Assembly: GCA_002011745.1 (NCBI GenBank)
Contig: MTOU01000043.1
Span: 1 to 52,775 of the forward strand
DNA from: Nitrospirae bacterium JdFR-85
GTDB taxonomy: Bacteria > Nitrospirota > Thermodesulfovibrionia > Thermodesulfovibrionales > JdFR-85
Length of the DNA: 52,775 nucleotides
Direction of reading: 5' to 3'
Notes under the pieces: generated by a model
The model's input: the letters and a program-made list of their open reading frames with translations, nothing else
Database searches by the model: none
Told to the model about the DNA's origin: nothing
Shown: piece after piece, positions 1 through 52,775 of the stretch
Position numbering within the stretch: the stretch's first letter is position 1
Layout of the letters: every line of letters begins with the position of its first letter
Position numbers and translations under genes: made by a program

Positions 1-132
1 TATTCCTCCTTCCTTAAAGTTTTAAAACCTATAAATTATATGGAGGATACACCCTCTTTTCTTTGAATTTCAATTTTACACAGAAGATTTTACATTACCC
101 AATTCAGCAGAATATGTTAACCCAGAAGCCAC

Positions 133-1893
133 TTATTCAGACTGACGTCTCAACACCTCTCTGTTATATATAGAAATCACATCTCCCCTTCTGAGCATAC
201 CTATCACCTTTTTCGGGTTCTTTTCATCAACCACTGGGATCTCCTCTATATCCATCTCAGCGAAGTGATGCAGTGCCTTTACAAGGTCATCATCTGGTTT
301 CAGCACTAGAACATCCTCTGTAGCCAACTCTCCTACCTTAACAATCTCCTTTATATACTCCTCAAACAGGACCTTCCTAACATCCTGCAATGAGATAATA
401 CCTACCATTTCTCCCTTGGAATTTACCACAGGATAGTAAAATCCTCCTCCTCCCTCAATTACCAGTTCAACGAACTCCTTTAGATTCACCTTATCACGAA
501 CAGTAATAAAGTCTCTCCTCATCACATCCTTCACCTTTATCGAACTCAGGATTGATACCTCTCTACCTGCGTGTATATTAATACCCTTTCTTGCAAGTTC
601 ATATGTATCAATAGAGTCTCTGAATAGTCTGTGTGCCACAAATGTGCCTATGGTGGTGGCAAACATTATAGGAATTATTATCTTATAGTTGCCTGTCATC
701 TCAAATAACAGGAACATCCCTGTAAGAGGTGCATGGGTGACTGCTGCAAGAAAGGCACCTACCCCTACCATAGCATAAGCACCTGGTGAAGCAGTGTAGG
801 CAGGAAACAACAGATGCACCAATGCCCCAAAGGCACCACCTATCATCGCACCAATAAACAGAGCTGGAGCAAATACACCTCCTGCCCCTCCTGAACCGAG
901 GGTTACAGAGGTGGCAAATATCTTAAGAAATGCAAGAACGAACATCAACTTAAAGACCATTTCTCCCCTTAAAGCCTCCTCAATATATTCATAACCATCA
1001 CCCAGCACTTGAGGGAAAAATATTCCTACCATCCCGATCATGAATGCACCCACTACGGGTTTAAGATGTTCATTTATCTTCAGATTATCAAAATATTCTT
1101 TTGCCCGATAAAACACCTTTATATAAAGTACAGCCAGTGGCCCTACTACAAGACCAAGAAAGAGATAAAAAGGAGTTTCTGCGAGACCCTGAAGGGTATA
1201 TTCTGGAACAGAGAATACAGGGGTTGAGCCATAGTAAACTCTTGAAATTGCTGTTGCCATACCTGCTGACACAACAATCGCACCAAAAGAAGTGAGTTCA
1301 AAGTTTCCAAGTAGAACAATCTCTGTAGCAAACATCACCCCTGCTATAGGCGCATTGAAGGTGGCAGATATACCTCCTGCAGCACCTGCTGCAATCAACA
1401 GTTTCATCCTGTTACCAGAGACATTAAAGACCTGTCCTACTAAGGAACCTATTCCACCTCCTATCTGAGCAATGGGACCCTCCACTCCTGCAGAACCTCC
1501 TGAGCCTATAGTCAGTGAAGGGGCGATGATTTTCAGGATTATCGTCCTTAATCGGATTATACCGTCTCTGAGGTTCACCTTCTCAAGAAATCCGGGGAAT
1601 CCATACCCCTTCACCTCTCCCGGGAATCTGTAAGACAAAGGAATTAACAATAGAGCACCTGTAACTGGCAGCAGGGGAGTAAGTATCCTATAAAATCCTC
1701 CCTTGTAAATACCGAGAAGTTCACTGCCTCCATCAAGAATCATACTTTTACAGAACTCAAGGACAGAACGAAATAGCATATTGGCTCCTCCGCTGAGAAG
1801 CCCAATAAGAAATGCCATTACAATAAGAGAGGTATGAGGTCCGAGCCGAAAGGAAAACTTGAGATGTGTGAGTCGTTCTATATATCTCTTCAC
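133..1893 (-). CDS. ClC-family chloride channel/transporter with C-terminal CBS pair
   Basis: This 586-residue polytopic membrane protein should move chloride (or another anion), possibly in exchange for protons, across the inner membrane. The ClC signature GxxxxGxEGP is visible at about residues 130-140, with the gating glutamate at E138, and the second selectivity element GGVFAP lies near residue 340. After the last membrane helix, residues of about 440-580 form two CBS repeats, which in this family bind adenine nucleotides and adjust transport. It is the last gene of a minus-strand run and its start overlaps the end of the rdgB-like gene by 4 bases (ATGA), so translation is probably coupled. 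The family is certain from the motifs; ion specificity and channel versus antiporter mode cannot be read from sequence. Confidence 0.93.
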   Translation of the reverse strand: MKRYIERLTHLKFSFRLGPHTSLIVMAFLIGLLSGGANMLFRSVLEFCKSMILDGGSELLGIYKGGFYRILTPLLPVTGALLLIPLSYRFPGEVKGYGFPGFLEKVNLRDGIIRLRTIILKIIAPSLTIGSGGSAGVEGPIAQIGGGIGSLVGQVFNVSGNRMKLLIAAGAAGGISATFNAPIAGVMFATEIVLLGNFELTSFGAIVVSAGMATAISRVYYGSTPVFSVPEYTLQGLAETPFYLFLGLVVGPLAVLYIKVFYRAKEYFDNLKINEHLKPVVGAFMIGMVGIFFPQVLGDGYEYIEEALRGEMVFKLMFVLAFLKIFATSVTLGSGGAGGVFAPALFIGAMIGGAFGALVHLLFPAYTASPGAYAMVGVGAFLAAVTHAPLTGMFLLFEMTGNYKIIIPIMFATTIGTFVAHRLFRDSIDTYELARKGINIHAGREVSILSSIKVKDVMRRDFITVRDKVNLKEFVELVIEGGGGFYYPVVNSKGEMVGIISLQDVRKVLFEEYIKEIVKVGELATEDVLVLKPDDDLVKALHHFAEMDIEEIPVVDEKNPKKVIGMLRRGDVISIYNREVLRRQSE

Positions 1894-2486
1894 TTTTGCT
1901 GTATAAATTCCTTCAGAAAGTCTTTGAATTTATTAATTGCCTTTGCTCTATGACTTATGGTGTTCTTTATTTCTGGTCCTAATTCTGCAAATGTTTTATC
2001 ATACCCCTCAGGCACAAATACAGGGTCATATCCAAACCCTGAACTGCCTGAAGGAGTATCTGTTATAGAACCTCTCACCTCTCCTTCAAAAAAGTGTGGT
2101 TTGCTATCCATTACAAAACATAAAACAGAAATGAATCTTGCAGTTCTCTGCTCCTTGGGTACATCTCTCATCATCTCGAGAAGTTTTCTTATATTATCTT
2201 GATCTGAGGCATTCTCTCCTGCAAATCTTGCAGAGTATATCCCTGGAGCTCCTTCAAGGGCATCAACCTCAAGTCCAGAGTCCTCAGCAAGCACTGGCAT
2301 GGAAGATATATTAAAAAAGGTCATAGCCTTCTTGAGAGCATTTTCATGAAAGGTGTTCCCATCCTCTACTACATCAGGCACCTCTCCCAAGAAATCCACA
2401 CCCACAAACTCAACAGGCAGATCCCCGAACATTGCATTCATCTCACGAATCTTACCTTTATTTTTAGTAGCTAAAAGTATCTTCAC
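1890..2486 (-). CDS. rdgB: RdgB/HAM1-type XTP/dITP pyrophosphatase
   Basis: A 198-residue cytosolic enzyme that hydrolyses non-canonical purine triphosphates (XTP, ITP, dITP) to monophosphates so they are not incorporated into nucleic acids. The N-terminal [11 protein letters not shown] substrate-binding motif (residues 6-16) and the [10 protein letters not shown] metal-binding motif are intact, and length is typical. The start is GTG and lies inside the 3' end of rph (23-base overlap), an rph-rdgB arrangement common in bacteria. Confidence in the function is high. Confidence 0.93.
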
Positions 2487-3195
2487 CTATACTTTCCTTC
2501 TGAATTTTGATTAATTCCCTGATCCCCTTTTCTGCCAGTGAAAGGAGATCTTGAAGTGTCTCCTTAGTGAAGGGAATACCTTCAGCAGTACCCTGGACTT
2601 CCACAAACCTTCCCTCATCCGTCATAACTACATTCATATCAACCTCTGCCTGGAAGTCTTCCTCATAACAGAGGTCTAACATAAGCTCTCCATTCACCAC
2701 TCCCACACTCACTGCTGCAACCATGCTTCTGACAGGATTGTTTTCAATTATACCATTCCTTATAGCATACCTCATAGCCTCAACAAGAGCTACATAGGCA
2801 CCTGTTATTGATGCAGTCCTTGTTCCTCCATCAGCCTGAATCACATCACAGTCTATCCAGACAGTCCTTTCTCCCAACTTGTCAAGATCAACAACAGAAC
2901 GGAGACTCCTTCCGATCAACCGTTGTATCTCGTGTGTGCGTCCACCTATGCGGCCTGCAACTGACTCACGGATACTTCTGGTGCTGGTAGCCCTAGGAAG
3001 CATCCCGTACTCTGCAGTGATCCAGCCCCTGCCAGTATCCTTAAGAAAGGGGGGTACCTTCTCTTCAATAGATGCTGTACAGATAACCTTTGTCTGCCCC
3101 ACTTCAATGAGTACCGAACCTTCAGCAGTTGTTATATAACCCTTTGTTATCTTAACAGGTCTCAGTTCATCATTCTTTCTTCCGTCCTTTCTCAT
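2464..3195 (-). CDS. rph: ribonuclease PH
   Basis: A 243-residue phosphorolytic 3'-5' exoribonuclease that trims tRNA 3' ends with phosphate as attacking group; it forms a hexamer. Family motifs include the N-terminal RxDGRxxDELRP block (residues 2-13), [19 protein letters not shown] around residues 82-100, and [19 protein letters not shown] around residues 116-134, which carries the phosphate and catalytic region. It shares one base with the stop of murI upstream and overlaps the rdgB-like gene downstream, so all three are probably one transcript. Confidence 0.95.
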
Positions 3196-4040
3196 TACAC
3201 CTCCTCTTTATTTCTCAATATAACTGAAGGACTAACAGGTAGTTCTATCTTTTTAATCCATTCTAAAGGGCTTCCAAGAAATCTTTCCCCAAGGTGTCTG
3301 AATCTCTCTGGTGAATCAGTAACATAGAATCTTCTATAAGGATTGGGATTTTCTCTTCTTAGAAGTCCCTTCTCCTCTAACAGATATTTTGAAACCCTCG
3401 CAGTCTCTACAGCAGAGTCTATGAGGGCTACCCTGTCTCCCATAATACTGTTTATTGTGTTCTTCAGCAGGGGATAGTGGGTACAGCCAAGCACTAAGGT
3501 GTCTATCCCTGTGTCACGCAGTCCTTTAAGATATTCCTTTACCACCAGAGTAGCTATCTTTCCCTCTGTCCATCCCTCTTCTACAAGAGGAACAAACAAG
3601 GGACAGGCCTTTGCAAACACCTCTGCATGAGGAGCAAGGGTCTTTATCTCCCGGTAATAGGCACTGCTCTGTACAGTCGCCTCTGTGCCTATTACACCTA
3701 TCTTCATGTTTCTTGATGTCTTCACTGCAGCCTCTGCACCTGGTTTTATAACGCCAACAACAGGAACATCGGCTATCTCAGCTACATGATTAAGCCCTAC
3801 AGCACTAACAGTGTTACACGCCACTATAATCATCTTGATATCAAGGGTAAGCAAAAACTCCGTATTCTCAATTGCATATCTTATTACTGTCTCTTCTGAA
3901 CGAATCCCATAAGGAACCCTTGCAGTGTCTCCAAGATATACAATATCCTCAAAGGGCATCTGCTTTGCTACCTCTTTCAGAACAGTAAGTCCACCTATTC
4001 CTGAATCAAAGATTCCTATTGGTCTTGAAGCGTCCTTCAT
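3195..4040 (-). CDS. murI: glutamate racemase
   Basis: A 281-residue cofactor-independent racemase supplying D-glutamate for peptidoglycan. Both catalytic cysteines are present: C75 in VACNTVSA and C186 in LGCTHYP. The [12 protein letters not shown] motif at residues 9-20 carries the active-site aspartate. It sits between the GerMN-domain gene and rph with one-base overlaps on both sides. The nearby amidase also acts on cell wall, so this end of the operon has an envelope theme. Confidence 0.95.
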
Positions 4041-4594
4041 CAGTAATATATATCCTCTGATACAACTCTCTTTAAAGGTTGATTTATAAGAAAATGTCCA
4101 CCCAGTGTCTCTACCTCACGATTATTGATAAGAATAACCACATCATTTATATTGAGATTACTAATCATTGTATCAAAGAGACTCCTTAGAAACATGTACT
4201 CATCCAGTATATCTGCCCTGAAACGGCTCCTTAGTGTTTTATTAAAATTCAGATAGAGAATTCCATCAGAGGAGAGAAAGATATTTAGAATCTTTGTCCC
4301 CTCTGGCATAACCCCTGTATCCATCTCAGTGGATATCTCAATATACTCCTTTACCAAAACTTCAGCCAGCTTTATCTGTGAGAACACACCAGGCAATCTC
4401 TTCTCAAATATCTCTATCTTTCCCCCGATTGGATAAAATATCTTGATATAGGTGTAACCTTCTGTGGGTTCCTCTTTAGAAACCACTTCTGTTGTCTGTC
4501 TCTTTTCTTGGGTATAATAAAAATAAAAGACTCCTATTGCTGTACCCAACAGCACAACCAGAAGAGCTATTATTAATAATCTATGAACCTTCAT
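4040..4594 (-). CDS. GerMN-domain membrane-anchored protein
   Basis: This 184-residue protein starts with a short cytoplasmic stretch and one hydrophobic segment (about residues 6-27), followed by a charged linker and a GerMN-like domain (about 50-170). GerMN domains occur in spore-germination proteins and, in non-spore-formers, often beside N-acetylmuramoyl-L-alanine amidases, as here, where the gene overlaps the amidase by 14 bases. A periplasmic, membrane-tethered role in cell-wall processing is an inference from this pairing. No catalytic residues are recognisable. Confidence 0.75.
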   Translation of the reverse strand: MKVHRLLIIALLVVLLGTAIGVFYFYYTQEKRQTTEVVSKEEPTEGYTYIKIFYPIGGKIEIFEKRLPGVFSQIKLAEVLVKEYIEISTEMDTGVMPEGTKILNIFLSSDGILYLNFNKTLRSRFRADILDEYMFLRSLFDTMISNLNINDVVILINNREVETLGGHFLINQPLKRVVSEDIYY

Positions 4595-5567
4595 AATCCT
4601 GAATCCCCTTTCTTATAGCCTCTGCAAGCCTTCTTATGTTCTTATGGTTGTACTCAAAGAAGTCCCCACTGGGCAGTTCTATCAGAATTGCAGGAGAGTC
4701 TACATAGGAAAGCAGAGGCAATAGCACGTCTTTATAATATACATTTAGATTCAATTCTTTTCTTAAACGCTCACCTAAGAATCTTGCTATCTCCATACTT
4801 TTGTCTGAATATCTGTACTGGGAAGAACTCAGTAGATACAGATTCTTGTCTTTAAAATGCCTTTTTGAGACTGTGTAAATGGAGATATAATTTGACATAC
4901 CCATATGTATTGAAAGCAAAAGACCTGCATTCTTCTTTCTAATATAGAAGATTCTGTCCATAATCCCCATGTATCTATCATCTGTTCTGGTCAAATATAC
5001 CTTTCTGCCAGAAAGGAGTCTTTTTAACTTACGTGCTACTTTAAGAACAATCTTCTTCTCAGCAAATGTAGGGCTGAATATTCCTATATCCGTACCTCCA
5101 TGTCCCGGATCAATAACAATTCTTTTTATTCGCTCTTTGACTTCAGCTTGAAAAGGCCTTTCTTCAATAGGCTTAGGAGGTGTCTCAGGGAGCCTCCCAT
5201 ACAGATATGCATCAATAACAAGCCTTGGAGGAGACTTGAGTCTTAGAACCTTTACCCATTTCAGATTTTTGATGTTGAGATAAAGACCTTTCCCTTTTTT
5301 TGAAAACTCAAAGGCGGTGATACCCTTTGGGACATCCTTCAATACAAAGTCTCCAGGGAATTCTATTTTTATGAGACTGTAGGAAGATCGTACCTTTGCC
5401 TTGTCAACATATCTCTCTGTCTCTGTCTGTAGCACGATTCTGATTGTCTCCTCCTGATGGCTGTATCGGAGTATAATATCCTCTGAAAAGACATCCTCTA
5501 CAGCAAGCAGAAGAAAGACTGCAACAAACCAATAAAACAATAGGGTATTTTTCTCCATAATTTTCAT
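4581..5567 (-). CDS. N-acetylmuramoyl-L-alanine amidase (Amidase_3) with AMIN-like N-terminal domain
   Basis: A 328-residue exported hydrolase that cleaves the lactyl-L-alanine bond of peptidoglycan. Residues 1-28 are a signal peptide (hydrophobic LLFYWFVAVFLLLAV). Residues of about 30-130 look like an AMIN domain, which targets such enzymes to the wall or septum. The zinc amidase domain follows: IVIDPGHGG holds the first histidine, the glutamate of AEKKIV the second ligand, LSIH the third, and ILIELP the catalytic glutamate. The sequence around SIH is divergent (SIHMG instead of SIHAN). It is the first gene of the minus-strand run and is divergent from the glcF-like gene. Confidence 0.88.
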   Translation of the reverse strand: MKIMEKNTLLFYWFVAVFLLLAVEDVFSEDIILRYSHQEETIRIVLQTETERYVDKAKVRSSYSLIKIEFPGDFVLKDVPKGITAFEFSKKGKGLYLNIKNLKWVKVLRLKSPPRLVIDAYLYGRLPETPPKPIEERPFQAEVKERIKRIVIDPGHGGTDIGIFSPTFAEKKIVLKVARKLKRLLSGRKVYLTRTDDRYMGIMDRIFYIRKKNAGLLLSIHMGMSNYISIYTVSKRHFKDKNLYLLSSSQYRYSDKSMEIARFLGERLRKELNLNVYYKDVLLPLLSYVDSPAILIELPSGDFFEYNHKNIRRLAEAIRKGIQDYEGS

Positions 5568-5609
5568 CTTTTTAATAATCCTTAAAGATTTACTAAATAT
5601 ACATACTCC

Positions 5610-5639
5610 TTTACTCTATAAGCAAGAGAAAAATATACT
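5610..5639 (+). promoter_or_regulatory. possible sigma-70 type promoter for the glcF-like gene
   Basis: TTTACT at 5610-5615 and TATACT at 5634-5639 are separated by 18 bases, 24 bases upstream of the ATG at 5663. The match is moderate in an AT-rich divergent intergenic region, so this is tentative. Confidence 0.35.
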
Positions 5640-5662
5640 GTTGTTTATTCTAAAATAAAACT

Positions 5663-6838
5663 ATGAATTATGAAAAACTCCTTTATGAATCCAGAAAATG
5701 TGTGCTCTGTGGCAGTTGCAAGACAGACTGTCCTACCTATGAGCTGAAGCATTCAGAGGCATTTGGCCCCAGAGGCAGGATGAGACTGCTTTATGCTTTA
5801 ATCACTAAGGAGATACCTCCAACAAAGGGACTATATGAAAGACTGTATAGCTGTCTTCTCTGTGGTGCCTGTAAAAGGAGATGCCCTGCTGAAGTGGATA
5901 TACCTCTGGCTTTTTTCCTTGGCAGGCAGGAGTTAAACAGACAAACCCATATAGGAAGATTTATGAGAATACTAACAAGGGTCTCCCTGTCTCATCCCAA
6001 AAGCCTATACAGGGTCTTCCGTTCTTTGTATCCTCTCCTAAAAAGACGTTTAACAGAAATGAGATTGATACCTGAAGGGTTTGAATTTATGCCGATGTAT
6101 TCCAGAAAGGTGATTAAACCTTCCAATGAAGTAAAAACCAGAGGTAGAATAGCCCTTTTTGTAGGATGTTCAGTAAGATATCTTCAACCATATATAGCAG
6201 ATGCTTTTGCAAGGGTATGTACAGGAATGGGCTACGAGGTAGTGGCTCCAGGAGGGGAGGTATGCTGCGGAGCACCCCTGCTGAATAGTGGGATGATTAA
6301 ACTTGCAGAGAGCTTTGCAGAAAAAAATCTGCAGACATACAAAAGACTTGAGGTACAAAGTGTGGTGTCTGTCTGTCCTACCTGTGTTGTCACTCTTGGT
6401 GATACATACAGAAAACTCTTTGGTGAGGGCATGGAGGTTATTGATTCAGTGAGTTTTCTCTACCACCTGCTGTCTGAAATGCCTGGATTTCAGATCGAGG
6501 GTTCTGCTGTCTTCCATGATCCCTGCCATGCATTGTATGGCCTGATGCAGAAGGATACTCCAAGGGAGCTACTTGGACGTGTTGGACTTAAATTAAAGGA
6601 GATTCCTGAAGGATGCTGTGGTTTAGCTGGTACATTCTCACTCAGTTTTAGAGGGCTATCAGAAACCTTACTTGAGAAAAAGAAAAATGCATTCTCAGAT
6701 ACCGGTGCGGAGTTGCTTATAACCTCATGTCCTGGTTGTCTTTTTCAGTTATCAAAGATTATCTCTTCAGAGAGAGTATTTCATATCGTTGAAATATTTG
6801 AGGAGGCACTGGTCAGGAATGAACAACCTGGACAGTAG
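5663..6838 (+). CDS. GlcF-like (Fe-S)-binding oxidoreductase subunit
   Basis: A 391-residue protein with two [4Fe-4S] ferredoxin motifs near the N-terminus (C14xxCxxCxxxCP, then CLLCGACKRRCP) and two CCG cysteine-rich domains (CCGAPLLNSG and CCGLAG regions), the layout of the glycolate oxidase iron-sulfur subunit GlcF and related LutA/HdrB-type proteins. It would pass electrons between a flavoprotein dehydrogenase (GlcD type) and a quinone or other carrier. No glcD-like flavoprotein lies in the window, so the partner and substrate are unknown. Confidence 0.85.
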   Translation: MNYEKLLYESRKCVLCGSCKTDCPTYELKHSEAFGPRGRMRLLYALITKEIPPTKGLYERLYSCLLCGACKRRCPAEVDIPLAFFLGRQELNRQTHIGRFMRILTRVSLSHPKSLYRVFRSLYPLLKRRLTEMRLIPEGFEFMPMYSRKVIKPSNEVKTRGRIALFVGCSVRYLQPYIADAFARVCTGMGYEVVAPGGEVCCGAPLLNSGMIKLAESFAEKNLQTYKRLEVQSVVSVCPTCVVTLGDTYRKLFGEGMEVIDSVSFLYHLLSEMPGFQIEGSAVFHDPCHALYGLMQKDTPRELLGRVGLKLKEIPEGCCGLAGTFSLSFRGLSETLLEKKKNAFSDTGAELLITSCPGCLFQLSKIISSERVFHIVEIFEEALVRNEQPGQ

Positions 6839-7037
6839 AGACAACAGAAAGCTTAGAGCAGCAATTGTGGTATCAACTCTACTTATTCTCGCCGTGTTAT
6901 TTTTTAATATATTTCAGGAACAGATAACCACAAACCTGGGTGGTTATATCAAAAGAAGAATATACTTTGAGAGAGTGATTAAAAAGAGCGGCCTCTCTCT
7001 TCATAAGGCTAAATATTGGAGGCGATTGAAACAGTAG
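6819..7037 (+). CDS. small single-pass membrane protein, unknown function
   Basis: A 72-residue protein with a charged N-terminus, one hydrophobic segment (about residues 13-32, AAIVVSTLLILAVLFF core) and a basic C-terminal tail. I do not recognise a family. An upstream in-frame ATG at 6789 would give 82 residues with a longer overlap of the preceding gene; 6819 is preferred because it minimises that overlap, although no strong ribosome binding site is visible. The size and topology recall small division or stress membrane proteins, but nothing specific supports that. Confidence 0.5.
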   Translation: MNNLDSRDNRKLRAAIVVSTLLILAVLFFNIFQEQITTNLGGYIKRRIYFERVIKKSGLSLHKAKYWRRLKQ

Positions 7038-7052
7038 AGTTATAATATCAAT

Positions 7053-8030
7053 ATGAGTAAGAAGGTAAAGTGTGAGCTCTGTCCTACTGAGTGCGTGCTT
7101 GAGAATTATCAGGTGGGAGGGTGTAAGGTACGGATTAATAAAGATGGGATACTTTATAGTCTGGTATACGGGAATCCCTGTGCTGTTGCTATTGACCCCA
7201 TTGAGAAAAAACCCTTTTATCATGTTGTACCAGGGGGAAGGGCATTCTCAGTAGCCACTGCTGGTTGTGTTTTGGGCTGTAAGTTCTGTCAGAACTGGCA
7301 GATATCCCAAGCAAGACCTGAAGAGACCAGAAACTATTATTTACCACCTGAAGACCTCGTAAGACAGGCGCTGTTTTACGGGTGTGAGACTGTGGCATAT
7401 ACCTATACCGAACCAACTGTGTTTTATGAATACATGTATGATACTGCTGTGTTGGGAAGGAAGTTTGGGCTACTGAATACAGTTCATACCTGTGGCTATA
7501 TAAACAGGAGACCCCTTGTTGAGTTGCTCAAGTATATTGATGCTATGGCAGTTGATTTAAAGGCATTCACTGAAGATTTTTATGCGAGGCTGTGTGGGGG
7601 AAGGCTAAAACCGGTACTCGAGACGATTGAGGTTGTTCGACAGGAGGGAGTCTGGCTTGAGATAATAAATCTGATCATTCCCGGACAGAATGACAGCCCC
7701 GAACAGATTCGACAGATGTGTCGCTGGATAGTAAAGACCGTTGGGGCTGATGTGCCTCTTCATTTCTCAAGATTCTTCCCTTATTACAAGATGAAGAATC
7801 TTCCTCCCACTCCCTATAAGAGCCTCTGGAGGGCAAGGGAGATTGCCCTTGAGGAAGGAATGAAGTTCGTATATATAGGGAATATAAGAACAGAGGCAGA
7901 AAACACCTTCTGCCCTACCTGTAAGAGACTGCTTATAGAAAGAAGAGGATATCTGATAATACAGAATCATATCAAAAAGAGCAGGTGTCCTTTCTGTGAG
8001 ACCTTGATTCCAGGAGTATGGGAGGCATGA
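7053..8030 (+). CDS. amrS: AmmeMemoRadiSam system radical SAM enzyme
   Basis: A 325-residue radical SAM enzyme. The N-terminus carries a zinc-like CELCPTECVL motif, and the radical SAM cluster motif CVLGCKFCQNW (CxxxCxxC) lies near residues 71-82, with a C-terminal CPTC...CPFC cysteine set. This architecture matches the AmmeMemoRadiSam radical SAM family, which is distantly related to pyruvate formate-lyase activases and always travels with MEMO-like (B) and AMMECR1-like (A) proteins. Those two follow directly as a fusion. The substrate of the system is unknown. Confidence 0.88.
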   Translation: MSKKVKCELCPTECVLENYQVGGCKVRINKDGILYSLVYGNPCAVAIDPIEKKPFYHVVPGGRAFSVATAGCVLGCKFCQNWQISQARPEETRNYYLPPEDLVRQALFYGCETVAYTYTEPTVFYEYMYDTAVLGRKFGLLNTVHTCGYINRRPLVELLKYIDAMAVDLKAFTEDFYARLCGGRLKPVLETIEVVRQEGVWLEIINLIIPGQNDSPEQIRQMCRWIVKTVGADVPLHFSRFFPYYKMKNLPPTPYKSLWRAREIALEEGMKFVYIGNIRTEAENTFCPTCKRLLIERRGYLIIQNHIKKSRCPFCETLIPGVWEA

Positions 8031-8031
8031 A

Positions 8032-8154
8032 GTGAACAGGAGAGAATTTCTGGGCTTTTTTCTGATTGGTGGTCTTTTTGGATGGCTGAAAAAGAGGTTT
8101 TTAAAAAAGAAGCCTCAGAGAGTTGCACTCTTCTGGAAGAGACAGGACCCTTGA
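8032..8154 (+). CDS. small Tat-signal-like protein between amrS and the MEMO-AMMECR1 fusion
   Basis: A GTG-initiated reading frame of 40 codons fills the gap between amrS and the next gene. It starts one base after the amrS stop, behind GGAGG at 8021-8025, and its stop TGA shares its A with the ATG at 8154 of the next gene. The product begins NRREFLGFFLIGG, a good match to a twin-arginine signal (RRxFLG followed by a hydrophobic core), then a Lys/Arg-rich segment. The perfect fit between neighbours argues for translation. It could be a membrane-anchored component of the AmmeMemoRadiSam cassette; function unknown. Confidence 0.55.
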   Translation: MNRREFLGFFLIGGLFGWLKKRFLKKKPQRVALFWKRQDP

Positions 8155-9566
8155 TGAGGGTTCTGATCTGTCTCTTCCTCCTCTCAATCCTATTTCAAGG
8201 AGGCTGTAAAGAACGGGTTAAACCTCCTTCTGTAGCAGGTGCCTTTTATCCATCCGACCCAGATACCCTTGATCAGATGGTTACAGAGTTTATTCAATCT
8301 GCAGAGAAGGTCAATGTAAAAGGAAGATTATATGCACTGCTCTGTCCTCATGCCGGTTATCAATTCTCAGGCTCTGTGGCAGGCTACTGTTATAGACAGA
8401 TTAAGGACAGAGCTTTCAGGACTGTAATTCTTATCGGTCCAAGTCACTACTCCTCCTTCAAGGGTGTGTCGGTCTATGCTGAAGGGAGTCTGCTCACGCC
8501 ACTTGGGAAGGTAAAAATAGATAAAGCAGTGGCAAAGAGGCTGTTGAACAGAGAGGCTGATATCCGCTTCTTTCCAGAGGCATTTGAGAGGGAACACTCC
8601 TTAGAGGTACAACTACCTTTCTTACAGAAGTCTCTGAAGAACTTTAAAGTGGTGCCTCTTCTGATCGGGATCCCTACCAAAAGGTCCTATGAGTACCTTG
8701 TGGCAAAACTTACAGAACTCCTCAGGGAGGATGAGAAGACGCTCATAATTGTAAGCTCTGATCTGTCTCATTACCACGATTATGAGACTGCAAAGGCGAT
8801 GGACCACAGAGTAATAGATGTTATAGAGAGGATGGCACTTGAAGAACTACAGAGCCTTCTTGTCTCTGGCAGAGTGGAGATGTGTGGTGCCTATCCAATG
8901 ATTTATGCCATGGGAGTACTGAGAATGGTTGGGGCAACAAATGGAGTCCTGTTTCGGTATGCAAACTCTGGAGATGTAACTGGAAACAGACAGAGGGTGG
9001 TAGGTTACGCTGCATTAGGAATATTCAGGACGCCTCTTACAGAGACTCAAAAGAGGCTTCTTCTGGATATAGCAAAAAGGGCTATAATCACATATGTGAA
9101 GGAAAGAAGAAAACCCCAGATAGAAGTGAATGACCCAAGGCTGAGAGCGAATGGTGCCACCTTTGTTACTATCAAGACCAGAGACGGCAGACTCCGTGGA
9201 TGTATAGGAAACATCGTGCCTCATATGCCTCTTTACAGATCTGTTGTTGTGAATGCAATAAATGCCGCCAGTAGTGATCCGAGGTTCCCACCTATGAGAC
9301 CCGAGGAGCTTGAAGAGATGGAGGTTGAGGTGACGGTACTCTCTCCTTTGCAACCTCTAAGGGATGTAGATGATATAAAGATAGGAAGAGATGGTCTGTA
9401 CATTGTGAAGGAAGGACATTCTGGTCTATTACTGCCTCAGGTGGCATCAGAGTTCAACTGGGACAGAGATACCTTCCTCAGGGCACTCTGCCAGAAGGCG
9501 GGTCTGCCACCTGATGCATGGAAAGAGGCGAGACTTTACAAGTTTAGTGTAGATATAATTAAATAA
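8154..9566 (+). CDS. AmmeMemoRadiSam protein B (MEMO-like) fused to protein A (AMMECR1), with signal peptide
   Basis: The 470-residue product starts with a hydrophobic leader (residues 2-14) ending FQGGC at residue 18, which looks like a lipoprotein or Sec signal. A MEMO-like domain follows (about 23-285, beginning RVKPPSVAGAFYPSD, with histidines in CPHAGYQ, GPSHYSS and SSDLSHY like those of MEMO and extradiol dioxygenases). An AMMECR1 domain follows (about 290-470, core GRLRGCIGN). I chose the ATG at 8154 because it reveals the signal peptide and couples to the preceding small ORF; an upstream in-frame start at 8082 would add a charged, unrelated extension. The two domains are usually separate cytosolic proteins, so the fusion plus export signal is unusual. 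Confidence 0.85.
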   Translation: MRVLICLFLLSILFQGGCKERVKPPSVAGAFYPSDPDTLDQMVTEFIQSAEKVNVKGRLYALLCPHAGYQFSGSVAGYCYRQIKDRAFRTVILIGPSHYSSFKGVSVYAEGSLLTPLGKVKIDKAVAKRLLNREADIRFFPEAFEREHSLEVQLPFLQKSLKNFKVVPLLIGIPTKRSYEYLVAKLTELLREDEKTLIIVSSDLSHYHDYETAKAMDHRVIDVIERMALEELQSLLVSGRVEMCGAYPMIYAMGVLRMVGATNGVLFRYANSGDVTGNRQRVVGYAALGIFRTPLTETQKRLLLDIAKRAIITYVKERRKPQIEVNDPRLRANGATFVTIKTRDGRLRGCIGNIVPHMPLYRSVVVNAINAASSDPRFPPMRPEELEEMEVEVTVLSPLQPLRDVDDIKIGRDGLYIVKEGHSGLLLPQVASEFNWDRDTFLRALCQKAGLPPDAWKEARLYKFSVDIIK

Positions 9567-9577
9567 AGGAGGCTTTC

Positions 9578-10201
9578 TTGACTGAATTCTCATATAGGCC
9601 CTTTGAGAAACTGAAGGAACTGCTTAAGGAGTTACAGACTCAGGAAACCTCTCCACCCATCCCTAAGGAGAGCCACACAGATGAGGAACTCCTCTTCCTG
9701 GAGGCAATGGCAGATGTGAGAGAGATAAAGGAGTTCAGGGAACTGCCCTATAGACCCCCAAGAGTGACTCCCAGAAGGAGAAGGGAGACAGATGAAGAGA
9801 CATTACAGGTTTTAAGAGACATTGTTGAGGGCAAAAGAAGAATAGACCTTTCAAAGACACAGGAGTATATTGAATGGGTAAATCCTGAATATTCTGATTC
9901 TCTACCAGAAAGGCTTCACCATGGACTTGTCTCTGTACAGGATTTTATCGATCTGCATGGATACACTTTAAAAGAGGCTCGACCCCTGGTAGAAGAGTTC
10001 CTCAGAGAGGCGGTCAGAAAGGGCTACAGATGTGTGAAGATAATCCACGGCAGAGGACTCCGTTCCACCAAGGGTCCTGTACTGAAGAATGCTGTTACCA
10101 CATGGCTTCAAAAGGACTTCCGCAAATGGGTAATTGCCTATGCCACTGCCAGGGCATCTGATGGTGGTCTTGGTGCCACCTATATACTTCTGAAATACTG
10201 A
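9578..10201 (+). CDS. Smr-domain protein
   Basis: A 207-residue protein with a charged, low-complexity N-terminal half and a C-terminal Smr domain (about residues 123-207) showing the DLHG and HGRG motifs. Stand-alone Smr proteins of this type are predicted or shown nucleases acting on DNA junctions or on RNA of collided ribosomes. The start is TTG, supported by AAGGAGG at 9566-9572 with 5 bases of spacing. It is the last gene of the plus-strand run and meets the cupin gene tail to tail one base later. Confidence 0.85.
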   Translation: MTEFSYRPFEKLKELLKELQTQETSPPIPKESHTDEELLFLEAMADVREIKEFRELPYRPPRVTPRRRRETDEETLQVLRDIVEGKRRIDLSKTQEYIEWVNPEYSDSLPERLHHGLVSVQDFIDLHGYTLKEARPLVEEFLREAVRKGYRCVKIIHGRGLRSTKGPVLKNAVTTWLQKDFRKWVIAYATARASDGGLGATYILLKY

Positions 10202-10202
10202 T

Positions 10203-10526
10203 CTAATCCATATCTGCAGGAGTAACCACTGCCATCACAACAAGCCTCTCACCGTGAGATGCCTTAAACCCATGGGGAACCATAGGCTCACAGAGTATGG
10301 CTGTCTTCTCATCTGCCACAATCTCTTCATCTCCAACAACAAAGGTGCCTTTGCCCTGTACACAATACATAAGCAGCCTAAGAGGAGCCTTATGAGGTTT
10401 CAATTCCTGTCCAGGCTCAAGACATATAAGAGCAACTCTCATTTCTGAAGTCTCTGCAATCATCTGCCGGCTGATACTCTCTGAAGAAAAATTGATCAGT
10501 TTCTTCAAGTCAAGCACTTCTGGCAT
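10203..10526 (-). CDS. small cupin-domain protein
   Basis: A 107-residue single-domain cupin. The conserved beta-barrel region includes LEPGQELKPHKAPLRLLMYCVQGKG and a second motif with EPMVPHGFKA. It may bind a metal, but the canonical HxH of the first motif is reduced to a single histidine (PHKAP). The role cannot be assigned; such proteins serve as sensors, isomerases or detoxifying enzymes. It stands alone between convergent smr and the upstream penicillin-binding protein gene on the same strand. Confidence 0.75.
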   Translation of the reverse strand: MPEVLDLKKLINFSSESISRQMIAETSEMRVALICLEPGQELKPHKAPLRLLMYCVQGKGTFVVGDEEIVADEKTAILCEPMVPHGFKASHGERLVVMAVVTPADMD

Positions 10527-10740
10527 ACAAACCTCCCCTTTTTAAATTTAATCCCATTATTAATTATATCTCCTGTTTCTTACATATACTATGACTTATC
10601 TCATATGTTAGAGTTTTTTATCCTCGATGAAACAGCCATCCTTTTCAAAAGAAAAGGGATATCTCTTCTGAATTATTCTTTAGATTTTATAAGCTGCTCT
10701 ACTACCCCTTAAATTCAGAGCAAATGGCGATCTTGAGGTT

Positions 10741-12531
10741 TCACTCACCGAGGTCTATCTCAGGATACTTCTTCATGAACTCAATCCATATAGGCAGGGC
10801 TGCCCTTGCACCTGTCTGTTTATTTCCTATTGTGGTATGGTCATCCCTTCCAACCCAGACTCCTACAACCAGCTTTTCATCAAATCCCACAAACCATGCA
10901 TCTGTGTAGTCATCTGTAGTACCTGTCTTACCATACACATCCCTTTTAAGTATTCTGGAGGCCCTCCTTCCTGTGCCTTCAGTAATGACTGACCGTAGCA
11001 CATCCCTTATCTCATCAACCAGTGCATCATCTATTACCTTTTCAGACTCTGGAAAATGTTCCTCAAGTGTGATACCGTCTCCATTGATAATCTGCTCGAT
11101 ATAAAGAGGAGTTAGTCTATATCCCTTTGCAAGAGCAGCATATGCATAGACAAGCTCAAACAGTGTCACCTCTGAGGCACCAATTGCAGTAGAAAGATAT
11201 GGATGGATCTTGCTTCTTATTCCCAGTTCTTTGGCAGTCTTTATTACCTCATCCAATCCTATCATATCTGCAAGACAGACAGTTGCGGAGTTTAAGCTAT
11301 GGGCGAGAGCTTCTCTAAGGGTTACCTCTCCGTTGTATATCTTCTCATAGTTTCTCGGTGTCCAGACATCCTTTCTGTCAGCAGTGGGATAGCCTATCTC
11401 GATATCCATAATTGTATCTTCAGGAATAAGGCCTTTCTTGAATGCGGTCAGATATACAAAAGGCTTAAATGCAGAACCGGGTTGTCTTAATGCTTGTACT
11501 GTTCTGTTGAACTGTGTCTGCCAGAAGTCTGTTCCCCCTACCATGGCAACAATCTTTCCTGTATCTATATCTATGGCAAGCAGTGCTGCCTGCACCCCGG
11601 GTTTTACAACCTTGCTGAGCCTCTGAACACCGTCTCTCACTGCCTCTTCTGCAATGTCCTGCAATCTCATATCCAGAGTAGTATAGATACTGAATCCGTC
11701 TGTATAGAGTCTACCAGGATATCTATCCTCAAGCTCTCCCCTGATGAACTCCACAAAGTAAGGGGCATCATACTTTCTCCTGTTTGGTTTTTGTGGAAGT
11801 GGTTCAGAGACTGCCTCTTCATACTCCTCTTCAGTTATGAATCCAAGAGTGAGCATCTTCTTAAGTACAATATTTCTCCTTTTAAGTGCCCTTTCAGGAT
11901 GTGAAAAAGGATTGTAGTAGGAGGGTGCCTTTGGAAGGGCTGCAATCAGGGCAGCCTCTGCAATATCGAGATCAGTCACAGATTTGTTAAAGTATGTTCT
12001 TGCAGCAGCCTCAATTCCATATGCCTGATTACCAAAATATGCCTGGTTCAGATACAGTCCCAGTATCTCGTCTTTTGTGTATCTCTTCTCAATCTGAAGT
12101 GCCAGTATAGCCTCTTTTACCTTTCTGGATATACTCTTCTCCGGCTTCAGAAACAGTAGCTTCGCAAGTTGTTGGGTTATGGTGCTTCCACCCTGAACTA
12201 TTCTGCCTGCAAGTATATCTCTATAAAGGGCCCTCAAGATGGCAATAAAATCTATCCCATGGTGTCTATAAAATCTCTCGTCTTCTATGGCAATAAATGC
12301 CTCTTTGACATGCTCGGGGATTCTATAATAAGGTACAAACTCCCTCCGTTCTATATAAAACTCTGCCATTAAGGTGCCATCTGAAGAGTATACCTTTGAT
12401 GCCTCAAAAGGCCTATATGTTTCCAGAGATTCGATACTTGGCAGGTCAGCTACCTTCCAAAACAATACCCCCCACAGGATACCAACAATAATCCCAAATA
12501 TACCCACAATGAGTAGTCTTTTGTACCACAT
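10741..12531 (-). CDS. class A penicillin-binding protein (PBP1A type)
   Basis: A 596-residue bifunctional peptidoglycan synthase anchored by one N-terminal helix (about residues 5-27). The glycosyltransferase family 51 domain carries the catalytic [10 protein letters not shown] motif near residue 79 and QLAKLLFL. The transpeptidase domain shows the SxxK motif in PGSAFKP, SxN in HSLNSAT and KTGT in YGKTGTT. It polymerises glycan strands and cross-links peptides in the periplasm. The gene is shorter than E. coli mrcA because it lacks the extra OB-type insert. It is monocistronic or leads to the distant cupin. Confidence 0.93.
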
Positions 12532-12550
12532 CTATACATTATAAACCAGA

Positions 12551-12579
12551 TTAACTAATGAGGGAAATTTGGCTATAAT
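12551..12579 (+). promoter_or_regulatory. predicted promoter of the aminotransferase-hom operon leader
   Basis: TTAACT (12551-12556) and TATAAT (12574-12579) are spaced by 17 bases. Transcription would start near 12586, giving a leader of about 190 bases before the aminotransferase ATG. Confidence 0.5.
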
Positions 12580-12605
12580 TCAGGGGTGTCATTTGACGGA
12601 GTTCA

Positions 12606-12677
12606 ATGAGGTATGCCCATAAAGATGATTTAACTGTGATCAAATGGCAAATTAGAGATAAACTAATTGTAATGTAG
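12606..12677 (+). CDS. possible 23-residue leader peptide
   Basis: A short ORF preceded by CGGAG lies in the leader downstream of the predicted promoter. Its product (MRYAHKDD...KLIVM) has no run of threonine, isoleucine or methionine codons, so it is not a classical attenuation peptide. The stop codon is embedded in the left arm of a small hairpin (AGCCT 12676-12680 with AGGCT 12687-12691) followed by TTT. It may be chance. Confidence 0.25.
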   Translation: MRYAHKDDLTVIKWQIRDKLIVM

Positions 12678-12720
12678 CCTACAAACAGGCTTTTATGTTA
12701 TATTAACATTTATATCTTAC

Positions 12721-12746
12721 TGCCTTGATTTTCAAGGCAAATTTTT
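12721..12746 (+). terminator. terminator-like hairpin in the leader of the aminotransferase-hom operon
   Basis: TGCCTTGA (12721-12728) and TCAAGGCA (12732-12739) form an 8-bp stem with a TTT loop, followed by a run of five T (12742-12746), only 28 bases before the aminotransferase start. It could be an attenuator or a terminator of leader transcripts. Confidence 0.45.
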
Positions 12747-12773
12747 AAAAAGAGTCTCAAAAAGGTGTATGGT

Positions 12774-13964
12774 ATGAAGGAGGCTTTTCACGAAATTTTT
12801 ACATTTAATCGTATTAATCGTTTACCACCCTATGTATTTGCGATTGTGAATCACCTTAAGTACGAGGCACGCAGACAGGGAGAGGACATTATTGACCTCG
12901 GAATGGGTAACCCAGATCTGCCCACGCCAGAGCACATTGTTGCCAAGCTCTGCGAAGCAGCAAAGAATCCTAAGAATCACAGGTACTCGGCCTCAAGGGG
13001 TATTACACAGTTAAGAATGGCGATATGTGAGTGGTACAAGAGAAGGTTTGATGTGGAGCTTGACCCTGAAACCGAAGCGGTGGTGACAATAGGCTCCAAA
13101 GAAGGGTTAAGCCATTTGGTGCTTGCCATTGTGGAACCAGGAGACGTGGCACTTACTCCTACTCCGGCATATCCCATCCATCCATACAGTGTAATTATAG
13201 CGGGTGGAGAGGTGAGGAGTGTACCTATAGGCCCTGATATTGATTTTATGGAAGAGCTTGAGATGGCATACAAAAACACATGGCCAAGGCCAAAACTGCT
13301 GATCATAAACTTTCCCCATAATCCTACAACAGAGGTGGTGGACCTTGAGTTCTTTAGAAAGATAGTTGACTTTGCAAAGGAGAATGGCCTTATTGTGATC
13401 CATGACTTCGCCTATGCAGACCTCGTATTTGACGGGTTCAAGGCTCCCAGCTTTCTTCAGATTCCGGGGGCAAAGGATGTGGGAGTGGAGTTCTTCTCCA
13501 TGACAAAGAGCTACTCAATGGCCGGCTGGAGAGTGGGGTTCTGTGTAGGCAACAGAGAACTCATAGGTGCCCTTACAAAAATAAAGAGCTACCTTGACTA
13601 TGGCATGTTTCAGCCTATCCAGATAGCCAGTATAGTAGCCCTGAGAGGAGACCAGGCCTGTGTGGAACAGATCAGAAAGACCTACGAGAGCCGCAGGAAT
13701 ACCCTCTGCAGAGGACTTAACAGAATTGGCTGGAAGGTTACTCCTCCAAAGGCAACAATGTTTGTATGGGCAAAGATACCTGAACCGTATGTGAAGATGG
13801 GCTCCCTTGAGTTCTCAAAGTTTCTACTGAAAGAGGCAAAGGTTGCTGTATCCCCAGGCATAGGATTCGGTGAAGGCGGGGATGAGTATGTGAGATTTGC
13901 CCTCGTGGAGAACGAACACAGGATTAAACAGGCTATCAGAGGAATAAGGAGGCTATTCCGTTGA
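12774..13964 (+). CDS. class I/II PLP-dependent aminotransferase (AlaC-like)
   Basis: A 396-residue fold-type I aminotransferase. The PLP lysine lies in [15 protein letters not shown], substrate and PLP contacts include NFPHNPTT and the HDFAYADL aspartate, and the C-terminus has YVRFALVEN. The closest-looking relatives are alanine/glutamate-pyruvate transaminases and LL-diaminopimelate aminotransferases. The ATG at 12774 is preferred over GTG at 12765 because AAAGGTG (12761-12767) then sits 6 bases upstream. It overlaps homoserine dehydrogenase by four bases, so a role in aspartate-family or alanine metabolism is likely. Confidence 0.85.
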
Positions 13965-15256
13965 CAATAAATGTGGGTATTATAGGATTCGGGACGGTAG
14001 GTTCTGGAACTGCAAGGATTCTGATTGAAAACAGAGAGCTAATTAAAGACAAAACCGATATCACAATCAATCTTAAAAAGATTGCAGACATCGATATCGA
14101 AAGGGACAGAGGTATCAGTATCCCTCGTAGTATCCTCACCACTAATGCAGAAGATATCCTTAATGACCCTGATATTCATGTTGTGGTAGAACTCATTGGA
14201 GGAATACATCCTGCAAAGGAGTTTATACTGGAGGCTATAGACAGGGGTAAACATGTGGTCACTGCAAACAAGGCACTCCTTGCCACCGAAGGTGCCGAGA
14301 TATTCAGAAGGGCGGATGAAAAGGGTGTGCTGGTAGGTTTTGAGGCAGCAGTAGCAGGTGGCATACCAATAATAAAGGTGATAAGGGAAGCCTTGGTAGG
14401 AAACAGAATACTATCAATTTATGGGATCATAAACGGCACTTCCAACTACATACTCACAAAGATGACCGATGAAGGCATGGATTTTAAAGAGGCACTGAAA
14501 AAGGCTCAGGAGCATGGATACGCTGAGGCTGACCCTACTTTTGATATAGAGGGTATTGATTCTGCACACAAACTGACGCTGCTTGCATCCCTGGCCTTTG
14601 GGATTCCTCTTTCTTATGAAAGCATCTATGTGGAAGGTATCTCTGAAATAGCCTCTCAAGATATAGAGTTCGCCAAGGAACTGGGATACAAAATCAAACT
14701 GCTTGCCATTGCCAAGAGGGTTGACTCAGAGGTAGAGCTGAGAGTACACCCTACAATGATTCCGGAGAGTTATCTGATCTCAAAGGTGGATGGGGTGCTG
14801 AATGCTGTCTATGTGGTGGGTGATGCTGTAGGAGAGACACTGTACTACGGCAGAGGAGCTGGAGATATGCCTACAGGAAGTGCTGTGGTCTCAGACATAG
14901 TTGACATCTCTACAAGGATTGTAGGCAGATGCACCCCCTTGAGTGAATACATTGGAAGGCAGAAAGAGATAAGAATAAGGCCTGTACGAGAGATAGAAAG
15001 CATGTACTATTTCAGGTTTTCTGCCATAGACAGACCTGGTGTGCTCTCAAAGATCTCTGGTATCCTTGGCAAACATCAGATAAGTATCGCATCTGTAATA
15101 CAGAAGGGAAGAAGGGTTGGAGAGGCTGTACCTCTGGTGCTTTTGACCCATAAGGCAAAAGAGGCAGATGTCCAGAAGGCCCTCTTGGAGATCAATCAAC
15201 TGGATGTGGTAACAGGCAAGACAGCCTTAATAAGGGTAGAAGGTCAAGAGGACTAA
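13961..15256 (+). CDS. hom: homoserine dehydrogenase
   Basis: A 431-residue NAD(P)H-dependent enzyme reducing aspartate semialdehyde to homoserine, the branch point to threonine and methionine. The Rossmann motif [11 protein letters not shown] is at residues 6-16, the catalytic region contains [11 protein letters not shown] and [16 protein letters not shown], and a C-terminal ACT domain (about 350-430) probably mediates threonine feedback. The TTG start overlaps the aminotransferase stop and is preceded by AGGAGG with good spacing. Confidence 0.94.
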
Positions 15257-15310
15257 CAGGATTTGTCCTTTCTATATAATAAAGGTTATAATGTAATTTT
15301 AGGAGGCGCT

Positions 15311-15556
15311 ATGGAGAATATAAGAGCAGATAAAAAGATCAATATAAAGGGGCTTGTCTGTCCCTACACATTTGTGAAATCCAAACTTGCAATAGAGGAG
15401 ATGGAGGTAGGGGAGGTGCTGGAGATACTGCTGGATTATCCAGAAGCTTCAAGGAGTATCCCAAAATCAATGGAAGAACATGGACATACAGTTTTAAAGG
15501 TAGAAAAGATAAACGATAAAGACTGGATAATCCTTATAAGAAAGGAGCATGACTGA
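15311..15556 (+). CDS. TusA/SirA-family sulfur carrier protein
   Basis: An 81-residue protein of the TusA fold. The start at 15311 is chosen because AGGAGG lies 4 bases upstream; a TTG at 15263 would add an unrelated tail. The active-site cysteine is in GLVCPYTF: the usual CPxP motif has lost its second proline (CPYT). TusA-like proteins pass persulfide sulfur to acceptors such as tRNA-thiolation or molybdopterin enzymes. It overlaps the ThiF/MoeB-like gene by one base, so the two probably work in one sulfur-activation step. Confidence 0.82.
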   Translation: MENIRADKKINIKGLVCPYTFVKSKLAIEEMEVGEVLEILLDYPEASRSIPKSMEEHGHTVLKVEKINDKDWIILIRKEHD

Positions 15557-16362
15557 TGGAATTCACAGATGAACAGATACATAGATACAGTCGTCATATA
15601 ATTCTGCCAGAGGTGGGCGGAAAAGGACAAAAGAAGATACTTCAGGCGAAGGTTCTTATAGTGGGTGCAGGAGGGCTCGGCTGTCCAGTGGGTTATTATC
15701 TTGCAGCAGCAGGAGTTGGTACCCTCGGTATAGTGGACAGTGACACCATAGAACTGAGCAACCTCCAGCGTCAGATAGCCCATAACACTGAAAGATTGGG
15801 GATGCCAAAGGCTGACTCAGCAAAGATGACCTTTGAGGCCCTCAATCCTGATGTGACTGTGATTCCTATAAAGGAGAGGCTAACCAAGGATAATATCCTG
15901 GATATAATCAATGATTACGATATCGTGGTTGATGGCAGTGACAACTTCCCCACAAGATATCTTGTAAATGATGCCTGCGTCTTGTCTGGTAAACCCCTTG
16001 TAAGTGGTGCCATTTTGAGATTTGAGGGGCAGGTGACCACTATAATTCCGAAACAGGGTCACTGTTATAGGTGTCTCTTTGAAGAGCCACCTCCGCCTGG
16101 TCTTGTTCCCTCCTGTCAAGAGGCAGGAGTTATGGGTGCACTGCCAGGAGTAATAGGGGCACTACAGGCGATGGAAGTATTGAAACTTATACTTGACAGA
16201 GGAGAACCCCTTAAAAATAGCCTCCTTATCTATAATGCCCTTAACACCTCCTTCAGAAAAGTAAAAGTACCAAGGAGGCTCGATTGTCCTGTATGTGGTG
16301 AAAACCCAACCATTACAGAACTGCAGGACTACGAGGCAGAGTACTGTCAGATAAGATTTTAA
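15556..16362 (+). CDS. ThiF/MoeB/HesA-family sulfur-carrier adenylyltransferase
   Basis: A 268-residue E1-like enzyme that adenylates the C-terminal glycine of a ubiquitin-like sulfur carrier. The ATP-binding GAGGLGCPVGYYLA is at about residues 36-49, followed by the IELSNLQRQI arginine-finger segment. The zinc cysteines are in YRCLFE/PSCQ and a C-terminal CPVC. ThiF (thiamine) and MoeB (molybdopterin) cannot be separated by sequence alone. Neither ThiS nor MoaD is encoded next to it. The tungstopterin AOR and thiL in the window show that both pathways are relevant. Confidence 0.88.
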   Translation: MEFTDEQIHRYSRHIILPEVGGKGQKKILQAKVLIVGAGGLGCPVGYYLAAAGVGTLGIVDSDTIELSNLQRQIAHNTERLGMPKADSAKMTFEALNPDVTVIPIKERLTKDNILDIINDYDIVVDGSDNFPTRYLVNDACVLSGKPLVSGAILRFEGQVTTIIPKQGHCYRCLFEEPPPPGLVPSCQEAGVMGALPGVIGALQAMEVLKLILDRGEPLKNSLLIYNALNTSFRKVKVPRRLDCPVCGENPTITELQDYEAEYCQIRF

Positions 16363-16373
16363 AGGAGGGTGGA

Positions 16374-17258
16374 ATGACAGAGATAACCAAGGCCCTTCTG
16401 CCTGCTGCAGGGCTTGGAACGAGATTTTTACCTGCTACCAAAGCATCTCCAAAGGAGATGTTACCTATAGTAGATAAACCAATGATCCAATATGCTGTTG
16501 AAGAGGCAGCAGCCTGTGGTATAAATGAATTCATTGTGATAACAGGAAGACACAAAAGGACCCTTGAAGATCACTTTGATACAGTGTATGAACTGGAAGA
16601 GAATCTGAAACAGAAGGGTAAGAAGAAACTACTTGAGGAGATCAACAGACTGAGTCATCTAAACTTCGCCTATATAAGACAGGGCAGACCCTTAGGGCTG
16701 GGTCATGCAATATTAAGGGCACAACCCTTTGTGAAGGATGAACCTTTTGCAGTACTTCTCAGCGATGATATTATTGATCCAGAAGAGAAGCTTCTGAGCA
16801 ATATGATAAAATTCTATAAGGAGCTGGACTGTCCCATTGTTGCCCTTGAAGAGGTCCCAAAGGAAGAAGTATACCGTTATGGTGTAATTGCAGGTGAGAT
16901 GGAAGAGGATGGAGTATACAGAATTACAGACCTTGTAGAAAAACCTTCCCCTGAAGAGGCTCCAAGCAATCTCGCAATTATTGGCAGATATATTCTCACC
17001 CCTGACATCTTCAGAGTACTGGAAAAGATGCGTCCAGGCAAGGGTGGAGAATACCAGCTTACTGATGCACTGAAGGGGCTACTTAAGAAAAGGACAATAT
17101 ATGGATATGTGTTCAAAGGTAAGAGATACGATGCTGGAGACAAGTTCGGTTTTCTACAGGCTACTGTGGAGCTGGCACTAAAGAGTTCTCCTGTAGCAGA
17201 TAAGTTTCGGAAATATCTCCTTGAGATAGCAGACAGAATAAAGAAAGATTCAAAATAA
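16374..17258 (+). CDS. galU: UTP-glucose-1-phosphate uridylyltransferase
   Basis: A 294-residue nucleotidyltransferase making UDP-glucose for envelope polysaccharide. It has the N-terminal signature LLPAAGLGTRFLPATKASPKEM (about residues 8-29), the conserved VEKPSPEEAPSNLAIIGRYIL block and KGGEYQLTDA. AAAGGAGG precedes the start by a few bases. It sits in the long plus-strand operon between the thiF/moeB-like gene and hsp20. Confidence 0.95.
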   Translation: MTEITKALLPAAGLGTRFLPATKASPKEMLPIVDKPMIQYAVEEAAACGINEFIVITGRHKRTLEDHFDTVYELEENLKQKGKKKLLEEINRLSHLNFAYIRQGRPLGLGHAILRAQPFVKDEPFAVLLSDDIIDPEEKLLSNMIKFYKELDCPIVALEEVPKEEVYRYGVIAGEMEEDGVYRITDLVEKPSPEEAPSNLAIIGRYILTPDIFRVLEKMRPGKGGEYQLTDALKGLLKKRTIYGYVFKGKRYDAGDKFGFLQATVELALKSSPVADKFRKYLLEIADRIKKDSK

Positions 17259-17267
17259 GCAGTTCAG

Positions 17268-17636
17268 ATGATACTTAGTAGAACAACCTTTCTTCTTAAG
17301 ACTGAAACAACAAGGGATTATCCTCCTGTTGATATATACGAAACAGACGACAGTATAATCTTTATGTTTGACCTTCCTGGCATCAATCATGAGGAACTTA
17401 TTATTAAGGTGTGTGATAATCAGCTATTTATATGGGGCACAAAAGAACAGACTGCGGCAAGGGTCGAAAGGTATCTCTGCATGGAAAGAGAGATGGGAGG
17501 CTTTTTCAGGTCAATATCTATACCCCAGAGTGTTGACCCAGCAGGGGCAAAGGCATTATATTCAGATGGGGTTTTAAAGGTGGTTTTCCCAAAGGCAAAA
17601 GAGAAGGTGTTTAAAATCAAAGTGAAAAAGGAGTAG
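17268..17636 (+). CDS. small heat-shock protein, Hsp20/alpha-crystallin family
   Basis: A 122-residue alpha-crystallin-domain chaperone with the core [15 protein letters not shown] and the C-terminal [10 protein letters not shown] motif. It binds unfolded proteins without ATP. It is two bases upstream of lon, so holding chaperone and quality-control protease are probably co-expressed. It lacks the IxI tail motif typical of large sHSP oligomers (it ends IKVKKE). A second Hsp20 gene lies in the HspR operon. Confidence 0.88.
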
Positions 17637-17638
17637 AA

Positions 17639-20023
17639 ATGGTAGAGTATGTGAAGGACGAACAGCAGATCGAGATACCTGATACCATTCCAGTGCTGCC
17701 TGTAAGGGATATTGTTATCTTCCCTTACATGATAATCCCGCTTTTTGTGGGCAGAGAGATGTCAATAAATGCTATTGACAGGGCTATTAATTCTAATAGG
17801 CTGATACTGCTTCTCACGCAAAAGGATATGAGCATAGAGAACCCAACACCTGAGGACCTCTACAAAGTTGGTACTGTAGGTATGATAATGAGGATGCTGA
17901 AGCTACCTGATGGCAGAGTGAAGATACTTGTACAGGGCATAACAAAGGCAAAAGTGCATGAGATAAGGATAAAAAACAACCACTTTGAGGCAACCATTGA
18001 GAAGATAGAGGATAGAAAGCCTGCAGAGCTGACCATAGAAGTGGAGGCACTGATTAGAACAGTAAAGGAACAGCTTGACAGGGCAGTCTCTCTGGGGAAG
18101 ACCATTCTGCCAGACATCATGGTGGTGATAGAAAACCTTGAGGACCCTGGAAGGCTCGCTGACCTGGTAGCATCCAATCTGGGCCTTAAAACAGAAGTGG
18201 CTCAAGAACTCTTAGAGATCCCGGATGCTGTTCAGAGACTGAGAAAGGTGAGCGAGGTGTTGAACAGAGAGATAGAACTGCTTCAGGTGCAACAGAAGAT
18301 ACAGTCTGAGGCAAGGGGAGAGATAGACAAGACCCAGAGGGAGTACTTCTTAAGAGAACAATTGAAGGCAATACAGAGGGAGCTTGGAGAAATAGACGAA
18401 AGAACAGAGGAGATCAATGAATTCAAGAAGAAGATAGAAGAGGCGAAGATGCCGGAGAAGGTCCGTAAGGAGGCAGAAAAACAACTCAAACGCCTTGAGA
18501 AGATGCATCCCGACAGTGCTGAGGCAGCCACTGTAAGGACCTATCTTGACTGGCTTGTAGAACTTCCATGGAGCAAGTCAACAAAGGACAATCTCAACAT
18601 CAAAAAGGCAAAAAAGGTACTTGATGAGGACCACTATAACTTAGAGAAGGTGAAGGAGAGGATACTTGAGTATTTGAGTGTTAGGAAACTGAAGACAAAG
18701 ATGAAGGGGCCCATACTCTGTTTTATAGGTCCACCAGGGGTGGGCAAAACCTCTCTGGGCCGTTCTATCGCAAGGAGCCTTGGCAGAGAATTTGTTAGGA
18801 TGTCCCTTGGTGGCATGAGGGACGAGGCCGAAATAAGGGGGCACAGGAGAACCTATGTAGGAGCCATGCCCGGAAGGATAATTCAGGGTATAAAACAGGC
18901 TGGGACCAATAATCCTGTCTTTATGCTTGATGAGATTGACAAGATCGGTATGGACTTCAGAGGTGACCCTTCATCTGCACTCCTCGAAGTGCTGGACCCT
19001 GAACAGAACAACGCCTTTGTTGACCACTACCTTGGAGTTCCCTTTGACCTTAGCAATGTGATGTTCATCACCACAGGTAACATCGTTGATACAATACCCG
19101 GACCTTTGAGGGACAGAATGGAGATCATCTATCTGAGTGGTTATACAGAGGAAGAAAAGCTCGGCATAGCAAAGAACTATCTACTACCCAAGCAGCTTGA
19201 GGAACACGGAATAAATGAGAAGATACTGCAGGTCACAGACTCTGCGCTGAAACTGATAATAAGTCAGTACACTAGGGAGGCAGGGGTAAGGAATCTGGAA
19301 CGCGAGATCGCCAATCTCTGTCGTAAGGTGGCGAGGAAGGTTGCAGAGGGCAAGAAAAAGAAGAGGTTTGTGATAACAAGCCGTAATCTCCATAAATACC
19401 TCGGTGCTCCGAAGTATCTGCCTGAGGAGGAGATGAAAGAAGATGAGATAGGGGTTGCCACAGGGCTTGCCTGGACAGAGGCGGGTGGTGAGATCATCTA
19501 TGTAGAGGCAACCACAATGAAGGGCCGCGGGAACCTCACGCTGACAGGTCAACTGGGTGATGTGATGAAAGAATCTGCACAGGCGGCATTGAGTTACATC
19601 CGTTCCAGGGCAAAAAGGCTGGGTATAAACGAAGATGTCTTCTCAAAGACGGACATCCATATCCATGTCCCAGCAGGTGCTATCCCGAAAGACGGACCTT
19701 CAGCAGGAATAACCATGGCTGTAGCAATCGCCTCAACATTAACAGGCAGGCCAGTAGACAAAAAAGTGGCCATGACCGGAGAGGTAACACTCCGTGGAAG
19801 AGTACTCCCGATTGGAGGATTGAAAGAAAAAATACTTGCTGCAAAGAGAATGGGAATAAGGAAGGTTATTATTCCGAAAAGGAATGAAAAGGACCTTGAG
19901 GATATACCAAAGTATGTAAAAAAGGACATGGAGTTTATCTTTGTGGAGAAGATGGATGAGGTACTTAAGGTAGCTTTGAAGCCAGCAAAGACCACCAAAA
20001 AGAAGAAAGTCTCCCGAAAGTAA
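17639..20023 (+). CDS. lon: ATP-dependent protease Lon (LonA type)
   Basis: A 794-residue soluble protease. It has the N-terminal substrate-binding LON domain (about 15-210), a helical linker, an AAA+ module with Walker [12 protein letters not shown] near residue 364 and Walker B MLDEIDK, and the C-terminal S16 protease domain with catalytic serine in KDGPSAG. Length and motif order are normal. It degrades damaged and regulatory proteins in the cytosol. The preceding hsp20 and the one-base overlap with thiL suggest one transcript. Confidence 0.96.
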
Positions 20024-21024
20024 TGAATCCCCGATCCCTTCGGCAGACCGGTGAACTGAGACTCCTTGAACTGCTGAGGGATAGATTTCCACCTGAGAAG
20101 GAGTCAATTATTATTGGTATTGGGGATGATGCAGCCTGCCTGAGGCCCCCAGATGAGAATCTTCTCATTACTACAGATACCATGACTGAAGAGATTCACT
20201 TCTCAATGAGGTATTTCACCGCCTATCAGGTGGGTTATAAACTGGTTGTATCCAATGTGAGTGACATTTATGCAATGAACGGAGAACCTCTCTGGGCAGT
20301 AGTCAATATTACACTGCCTATGGACTGGGACCTGGAGAGATTTGAAGAGCTTTTGGAAGGCATCCAAGATGCATCTCAGAAATACGGGGTCAGCATTGTA
20401 GGAGGTGACCTCTCAACCTCGATCTCAAAAGCTACATTCAGCATGAGTATCGTGGGCACATCGAAAGAAGAGATTGTCAGAAGAGATGGTGCCCGTACTG
20501 GTGACAGACTCTTTGTTACAGGACCTTTGGGAGAGGCATCAATGGGTCATGAGTTACTGAAGAGGATAAACAGACCTATAAGGATAGAAGCCTCAGAGAG
20601 GCTGAAACTTCAGATTAGTTGGGACCTGATTGAGCCTCTTCTGAGAAGGTTTCTTATGCCAGAGCTTGTAAATCCCTCAGTATTTGCTATGAAAAAAAAT
20701 GCAATGATAGATATAAGCGATGGACTCTATATTGACCTCTACAGACTATGTACTGAAAGCAATGTGGGAGCAAGGATATACGAGGAGAGACTTCCTGTAA
20801 CAGAGCAGATGCGGAGGGTTTCAGAAGAGTTCGGAATTGACCTTTACAGGAGTGTTACCTCGGCAGGAGAGGACTATCAATATCTGATAGCCTCCTCTGA
20901 TACCCCCCCAGAAGGGCTTTACTACATTGGTGATATTGTAGATGAGGGGTTCTCAATTATAAAAAGCACTGGAGAAACAGAGGAGATCACCCCAGAGGGT
21001 TATCAGCACTTTGCCGATTCGTGA
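20023..21024 (+). CDS. thiL: thiamine-monophosphate kinase
   Basis: A 333-residue kinase of the PurM/ThiL fold that converts thiamine phosphate to the diphosphate cofactor. The ATP and metal motifs GIGDDAACL near residue 30, TTDTMTEEIHF near 47 and SNVSDIYAMNGEP near 75 are present, as is AMIDISDGL in the C-terminal half. It begins on the last base of the lon stop and ends within the upstream region of the DUF2062 gene. Confidence 0.93.
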   Translation: MNPRSLRQTGELRLLELLRDRFPPEKESIIIGIGDDAACLRPPDENLLITTDTMTEEIHFSMRYFTAYQVGYKLVVSNVSDIYAMNGEPLWAVVNITLPMDWDLERFEELLEGIQDASQKYGVSIVGGDLSTSISKATFSMSIVGTSKEEIVRRDGARTGDRLFVTGPLGEASMGHELLKRINRPIRIEASERLKLQISWDLIEPLLRRFLMPELVNPSVFAMKKNAMIDISDGLYIDLYRLCTESNVGARIYEERLPVTEQMRRVSEEFGIDLYRSVTSAGEDYQYLIASSDTPPEGLYYIGDIVDEGFSIIKSTGETEEITPEGYQHFADS

Positions 21025-21034
21025 AAGGATAAGA

Positions 21035-21439
21035 ATGCTAATTACTGTAAATGATTCTCCAAGGAGGGTCTCCCTCTCCTTTGCCATAGGTGTCTTTATC
21101 GGTATTTCACCATTTTTGGGACTGCATACCCTAATGGCATTGGCCGTAGCATCTATGTTCAGATTGAATAGATTGGTTACACTCTCAGGGGCATATATCA
21201 CAAATCCCTGGACACTGGTGCCTATTTACACCTTTTGTACATGGATTGGTGCCAAACTGATGGGATACAGGGGACTACTTAAGGGCCTCGATTTCCATAG
21301 AATCAATATTCTGAATATATTCTCTACTTTCAAAAATCTTCTCTTGCCTTTCTTCATAGGTACCCTGCTGGTAGCAACAATCGCAGCAGTAATTACATAT
21401 GTAGTACTTTTTAAACTCTTAACCCGAATAAAAGCATAA
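21035..21439 (+). CDS. DUF2062-domain membrane protein
   Basis: A 134-residue small membrane protein of the DUF2062 family with the recognisable SFAIGVFIGISPFLGLHTL stretch near the N-terminus and a final hydrophobic segment. Function is unknown; relatives occur near glycosyltransferase genes. The ATG at 21035 is chosen because AAAGG (21024-21028) is 6 bases upstream; TTG at 21011 would overlap thiL by 14 bases. Confidence 0.75.
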   Translation: MLITVNDSPRRVSLSFAIGVFIGISPFLGLHTLMALAVASMFRLNRLVTLSGAYITNPWTLVPIYTFCTWIGAKLMGYRGLLKGLDFHRINILNIFSTFKNLLLPFFIGTLLVATIAAVITYVVLFKLLTRIKA

Positions 21440-21454
21440 AATATTTTTATGCTT
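21432..21454 (+). terminator. AT-rich hairpin after the thiL-DUF2062 operon
   Basis: AAGCATAAA (21432-21440) and TTTATGCTT (21446-21454) form a perfect 9-bp stem with loop ATATT, just overlapping the end of the DUF2062 gene and followed by GTATTT. The position fits a terminator, though the stem is weak and the U-run is short. Confidence 0.5.
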
Positions 21455-21646
21455 GTATTTAACACTTGAAATAAAATCTTCTTTTTGATATTTTGTAGGA
21501 AGGAGGGGAAAGAATCTTATTTTAATCAAGATTTCAAAAGGAAAGAGGATTAAAGCGCTATTTTAAGCACAGGGAATGAGAGGAGGTGATATTTTTGGCC
21601 TAAATATTGATTAAACTTTTTAAAATGCCATAAGGAGGGAAAGAGA

Positions 21647-21982
21647 ATGGAAGAGAATATTTTGAAAGAAATACTCTCGACGCTCGAATCAATAAAAATC
21701 CAATTAGAAGTAGGCTCTATCAGTGGAATATCTTTAAGAGGGCCTGTAGCTGATCCACCTCCGGGTATAATCTCACCACGCGGCGTTATAGCTGATCCAC
21801 TTCTTCCAGTGCGTGGACCTGTTGCAGATCCTGCTCCATGGTATCTTTTAGATAAAGCAAAATTGGCTAAGCTTAAAGTTCATCAAATAGAAACAGCAAT
21901 TATGGAGCTGGAAAGACAAATTGAATTTCTTAAATTAGAACGTGACTTGTTGAAAGAGGAATATAAACTCAAAAAAAGATAA
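21647..21982 (+). CDS. small repeat peptide, candidate RiPP-type precursor (RGPVADP repeats)
   Basis: A 111-residue protein that I cannot assign to a family. Residues 1-25 are a predicted amphipathic helix. Residues 31-65 contain three imperfect repeats: RGPVADPPP (31-39), RGVIADPLLP (45-54) and RGPVADPAPW (56-65). Residues 68-111 form a Lys/Glu/Leu-rich coiled coil. A strong Shine-Dalgarno AAGGAGGG precedes the start. The next gene encodes a B12-binding radical SAM protein, and a perfect 16-bp hairpin lies between them, which resembles RiPP operons where precursor is made in excess of maturase. The repeats would be the modified core, though flanking by two helical segments is atypical. The region is more AT-rich than its neighbours. 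Alternative: a coiled-coil structural partner of the enzyme. Confidence 0.6.
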   Translation: MEENILKEILSTLESIKIQLEVGSISGISLRGPVADPPPGIISPRGVIADPLLPVRGPVADPAPWYLLDKAKLAKLKVHQIETAIMELERQIEFLKLERDLLKEEYKLKKR

Positions 21983-21994
21983 TTTAAATTTGTA

Positions 21995-22028
21995 AGGAGT
22001 TTAGAGGCTTTGAAGCCTCTAAACTCCT
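21995..22028 (+). repeat. perfect 16-bp inverted repeat between the repeat peptide and the radical SAM gene
   Basis: AGGAGTTTAGAGGCTT (21995-22010) and its exact complement (22013-22028) are separated by TG. There is no T-run after it, so in RNA it would be a stable processing, stability or attenuation hairpin rather than a simple terminator. It ends 14 bases before the radical SAM start and could also sequester that gene's ribosome binding region. Confidence 0.8.
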
Positions 22029-22042
22029 ATATGTGATATAGG

Positions 22043-23605
22043 ATGGAAAAGGCTGATATTTTGCTGGTAGGTTATGAAGAATGGGAAAACCTCGGATTAC
22101 GGTCAATTGCTGCTTTTTTATTGAAAAATCACATAAATGCAAAAATCTTCTCTTGTGATAAAGGATCAAAAGAGTCTCTTCTTGCTACTATCAAACAAGA
22201 AAAACCTCTCATTGTCGGCTTCTCTTTAATCTTTCAACGAATGCTCTATGAATTTGCTGAGTTGATCGAGTATCTTCGTAAAAAGGGTGTGACCACCCAT
22301 TTCACAATGGGAGGCCATTTTCCAAGTATAGAAGCTCAAAAGACATTAAAAACAATTCCAGGGTTGAATTCAGTAATCCGTGGTGAAGGGGAAGAAACTC
22401 TTTTGGAGCTATTTCATCACATTGCCCAACCTAAGCACTGGAGCAAAATTAAAGGATTGGTTTACCGCATAAACGGAAAAATCAAGACAAATCCACCCAG
22501 ACCTTTAATAAAAAATCTGGATAATCTCCCTTATCCACTTAGAGACAAACATGTTATAACCCATCGAGGACTGGGAATTTGCTCAATTTTAGCCAGTCGA
22601 GGCTGCTATTATAACTGTAGTTTTTGTAGTATCCAGAAATTCTATAGTGATTCACCAGGACCCAAAAGACGTGCTCGATCTCCTGGCAATGTGGTTAAAG
22701 AAATGAAACAACTCTTCCATGAACATAATGTTCGCATTTTTATCTTTGAAGATGATGATTTTGCCATGAAAGCTCCTGCACATCAGAAGTGGCTTGAGGA
22801 GTTTATTCTTCAATTGAAAAAAAGCAGAATCTCTGATCAGATTATCTGGAGAGTCTCCTGTAGAGCAGACGAAATTAATCCTGAGATACTCAAAAAAATG
22901 ATAGATGTAGGACTGATGAGTGTATACATTGGTATTGAGTCGGGGAATAATGAAGGATTAAAAGTTTATAATAAACGCTATACTATAGATACTGTTTACA
23001 GAGCTCTTGACATCCTTCATAATTTAAATCTTCCATACGAATTTGGATTCATGCTTCTGAACCCTTACAGCACCTTTACCACAATAAAAAAAGACATCGA
23101 ATTCCTAAAAAAGATAGGCGAAAATGGACAGGCTGTATGTCATTTTACAAAAATGGTGCCTTATGCAGGAACACCTATTGCCGAAAAACTCAAAAAAGAA
23201 AGAAGACTTAAAGGCACTTTAGCCTTTCCTGATTATACTTATATAGACTCCAGAATAGAATTACTACAAGTATTTCTTACAGAAGCCTTTCATTTCAGAA
23301 ATTTTGATAATAATGGACTGGTTGAAAAATTAAGATATGCTAAATTTGATTCTATTGTATTAAATAAATTTTTCTCTCATAAATATGATACAAAAGCTTA
23401 TGCTAAAGCTATTCAAGATTTAATTCGTAAAAGCAATGAGGTCTGTTTAGAAAATATGAGCTTAGGAGTAATTTTTATGGAACAAAGGAGTGAAAAAGAT
23501 ATCTTAGACAATTGGCATTATGTGTCCTATTTAATAGAAAAAGAAAAATACATGGATTTTTATATTAATTCAAATCTCGATTGGTTAATGAAATGCTTTC
23601 TCTAA
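22043..23605 (+). CDS. B12-binding-domain radical SAM protein, candidate peptide-modifying enzyme
   Basis: A 520-residue class B radical SAM protein. Residues 1-150 form a cobalamin-binding-like Rossmann domain (LLVGYEEWENLGLR, then HFTMGGHFPS and RGEGEETLLELF); the classic DxHxxG cobalamin histidine motif is not evident, which is common in this class. The [4Fe-4S] motif is C188xxxC192xxC195 in RGCYYNCSFCS, followed by a TIM-barrel with FEDDDFAM and YIGIESGN. Residues 400-520 are an extra C-terminal domain of unknown type. Such enzymes methylate or epimerise unactivated carbons. The adjacent repeat peptide is a plausible substrate. Its AT-rich codon use suggests acquisition with the peptide gene. 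Confidence 0.8.
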   Translation: MEKADILLVGYEEWENLGLRSIAAFLLKNHINAKIFSCDKGSKESLLATIKQEKPLIVGFSLIFQRMLYEFAELIEYLRKKGVTTHFTMGGHFPSIEAQKTLKTIPGLNSVIRGEGEETLLELFHHIAQPKHWSKIKGLVYRINGKIKTNPPRPLIKNLDNLPYPLRDKHVITHRGLGICSILASRGCYYNCSFCSIQKFYSDSPGPKRRARSPGNVVKEMKQLFHEHNVRIFIFEDDDFAMKAPAHQKWLEEFILQLKKSRISDQIIWRVSCRADEINPEILKKMIDVGLMSVYIGIESGNNEGLKVYNKRYTIDTVYRALDILHNLNLPYEFGFMLLNPYSTFTTIKKDIEFLKKIGENGQAVCHFTKMVPYAGTPIAEKLKKERRLKGTLAFPDYTYIDSRIELLQVFLTEAFHFRNFDNNGLVEKLRYAKFDSIVLNKFFSHKYDTKAYAKAIQDLIRKSNEVCLENMSLGVIFMEQRSEKDILDNWHYVSYLIEKEKYMDFYINSNLDWLMKCFL

Positions 23606-23713
23606 GAATCATTTTAGTCTTACATTCAATATAATCCTATCACCTCAATACTTGTTAGAAATATCCCTTCTTGTTTATCCTTAAATAAAGAAAATTTAAT
23701 TTCAGGAGGAAAG

Positions 23714-25027
23714 ATGCAAAAGGTGGATTATATTGTCACTGGTGAGTATGTTCTCACAATGGAAGAGGATTCACAACCAATCCAGAATGGAGCAGTTGTT
23801 GTAAAAGACGGAAGGATAGTGGAGGTAGGTAAGGCTGAGGAGATAAATAAAAGTTACGCTCCAGAAAAAATCATTGGCGGAGATGCAAAGGTAGTGCTTC
23901 CTTCCTTTGTCAACACCCATACCCATGCTGCTATGGTCTATTTCAGGGGGATTGCTGATGACCTGCCACTGAAGGTATGGCTTGAAGAACATATCTGGCC
24001 TCAGGAGGCACGATGGCTCAGCCCTGAGTTCATCCGCGATGCAACCGAGCTGGCCTGTTTAGAAATGCTCAAGGCAGGTATCACTGTCTACAATGATATG
24101 TACTTTTTTGAGGACTCCTCAGCAGAGGTACTCAAAAGGGTAGGAATGAGAGGAGTACTCGGAGCAGGAATCCTCGACTTTCCCACTGCACAGGCAAAAA
24201 CCCCGGATGAGTATTTCAGAAAGGCAGAGGAGTTCATACAACGGTGGCATGGGGATGAACTGGTTGTCCCTTCAGTAGCCCCTCATGCACCTTACACATG
24301 CAGTCCTGAAACCTACCAGAGGGCGCTAAGCCTTGCAGAAAAATACGACCTCGTGGTACATACCCACTTGGCAGAGACAGAATGGGAGGTGAATGAGATC
24401 AGAAACCGGTATGGAAGAACACCCGTGGAGCATCTTGAGAATCACGGACTTCTACAGTCAAGGGTGGTTGCAGCCCACTGTGTGTGGCTTGCTGATGAGG
24501 AGATTGAGATACTTGCCAGAAGAGGCGTTAAGGTCTCCCACTGTGTGGAGAGTAATCTTAAGCTCGCCTCTGGTATATCACCTGTGGTGAAGATGCTCAA
24601 GGCTGGCGTAAAATTGACCTTTGGTACAGACAGTGCTGCAAGCAACAATGACCTGGACATCCTAAGTGAGGTCTCCATTGCCGCCAAACTGCACAAAACA
24701 GTCTCTGGAGACCCCACAGCCTTGGATGCGAAAACAGCCCTTCTTATGGCAACAAAATGGGGTGCCGAGGCACTTGGGCTTGGTAACAGAATCGGGACCT
24801 TGACCGTTGGGAAAGAGGCAGACCTGATAGTGATTGACCTCCGTAAACCCCATCTGTCTCCCATTTATAACATCTACTCTCATATCGTGTATGCAGCAAA
24901 GTCTTCTGATATAGATACTGTGATGGTCAGAGGGAAGGTTCTTGTAAATGGTAGAAAGGCTGTCACCATTGATGAAGAGACTGTTCTCAAAAGGGCAGCC
25001 TCCTGGAAAGAAAAGATCGTGGGATAA
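23714..25027 (+). CDS. MtaD-like amidohydrolase (S-adenosylhomocysteine/5'-deoxyadenosine/MTA deaminase)
   Basis: A 437-residue metal-dependent hydrolase that probably deaminates SAH, MTA or 5'-deoxyadenosine. Metal ligands are visible in NTHTHAAM (HxH), VVHTHLAETEWE, AAHCVW and FGTDSAASNN. 5'-deoxyadenosine is the by-product of radical SAM enzymes, which are frequent here, so salvage of that compound is an appealing role. AGGAGG precedes the ATG. The aldo/keto reductase gene starts directly after its stop codon. Confidence 0.88.
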   Translation: MQKVDYIVTGEYVLTMEEDSQPIQNGAVVVKDGRIVEVGKAEEINKSYAPEKIIGGDAKVVLPSFVNTHTHAAMVYFRGIADDLPLKVWLEEHIWPQEARWLSPEFIRDATELACLEMLKAGITVYNDMYFFEDSSAEVLKRVGMRGVLGAGILDFPTAQAKTPDEYFRKAEEFIQRWHGDELVVPSVAPHAPYTCSPETYQRALSLAEKYDLVVHTHLAETEWEVNEIRNRYGRTPVEHLENHGLLQSRVVAAHCVWLADEEIEILARRGVKVSHCVESNLKLASGISPVVKMLKAGVKLTFGTDSAASNNDLDILSEVSIAAKLHKTVSGDPTALDAKTALLMATKWGAEALGLGNRIGTLTVGKEADLIVIDLRKPHLSPIYNIYSHIVYAAKSSDIDTVMVRGKVLVNGRKAVTIDEETVLKRAASWKEKIVG

Positions 25028-26041
25028 ATGCTAAAAGACAAAAAACTCTATCCTCTTGACAAAGGCTCCTCCTGTATCACATGGTTATGGATTGGTACAT
25101 GGAGTATGGGAGGAGAGGGCTTTGGTCCCCACGACGAGAGGCTTTCGGCAGAAGTGCTAAAAGAGGCTATTCAGAATGGGCTGACCCACTTCGACACAGC
25201 AGGCTTTTATGCCCATGGACGCTCTGAGACACTCTTAAGCAGGTTTATTCGCAAAAAAAGAAACTCTCTCTTTATTTCCACAAAAGGTGGCCTTTTTTGG
25301 AAAGGCAGGAAGGTCTTACGGGACGCAAGGCCCGAGGCCCTCAGGGCTCAGCTTGTGGAGAGTTTGCAGAGACTCAGGACAGAGTACATAGACCTCTACC
25401 AGCTCCACTGGCCTGACCCCAATGTCCCTATAAGAGAAAGCATTGATGCGCTGAAAAGACTGAAAGAAGAAGGACTCATAAGATACTGGGGGGTAGGGAA
25501 TCTCACGGTTAAACAGATCAGAAAGGAGCTTTCAGAAGAGAGAAATATCCCTCATCAGGTCCATTTCAATCCGATCCATAGGGATTTTGGTGTACTTGAA
25601 GCAGGCAGGCTCACATGTATAAACTGTATTGTCTCTCCTTTAGAACAGGGGCTTCTGAGTAACTCCCTCGTCAGCCGAGGTGTGTCTGCTCTGACAAAGA
25701 GGGACCACAGAAGGAGAAATCCTTACTTCCATAAAACCGAGGTATTACAGTGGATAAAGAGACTAAAAGAACTTTCAGAAAAAACAGGATTCTCCTTGGT
25801 CCATGCAGTTTTGCTCTGGATAGGCTCCAGAGAGGCAGTCAACGCAATAGTGCCGGGTCCAAGAAGACCTGAACAACTAAGAGAGCTGCTTGAGTTTTTA
25901 AGGCTTGTTAAAACACTCTCCTTGGAGTCTGACGACAGTACAAACTCCATCTTTTCTGAAACAGGGGTAAAGGAAGTGGTACCAGAGAGGATGTGGAATC
26001 ATATCTGTAAAGGACCAGAGGGGTCGCTGTCTGATTTTTAA
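25028..26041 (+). CDS. aldo/keto reductase
   Basis: A 337-residue NAD(P)H-dependent oxidoreductase of the AKR barrel family. The N-terminal GTWSMGGEGFG, catalytic DTAGFYAHGRSE (Asp and Tyr), ISTKGG (Lys), DLYQLHWPDPN (His) and late VPGPRRPEQLRE nucleotide-binding motifs are all recognisable. Substrate is not deducible. It starts immediately after the amidohydrolase stop and precedes the AOR gene by 38 bases, so the three are probably co-transcribed. Confidence 0.88.
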   Translation: MLKDKKLYPLDKGSSCITWLWIGTWSMGGEGFGPHDERLSAEVLKEAIQNGLTHFDTAGFYAHGRSETLLSRFIRKKRNSLFISTKGGLFWKGRKVLRDARPEALRAQLVESLQRLRTEYIDLYQLHWPDPNVPIRESIDALKRLKEEGLIRYWGVGNLTVKQIRKELSEERNIPHQVHFNPIHRDFGVLEAGRLTCINCIVSPLEQGLLSNSLVSRGVSALTKRDHRRRNPYFHKTEVLQWIKRLKELSEKTGFSLVHAVLLWIGSREAVNAIVPGPRRPEQLRELLEFLRLVKTLSLESDDSTNSIFSETGVKEVVPERMWNHICKGPEGSLSDF

Positions 26042-26079
26042 TGAAACACCCTCTCTTAAGATGATAGAATATCTGCTGT

Positions 26080-27867
26080 ATGAAACTTTTTGGTTACACA
26101 GGCATATCCCTCTTTGTTGATCTATCCTCAGGCCAGATACAGGAGTTCAAGACACCACCAGAGCTATGTGAGGGCTTTCTTGGAGGAAGAGGCTTTGGTG
26201 TTGCCCTGTTGAAAGACTATATCAGACACTCACCTTATGACGAAGAGATGCCCATTGTGTTCGCCTCAGGTCCCCTTGTAGGCACCCCGGCACCCACCTC
26301 TGGCAGAGGTTCTATAATATCACGCTCTCCTCTCACAGGTACGGTCTTTGACTGCTCTGTGGGCGGCAGGTTTTTCACAGAACTGAAAAAGGCAGGATAT
26401 GACCTCTGCGTGATAAGAGGAAAGTCCAAAGACTGGATCTACATAGATATTGAAAACAGAAGTGTTCGACTCAGGGATGCCTCAGCCCTGTCTGGAATGA
26501 ATACTGATGAAGTGCTGAGGGCACTAAGTGGTGGAGGCTCTCTTGCAAGTATTGGTAGAGCAGGAGAAAGACTTGTTAGGTATGCCTCTATAATAATAGA
26601 TGGCCATTATGCTGCAGGCCGGGGAGGTCTTGGGGCCGTAATGGGAGCAAAGAGAGTTAAGGCGATAAGGGTTAAGGGCAATAAAAGGATAAAGATCCAG
26701 AACCGCCAACTTCTCAATGAGGCAAAAACAGAGATCATGAGATTGTTGAGGGCATCACCTGCGGTCTTTGGCGAGTTTGGGCTGAACAAGTACGGAACTG
26801 CTGCCTTGGTTGACCTGATCCATGCAAGAAGACTTGAGCCTACTGCTAATTTCAGAGAGAGCTTCTTCCATGGATCAGGTAAATACTCAGGATACAGGTT
26901 AAAGGAACTCTACAAAACCAGAAAGACAGGCTGCCGAGGTTGTCCCATCCTCTGCAAAAAAAGAGGCCAGAAAGGAGAGGTCATTCCAGAGTATGAAACG
27001 GTTTCCCACTTTGGTGCCTTAAATCTCAATGAGGATATACACTCTATTGTAGAGGCAAACAGATTATGCAATGAGTATGGACTTGACACCATAAGCACAG
27101 CCGCAACAATAGCCTGTTATAGTGAATACATAGGAAGACCCCTTAAGTCAGAGGAGATTGTTGAGCTTGTGAAGGCAATTGGTGAAAGAGGTGATATTGG
27201 AGATGACCTTGCAGAAGGTTCCAGGAGGTTTGCAGACTCCGTGGGCATGCCTCATATAAGCATGACCGTAAAGGGGCTTGAACTGCCTGCCTATGATCCG
27301 AGAGGAGCATATGGTATGGCTCTGGCTTATGCAACCTCAAATCGTGGAGGCTGCCACCTGAGGGCATATCCAATCAGTTATGAGATACTGAGAAAACCAG
27401 TATATGTAGACAGATTCTCCTTTGAGGGCAAGGCAAGGATGGTGAAGATATCAGAGGATATGAATGCCGTGGTAGACTCCCTTACTGCCTGTAAGTTCAC
27501 CTTTTTTGCCACCACCCTTGAGGAGTATGCCAAGGCATTGAATGCTGTAACAGGCATGGACCATAATGTCCAGTCACTCTTAAGCATCGGAGAGAGAATA
27601 TGGCTTTTGGAAAGATACCTGAATCAACTCAATGGATTCTCGGCAGAAGATGACACCTTACCAGAGAGGTTTTTCCAGGAGAAAGGATACTCCAACGGGC
27701 GTATTACCGTTACACCCATTGATAGAGAGGCCTTTCAGGAGACTCTGAAGAGATACTACCGGGTAAGAGGATATTCAGAAAATGGTCTGATAGAGGGGGC
27801 ACTTCTGGAGCGTCTACTCTCCGATCTTGGGAAGTACGCCCCTTTTGAGGGCATCCCTGTATATTAG
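26080..27867 (+). CDS. aldehyde:ferredoxin oxidoreductase (tungstopterin family)
   Basis: A 595-residue AOR-family enzyme oxidising aldehydes to acids with reduction of ferredoxin, using a bis-tungstopterin and a [4Fe-4S] cluster. The N-terminal LGGRGFGVALL and GSxxGxGxxI-like pterin segments are present (SGRGSIISRSPLTG). Cluster ligands are in CRGCPILC (CxxCxxxC) with a late cysteine in SLTACKF. The last 54 bases overlap the convergently transcribed ABC permease gene. The enzyme marks an anaerobic lifestyle. Confidence 0.92.
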   Translation: MKLFGYTGISLFVDLSSGQIQEFKTPPELCEGFLGGRGFGVALLKDYIRHSPYDEEMPIVFASGPLVGTPAPTSGRGSIISRSPLTGTVFDCSVGGRFFTELKKAGYDLCVIRGKSKDWIYIDIENRSVRLRDASALSGMNTDEVLRALSGGGSLASIGRAGERLVRYASIIIDGHYAAGRGGLGAVMGAKRVKAIRVKGNKRIKIQNRQLLNEAKTEIMRLLRASPAVFGEFGLNKYGTAALVDLIHARRLEPTANFRESFFHGSGKYSGYRLKELYKTRKTGCRGCPILCKKRGQKGEVIPEYETVSHFGALNLNEDIHSIVEANRLCNEYGLDTISTAATIACYSEYIGRPLKSEEIVELVKAIGERGDIGDDLAEGSRRFADSVGMPHISMTVKGLELPAYDPRGAYGMALAYATSNRGGCHLRAYPISYEILRKPVYVDRFSFEGKARMVKISEDMNAVVDSLTACKFTFFATTLEEYAKALNAVTGMDHNVQSLLSIGERIWLLERYLNQLNGFSAEDDTLPERFFQEKGYSNGRITVTPIDREAFQETLKRYYRVRGYSENGLIEGALLERLLSDLGKYAPFEGIPVY

Positions 27868-28605
27868 AATGAATATCACAACCGAAAGGACCAGATAAAC
27901 AGTATTAAGCCCAAACGCCTTGACAAGCTCTAATAGAGGAAACCCCTTCCCCTCTATCAATGCCCTCATCCCTTCAAACACATGTGACGAAGGCACAAAG
28001 AAGGCGACTTTCTTCAGCATAGGCGGAAGCACCTCAACCGGATAAAACACCGCAGATACAGGCATGAATAAAAAGGCCACTGCCCAGGCAAGCACCTCTG
28101 CCTCCTGTCCAAACCTCAGTATGAGTCCCATTGTCACTATCCCAACTGCCCATCCCATCACAACGAGATTCACCACAAGTGGCAGAAGTGCCATGCCCAG
28201 TCTGAATATACTGAAGGAGTAAAACATCCCTGCAAGGGCTGACATAACCACAAAGGAGATGATCACCTTGAGGAGGCTAACCATTATAAGACCGCTCAGG
28301 TATTCCGAGATCCTGAGAGGTGAGACAAATATATTCACAAGGTTTCTCGCCCACATATCCTCAAGAAAGGAGACGGTTATACCCTGCTGAGCCCTGAAGA
28401 GTATGTCCCAGAGAATAAGAGCCCCTAAGAAGAAGGCCACAAACTTCGGAAGACCAGTGGTTGACTTCTGCAGATAGAGTGTTACAAATCCCCAGAGCAG
28501 TATATCCAGTGTGGGCCAGTAAAAAACCTCCAATGCCCTTGGGAAGCTTCTTCTGTAAAGGTACAGTTGTCTCAGAAATACTGCCCAGATTCTTCTTCCA
28601 CTCAT
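27814..28605 (-). CDS. ABC-2 type transporter permease
   Basis: A 263-residue membrane protein with six predicted helices and the ABC-2 family signature region (about residues 90-230, AVFYPVEVLPPMLKKVAFFVPSSHVFEGMRA). Together with the ATPase gene that overlaps its start by four bases it should form an exporter for a drug, lipid or polysaccharide. The substrate is unknown. The 3' end overlaps the AOR gene on the other strand by 54 bases. Confidence 0.85.
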   Translation of the reverse strand: MSGRRIWAVFLRQLYLYRRSFPRALEVFYWPTLDILLWGFVTLYLQKSTTGLPKFVAFFLGALILWDILFRAQQGITVSFLEDMWARNLVNIFVSPLRISEYLSGLIMVSLLKVIISFVVMSALAGMFYSFSIFRLGMALLPLVVNLVVMGWAVGIVTMGLILRFGQEAEVLAWAVAFLFMPVSAVFYPVEVLPPMLKKVAFFVPSSHVFEGMRALIEGKGFPLLELVKAFGLNTVYLVLSVVIFILIYRDALKRGVLPKIGE

Positions 28606-29327
28606 CTGCCGAGCACCTTGAAGAACAGCTCTTCCAGACTTTCCACCCCATGGGTCCTTAAAAGCTCCTCTGAAGGACCCTCAGCAAGCACTCTTCCCTC
28701 ATGCAGAAAAAGCACCCTATCTGAAACCTCCTCCATCTCCTTCAGGTTGTGGGAGGTGTACAGCACTGATATACCAGAGTCATTCCGAAGCCTGCAGAGA
28801 AGCCTTCTCGTTTTGGCAGCAATCTCTGGATCAAGCCCTGCTGTTGGCTCGTCAAGCAGAAGAAGCTCCGGGTGATTTATCATCGCCTTCGCAAGCACCA
28901 GTCTCATCATCTGGCCAGTGGAGAGCCTTCTTGCTGGGATGTCTCTGAGGCTGAGTAGATCAAACATTTGCATCACCTCTTCCACCCTCCTCTGGGGTGA
29001 GTCCACTTCGTAGAGATGGGCATATACCATGAGGTTCTCTCTCACAGTAAGAGAGTATGGAAGAGAGATATAACTTGAAGCAAAGTTAACCCTCTGCAGA
29101 ATCTCTGTTCTGTGGCATCTGAGCTCTTTTCCAAAGACCTCAATCCTTCCCTCTGTTGGTTCTATTAGACCGAGGATGCAGTGAATCAGGGTAGTCTTGC
29201 CAGCACCATTAGGCCCGAGCACACCGAGTATCTCGCCTCTTTTGAGACAGAAGGATACCCCTCTTAGAGCCACTGTCTTGCCGAATACCTTCTTAAGGCC
29301 TTCAACCTTGAGAAGTGGCATACCCAA
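28602..29327 (-). CDS. ABC transporter ATP-binding protein
   Basis: A 241-residue ABC ATPase with Walker A GPNGAGKTT near residue 39, the signature LSTGQMMRLVLAKA, Walker B LLLLDEP and switch histidine in YTSHNLKE. The signature motif is LSTGQ rather than LSGGQ, as in many ABC-2 exporters. It pairs with the downstream permease and lies 8 bases after hisB. Confidence 0.93.
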   Translation of the reverse strand: MGMPLLKVEGLKKVFGKTVALRGVSFCLKRGEILGVLGPNGAGKTTLIHCILGLIEPTEGRIEVFGKELRCHRTEILQRVNFASSYISLPYSLTVRENLMVYAHLYEVDSPQRRVEEVMQMFDLLSLRDIPARRLSTGQMMRLVLAKAMINHPELLLLDEPTAGLDPEIAAKTRRLLCRLRNDSGISVLYTSHNLKEMEEVSDRVLFLHEGRVLAEGPSEELLRTHGVESLEELFFKVLGR

Positions 29328-29335
29328 TGAGTCTT

Positions 29336-29926
29336 TTAGAGGGTCCCCTTTGTAGAGGGAACACCTTTTGAGACCACCTCAACAGCCTCTTTTAAGGCCC
29401 TACCGAAGGCCTTGAACACGGCCTCGTAGATGTGATGTAGGTCTCTTCCGTAAGGAACATTTATGTGGAGATTCATCATTGCATGGGTGCTCAGAGACCT
29501 GAAGAAGTCCTCAAAGAGGCTTACAGGCAGGTCTCTCAAGCTACCCTCACGCTTTCTTATCTTGTAGACAAGATAGGCCCTCCCACTGAGGTCAATCACC
29601 ACCTCTGCAAGGCTCTCGTCCATGGGTATCTTTGCAAACCCATATCTTCTTATTCCCTTCTTATCCGCAAGTGCATCCTTTATAGCCTCTCCGAGACAGA
29701 TTCCTATATCTTCTATAAGATGATGATAATCAACCTCAATATCTCCTCTCGCCCTAAGTTTTAGGTCATAGCCTCCGTGATAGGCCATCAAGGTGAGCAT
29801 ATGATCAAGAAAGGGCAGGGTTGTATCCACATCAACAATGCCGTTTCCGTCAATATTAAGTTCCAGTCTTATATCTGTCTCTCTGGTCTTCCTCTCAACC
29901 TTCGCCTTTCTCGCTCTTTTTCTCAT
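29336..29926 (-). CDS. hisB: imidazoleglycerol-phosphate dehydratase
   Basis: A 196-residue histidine-biosynthesis enzyme. The metal-binding motifs LPFLDHML, DYHHLIEDIGI and the C-terminal DLHHIYEAVFKAFGRAL are intact, as is STHAMMNLHI. It is a stand-alone dehydratase without the phosphatase domain of enteric HisB. No other his genes are nearby. Its ATG is preceded by AGGAGGG. Confidence 0.95.
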   Translation of the reverse strand: MRKRARKAKVERKTRETDIRLELNIDGNGIVDVDTTLPFLDHMLTLMAYHGGYDLKLRARGDIEVDYHHLIEDIGICLGEAIKDALADKKGIRRYGFAKIPMDESLAEVVIDLSGRAYLVYKIRKREGSLRDLPVSLFEDFFRSLSTHAMMNLHINVPYGRDLHHIYEAVFKAFGRALKEAVEVVSKGVPSTKGTL

Positions 29927-30059
29927 CTCGTACCCTCCTGTTTCATGGACTAAATCGCAAAACTAAAGAATTATAACAGTTCTGAAATACTCCTGAGTAG
30001 AGATATCTCAGAATTAAAGTAAAGTATATTTGACAGAATAGCTTCACAAAAATAAAAAA

Positions 30060-30086
30060 GGCCTTGGAGGCAGTGCCTCCAAGGCC
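30060..30086 (-). terminator. Rho-independent terminator of the dnaJ-hspR-clpB-hsp20 operon
   Basis: GGCCTTGGAGGC (30060-30071) and GCCTCCAAGGCC (30075-30086) form a perfect 12-bp GC-rich stem with a 3-base loop. Read on the minus strand it is followed by CTTTTTTATTTTT, and it lies 14 bases after the hsp20 stop. Confidence 0.9.
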
Positions 30087-30100
30087 ACAGACTCATTTCT

Positions 30101-30571
30101 TCAGGAAACCTCCACCTTTATCTCCTTCGGTTTTGCCTCTTCCTTTTTGGGAAGCACTATCTCCAGTATCCCATTCTTATAGGTGGCTCTTGCCTTCTCA
30201 CTGTCAACCTCAATAGGCAGCGGCACCGTCCTTGAGAATGTGCCATACCTGATCTCTGCCACATAGTAGTCCTCTTCCTTCACCTCTTCCGCCTTCTTTA
30301 ATTCACCTTTGATGGTAAGGTTGTTCTCAGTAATGGTGAGGTCAATATCCTGCTTGTCCACACCGGGTATTTCCACCCTCAGAATTAGCTCATTCTTTCT
30401 GTCGTAAAGTTCTATATTCGGCACAATAACACCCTCTTCTGTGGGTCTCCCCCACCATCTTCTTCTGTGCCTCAAAGGTTCAAAGAACTCTTCAAATAGT
30501 CTCTCCATATCTCTGCGCATCTCCTCCAGTTCCTTCATTGGAGACCATCTTATGATGGACATACCTGACAC
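30101..30571 (-). CDS. small heat-shock protein, Hsp20 family (HspR operon)
   Basis: A 156-residue alpha-crystallin chaperone: an N-terminal WSPMKELEEMRRDMERLFEEFF segment, core VEIPGVDKQDIDLTI and the C-terminal NGILEIVLPKKEE motif with an IKVEV tail. It is the last gene of the heat-shock operon, 41 bases after clpB, and ends just before the strong terminator. It differs clearly from the hsp20 beside lon (longer N-terminus). Confidence 0.92.
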   Translation of the reverse strand: MSGMSIIRWSPMKELEEMRRDMERLFEEFFEPLRHRRRWWGRPTEEGVIVPNIELYDRKNELILRVEIPGVDKQDIDLTITENNLTIKGELKKAEEVKEEDYYVAEIRYGTFSRTVPLPIEVDSEKARATYKNGILEIVLPKKEEAKPKEIKVEVS

Positions 30572-30612
30572 CTCCTTCTACTTCCATAATGATGGACCCA
30601 AGGCCCTTTATC

Positions 30613-33258
30613 TTATGCAGCATATGCTGCCTCCATCACTTTTTCAAACACAATCTTACCGTCTCTGTAATCAACCTCCACAGTATCACCCTCCTTGAAA
30701 CTACCTTCAAGGAGGTACTTTGCAAGCGGATTCAGTATCTCCTTCTGTATCACCCTTCTCAGAGGTCTCGCACCATAAACAGGATCATACCCGAGGTCTG
30801 CCAGATACTCCTTTGCTGCATCTGTAAGCACAATATCTATCTTCTTCTGTTTCAGGTATTTCTTCATTCTATCCACCTGTATACCTACAATCTCCTTCAT
30901 GAGGTCCTTTGTGAGAGGGTTAAAGATTATAATCTCATCAATCCTGTTCAGAAACTCAGGTCTGAAGAACTTCTTCAGGTCTTCCATTATCCTGTTTTTC
31001 AGTTCGTTCTCTGTATCATCTCCCCAGTATGCCTTTGGAGTCTTCTGTCTCTGCTCAAGCATCTCCTGGATATGGACACTACCAATGTTTGAGGTCATAA
31101 TGACCACTGTGTTACGGAAGTCAACAGTCCTTCCTTTACCATCCGTAAGCCTTCCATCATCAAGCAGTTGCAGTAGCACATTGAAGACCTCAGGATGGGC
31201 CTTCTCAATCTCATCAAACAGTATCACTGAATAGGGTCTTCTTCTTACAGCCTCAGTAAGCTGACCACCCTCTTCATATCCCACATACCCTGGAGGAGCA
31301 CCAATAAGCCTTGAGACGGTGTGTCTCTCCTGATACTCAGACATATCTATCCTGATTAAGGCGTTCTCATCATCAAAGAGAAACTCCGCAAGTGCCTTTG
31401 CAAGCTCTGTCTTACCTACTCCAGTAGGTCCTAAAAATATGAAGGAACCAATCGGTCTGTTGGGGTCCTGGATTCCTGCCCTCGCCCTTCTTACTGCATC
31501 CGAGACCGCTTGTATCGCCTCATCCTGGCCAACAACCCTCATCTTCAGTCTCTCTTCCATCTTAAGGAGTTTCTCTGTCTCACCCTCGAGCATCTTACTT
31601 ACAGGTATGCCGGTCCACTTTGAGACCACCTCTGCAATGTCCTCCTCATCAACCTCCTCCTTGAGCAATCTTCTACGGTACTTAAACTCCTCGAGTCTCT
31701 TGTTCGCCTGATCAAGCTCCTTCTGGAGCTCAATCAGCCTTCCGTATTTGAGTTCTGCTGCGCGGTTCAGGTCACCTTCACGTTCTGCTTTCTGTGCCTC
31801 TATCTTTGTCTGCTCAATCTGTTCTTTCAGTTCTCTTATCTTCTGTATAATCTCCTTCTCTGCAAGCCACTGTGCCCTTAGAGCAGAACGCTTCTCTTCC
31901 AGTTCTGCTATCTCTTTCTGGAGTTTCTCCAGCTTCTCCTTTGCGTCAGGGGAATCCTCTTTCATCACTGCCTGTTTTTCTATCTCCAGTTGGCGGAGTT
32001 TTCTTTCAATCTCATCCAGCTCTACTGGCATGCTGTCTATCTCCATACGAAGTTTTGCTGCAGCCTCATCTATAAGATCAATAGCCTTGTCTGGCAGGAA
32101 TCTGTCAGTTATGTACCGATGCGATAGCACAGCCGCTGCCACCAGTGCGGAATCCTTTATCTTTACTCCATGATGGACCTCGTAACGTTCCTTCAGACCC
32201 CTAAGTATAGAGATTGTGTCTTCCACAGAGGGCTCTCCCACATACACAGGCTGAAACCTCCTTTCAAGGGCAGGGTCTTTTTCTATATGTTTTCTATACT
32301 CATCCACTGTAGTAGCACCAATACAACGGAGTTCCCCTCTTGCAAGAGCAGGTTTCAGCATGTTTGAGGCATCAATAGCACCCTCTGCAGCACCTGCACC
32401 CACCAGTGTGTGAAGCTCGTCAATAAACAGTATTATCCTGCCCTCTGCCTGTTCAATCTCTTTAAGAATCGCCTTTAATCTCTCCTCAAACTCACCTCTG
32501 TATTTGGAACCTGCTACAAGTGCTCCAAGATCAAGGGCGATAAGCCTCTTGTCCTTCAGAGGTTCAGGCACATCTCCTGCAACTATTCTCTGTGCAAGCC
32601 CTTCCACAATAGCTGTTTTACCGACTCCTGGGTCACCTATAAGCACGGGATTGTTCTTTGTTCTCCTTGCCAGCACCTGCATCACCCTTCTGATCTCCTC
32701 ATCCCTGCCTATAACAGGATCAAGTTTTCCTTTTCTGGCAAGCTCGGTTAAGTCTCTGGCATACCTCTTAAGTGCCTGATACTTGTCCTCTGGATTCGGG
32801 TCTGTCACCCTTTGTGCACCTCTTATCTCACTCATTATCTGCAGAACACTCTGTTCTGTCACATTGTACCTGTTAAGCACATCTGCTGCTGGGCCACCCT
32901 CTTTCAGTATCCCGATAAGCAGATGCTCTGTGCTTACATACTCATCCTTCAGATGTTCTGCCTGTCTGAAGGCTTCTTCAAACACCCTCTTAAGTCGTGC
33001 AGACACATATATCTGACCCAGAGGGGTTGCTCCCATCACCTTTGGAAATTTATTTATTTCTGCCTCAATATCCGCCTTCAGCATGTTAAGGTCAAACCTG
33101 AATCGCTGAAGTATCTGTACCACTATCCCTTCATCATCCTGCAGTAGCGCGAGCAGAAGGTGTTCAGGCTGTAGCTCCTGATTACCCTTCTGGTCTGCTA
33201 TCCTCTGGGCCTCCTGCACGGCCTCCTGTGACTTTATGGTAAGTTTATCCATTCTCAT
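30613..33258 (-). CDS. clpB: ATP-dependent disaggregase ClpB
   Basis: An 881-residue Hsp100 chaperone. The N-terminal Clp-N repeats (about 1-145) are followed by the first AAA+ domain (Walker [14 protein letters not shown] near 205), a long coiled-coil middle domain (about 410-525, rich in Glu/Lys/Arg) that distinguishes ClpB from ClpA/C, and a second AAA+ domain ([17 protein letters not shown] near 610) with the C-terminal D2 domain. It rescues aggregates with DnaK/DnaJ and Hsp20, which fits the operon. Confidence 0.96.
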
Positions 33259-33282
33259 AGCTTACACCTCCTTTCATAAAAA

Positions 33283-33630
33283 TTATTCCTCGGACAGAAT
33301 TCTCCTCAGTCTTTCCTGAAAGTCCCTTCTCAGCTCCTCCTCAAGACAGTTCAGCATCGCCTCTGCTTCCCGCTGCAGGGCTATAAGCCTCTCTCTCATC
33401 CTGAGTATAATATCCACACCTGCCTTGTTCACCCCGAGCTCTCTTGTCAGCTCCAGTATCAGGTGCAGTCTTTCTATGTCCTCCTCTGAATATAGCCTCT
33501 GATTACCCACTCTCTGGGGTTTTATAAGACCCTCCCTTTCATACAGTCTGAGGGTCTGGGGATGGACCCCCAACATCTCTGCTACAACACTGATCATATA
33601 AAGCGGTCTTTTTTTATCTCTCGTTACCAT
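33283..33630 (-). CDS. hspR: MerR-family heat-shock repressor HspR
   Basis: A 115-residue MerR-type regulator. The N-terminal helix-turn-helix reads [29 protein letters not shown], followed by a dimerisation helix. Unlike metal or drug sensors of the MerR family it has a short C-terminus without effector cysteines. HspR represses chaperone operons with DnaK as co-repressor. The gene overlaps dnaJ by 7 bases, and a HAIR-type operator overlaps the operon promoter. Confidence 0.9.
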
Positions 33631-34715
33631 CTCCTGTTAGCCAACCTTTCTCGTGGATTCTCTCTATACATTCTTTCAAGGGATTTTATCATCTCTTTCT
33701 CTGACTCAGTGAGGTCCTTTGGAACCACTATCTTCACAATCACATACTGGTCGCCCCTTCTGCCTGTTTTAGGAGAGACAAAACCTTTACCTTTGAGCCT
33801 GAACTTCTGCCCACTCTGGGTGCCAGGCGGAATCCTCATCATTGCCATACCATCGATTGTTGGCACCTCGATTTTTGCTCCGAGCACAGCCTCAGGCACT
33901 GTAATAGGCACCTCCACATATATATCATCTCCTTCTCTCCTGAACACTGGATGAGGCAGCACCTCAATCTCTATATAGAGATCTCCAGGTGGACCACCTC
34001 CTCTGCCAGCCTCACCCATTCCCTTCACCTTCACCCTTGAACCAGTGTCAGCACCTGGAGGAATTCTTACCTTCAGGGTCTCTGTCTTGAGGATACTGCC
34101 TGTACCTCGGCAGGCCGAGCAGACCCTTACTGCCTTCTGGCCTGCTCCCCCACAATCAGGACAGGTCTGAGTAATGCTGAAGAAGGCCTTTCTCTGGCTC
34201 ACCCTTCCAGTGCCTCCACATTTACGACAACTCTCATAACTTTCTGCCCCTCTTCCACCACATCTGCTACAGGTCACACTATGTGAGACTGTAACAGGCC
34301 TTGTAACCCCTTTGAATGCCTCCTCTAACGTAAGAGTAACCTTTGTAATAAGGTCAGCTCCTTTTAAAGGGGCCTCCCTGAATGCAGTCCTTCCACCAAA
34401 GATATCTGAGAAGAAATCTCCGAAACCGAAATCAAAGGCACTGGAGAAGTCAAAATCTTTAAATGTCTCAAAGCCTGCACCAGAGGTGAATGCCTGATGC
34501 CCGAGCCTGTCATACTCCTCACGTCTTTTGGGATCACCCAGAACACTATAGGCTTCATTTATCTCCTTGAACTTCTGTTCAGCCTCTTTATTGCCAGGAT
34601 TAAGATCAGGGTGGTATTTACGCGCAAGACGCCTGTATGCCTTCTTTATCTCATCCTGAGAGGCATCTCTCGAAACACCAAGTATCTCATAGTAATCTTT
34701 CACGCCTGTTGCCAC
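33624..34715 (-). CDS. dnaJ: chaperone DnaJ
   Basis: A 363-residue type I Hsp40. The J domain (4-70) has the HPD motif in YHPDLNPG. A Gly/Phe-rich segment follows, then four zinc motifs ([32 protein letters not shown]) and the C-terminal substrate-binding domain. It is the first gene after the HspR-type promoter. No dnaK or grpE accompanies it here, so the DnaK partner must be encoded elsewhere. Confidence 0.95.
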
Positions 34716-34747
34716 TGTAGCCCCTCCCTCTTTTTTATTACATAAAT

Positions 34748-34776
34748 ATTATATCACTTGATAAAACTTTTGTCAA
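34748..34776 (-). promoter_or_regulatory. consensus sigma-70 type promoter of the dnaJ-hspR-clpB-hsp20 operon
   Basis: On the minus strand TTGACA (34771-34776) and TATAAT (34748-34753) are both exact consensus and are 17 bases apart. The start of transcription would fall near 34741, about 26 bases before the dnaJ ATG. Confidence 0.85.
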
Positions 34777-34777
34777 G
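34757..34777. promoter_or_regulatory. HAIR-type operator for HspR
   Basis: CTTGATA-N7-TGTCAAG matches the HspR inverted repeat CTTGAGT-N7-ACTCAAG in half-site and spacing, with two differing bases in each arm. It covers the -35 box and spacer of the promoter, so bound HspR would exclude RNA polymerase, an autoregulatory loop with hspR in the operon. Confidence 0.75.
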
Positions 34778-34822
34778 TTTCTTTATAAAGATAATATCTT
34801 ATATCTTTAGCAATTATATTTT

Positions 34823-35563
34823 CTAAAAGGCTTCTAAAAGCTCAAAACATCCGAATCCCTGTGGATTCTTCCCACCAAGACCTGCCTCATAGGCGAGTTT
34901 CAGCAACTCTGGATTGCCACTCAGTCTGTAGTGCCCCATCCATCCTTTAATAATAAACCCTTTGTAAACAACTATCTTCTCATCATGTCTTCTTACTCTG
35001 AGAGGCTCGATCCGGAAGTCATCAGAACACGGAGCCCTTCCATAGGCTGCGTGGTATTTCTTGAGAATATTTTTCTTTAAAAGGAAACTGAACTCCTCCT
35101 CAAAAGGACTATAGTAGTATGTCTTCTTACTACCGTCGGCCTTAGAAAGTGTGCTGTAGATGGTCACTGGAGATAGCATTTTTATGGTTATGCTTCTGTC
35201 TATTAAAGGAGCAAAATGGACATTCACTGCTTCAAGATATGCATTCTCTTCGCCAAAGTGGACTTCTCCCATCCTTACAAGGTTTTCTGCCAGTGAACAA
35301 AGTATATCTTCTTTTGGAGATGAGACTACCAGTTTAAAAGGAGAAAACACTTCTATATACCCATCTCTGATTCTTGTCTTGCCCAGTATTCTTGAGAATG
35401 TGAACAACTTAAATGACCTTTTCTCAAATCTGTAGCCCCTTTCATGGACAAACTCCGCAAGCTCCTTTTCCAGATTATCATAGATTATTCCTTGAATAAT
35501 CTGGTTATAGTTGATGGGAATTCTTAATACCCCCTCTTTAAAAAATCTGAAAGTAAGCCTCAT
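34823..35563 (-). CDS. cas6: CRISPR RNA endonuclease Cas6
   Basis: A 246-residue RAMP-fold ribonuclease that processes CRISPR transcripts. The N-terminal IPINYNQIIQGIIY helix and the C-terminal glycine-rich loop GLGGKNPQGFG (228-238) are typical of the Cas6 family associated with type I-A/I-B/III-B systems. It is encoded on the opposite strand to the Cmr and type I-A operons but would serve both. A TATAAT box lies at 35584-35589 (minus strand), about 20 bases before the start, with no convincing -35. Confidence 0.9.
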   Translation of the reverse strand: MRLTFRFFKEGVLRIPINYNQIIQGIIYDNLEKELAEFVHERGYRFEKRSFKLFTFSRILGKTRIRDGYIEVFSPFKLVVSSPKEDILCSLAENLVRMGEVHFGEENAYLEAVNVHFAPLIDRSITIKMLSPVTIYSTLSKADGSKKTYYYSPFEEEFSFLLKKNILKKYHAAYGRAPCSDDFRIEPLRVRRHDEKIVVYKGFIIKGWMGHYRLSGNPELLKLAYEAGLGGKNPQGFGCFELLEAF

Positions 35564-36181
35564 TATTACTCCCTCTCTTTCATATTATACCAAAGTTTAT
35601 TTTCTCTTTTACTTCAATTTTATCTCTTGCCCCGGGTCTACGATATCTCTCTTTTATCTGTACTTTCCAGTATTTTTTATATTCTTTAAATTTCTGCCAA
35701 CACCTATCCAGTTCAGCAATCTTTCTTCCTAATCAGAGCCCTATCAACCAATCCCGTATCTCCTTCTCAAAATATCTCTTTATATCTCTTTTCTACTTGC
35801 GAAGGGAACAGGAAGGGCTCTTTATCAACAAGCATCCTTCTTGAACAGAGCACTCTGCCAGCAGGACTCAAAGGTGCTTTGTTAAGAATTATTTGTAATC
35901 TCAGTGTAGATGCTCATGTAATTAAGTTTCTATGGTTCTCTAACATACAGAGCAAGGTCAATGTCCGAAAGGGGTGATACCTTCTCTTTTTCACTCCACC
36001 AAAGAGATTTAGGCAAAGATAATTTGAGGATGTGTACCAAAACTTTGAAAACCTTTCTTCAGCTCTCTCTGGCAGTCTCTTGAATCTAACATGTTATACC
36101 ATATCAGCCTCTAAGATACTTACCTAATCGTTGACAGGAGAAACTATTTTATGCTATACAAACAGAGGGGGCAAGCAATAA
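35564..36181. other. decayed intergenic stretch between the two cas6 copies
   Basis: I see no intact gene, array or RNA. On the minus strand a 50-codon open stretch without a start (35580-35732) runs up to the cas6 promoter, reading KFKEYKKYWKVQIKERYRR and similar lysine-rich residues. On the plus strand an open stretch of about 95 codons (35690-35977) without ATG includes LPAGLKGALLR, which resembles the PxxxLKGxxR motif of RAMP proteins. Both look like remnants of lost cas genes, but the assignments are weak. Confidence 0.35.
36131..36160 (+). promoter_or_regulatory. predicted promoter of the type III-B (Cmr) operon
   Basis: TTGACA (36131-36136) and TATACA (36155-36160) are separated by 18 bases, 22 bases upstream of the truncated cas6. 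It would drive the plus-strand cas10-to-cmr6 operon. Confidence 0.55.
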
Positions 36182-36499
36182 ATGAAGTTCAGGATCAAAA
36201 AAAGGAGGGAAGAAGGTTTTAACATTCCTGTATCTTTCAATGAAATAATCCAATCTTTTTGTTTCAACAAACGAGTCTCTAAATTCTTTACATTGTCAAA
36301 GTTGCTGATAATTTTCAGGCTACAAAGAGCGTCTTTTCTATCTGGCTATCTAAATTTCTTCTTAAGGGGCTTTACCAAAGGCTGGATGGACAGATACAGA
36401 TTAACCGGTGCACCCGAACTCCTCCGCTTAGCCTACGACGCCGTCCTCGGCTCCAAAAACTCACAGGGGTTTGGGTGTTTTGAGGTGGTGAGGAGGTGA
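36182..36499 (+). pseudogene. internally deleted second cas6
   Basis: This 105-codon frame has a Cas6 N-terminus (NIPVSFNEIIQ, like IPINYNQIIQ of the intact copy) and the Cas6 C-terminus (KGWMDRYRLTGAPELLRLAYDA and the glycine loop SKNSQGFG). The roughly 140 residues between them are lost in at least two deletions. It cannot fold as a full RAMP pair. The remaining parts are well diverged from the intact cas6, so this was an old paralog, presumably the original cas6 of the Cmr operon, not a recent copy. Confidence 0.75.
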
Positions 36500-36511
36500 G
36501 GGGATTTTAAT

Positions 36512-39235
36512 ATGAACTGGAAACTAAAGTTAAAGGCCCTTCTTCATGACCCGCCTCATAAACAGTGGGTCATGTTTTCTGAAGAAGGGCACCAGATAAA
36601 ACCTGTTAAGGCTATCCACCAGAGAGACAAACACCAGTGGCACCAGATTGTGGCAGAGCATTTTCTGAATTATATCCTTGCCAACGAGTGCGTAGCAGAC
36701 GAACAAATAACACGGGCAGACACCCTAGCTTCCGCCTTGAGCAGAACAATAGTCTCGCCACAGATGGAAAAAGATTTGAAAGACAAATTTGAAAGAGACT
36801 CTGTAGTAAGACTTGAAGAGGCTAAATTTATTGACATTTTTTCTCTTAAAGAAACCATACTGGATTTACCTGTTCACGAAGATGTAGAAGAAATCTTTCA
36901 AAAACTTTCAAAGGTTACTTTTAAAAATCCTGAAGACAGGGCAAAGTTTTTCTTTTTCCTTCTATGGCGTTTTTATCCTGAACTGTTTCCATGGATTAAG
37001 AGCCATCCTGCAGACAGCAGAGCCCCCAATCATTCCATCTATGATCATTTAGTTCAGACATCCGCAATTGTCTCTGCCCTGCCGGAGCCAGCATTCTTGC
37101 TTTATACAATAGGACCTGTTCAGTCTTTCATCTCAAAAGCAAAAAAGACTCAGGATCTGTGGGCAGGTTCCTATATGCTTTCCTGGCTGATATGGGAGAG
37201 CATGAAACCAGTGATTGAACAGCTCGGACCGGACACAATTGTTTTTCCAAATCTTTTTGGTCAGCCATTGATGGACAAGTGGTTAAAAAAGTTAGAGTTT
37301 GGGGGGCAGACTTTTGAGGAGATATTAAATGCCCTGTCTCTACAACCCTTATTCAACGATGCAGAAGACAATCTCACCATAGCTAATCTGCCAAATAGAT
37401 TTCTGGCAATTGTTAACTACCAGGGTGGTGATAAAAAGATAGCAAAGGAATGTGAACAAAGGTGCAAGAGTAGTCTCGCTGAACTGGCTAAAAAGACTGC
37501 AGAAAAATTATGCGACAAGACGAATACTCACGAGCTTATGAATAGCATCAGAAACCAGATTTTTATACACTTGGAAAATTACTTTAGGGTTTACTGGGCC
37601 ATACTGCCATGGTCTAATATGGGAGAAGTTAATGATCTATCCCCGATCTTTAATGACTACAAAAAACTCGTTGGAGAAACGGAGCTTTACGAGATCATAA
37701 GGCTGATAACAGAATTCTCCTACTATAGACCAACTAATGTAGGTAGTGCTTATTCATTGCTTCTGGAATTAATAGAGAAACTACTGGGGGCAAGAAAGAG
37801 CAGCAAGGATTTTAACCCCATCTATGAGGAGGGCGATAAGTGCACCCTCTGTGGAGAGTTTAACCAGTTGTGGCTACAGGATTCAGGTCCTGAGTGGATT
37901 AACCCACAAAAAAGAAAGCAAAACAGTAATCTCTGGAATAGTGTCTTTCCATTTGTTAAAGAAGGGGAAAGGCTTTGTGGTGTCTGTTTAACAAAAAGAT
38001 TATTCCCTGAAATTATAAAAGACGAATTAGCTCTCACAGCAAAAGTCAAATTCCCCTCTACGGCTGAGATGGCGAGTATTGGTGAAAAAAGAAAAATGTC
38101 CAGTGAAGTAAAGGAAAGATTTAAAAAGACATTTGAGAAATTTGAAACAACACTAAAGTCCAAAAACTCGGGCAAAAGCCTCCCTGAAACGGAATCCGTT
38201 CCTGCAATAAAGGATTTTGATATTGACGGTCAGTTTTTGATGAAAAACTCATACAGAGAGGACTACTTCAAGAAGGAGTACAGCCTGGATGTCAAAGAAG
38301 AAGACTTTAAAGAGATACTCCAGTTCTTGCAGGAAAACAAAATAAATCCCTTAGCCTATTATGCCATCCTCCAGATGGACGGAGACAACATGGGAAGATG
38401 GCTTAAGGGTGAATTCAATCCAGAAATCAAAAGATTAATTCACCCAAAGGCAACCAATGCGTTGCTTGCTTATGCGACGGAAGAAGAAAAAGAAAGACTG
38501 TACAATATACTTTGTTCTTCACACCCGAACTCCCCATCCCTTCATCAGGCTTTCAGCAGAAGACTTTCTGAGTTTGCACTTGAACATGTAAGAAGGCTCG
38601 TTGAAGAAAAGTATTACGGAAGGCTGGTATATGCAGGTGGAGACGACATACTGGCATTGCTTCCCATTGAAGGAGCTCTTGGATGTGCCTATGACCTTCA
38701 GAGGAGTTTTCAGGAGGTTATAAGTCCAAAGGCAACCATGAGTGCAGGTATTCTGATAGTGCATTATAAATATCCACTTTACCTGGCTCTGAAAGAAGTA
38801 GCAGATACAGAGAAAATGGCAAAGAATTATTTTGAAAAAGATGCATTCTGTCTAAGGATATTAACCCATTCTGGTCATATCAGGCAGACAGGTGGGAAGT
38901 GGAGTTTAATTCCATTTATAGAAGAACTCATTTGCAAATTCAAAAATAGAAAAATTTCATCTCGTTTTCCTTATCAATTCTTAGAGACAATTGAAAGGCT
39001 TTTATTGCCTGAACGCAGAGAGGACAGAAGAAGAATTAAGCCTTCAGATGAGATATTTGAAGTGATAAAAACTGAACTCCAGAGAATTTATGATAGAAAG
39101 ATTAAAGAAGAAAGTGAAAAGGAATTTTTAGAGAAAATACTTAAATGCTACCTAAACTATGAGTTTTCTTATGATGACTTTGCAAACATCTTTATATCTG
39201 CAAAGTTTATGGCAGACGAGATGAGAGCACTATGA
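36512..39235 (+). CDS. cmr2: Cas10/Cmr2, type III-B large subunit with HD and cyclase motifs
   Basis: A 907-residue Cas10. The N-terminal HD motif is H12-D13 in LLHDPPHK, indicating possible single-strand DNase activity. Two palm domains follow; residues C444xxC447 and C489xxC492 form the Cas10 zinc module; DGDN at 623-626 and GGDD at 709-712 form the cyclase centre, so synthesis of cyclic oligoadenylate is predicted. It is the first gene after the truncated cas6 (12 bases) and overlaps csx1 by four bases (ATGA). Confidence 0.95.
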   Translation: MNWKLKLKALLHDPPHKQWVMFSEEGHQIKPVKAIHQRDKHQWHQIVAEHFLNYILANECVADEQITRADTLASALSRTIVSPQMEKDLKDKFERDSVVRLEEAKFIDIFSLKETILDLPVHEDVEEIFQKLSKVTFKNPEDRAKFFFFLLWRFYPELFPWIKSHPADSRAPNHSIYDHLVQTSAIVSALPEPAFLLYTIGPVQSFISKAKKTQDLWAGSYMLSWLIWESMKPVIEQLGPDTIVFPNLFGQPLMDKWLKKLEFGGQTFEEILNALSLQPLFNDAEDNLTIANLPNRFLAIVNYQGGDKKIAKECEQRCKSSLAELAKKTAEKLCDKTNTHELMNSIRNQIFIHLENYFRVYWAILPWSNMGEVNDLSPIFNDYKKLVGETELYEIIRLITEFSYYRPTNVGSAYSLLLELIEKLLGARKSSKDFNPIYEEGDKCTLCGEFNQLWLQDSGPEWINPQKRKQNSNLWNSVFPFVKEGERLCGVCLTKRLFPEIIKDELALTAKVKFPSTAEMASIGEKRKMSSEVKERFKKTFEKFETTLKSKNSGKSLPETESVPAIKDFDIDGQFLMKNSYREDYFKKEYSLDVKEEDFKEILQFLQENKINPLAYYAILQMDGDNMGRWLKGEFNPEIKRLIHPKATNALLAYATEEEKERLYNILCSSHPNSPSLHQAFSRRLSEFALEHVRRLVEEKYYGRLVYAGGDDILALLPIEGALGCAYDLQRSFQEVISPKATMSAGILIVHYKYPLYLALKEVADTEKMAKNYFEKDAFCLRILTHSGHIRQTGGKWSLIPFIEELICKFKNRKISSRFPYQFLETIERLLLPERREDRRRIKPSDEIFEVIKTELQRIYDRKIKEESEKEFLEKILKCYLNYEFSYDDFANIFISAKFMADEMRAL

Positions 39236-40587
39236 AGGTAATATATCAGGTTGATAAGGTAAATGCTCAGGAGATCAAATTCTGCATTCAGGATAAGTAC
39301 TACACCTATCCCCTTTCATCTTTTGCTTTAAAAGAGCATCTGGAAAAAAATGGAATAAAGGTAATATTGATTCATCCTGCAAGTATGATTTTTGACAAGA
39401 ATGTTTACGAAATAGCAAATCTACCAAATGAGACAAAAAAATATATCAAAACAATAGTGAGTGAAGATGACAAAAGAGAAAGTTACTTTAGAAATCCTCA
39501 TGGAATGTTTGAAATACACCCTTTTAAAGAGTTATATGACGATATATTTCCTATTCATTCAATAGGTGAATTTGAGGGCATTAAATTTGAAGGTGATTAT
39601 GATGATATTGTGCTTGAAATATTTATACACCTTTGTGGGAACTACATAGAATCTCCCTTCAAAGAACTTTACATAGATATCTCAACTGGTCATAACATCT
39701 ATATTTCTGCCCTGCTTGAAGCAGCAAGGCATTTTGCAGTGTTTTCCTCACTTATAAACTGGTATGATAAAGGCAAAATACCGGCAATATTTGTGTCTTT
39801 CTCTGATCCAATAATTGGTTCTCCTTTACCTGAGTATAAAATTTACTGGTATAAGTTAAAATTTAAGTCCTTCTTCTCATCCCCCATCAAGTACAATGTT
39901 GATTTCAGAAAAGGAGAACCCCTTTTGGCAAAAAGACTTGCGGAAAAAAATAAAGAGTTAAAAGCAAAGATTCAGGAATATTTTGAAAACTTTGCAATAA
40001 TCTTTTCTTCTATTAAGAACAACATCCCCCTGGGTATCTACCATTTTGGATATCACAACCATGAGGATGCTCTGTCTTTTCTCCAAGAAGTGCTAAGCCT
40101 CTTAAGGGGCAAACTTTATCAAAATTTTCGCATCTCTCCTAAACTGGAAAAAGAGGGATGGTTAAAACTATTTTTGTCTCTTGGGTTTTATTTGGGAATT
40201 ATTGAAGTTTTAGAGCACTACGGGATTAAAAAATATGAAATTCAGGAAGGCATCTCTCTGGATAAAATAAAAAATGTATTTGGAGCAAGCAACAAATCTA
40301 TTTATAAGATTTTTGACCTGAATCTAAATATTGAATGGCTTGGCAAAGAATTGTGGAACTATATGGAGGGTAAAGAAAAGTTGATTAACAAAGTACATGA
40401 AAAGTGGTGTCTTTTAAAAAACTATCTCAGTGGTATTACTGATGAGTTTAACAAGAGAAACTTTCTTGCCCATTGTGGCTTTGAAAGAAATATTACGGAA
40501 ACAAGAAGAAACGATGGGAAAATCTACATGAGATGGTGGACCAAAGAAGAGACCAAGATAAAAAGATACCTGCTTGAGGAGGTTTAA
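39232..40587 (+). CDS. csx1: Csx1-family CARF-HEPN ribonuclease
   Basis: A 451-residue ancillary effector. The N-terminal CARF domain carries the ligand-loop DISTGHN (149-155). The C-terminal HEPN domain has the catalytic R-x4-H motif R409-H414 in RNFLAHCGF. In Csx1/Csm6 proteins cyclic oligoadenylate made by Cas10 binds the CARF dimer and switches on HEPN RNase activity against cellular and invader RNA. Placement directly after cas10 fits this. Confidence 0.88.
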   Translation: MKVIYQVDKVNAQEIKFCIQDKYYTYPLSSFALKEHLEKNGIKVILIHPASMIFDKNVYEIANLPNETKKYIKTIVSEDDKRESYFRNPHGMFEIHPFKELYDDIFPIHSIGEFEGIKFEGDYDDIVLEIFIHLCGNYIESPFKELYIDISTGHNIYISALLEAARHFAVFSSLINWYDKGKIPAIFVSFSDPIIGSPLPEYKIYWYKLKFKSFFSSPIKYNVDFRKGEPLLAKRLAEKNKELKAKIQEYFENFAIIFSSIKNNIPLGIYHFGYHNHEDALSFLQEVLSLLRGKLYQNFRISPKLEKEGWLKLFLSLGFYLGIIEVLEHYGIKKYEIQEGISLDKIKNVFGASNKSIYKIFDLNLNIEWLGKELWNYMEGKEKLINKVHEKWCLLKNYLSGITDEFNKRNFLAHCGFERNITETRRNDGKIYMRWWTKEETKIKRYLLEEV

Positions 40588-40588
40588 G

Positions 40589-41629
40589 TTGATCTTGAGA
40601 TTTACCATAAAGCCATACGATGTGCTATTCTTCGGCTCTGGAAAACCATTCAACCTTGGCGATGTGGCAGTATCAATTTTCCCTCCATTTCCACATACCC
40701 TTGCAGGAGCCATTTCCTCCCGAATTACCATAAATAATCCCCTAAAAAGAATATTCGGTCCTTTTCTATTTAACCAGAAGGAAAGCAAACTCTACTTTCC
40801 AAAGCCAGCGGATATATATGGTGAAAGAAAAAGTAAATCTTCAAATAAGATATTTACTCTTACACCTCTGAAGGAAGATCTACACATCTTCAATCATGAA
40901 AATACAAACATGCCTGAGGGAATAAATGAACTTACAGTATTTTACGGAAAGGAAGATGTAGAGTCTTTTGTAGGTTATATTTCTCAGAAAGGACTCTCGG
41001 ACTGGTTAAAAGGCAAAAGTATTGATCCTTCAGAAATAAAAAAGAACGAAGATATTTTTGGATATGAAAATAGGCTGGGGATTTTTCAGAATACTGATAC
41101 TCACACAGTCACTCAAGAAAATGGACTTTATAGAATAGAGATGGTAAGACTTAAGGATGAATGGAAACTTCTATGTTGGGTTGAGTTTTCAGATGTGGTA
41201 GATAAAGATAAAGTAATGACAGCTTTCAAATCAAACCCTAAGGTTCTTAAACTTGGTGGTGAAATGAAGACAGCACAGTATGACCTTGAGGAAGACGAAA
41301 GCATATTAAATCTATTTGAAAAGATTGAACCTAAAAAAGGTGAGATTGTAAAGTTACTCTACTTAACTCCTGGAGTATATAATGATTTCATTCCTGACAT
41401 AAAAGGGCTTAGAGTTAAGAGTATTATAACCACCGGACATATAAATATGGGACTTCACTCTCCTCAAAAATTAGGCAAATACAGAGTAATGAAAAAATCG
41501 CTACCTCCTGGGACAGTTATATATTGTGAAGTAGAAGATGCAAGCCAGGCCATGCAAGTATGGCTCAATCCATCTCACGGAGACAACGATTTTATAGGCT
41601 CTAATTTAATAGTTTACGGGAGGCCATGA
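40589..41629 (+). CDS. cmr3: Cmr3, type III-B RAMP subunit
   Basis: A 346-residue RAMP protein of the Cas5 group that caps the 5' tag of the crRNA in the Cmr complex. Visible family features are FFGSGKPFNLGD, the SIFPPFPHTLAGAISSRI segment and STGHINMG-like glycine motifs near the C-terminus (TTGHINMGLHSP). The TTG at 40589 is preferred because AGGAGG (40577-40582) is 6 bases upstream; an upstream TTG at 40574 precedes that site. It starts one base after the csx1 stop. Confidence 0.88.
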   Translation: MILRFTIKPYDVLFFGSGKPFNLGDVAVSIFPPFPHTLAGAISSRITINNPLKRIFGPFLFNQKESKLYFPKPADIYGERKSKSSNKIFTLTPLKEDLHIFNHENTNMPEGINELTVFYGKEDVESFVGYISQKGLSDWLKGKSIDPSEIKKNEDIFGYENRLGIFQNTDTHTVTQENGLYRIEMVRLKDEWKLLCWVEFSDVVDKDKVMTAFKSNPKVLKLGGEMKTAQYDLEEDESILNLFEKIEPKKGEIVKLLYLTPGVYNDFIPDIKGLRVKSIITTGHINMGLHSPQKLGKYRVMKKSLPPGTVIYCEVEDASQAMQVWLNPSHGDNDFIGSNLIVYGRP

Positions 41630-41630
41630 G

Positions 41631-42461
41631 ATGAAGGAATTCCACATAATAAGCACGGGCAACTCACTTATAACAAATGCTCAAAAGGCTGGGACTTGTG
41701 ATCCAAGTAGAAAGATAGCAGAAGAACAATACTGGAAGGCGTTACTTGACAATCCAGGCGAATTGGAAAAATTATATGGTTTTCTGAAATCTGACCCTAA
41801 AAAAATCTCGGCTGAATTAAACACATTTTTAAGAGTTGTTAACACCAAAAATTCAGAAGTAGAGGTTTATCTTTTTGGAACTAAGACATCTTCCAATGAA
41901 TTAGCAAGGCGAATTATTGAAAGATTTTTAAAGGAAGAGGGTTTTAAAATCTACACTCCTTATGAAGTGAGCGGTTATTTCTGGGAGAAGACAAGATTTG
42001 ATGAAAAATATGCAAGAGATGAGTTTCAAAAAGGGATATCTGAACTCCTTGACAGGCTTATCTATCTTGCAAAGAAAAAGAAGGAAGAAGGGTTCAAGGT
42101 GTATTTCAATCCAACCGGAGGGCTGAAAGCCCATGTTATGGCCTGTGCCCTTGCAGGATTTTTGACCAATACAGAAGTCTATTACATGAATGAGGAATTT
42201 GCTAATGTGGTCTTTTTACCCCCTCTTCTGTATTTGCCAAAGGGCAAAGAACTTGAAGTGCTTGAAATTATTTTTGATAAAAGCCAGTTGTCTGGGGCGA
42301 GTTTTGAGGAATTAAAGGAAAGTTATGCTGAAGAAATTAGCAGACTTGAAATTTACGGATTGATTGATGTTGAGCGAGATGAGATAAAAAGAGAGGTCAA
42401 AGTAAGGATAACAAATAAGGGGATTTTGTTATTCCGTGAGTTAAAGGGGGATAATAAATGA
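41631..42461 (+). CDS. CARF-wHTH protein of the APE2256 family (regulator or ring nuclease)
   Basis: A 276-residue CRISPR-linked protein. The CARF fold occupies about residues 1-200, with the NPTGG ligand motif at 160-164 (FNPTGGLKAHVMA) and YYMNEEF after it. Residues of about 210-270 form a winged helix (EEISRLEIYGLIDVERDE, then VRITNKGILLF). No HEPN or other RNase motif is present. Members of this CARF group, such as Sulfolobus Crn1, cleave cyclic tetra-adenylate and end the response; the wHTH could instead make it a ligand-controlled transcription factor. It overlaps cmr1 by four bases. Confidence 0.75.
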   Translation: MKEFHIISTGNSLITNAQKAGTCDPSRKIAEEQYWKALLDNPGELEKLYGFLKSDPKKISAELNTFLRVVNTKNSEVEVYLFGTKTSSNELARRIIERFLKEEGFKIYTPYEVSGYFWEKTRFDEKYARDEFQKGISELLDRLIYLAKKKKEEGFKVYFNPTGGLKAHVMACALAGFLTNTEVYYMNEEFANVVFLPPLLYLPKGKELEVLEIIFDKSQLSGASFEELKESYAEEISRLEIYGLIDVERDEIKREVKVRITNKGILLFRELKGDNK

Positions 42462-43360
42462 GTATAAATTTGGTCTATAGACAAACTTATACATTCTCAA
42501 TTATAACTCCAATTATAATGTCAGGAGCAGATAGATATGGTTTAGAGTTTAGGACTCAATCTGTTAATGGAATATTACGATGGTGGTATAGGTTCTGGAA
42601 AGCCATTGAGGTTAAAAATTTGGAAGAGTTAAAACAAAAAGAAGGTAAGATGTGGGGAACGCAAGAAAGAGCAAAAGAGTTTAGACTAAAAATTACCCGG
42701 ATACCAGACAATGTAATAGAGGCTTTTTTAAGAATGAACGATAGAAGTAATCCTAATATTAAAAGAAGAGCATTTTCCACAGGAGAATTCCAGATTATTT
42801 TTGAATCAATTACAGGCATCAAAAATGAGAAAGATTTCATCAATACACTCTATTTTTTATCACTTTTTGGTGGCATTGGTGCGAGATGGCGAAGGGGGTT
42901 CGGCAGTGTTATGTGGAACGAAATAAATCTATCCACAAATACTCTTGAAGAAATAGAAGAGGTTATCAGATCTAAACTGAACTCAAATTTACAAATTCAA
43001 CCTTCAGGTGATGGCAGCTTTGATAAATTTATGAATTTAAGAACTACAACTATTTATTTGATTAAACCGAAAAATAATTTCTGGAGTGATTGGCAAAGTG
43101 CAATGGATGATTTAAGAGAGAACTTTTACCGGAAATTAAAGGAAGTCTTAGAAGTAAAGTCTATTGGCTCTATAAAGCCAAGAAAGCCAAGTCCATTAGT
43201 AATTCAGATCAAGAAGATTAAAAATAATAAATTTTTGGGAATACTTTTGGTATATCAAAATTGGGAATATTATCAAGACATTTTGGACTTTATAGATAGA
43301 ACTGATTTTGAATTCGAAATAAGAAAATTGAATTTTATTAAGGAGGCAAGGCATGTTTGA
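42458..43360 (+). CDS. cmr1: Cmr1, type III-B RAMP subunit
   Basis: A 300-residue RAMP protein of the Cas7 group. The N-terminal TPIIMSGADRYGLEFRTQS and SVNGILRWWYR (35-45) motifs are typical of Cmr1, and a glycine-rich RWRRGFGS loop lies near residues 144-151. It is shorter than the two-RRM Cmr1 of Pyrococcus, but the family is clear. It sits at the head end of the crRNA-bound complex near the 3' end. The gene is distinctly AT-rich and overlaps cmr4 by eight bases. Confidence 0.88.
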   Translation: MSINLVYRQTYTFSIITPIIMSGADRYGLEFRTQSVNGILRWWYRFWKAIEVKNLEELKQKEGKMWGTQERAKEFRLKITRIPDNVIEAFLRMNDRSNPNIKRRAFSTGEFQIIFESITGIKNEKDFINTLYFLSLFGGIGARWRRGFGSVMWNEINLSTNTLEEIEEVIRSKLNSNLQIQPSGDGSFDKFMNLRTTTIYLIKPKNNFWSDWQSAMDDLRENFYRKLKEVLEVKSIGSIKPRKPSPLVIQIKKIKNNKFLGILLVYQNWEYYQDILDFIDRTDFEFEIRKLNFIKEARHV

Positions 43361-44393
43361 AGAAAAGGCCATATTGAGTTTTTATGCAGAAACTCCAATA
43401 CACATGGGAGCAGGACAGGCTGTGTCTTATGTGGATCTGCCAGTTCAAAGAGAAAGGATTACAGGGTTTCCGACTTTATGGTCATCAGGGATTAAAGGGG
43501 TAATTAGAGAACTTGCAGAAAGGCTCTGGAATAACAATGGTAAAGTAGAGGTAATCTTTGGCCCCAGAGAGGAGTCTCAGGAATACGCCTCTTGCATTTC
43601 AATTACAGACGCAAAGATTTTGCTTTACCCCGTTCGCTCTGTAAGAGGCGTTTTTGCCTGGATAACCTGCCCCTTTGTGTTAAGGAGGTGTAAAGATGAT
43701 CTGAAAAGTGTAGGGATTAAGTTTGTTAAAAACAATGAAGAAATTCAAGTCCCAGAACCTTCTGGAGATGATAAAGTAGTGGTTACATCTTCTCAGAGTG
43801 TGCTTGGAATAGATAGCGATACTGTGGGTTTAGAAGAGTTTATCCTTAATGTGGATGCAAACAAAGATGCAAAGGATTTGGCTGAATTTATCATACAATT
43901 TTTACCTCAGAATGAGCTGAGCAACTCACTTCCTCAAAGAATTGCTATTGTCTCTGACGATGTATTTAAAGATTTAGTAAATTACGCAGTGGAGGTAAGA
44001 ACAAGGATAAAGATTGACCAGACAACTGGAACGGTTCAAGAAGGGGCGCTATTTACGGAAGAGTTAATACCTTCTGAAAGTATTTTTTATTCACTTTTAT
44101 TTATAGCAAATCCATACTTAGGCATTCAAAATGATATTTATAAAAAACTTATAGAAGCCAAACAAAACTCTAAATCCTTTGAGCAAGGAATTAATAGTTT
44201 ATCTGAAGATGAAAAGAAAGTAATAGGAAAAATAAATCTGGTCGAGAAAGCCTATAAAAGAAACTACTTTACTGCTGAAGAAATTAAAGATTGTTTAAAG
44301 TTTATTGATGGTAATCTCCTTCAACTCGGTGGTGATGAAACTACTGGAAAAGGATTTATGAGAGTGAGATTTTATGAAAAATCTCAAACCTAA
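43353..44393 (+). CDS. cmr4: Cmr4, type III-B backbone RAMP with target-RNA cleavage role
   Basis: A 346-residue Cas7-group RAMP forming the Cmr filament. The N-terminal ETPIHMGAGQ motif, SGIKGVIRE (45-53, with LW/S context) and the C-terminal LQLGGDETTGKGFMRV loop are conserved. In this family an acidic residue on the thumb region cleaves target RNA at 6-nucleotide intervals; I cannot place it with certainty here. It is followed by cmr5 after 14 bases. Confidence 0.92.
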   Translation: MFEEKAILSFYAETPIHMGAGQAVSYVDLPVQRERITGFPTLWSSGIKGVIRELAERLWNNNGKVEVIFGPREESQEYASCISITDAKILLYPVRSVRGVFAWITCPFVLRRCKDDLKSVGIKFVKNNEEIQVPEPSGDDKVVVTSSQSVLGIDSDTVGLEEFILNVDANKDAKDLAEFIIQFLPQNELSNSLPQRIAIVSDDVFKDLVNYAVEVRTRIKIDQTTGTVQEGALFTEELIPSESIFYSLLFIANPYLGIQNDIYKKLIEAKQNSKSFEQGINSLSEDEKKVIGKINLVEKAYKRNYFTAEEIKDCLKFIDGNLLQLGGDETTGKGFMRVRFYEKSQT

Positions 44394-44407
44394 TCTGGAG
44401 GTCCACA

Positions 44408-45058
44408 ATGATAAGAACAATCAAACAAGAAAGAGCCAAGTTCTGTTTGGCATGTGTAAAGAGAATAAAACTTGCAACAATTGGAAAATGGCAGGAAAAT
44501 CTAAATGGAGAGTTTTATGAAGTAAAAATTGATTCTTTAGAGAAGTTAAAAGATTTTTATAATAAATCTCAAAAAATTGGTGGTATCTGGGTTGGGTTTA
44601 TGGATTTTTTTATTTCTCAAATTCTAAAAAATAAAAAAAGTCTCTTAGAAAAACTTCTAAAAGACGCTTTAAATGATCAGGAAAAGAACGAATTAAGCAC
44701 TTTGGTACTAAATAAACTTTTGTTTGCCGATTTTATCAAAGAGTATGGTAGTCATGCCAAACGGTTACCTCAAATGATAGTTTCAAACGGATTGATTTCC
44801 ACACTTGCTTTTTACAAAGCAAAGAGTAAAGAGAGAAGGCAGATTTATAACGACTTAACTGAATTAATGGAGTTATTATTTAGACCATATAAAGAATGGA
44901 AAATAAAAAATCCAGAGAAAGGTTTAATTGAATTTTTAATTGAAGGTGATGCAAATATTTTACGCCTTGCTACTATAGAAACACTCGCGCTCGCAGAATG
45001 GCTTAAAAGAATTGTAGAGATGGAGATAAAAACAGGAGGTACTTTAGATGAAGCGTAA
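44408..45058 (+). CDS. cmr5: Cmr5, type III-B small subunit, enlarged
   Basis: A 216-residue helical small subunit; usual Cmr5 proteins have about 120-150 residues. The typical N-terminus (QERAKFCLACVKRIK) and the later family segment (YGSHAKRLPQMIVSNGLISTLAFY, then LRLATIETLALAEWLKRI) are present, but about 80 extra residues separate them (about 25-110). The gene starts after GGAGG-type spacing and overlaps cmr6 by 11 bases. Confidence 0.85.
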   Translation: MIRTIKQERAKFCLACVKRIKLATIGKWQENLNGEFYEVKIDSLEKLKDFYNKSQKIGGIWVGFMDFFISQILKNKKSLLEKLLKDALNDQEKNELSTLVLNKLLFADFIKEYGSHAKRLPQMIVSNGLISTLAFYKAKSKERRQIYNDLTELMELLFRPYKEWKIKNPEKGLIEFLIEGDANILRLATIETLALAEWLKRIVEMEIKTGGTLDEA

Positions 45059-46136
45059 AAAGACTCAGAGAAGAGCAAGACAATCTTATTCTTATAGAAT
45101 TGATTATACATTACGATTTGGTGGAAATTCATTCTTTTTTACAAGCGACAATGTTAGTGATGAGAAAGAATCCAAAGTTAATGAAAAATTTTATAAAACA
45201 ATAACAGACGCAACCTTTAAGATGCCTTTAGATAATCTTGCTCTTTTCATGACAAAATATATTCCAATAATAGAAGCTAAATTAATAGACTTAAAGAAAG
45301 AGAAAGAAAAAGTTTTATTTTCAATTGATGAGAAATCTATCAGTGCAGAATCAATAAAACCATTCCTGAGCGGATTTATTCAAAAATCTTTTAAAATAAA
45401 TAATAATATATTACAACTGGTAAATCAAAGAGTTAAAGATACAATAAATGTTTTAACAAAAAATGGATATATATCTTTATACCAAAATATTGGATTAAAT
45501 CTCATTACCCAATCCCGTCTTGTAGTCGGTCTTGGTGCGGTTCATCCTCTTGAAATATCTCTCGCCCTACATCATATATTTGGGGTCCCTTACATTCCTG
45601 GTTCTGCCTTAAAAGGTGTAAGCAGGATGGTGGCATTCTGGAAGATAGCAAAAGAAAAGGGACTCCTTGAAGATACTTCTGGCAGGGAGGATAAGATCAA
45701 ATCTTTACAAAATAGATTTTATGGGAGTTTGGTTAAAGATGACGAGATAGTCTTAAAATACCAGATTCTTTTTGGTGCTCAAAACTTTAAAGGACTTCTT
45801 TTGTTTCTTGATGCCTATCCAGAAGTGCCCCAGGATGGAAGCCTCTTTGACCTTGATGTTATGAATATCCATTATCCAAAGTACTATTCAGGCAACGAGC
45901 CTCCAGGGGACTGGCAGAACCCAAATCCTATTTTCTTTTTGACAATAAAAGAAGGGATTAATTTCAATTTTCATGTTTTGTTTGACCAGTACAGATACAC
46001 TCAACTATCCCACGATTACAGAGAACTGATTAATCAGAGTCAACTCGTTTCTGAAGTTAAAGAGATTCTGGAGTATGCACTAAAAGAGTTCGGCATAGGT
46101 GCAAAAACAAGGTTGGGATACGGATTGTTTGAATAA
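45048..46136 (+). CDS. cmr6: Cmr6, type III-B RAMP subunit
   Basis: A 362-residue Cas7-group RAMP. The diagnostic stretch YIPGSALKGVSRM begins at about residue 182, and the C-terminus ends in the glycine-rich FGIGAKTRLGYGLF loop. The N-terminal 130 residues are a lysine-rich helical region. It completes the Cmr set cas10-cmr1-3-4-5-6 and is the last gene of the operon; a tandem palindrome follows 20 bases later. Confidence 0.92.
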   Translation: MKRKKTQRRARQSYSYRIDYTLRFGGNSFFFTSDNVSDEKESKVNEKFYKTITDATFKMPLDNLALFMTKYIPIIEAKLIDLKKEKEKVLFSIDEKSISAESIKPFLSGFIQKSFKINNNILQLVNQRVKDTINVLTKNGYISLYQNIGLNLITQSRLVVGLGAVHPLEISLALHHIFGVPYIPGSALKGVSRMVAFWKIAKEKGLLEDTSGREDKIKSLQNRFYGSLVKDDEIVLKYQILFGAQNFKGLLLFLDAYPEVPQDGSLFDLDVMNIHYPKYYSGNEPPGDWQNPNPIFFLTIKEGINFNFHVLFDQYRYTQLSHDYRELINQSQLVSEVKEILEYALKEFGIGAKTRLGYGLFE

Positions 46137-46156
46137 TGAATTTGAATAACGAAATT

Positions 46157-46179
46157 AGAAATATTTCCGAAATATTTCT
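46157..46179. promoter_or_regulatory. tandem palindrome, operator or weak terminator between the Cmr and type I-A operons
   Basis: The palindrome GAAATATTTC occurs twice (46158-46167 and 46169-46178) with an 11-base period, that is, about one helical turn. The whole unit is also an inverted repeat with 11-base arms and one central base (46157-46179), followed by TTTTG. It could be an AT-rich terminator after cmr6 or a site for a dimeric regulator in front of cas3. Confidence 0.6.
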
Positions 46180-46317
46180 TTTGTAGAAGTTCGTATAGAC
46201 AAGAGATTAAACTAAACTAATCAAATGCTCACGGCACTAAGGAGAATAGAGGGCGTTGGAGTTTTGATAACAACAGGACTGAGGTGAATGTAAGGGAGGC
46301 ATGACAAAGGATACATC

Positions 46318-47997
46318 ATGACAGACTGCAAGTCTTTTTATAGGAAATTCTTGAACATTGATACTCCCTATGAAATGCAGGAGAACCTTTGGCAAATACT
46401 GCAAGAAGGAAGGTTTCCTGTACTCCTTAAAGCACCTACTGGTAGCGGAAAAACAGAGGCTATTGTGGCTCCTTTTCTCAGTCAGTTTACAGAAAACAGG
46501 TTTATAATTGCTCCAAGGTTGATTTATGTGCTTCCAATGAGAGTGCTCGTGAATTCAGTTGCAGAAAGAATAAGAAAGTATTGCAATAGAATTTCTCCAA
46601 ATATCACAGTCAGGGCCCAACACGGTGATGCCCCTGGGAGCCCATTTTTTATCAGCGATATAGTGGTAACCACTTTGGACCAGTTTGTCTATGGTTTTGC
46701 CCGCTCAAGCAGAGAGGCAGGACACCATATTGACCTTCCAGCAGGTGCAATAGCATCGTCTTTAGTTGTATTTGATGAGGCACACATGTACAGGGATGAG
46801 TTTACCTTTTCAGTTATGCGCGCGACAATGGAGATATTGAATGAAAGCAGAGTCCCCTTTGTAGTGATGACAGCCACAGCTCCAGAGAGGCTTGAAAAGA
46901 GTCTATTTGAAAACATAAAAGAATATAAAAAGATATACGACAACTCCGTGGTCTCAGGTAAAGTTACATGGAGCATAGCAGAGACACCTCTTTATATAGA
47001 CGATGAACTTCTTGAAAAGATAAAATCAAAAAGGACTCTTATCGTAGCAAATCAGGTTAAAAGGGCACAGAGACTCTACGAAGAGATAAAGACGATGCTG
47101 GACTTTGAAGAGTCTCGTATAGTGCTGCTTCATTCAAGGTTTACAAGAGAAGACCGAGACAGGCACGAACACAGAGCAATCTCTATGCTTCCGCATAAAG
47201 AAAACGAAAAGCTCGTTGTGCCCAAAGATGCAGGCATTGTGGTTTCTACTCAGGTTCTTGAGGCAGGGGTGGACCTTTCAGCAGAACTGCTACTTACAGA
47301 GATGGCACCGGCAGATGCCCTTGTCCAGAGAGTGGGAAGGTGTGCAAGATACCCTGAGCAGGAGGCTGAGGTGATAATATTTCCTCCAGAAGAAGACAAA
47401 GGATACAGACCCTACAGAAGAGAGCATGTTGAAATGACAATGAAGTGGTTGATGGAGCATCCTGAGTTTGACTTCAGAGACTTTGACGAAGTATGCACAT
47501 TTGTAAATGAGACACTTGATTATAGGGCAAACGATTATGAGGCCACTGATACCCTGATCGACCTGTTTGAATGTGTCCTGTATGCTGACCAGAAGCCACA
47601 GAACATCCAGGTCAGAGATGGCAAGCCTGTTACGATTTTGGTAGTTGAACCAGCACTGGACGAAAAGAAGAAACGCCAGAAGAAAGAGGAGCAGATTCTT
47701 AAAGGGGTTTACGAAATCTACAAGAACGGCAAGAAGATAAGCGACTACTCTTTTGAAGTAGACATTAAGACTGCATGGGGATGGTTTAAAAATAGGCTTA
47801 TACAATACGAACTGCAATGGAGATATGATGAGAAAGAAAATAAGTATACTCCTAACATCATAAACCTTTTTGAGAAAGGCTCATCCAGCCCTTCTGAGGA
47901 AGATACTCGTATAGGACCTTTTAGAACTTACATCCTTGAAAAAGTCTATTATGACTCATTAACAGGGGTGAAGAATGACGAATCAATTTTTATATAG
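46318..47997 (+). CDS. cas3: Cas3' helicase, type I-A-like (stand-alone)
   Basis: A 559-residue superfamily 2 helicase without HD domain. Walker A is APTGSGKTE (39-47), Walker B DEAH (153-156), motif III TAT (185-187), and motif VI LVQRVGRCAR. Split helicase and nuclease genes are a mark of type I-A. It unwinds target DNA recruited by Cascade. AAAGGA lies upstream of the ATG. It overlaps the HD nuclease gene by 23 bases. Confidence 0.9.
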   Translation: MTDCKSFYRKFLNIDTPYEMQENLWQILQEGRFPVLLKAPTGSGKTEAIVAPFLSQFTENRFIIAPRLIYVLPMRVLVNSVAERIRKYCNRISPNITVRAQHGDAPGSPFFISDIVVTTLDQFVYGFARSSREAGHHIDLPAGAIASSLVVFDEAHMYRDEFTFSVMRATMEILNESRVPFVVMTATAPERLEKSLFENIKEYKKIYDNSVVSGKVTWSIAETPLYIDDELLEKIKSKRTLIVANQVKRAQRLYEEIKTMLDFEESRIVLLHSRFTREDRDRHEHRAISMLPHKENEKLVVPKDAGIVVSTQVLEAGVDLSAELLLTEMAPADALVQRVGRCARYPEQEAEVIIFPPEEDKGYRPYRREHVEMTMKWLMEHPEFDFRDFDEVCTFVNETLDYRANDYEATDTLIDLFECVLYADQKPQNIQVRDGKPVTILVVEPALDEKKKRQKKEEQILKGVYEIYKNGKKISDYSFEVDIKTAWGWFKNRLIQYELQWRYDEKENKYTPNIINLFEKGSSSPSEEDTRIGPFRTYILEKVYYDSLTGVKNDESIFI

Positions 47998-48700
47998 TGC
48001 TCCCGAAGAGCCATACACCCTTCACATTGAGCGGTGTATGGAAAAGTTTGAGGTTATATATCCAGTATTTGCAGAGACCTTAAAGCGAGTGTTTGCAATT
48101 GCAAAAAGTGAAAAGATAAAAGAATACTTGCAACAGATGATCCTCTTTCACGACCTTGGCAAACTGACACAGAAGTGGCAAAACAACTTAGGCAGAGGGA
48201 AACTTCCCTCTCATGCGCCTGTTGGTGCTTGCTATTTGTGGAAGAGTATGCCAGTAGTGTCTGATTTAAAGGAAGCCATTGTTTTTGCAGTATCAATACA
48301 CCATACAGACAGTGGACTGTTGGGAAGCAACATAGAAAAGCCCGATGTGCAAGCCATACTTGACGGTATAGTGGAACATTCAGGAGAAATAATCTGGGAC
48401 AAAAAAGTCAAAGACCTTTCCACAACCTATTTCCCTGCTCCTGCAGAAACATTAAGTGTATACGACCTAAAAGATATGGCAAGAGGTCTAAGGCTCTGGT
48501 CAAAAGGAGAAAGCATCCTTAAGCAGCACAGAAGAAGACTTCAGGCAACCCTTGTCCATCATATACTGAAACTCTGCGACATCTCGGCGGCCATTGAAAG
48601 AAAGGAGTTTAAAGAAAGCGATGATTACTTTAGTGGTTGGAGAATGGTCAAAGACATAAAGGAATATGTTGATAATTTAAACAAGAGGTTAGAGACATGA
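47975..48700 (+). CDS. Cas3'' HD nuclease, type I-A-like (stand-alone)
   Basis: A 241-residue HD-domain nuclease. Likely metal ligands are H17, the HD pair H59-D60 in LFHDLGK, H80 in SHAPVGA, HH 109-110 in SIHHTDSG and a late aspartate in LKLCDISAAIE. It degrades the non-target strand with the separately encoded Cas3' helicase. It overlaps cas8a by four bases (ATGA). Confidence 0.88.
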   Translation: MTNQFLYSAPEEPYTLHIERCMEKFEVIYPVFAETLKRVFAIAKSEKIKEYLQQMILFHDLGKLTQKWQNNLGRGKLPSHAPVGACYLWKSMPVVSDLKEAIVFAVSIHHTDSGLLGSNIEKPDVQAILDGIVEHSGEIIWDKKVKDLSTTYFPAPAETLSVYDLKDMARGLRLWSKGESILKQHRRRLQATLVHHILKLCDISAAIERKEFKESDDYFSGWRMVKDIKEYVDNLNKRLET

Positions 48701-50091
48701 GTATTACTCTTTATACACCCGCCACAGGTTTTCCTGACCTTGAGGCAAAGATTGCCTATGGACTGGCAAGAGTGGGGATAGAGGCTTATGGGGTTGATAA
48801 ATTAAAACTAAAAAACATGAATGGATTTTTCCAGATAATCATAAACGGAGATATTGAAACAATTAACAAAACATTTAATCTATTATGTCAACGAATTTTA
48901 TCGTCAACTTATATCCCTTTCAGCACCCCTGGAATTGCAGGAAGGAGTGCTGAGGGGATGAAAGTTACCCTTAATGATAAATTGGATTTAACTGCTTATA
49001 GGTCTTTGACAGCTATTTCTTTAAATAAAAGTTCAGAAACGGTATGTAGACATCCATCAAAAGATAAACTTGGAAATGTAATTGGCTTTGCTACCTCTAC
49101 TTCTTATCATCACTCAAGAGATGCCCTTGATATTTCTATCCAACAAAATATTCCCCGAAGACCTACTAACCCTAAAAAAATCTGCAAAATATGTGGATTG
49201 CTTTCGTTGCTCGGATTATGGTACATATCGTTTATTTTTAACATTGGTAATATAGAAGTTATGATTGTTCCTATACCTAAAAGAGAATTGACTGGTACTG
49301 ACTTGCAAAGTATATTTTCTCTACAGCATCAAATTAGGAAAGAGTGGATTAATAAAAACTTTCCTCAAAAAGTTCTTCCATTAATACTTTTGTCTCAGAT
49401 TCCTTCTTCAGCAGATATTTTAAATGGTTTTGATTTATTTATTGCTTTACTTAGTCGTCAACAGGGTTATCATGTTGATGGCTTGTATCAGATTCCTGTG
49501 GACAATTATTTAAACTTTCTACGAAAAACACCGTACAATTCAGCCACAGTAGAGATTTTACTAAATAAAGAAGCCTACAATAGTCTGGAAGAGTTAAATA
49601 AGATAATTTTCTATCAAAACACCAATACACTGACACAATTTGCTCGCTATTATACTCAAGAAACATCTGGAGATACCTATACAACCCTTCTGTATCCAGC
49701 AACAGCAAGGTATCTTTTAAAGGAGGTGGCCATGATAAAGCCAGAAATTATTGAAAATCCAGCACTGGAAAGTCTGGCAAGAACTTTGAGATACTTTATA
49801 AGGGAACGAAAATACAGTTATGCCGATGATTTAAGAAATGCACGAAAAGACTCCAGAGATTTTGAAGAAACAATTGCCAAGATGTTAAGAGAGGCGGAAC
49901 TAAGAAGAGTACAACAAGAACAAGAGAGAAAAAGTGGCAAAAATATAGAAAACTGGGTTCATATACCTAACATGGAAGATATCAAAACTGTCTTTTCTCT
50001 TGCAGAAAGAGACTTTGAAGGTACAAAATTGGCGTTAATTATTCTTGCATTTTCATTTCCAACAAAAAAGGAGGCACAAGATGAGGTATAA
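48697..50091 (+). CDS. Cas8a-like large subunit of type I-A Cascade
   Basis: A 464-residue protein of the fast-evolving Cas8 class. Family assignment rests mainly on position between cas3'' and cas7/cas5 and on general features: the opening ITLYTPATGFPDLEAKIAYGLARVGIEAYGV and a CxxC zinc-like pair (C163-C166, ICKICG) with a hydrophobic stretch after it. Only one CxxC is seen, whereas many Cas8a proteins have two. It should recognise the PAM and recruit Cas3. The gene is AT-rich, and its 3' end overlaps the antitoxin start by 11 bases. Confidence 0.7.
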   Translation: MSITLYTPATGFPDLEAKIAYGLARVGIEAYGVDKLKLKNMNGFFQIIINGDIETINKTFNLLCQRILSSTYIPFSTPGIAGRSAEGMKVTLNDKLDLTAYRSLTAISLNKSSETVCRHPSKDKLGNVIGFATSTSYHHSRDALDISIQQNIPRRPTNPKKICKICGLLSLLGLWYISFIFNIGNIEVMIVPIPKRELTGTDLQSIFSLQHQIRKEWINKNFPQKVLPLILLSQIPSSADILNGFDLFIALLSRQQGYHVDGLYQIPVDNYLNFLRKTPYNSATVEILLNKEAYNSLEELNKIIFYQNTNTLTQFARYYTQETSGDTYTTLLYPATARYLLKEVAMIKPEIIENPALESLARTLRYFIRERKYSYADDLRNARKDSRDFEETIAKMLREAELRRVQQEQERKSGKNIENWVHIPNMEDIKTVFSLAERDFEGTKLALIILAFSFPTKKEAQDEV

Positions 50092-50305
50092 AGAAAGGAT
50101 AGAAATAAATCCTGAGATTTTGGTTGGAAAGCCAATTATAAAAGGGACACGAATCTCGGTAGAGTTTATTTTAGAACTCCTTGCTTCAGGCTGGAGTGAA
50201 GAGGAAATACTTAAAAACTATCCTCAACTCCAAAAAGAGGACATTCTTGCTGCTATTGAATATTCACTTGAAATCTTAAAAGAAGAAAGAGTATTTGCAA
50301 TATGA
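50081..50305 (+). CDS. DUF433 antitoxin (VapB-type)
   Basis: A 74-residue DUF433 protein with the family core PEILVGKPIIKGTRISVEFILELLASGWSEEEI and YPQLQKEDI. The start at 50081 follows AAAGGAGG; a longer frame from 50045 lies within cas8. DUF433 proteins are the antitoxins of DUF5615 PIN-like toxins. It overlaps the toxin by four bases. The pair is inserted between cas8 and cas7, and a duplicate fragment of this gene lies at 52401-52482. Confidence 0.88.
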   Translation: MRYKERIEINPEILVGKPIIKGTRISVEFILELLASGWSEEEILKNYPQLQKEDILAAIEYSLEILKEERVFAI

Positions 50306-50652
50306 GATTCTTGGCAAACGAAAATATTCCTTTAAAGGTTATTAACGAATTAAAAGACAACGGTTACGATATTTTGAGAGTTGATGAATTAAAAAGAGGA
50401 ATGTCTGATGTAGAAGTTTTAGAGTTAGCCACGAAAGAAGAAAGAGTTCTTATTACTTTTGATAAAGACTTTGGAGAAATTGCTGTCAAAACTAAAAGAG
50501 CTATAAATGGAATTATTCTTTTGAGAATGAGACCTGAATCTGCTGATTTTATAAAACACCGACTATTGTCTTTACTTAAAGAAACTCAGCAATTTCAAAA
50601 TAAACTCATCATTCTTGCAGAAGATAGATTCAGAGAAAGAACTTTAAAATAG
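50302..50652 (+). CDS. DUF5615 PIN-like toxin
   Basis: A 116-residue PIN-like RNase toxin. The N-terminal FLANENIPLKVINEL corresponds to the FLxDENxP metal motif of the family with N-E in place of D-E, and VLITFDKDFGE supplies the conserved acidic pair. It is likely neutralised by the DUF433 protein it overlaps. Its stop codon lies one base before the cas7 ribosome binding site, so toxin and cas7 are probably on one transcript. Confidence 0.85.
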   Translation: MRFLANENIPLKVINELKDNGYDILRVDELKRGMSDVEVLELATKEERVLITFDKDFGEIAVKTKRAINGIILLRMRPESADFIKHRLLSLLKETQQFQNKLIILAEDRFRERTLK

Positions 50653-50662
50653 GAGGTGAATG

Positions 50663-51625
50663 ATGCTTAAATTCATGAGTTTAGCTGTGAAGTTACAACT
50701 TAATGTTCATGACCTTAATAACGAAACCGGCGCAGGCAATGTTACTGACATAAGGATTATGGAATTTCTTGACGAGAACGGAAATAAAAAAGAGGCTCCA
50801 GCAGTGTCTGGTAGGATGCTAAAGCACTGGCATTATGAAGCAATGAGAGCATTGATAAACAATGGGAGTTACAGCTTACCACTTTGTGCTGGTTGTAAAA
50901 CAGGAGAACCTATAAGACCAGGAGAGGTTACCAATGGACAACTCAAACAGGTCCCTAAACCTGAACAACAGATTTTGTCCTCATGTTGTATATGTGATAT
51001 TCATGGCTATCTTATAGCACAAGCAGCTAAACAAGAAGGGGAAGGTGGAATATCTTCAAGAAGGACTTCTCGTGCAATGTTTTCGTGGCTGATGCCAGTA
51101 TTAGGGTCTGAAACTGCCCAAAAACAGGTAGTTCACACCAGAGTTTCTCAACAGGAAGAGATTGCAGAAGGTGAAGGGGCAGCACAAATGATATTCAACA
51201 AGTCTTATGCTTCTGGTGTATATGCCTTTGTTTCAGCGCTGGACATAGACAGAATATCCCTTGTAGAGCTAAACCTTGGGAGTTCAAGTTCTTATGCAGT
51301 TGGGGATGACAACGGCAGAAAAGACCGCATCAAGGCGGCTATAGAGGCATATCGTTATATGCTTTCTGGCCAGATGGGAGCTTCTCTTTCTCATGCACTG
51401 CCTCACTGTAGTCCGCTTGAGGTGCTTGTATTGTATTCAGAAGGAGGCCCTCTACCCTTTCCAGTATCTCCTATGTACTCTGATTATATAAAGAAAACCA
51501 AAGGTTTAATGCCAGAGCATGCAAAGGTCCTTTACTGGGGGAAAGATACACCAGAGGCTATTAGTGAAGAAGAAAAGAGAAATACCATATCAGATATTTT
51601 TAATGAACTTTTGAGTAAAATTTAA
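50663..51625 (+). CDS. cas7: Cas7 (Csa2/DevR type), type I-A backbone
   Basis: A 320-residue RAMP of the Csa2/DevR group forming the crRNA filament. The N-terminal VKLQLNVHDLNNETGAGN and APAVSGRMLKHWHYEAMRA motifs are typical. An insertion carries C75xxC78 and C108-C109xC111, which could bind zinc. ATG 50663 is preferred over ATG 50660 because AGGAGG (50651-50656) then has 6-base spacing. It follows the toxin by 10 bases and precedes cas5 by 13. Confidence 0.88.
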   Translation: MLKFMSLAVKLQLNVHDLNNETGAGNVTDIRIMEFLDENGNKKEAPAVSGRMLKHWHYEAMRALINNGSYSLPLCAGCKTGEPIRPGEVTNGQLKQVPKPEQQILSSCCICDIHGYLIAQAAKQEGEGGISSRRTSRAMFSWLMPVLGSETAQKQVVHTRVSQQEEIAEGEGAAQMIFNKSYASGVYAFVSALDIDRISLVELNLGSSSSYAVGDDNGRKDRIKAAIEAYRYMLSGQMGASLSHALPHCSPLEVLVLYSEGGPLPFPVSPMYSDYIKKTKGLMPEHAKVLYWGKDTPEAISEEEKRNTISDIFNELLSKI

Positions 51626-51638
51626 AAATTGGTTTAAA

Positions 51639-52364
51639 ATGCAGGCTGTAGTTGTTAACTTAAGGCTCAACTCTCTCTATTCTATCAGGCTACCATTTAC
51701 ATGGCAGTCTGCCCTTACATATCCAATTCTACCTCCCTCCTCTGTTATAGGAATGCTTGCAAATGCTTTACAGAGATATAAAAATAAAAAACATCCCTTT
51801 GAATATCTAAAAGAATTAGAACCAGAGATAGAATGGGCTGGTTCAAGACTTCTAGGACCATGTGTGATAAAAAGTTATATTACCTCTGCAATTACTAAGT
51901 GGGAAGACCGTCTGGGAGGAAAATTCACCAATGCACTGGGTAGACAGTTTGCATTTACGAGACAGATACAGGCAGTGGCTGTCTTCAGAGATAAAGTTCC
52001 TGAGGGTTTAGTAGAAGCATTAGTGTCTGTACCTCTTACATGCGGAGACAGTGAGTCTTTAGCATCGGTAGAAGAAAAGCCTGTAATAAGGGAGGCCATT
52101 AAAGAAGTACTTACTGAAGACAGAACAATTGAGACTCCTTTCCCTGCACCATTTGAGTTAGAAGGCACTTCAGGTAACGGAAGAATATATCTCATGCATG
52201 AAAGGTGTCTTCCACAAGGCAAAAACTTTCCTTTGTTTTCCTTTATTTGTCCAATGAAAGAGAAAAATGGGACAATTGAGCCAGATATACTTAAGGTTAA
52301 ATGCCAAAAGGGCAGAAGTATAATTAGTATTGACGAGATTGGAAAAGTTATATTGAGGGAATAA
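51639..52364 (+). CDS. cas5: Cas5a, type I-A crRNA 5'-handle subunit
   Basis: A 241-residue Cas5 protein. The opening VVNLRLNSLYSIRLPFTWQSALTYPILPPSSVIGMLANAL is the hallmark of Cas5 (RAMP beta-strand followed by the conserved P-S-x-x-G-M/L helix). A basic central region and ALGRQFAFTRQIQAVAV follow. It caps the 5' handle of the crRNA and binds Cas8. No csa5-like small subunit gene is found on either side. It is the last intact gene of the type I-A set. Confidence 0.88.
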   Translation: MQAVVVNLRLNSLYSIRLPFTWQSALTYPILPPSSVIGMLANALQRYKNKKHPFEYLKELEPEIEWAGSRLLGPCVIKSYITSAITKWEDRLGGKFTNALGRQFAFTRQIQAVAVFRDKVPEGLVEALVSVPLTCGDSESLASVEEKPVIREAIKEVLTEDRTIETPFPAPFELEGTSGNGRIYLMHERCLPQGKNFPLFSFICPMKEKNGTIEPDILKVKCQKGRSIISIDEIGKVILRE

Positions 52365-52383
52365 ATCAATTGACACTTTAAAG

Positions 52384-52405
52384 AGCCTTATAAATTTATA
52401 AGGCT
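52384..52405. repeat. perfect 22-bp palindrome after cas5
   Basis: AGCCTTATAAA (52384-52394) is followed directly by its reverse complement (52395-52405), 19 bases after the cas5 stop. No T-run follows, so it is not a classical terminator. The homology to the DUF433 gene begins inside its right arm. Confidence 0.7.
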
Positions 52406-52482
52406 GGAGTGAAGAGGAAATACTTAAAAACTATCCTCAACTCCAAAAAGAAGACATAGAGGCTGCTATTGAGTATTCACTG
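52401..52482 (+). pseudogene. truncated duplicate of the DUF433 antitoxin gene
   Basis: 52401-52451 is identical over 51 bases to 50188-50238 in the intact antitoxin gene, and similarity continues with a few changes to about 52482. The frame reads GWSEEEILKNYPQLQKED, then EAAIEYSL, so only the C-terminal third remains; a TAA at the palindrome precedes it. The N-terminal part and the partner toxin are missing. Confidence 0.85.
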
Positions 52483-52507
52483 ATTTCAAAACAAACTGGA
52501 GGCAGAC

Positions 52508-52674
52508 ATGAAAAAAAATCAAAAATGGATAGTTAAACACTTTGAGGAACTGGTTGACAAATATGGAGGCAAGTATATAGCTGTAGCAAATGAAAAAGTT
52601 GCCTCCGTTTGAGATTTCTGAGCAGAAGTAGAAAAGAAACCAAAGGGTCATTATCCTAAAAAGAAGGTCTCTGC
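52508..52674 (+). pseudogene. broken DUF5678-like gene
   Basis: ATG at 52508 opens a 34-codon frame (KWIVKHFEELVDKYGGKYIAVA) ending at TGA 52610-52612. After a second in-frame TGA the same frame continues with EKKPKGHYPKKKVSAMPVPEK. The combined pattern resembles DUF5678 proteins (W-x-x-x-HFEELVDKYGGKYIAVANEK-V), small proteins often near toxin-antitoxin or aspartic-protease genes. Two stops make it a pseudogene. The assignment is from memory of the family pattern. Confidence 0.5.
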
Positions 52675-52722
52675 TATGCCTGTTCCAGAGAAGGAGGCAT
52701 TGAGTTTGATATTTTTAGAGAA

Positions 52723-52775
52723 ATGCAAGAGAAAGACTTAAAAATAGTGCAGAAATTTAAGGAACTTGTTTTAAA
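52723..52775 (+). CDS. possible start of a gene cut by the window edge
   Basis: From ATG 52723 an open frame runs to the window end (QEKDLKIVQKFKELVL). The opening resembles MNT-type nucleotidyltransferase antitoxins, which often begin with such a helix before a GSRxxG motif, but the diagnostic part lies outside. The ribosome binding site is weak (AGAG). Confidence 0.2.
   Translation, partial: MQEKDLKIVQKFKELVL

Follow-up and report, generated by a model that had tools for sequence, protein, structure and literature searches.

What kind of system is formed by a cobalamin-binding radical SAM enzyme and a small repeat-bearing protein that are encoded side by side? The question is raised by the stretch of DNA analysed here (52,775 nucleotides from Nitrospirae bacterium JdFR-85, contig MTOU01000043.1; hereafter the window), in which a preliminary description had pointed out a 111-residue peptide with three imperfect copies of RGPVADP, an adjoining B12 radical SAM gene and, as a conjecture, a RiPP-type system in which the two would act together. 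Our best reading of the analyses presented below is that the two genes encode a hitherto undescribed system of peptide/protein modification whose anatomy resembles that of RiPPs and in which the substrate would be marked by a DPxP motif and docked through a C-terminal helix.

The peptide and enzyme genes

Both open reading frames were recovered exactly as previously described, as were the repeats (RGPVADPPP, RGVIADPLLP and RGPVADPAPW), the strong ribosome binding site of the peptide gene and the CxxxCxxC motif of the enzyme (Table 1). The AT-richness noted earlier was likewise observed, the GC content across the pair being 27-39% vs 40-51% in the flanks. The triple repeat is not a chance occurrence, since three similar 7-mers arose in only 1/2000 shuffles of the peptide. 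The AlphaFold model (computed from a 2-row alignment) bears out the proposed placement of the repeats between two helical segments: a helix at residues 2-26 and a confidently predicted one at residues 65-110 flank a disordered repeat region (residues 25-61, pLDDT <50), with the last DPxP situated 51 residues from the C-terminus. The peptide is not covered by any family of Pfam, NCBIfam or PHROGs.

Table 1. Features of the gene pair (positions refer to the window).
Feature	Position	Strand	Basis or remark
Strong ribosome binding site ATAAGGAGGG	21630..21639	+	7 bases 5' of ATG 21647
Putative precursor/substrate peptide gene	21647..21982	+	ORF, 111 aa; relative L013:4512-4844, 64% identity
N-terminal helix, residues 2-26	21650..21724	+	AlphaFold
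Repeat 1 RGPVADP, residues 31-37	21737..21757	+	Codon comparison with Aerophobetes relative
Repeat 2 RGVIADPL, residues 45-52	21779..21802	+	Comparison with Aerophobetes relative
Repeat 3 RGPVADPAPW, residues 56-65 (last DPxP)	21812..21841	+	Codon comparison, spacing
C-terminal helix (residues ~65-110); putative follower module for enzyme docking	21839..21979	+	AlphaFold and module comparison
Intercistronic hairpin, 15-bp perfect stem, 4-nt loop	21995..22028	+	-25.7 kcal/mol, z -5.8
Cobalamin-binding radical SAM enzyme, 520 aa, proposed peptide modifier	22043..23605	+	ORF and domain matches

The enzyme belongs to the cobalamin-binding radical SAM superfamily, as it harbors both the B12-binding (PF02310, E 1.9e-16) and the radical SAM (PF04055, E 1.5e-22) domains (both above cut-off), and its motif cysteines (C188-x3-C192-x2-C195) are invariant across the clade described below. 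It passes no NCBIfam cut-off (with no tRNA or cofactor family near its own), and the sub-cut-off hits to radical SAM families do not fix its reaction. No Pfam match to an RRE (PqqD-like) domain was obtained for it, which is not decisive, since many radical SAM RiPP enzymes are devoid of a recognisable one. Structure prediction of the enzyme reached a pLDDT of 46.5, and the solved structures closest to it in sequence, namely OxsB, an apramycin biosynthetic oxidoreductase and CysS, are all remote.

Three other assignments were tried and rejected: a MiaB/RimO methylthiotransferase (31.8 bits vs a cut-off of 314.7), a defence system (a superfamily-level PADLOC hit only, 58 bits) and a phage origin (no PHROGs hit). 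Viral contigs searched with the peptide, the enzyme and the enzyme alignment returned nothing, and plasmids yielded distant enzymes only and no peptide. The best plasmid enzyme lies in a Sinorhizobium cluster together with aldo-keto reductase-like and methyltransferase-like genes (and no precursor); the small-molecule appearance of the neighbours of this distant relative counts against a role in peptide modification.

Beside the pair, inspection of the ORFs by eye revealed no recognisable protease or exporter. The hairpin between the two genes, which has no U-run, is a possible attenuator or mRNA stabiliser, and its absence from the Aerophobetes relative (see below) makes it a local feature. 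Upstream, within 21581-21604, a perfect AGGAGGTGAT Shine-Dalgarno (the sole copy in the window) is situated 66 bases 5' of the peptide start; after it comes a start-stop of two codons (TTG GCC TAA). The identical 10-mer was found in the Aerophobetes relative (L013 4386-4412), 126 bases 5' of the peptide and followed by ATG AGA TAA; in both cases, these elements may possibly constitute a minimal leader ORF through which the peptide gene is controlled.

An Aerophobetes relative and the local history of the pair

The only close relative of the peptide among the searched genome contigs (64% identical by BLAST) was identified in a Candidatus Aerophobetes MAG (locus L013), where the N-terminal half of the enzyme begins 113 bases after the peptide and reaches the contig end (70% identity), while its C-terminal half is found on a different contig of that MAG (62% identity). 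Since both genes are present in this MAG among different neighbours (the genes upstream of the pair differ from those of the window), we take the pair, on comparative sequence grounds, to be real.

Repeat 1 was found to be fully conserved between the two peptides (with all codon differences being synonymous), and repeat 3 showed 6 synonymous and 0 nonsynonymous differences. The combined tally for the two repeats (8 synonymous, 0 nonsynonymous), as opposed to that of the stretch between them (5 synonymous, 11 nonsynonymous), shows at the codon level that purifying selection acted on repeats 1 and 3 and not on the intervening stretch. Repeat 2 is degenerate in the relative (RGAVTESL), and this lack of conservation is a point against regarding the repeats as a substrate.

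The selection pattern bears on an alternative that we consider unlikely, namely that the coiled-coil protein is a partner of the enzyme (chaperone, activator or docking subunit), that the enzyme acts on another molecule and that DPxP functions as a helix N-cap. Its appeal lies in the fact that the C-terminal helix is the structural element shared by the small proteins, that DP often begins helices (DPxP could be just such an N-cap) and that enzymes placed outside the clade apparently do their work unaided by a protein of this kind. It does not sit well, however, with the constraint on repeats 1 and 3 (and its absence from the residues between them), with the multiplication of DPxP in a disordered, non-helical stretch (in the window peptide and in a second type of partner protein introduced below), or with the strong ribosome binding site of the peptide gene, which suggests an abundant product.

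The peptide was found neither in a congener of the window's organism (G001) nor in the other sampled genomes of its family, and no credible relative emerged from 60 near relatives and a 296-genome phylum sample (the weak hits being mostly stop-containing). In G001, the amidohydrolase, aldo-keto reductase and AOR genes are kept without the pair and the other side is rearranged, such that a clean empty site is not shown there. The retention of this downstream operon without the pair, together with the low GC content, suggests that the pair was acquired by transfer.

A clade of enzymes paired with DPxP proteins

A search of the phylum with the enzyme produced 10 long matches (324-387 bits), all belonging to a single family other than that of the window (f27, perhaps Nitrospira-like, genomes mostly 4-5 Mb), with the next match dropping to 135 bits. 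Within 175 genomes of this family we recovered 14 intact clade members and a truncated one (distributed over 13 genomes), which, with the window and L013 (its gene split over two contigs), amounts to 16 intact loci. In all 16, the ORF immediately upstream, in the same orientation, encodes a protein in which DPxP precedes a C-terminal helix-like segment, and all the related precursor genes have purine-rich ribosome binding sites (AAGGAGG-type or similar). In the phylogenetic tree (into which the Aerophobetes enzyme was entered only with its N-terminal half), all paired enzymes group together in a single clade (support 99/97). The enzymes of L084, L086 and L088-L091 match the clade profile and have no DPxP partner beside them; those placed in the tree (L084, L086, L088, L089 and L090) fall outside the clade.

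The partner proteins were sorted by motif and length. Type A (the window and L013) carries the RGPVADP repeats, while type B (L054, 171 aa from the best ATG) contains VVDPAPW, VVDPGPF, IVDPGPF, VVADPAPYPW and, as the last one, IGDPPP. Type C (L050-L052, L092 and L093; 77-78 aa) is represented by PINWDPVPWWFFERANL, type C' (L094, 68 aa) by VKDPVPPW, and type D (L053, L055-L059 and L096; 331 aa) by DKGDPSPEDIIRLKL, with a single DPSP. The hallmark is accordingly not RGPVADP, as first proposed, but rather a DPxP ahead of a C-terminal helix, repeated in types A and B and single in the others. The distance from the last DPxP to the C-terminus is 49-54 residues in types A, B, C and C' (chances of a DPxP at this position in shuffled sequences, 0.0004-0.006 for each type) and 78 in type D. 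Moreover, the C-terminal modules of A and C match by profile (probability 84%, P 8e-6); those of B and D match weakly, and the case for these two types is consequently made by motif, position and gene order.

Two outcomes had been named beforehand as speaking against a dedicated pair: homologs of the small protein that mostly occur without the enzyme, and a tRNA or cofactor enzyme clade with unconserved pairing. The opposite was found on both counts, as the RGPVADP type is paired in 2/2 and the 77-aa type in 6/6 genomes, and as no such family scores near its cut-off while 16/16 loci are paired. In the reverse direction, a type C/C' profile detected its target in 6/172 genomes, each time beside the enzyme and with no orphans. 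The arrangement that generally characterises RiPPs (a small precursor adjoining a maturation enzyme, as a conserved pair) is thus present here in 16/16 loci and, by reverse search, in 6/6 genomes. These figures render it highly improbable that the enzyme serves small-molecule, lipid or tRNA metabolism with the small ORF adjacent by chance: although BchE, HpnJ, HpnR and MiaB-like enzymes are members of this superfamily (and here score below cut-off), every curated family scores far below its cut-off, adjacency persists in unrelated neighbourhoods, and the 77-aa peptides have no orphans.

Several side observations were made among these loci. The 331-aa type D protein is highly conserved, lies directly upstream of the enzyme and has no Pfam or PHROGs match. 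L095 (G533:C117) is a decaying copy: its clade enzyme is truncated and contains an internal TGA, and the genome harbors an intact pair as well. The closest neighbour of the clade in the tree (sister at 81/76, on a long branch), an enzyme of G408 (locus L085, reverse strand), has a 781-aa protein upstream and, downstream, a 236-aa protein with four EPAH repeats (DWVEPAHPAV, DWMEPAHFV, EWQEPAHWF and VKEPAHFFR), in which an acidic residue-Pro-Ala recurs and is followed by an aromatic residue in 3/4. This protein may be a second substrate family, a single case that hints at acidic-Pro motifs as a general substrate of the larger enzyme group.

Genomic context and comparison with known systems

The surroundings of the pair vary. 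In G220, the type B locus has a TIGR03975 radical SAM enzyme downstream (715 bits vs a cut-off of 282) and a PatA/PatG protease in its cluster (724 bits vs 421). HlyB/HlyD type I secretion genes lie in the vicinity of type D in G224, and three type C/C' loci have matrixin-type metalloproteases nearby. A PatA-type protease over cut-off was detected in 1/9 genomes tested, and that of the window has none (its best PatA/PatG matches reach 64 and 59 bits vs the cut-off of 421). As the maturation, protease and export genes differ among loci, the common denominator is the enzyme together with the DPxP-helix protein.

The initial assignment to a RiPP-type system thus stands in part: the anatomy is RiPP-like and one cluster contains RiPP-maturation genes, but the window's genome has no PatA-type protease over cut-off, neither a protease nor an exporter was recognised next to the two genes, and one substrate type has a length of 331 aa. 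A stronger form of our interpretation, in which the DPxP repeats are the core units of a true RiPP, being modified, excised and exported in the form of small products, is conceivable and in our view rather doubtful. The multi-copy repeats of types A and B, the protease and second RiPP radical SAM enzyme of the type B cluster and the secretion genes near type D would fit such a scheme. Set against these are the lack of a PatA-type protease over cut-off in 8/9 genomes (the window's included), the single DPxP of types C and D (which abuts the C-terminal helix) and the length of type D.

Among described systems, the best NCBIfam score of the window enzyme (132.5 bits vs a cut-off of 750) was obtained with ApyD of aminopyruvatide (NF050148), likewise a cobalamin-binding radical SAM enzyme encoded beside its peptide substrate. 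ApyD beta-methylates Tyr, has an RRE and is partnered by an MNIO, a P450 and a methyltransferase (PMC10635010). Beside the window pair, by contrast, no MNIO, P450 or methyltransferase was recognised, and the precursor is unrelated; as a clue to the reaction, the sequence likeness to ApyD may be taken only as a lead. TIGR03975 (rSAM_ocin_1, the RiPP maturation radical SAM C-methyltransferases) shares the superfamily with the window enzyme, which at 74.7 bits (cut-off 281.85) forms a separate family. The cyanobactins (PatA/PatG) offer a parallel in the repeated internal cores of one precursor and in the protease beside the type B relative; they differ in motif, in the protease (absent over cut-off from the window's genome) and in their cyclodehydratase chemistry, the place of which is here taken by a radical SAM enzyme. 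Furthermore, in methyl-coenzyme M reductase methylation (e.g. TIGR04014), a cobalamin radical SAM enzyme modifies a residue inside an uncut protein, although the score against this family is low (62 bits vs 360) and the substrate is unrelated.

Proposed function

We consider it probable that the two genes encode a substrate and its enzyme, with recognition of the C-terminal helix and modification in the DPxP segment or repeats just N-terminal of it. The C-terminal helix would dock the small protein on the enzyme and bring the flexible DPxP segment within reach of the radical centre, where residues in or beside DPxP would be modified. The likeliest reaction would be C-methylation at an unactivated carbon, as this is the usual reaction of the class and also the one carried out by ApyD, which scores best among the curated RiPP enzymes. 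For the window's genome, we lean towards the whole small protein being the final product, or being cleaved by a general protease. A point against the substrate interpretation is type D, which, with 331 aa and one DPSP 78 residues from its end, is unlike a classical precursor.

More tentatively, and with somewhat less than even confidence, we suggest that the clade may employ a portable modification tag, in which DPxP before a C-terminal docking helix is modified in otherwise unrelated proteins (68-331 aa), with the motif multiplied into repeats in some lineages and with both motif and chemistry being new.

Other features of the window

CRISPR-associated genes occupy positions 34826-52364 of the window. 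They comprise Cas6 (34826-35563, reverse strand), a short second fragment resembling Cas6 (36182-36499, 105 aa), Cas10/Cmr2, RAMP proteins, a Cas3-like helicase and a DevR/Csa2 protein. Between 34700 and 52775, no CRISPR array was seen. Inside this region, two 81-base copies (50188-50268 and 52401-52481, 93% identical), each part of a small duplicated ORF, lie beside a DUF5615 gene, and the duplicated unit is perhaps a toxin-antitoxin module.

Significance

We found no curated family, PDB chain or open-access paper describing the pair, in line with the earlier remark that no described family with this repeat was recognised. Among the open-access papers searched, none contained GPVADP and none linked Aerophobetes to radical SAM RiPPs. 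To our knowledge, a peptide substrate has been identified for only a small number of cobalamin radical SAM enzymes, and the majority of clades are still without an assigned one. The recurrence of pairing and motif in unrelated bacteria makes a new modified peptide or protein directly testable: as the clade brings along a putative substrate that is compact, recognisable by motif, spacing and docking helix, and available as several natural variants, both the substrate rules and the chemistry can be addressed by two-gene co-expression. Moreover, if the substrates indeed include both a 111-aa peptide with three repeats and a protein of 331 aa, the boundary between RiPP and protein maturation would be blurred.
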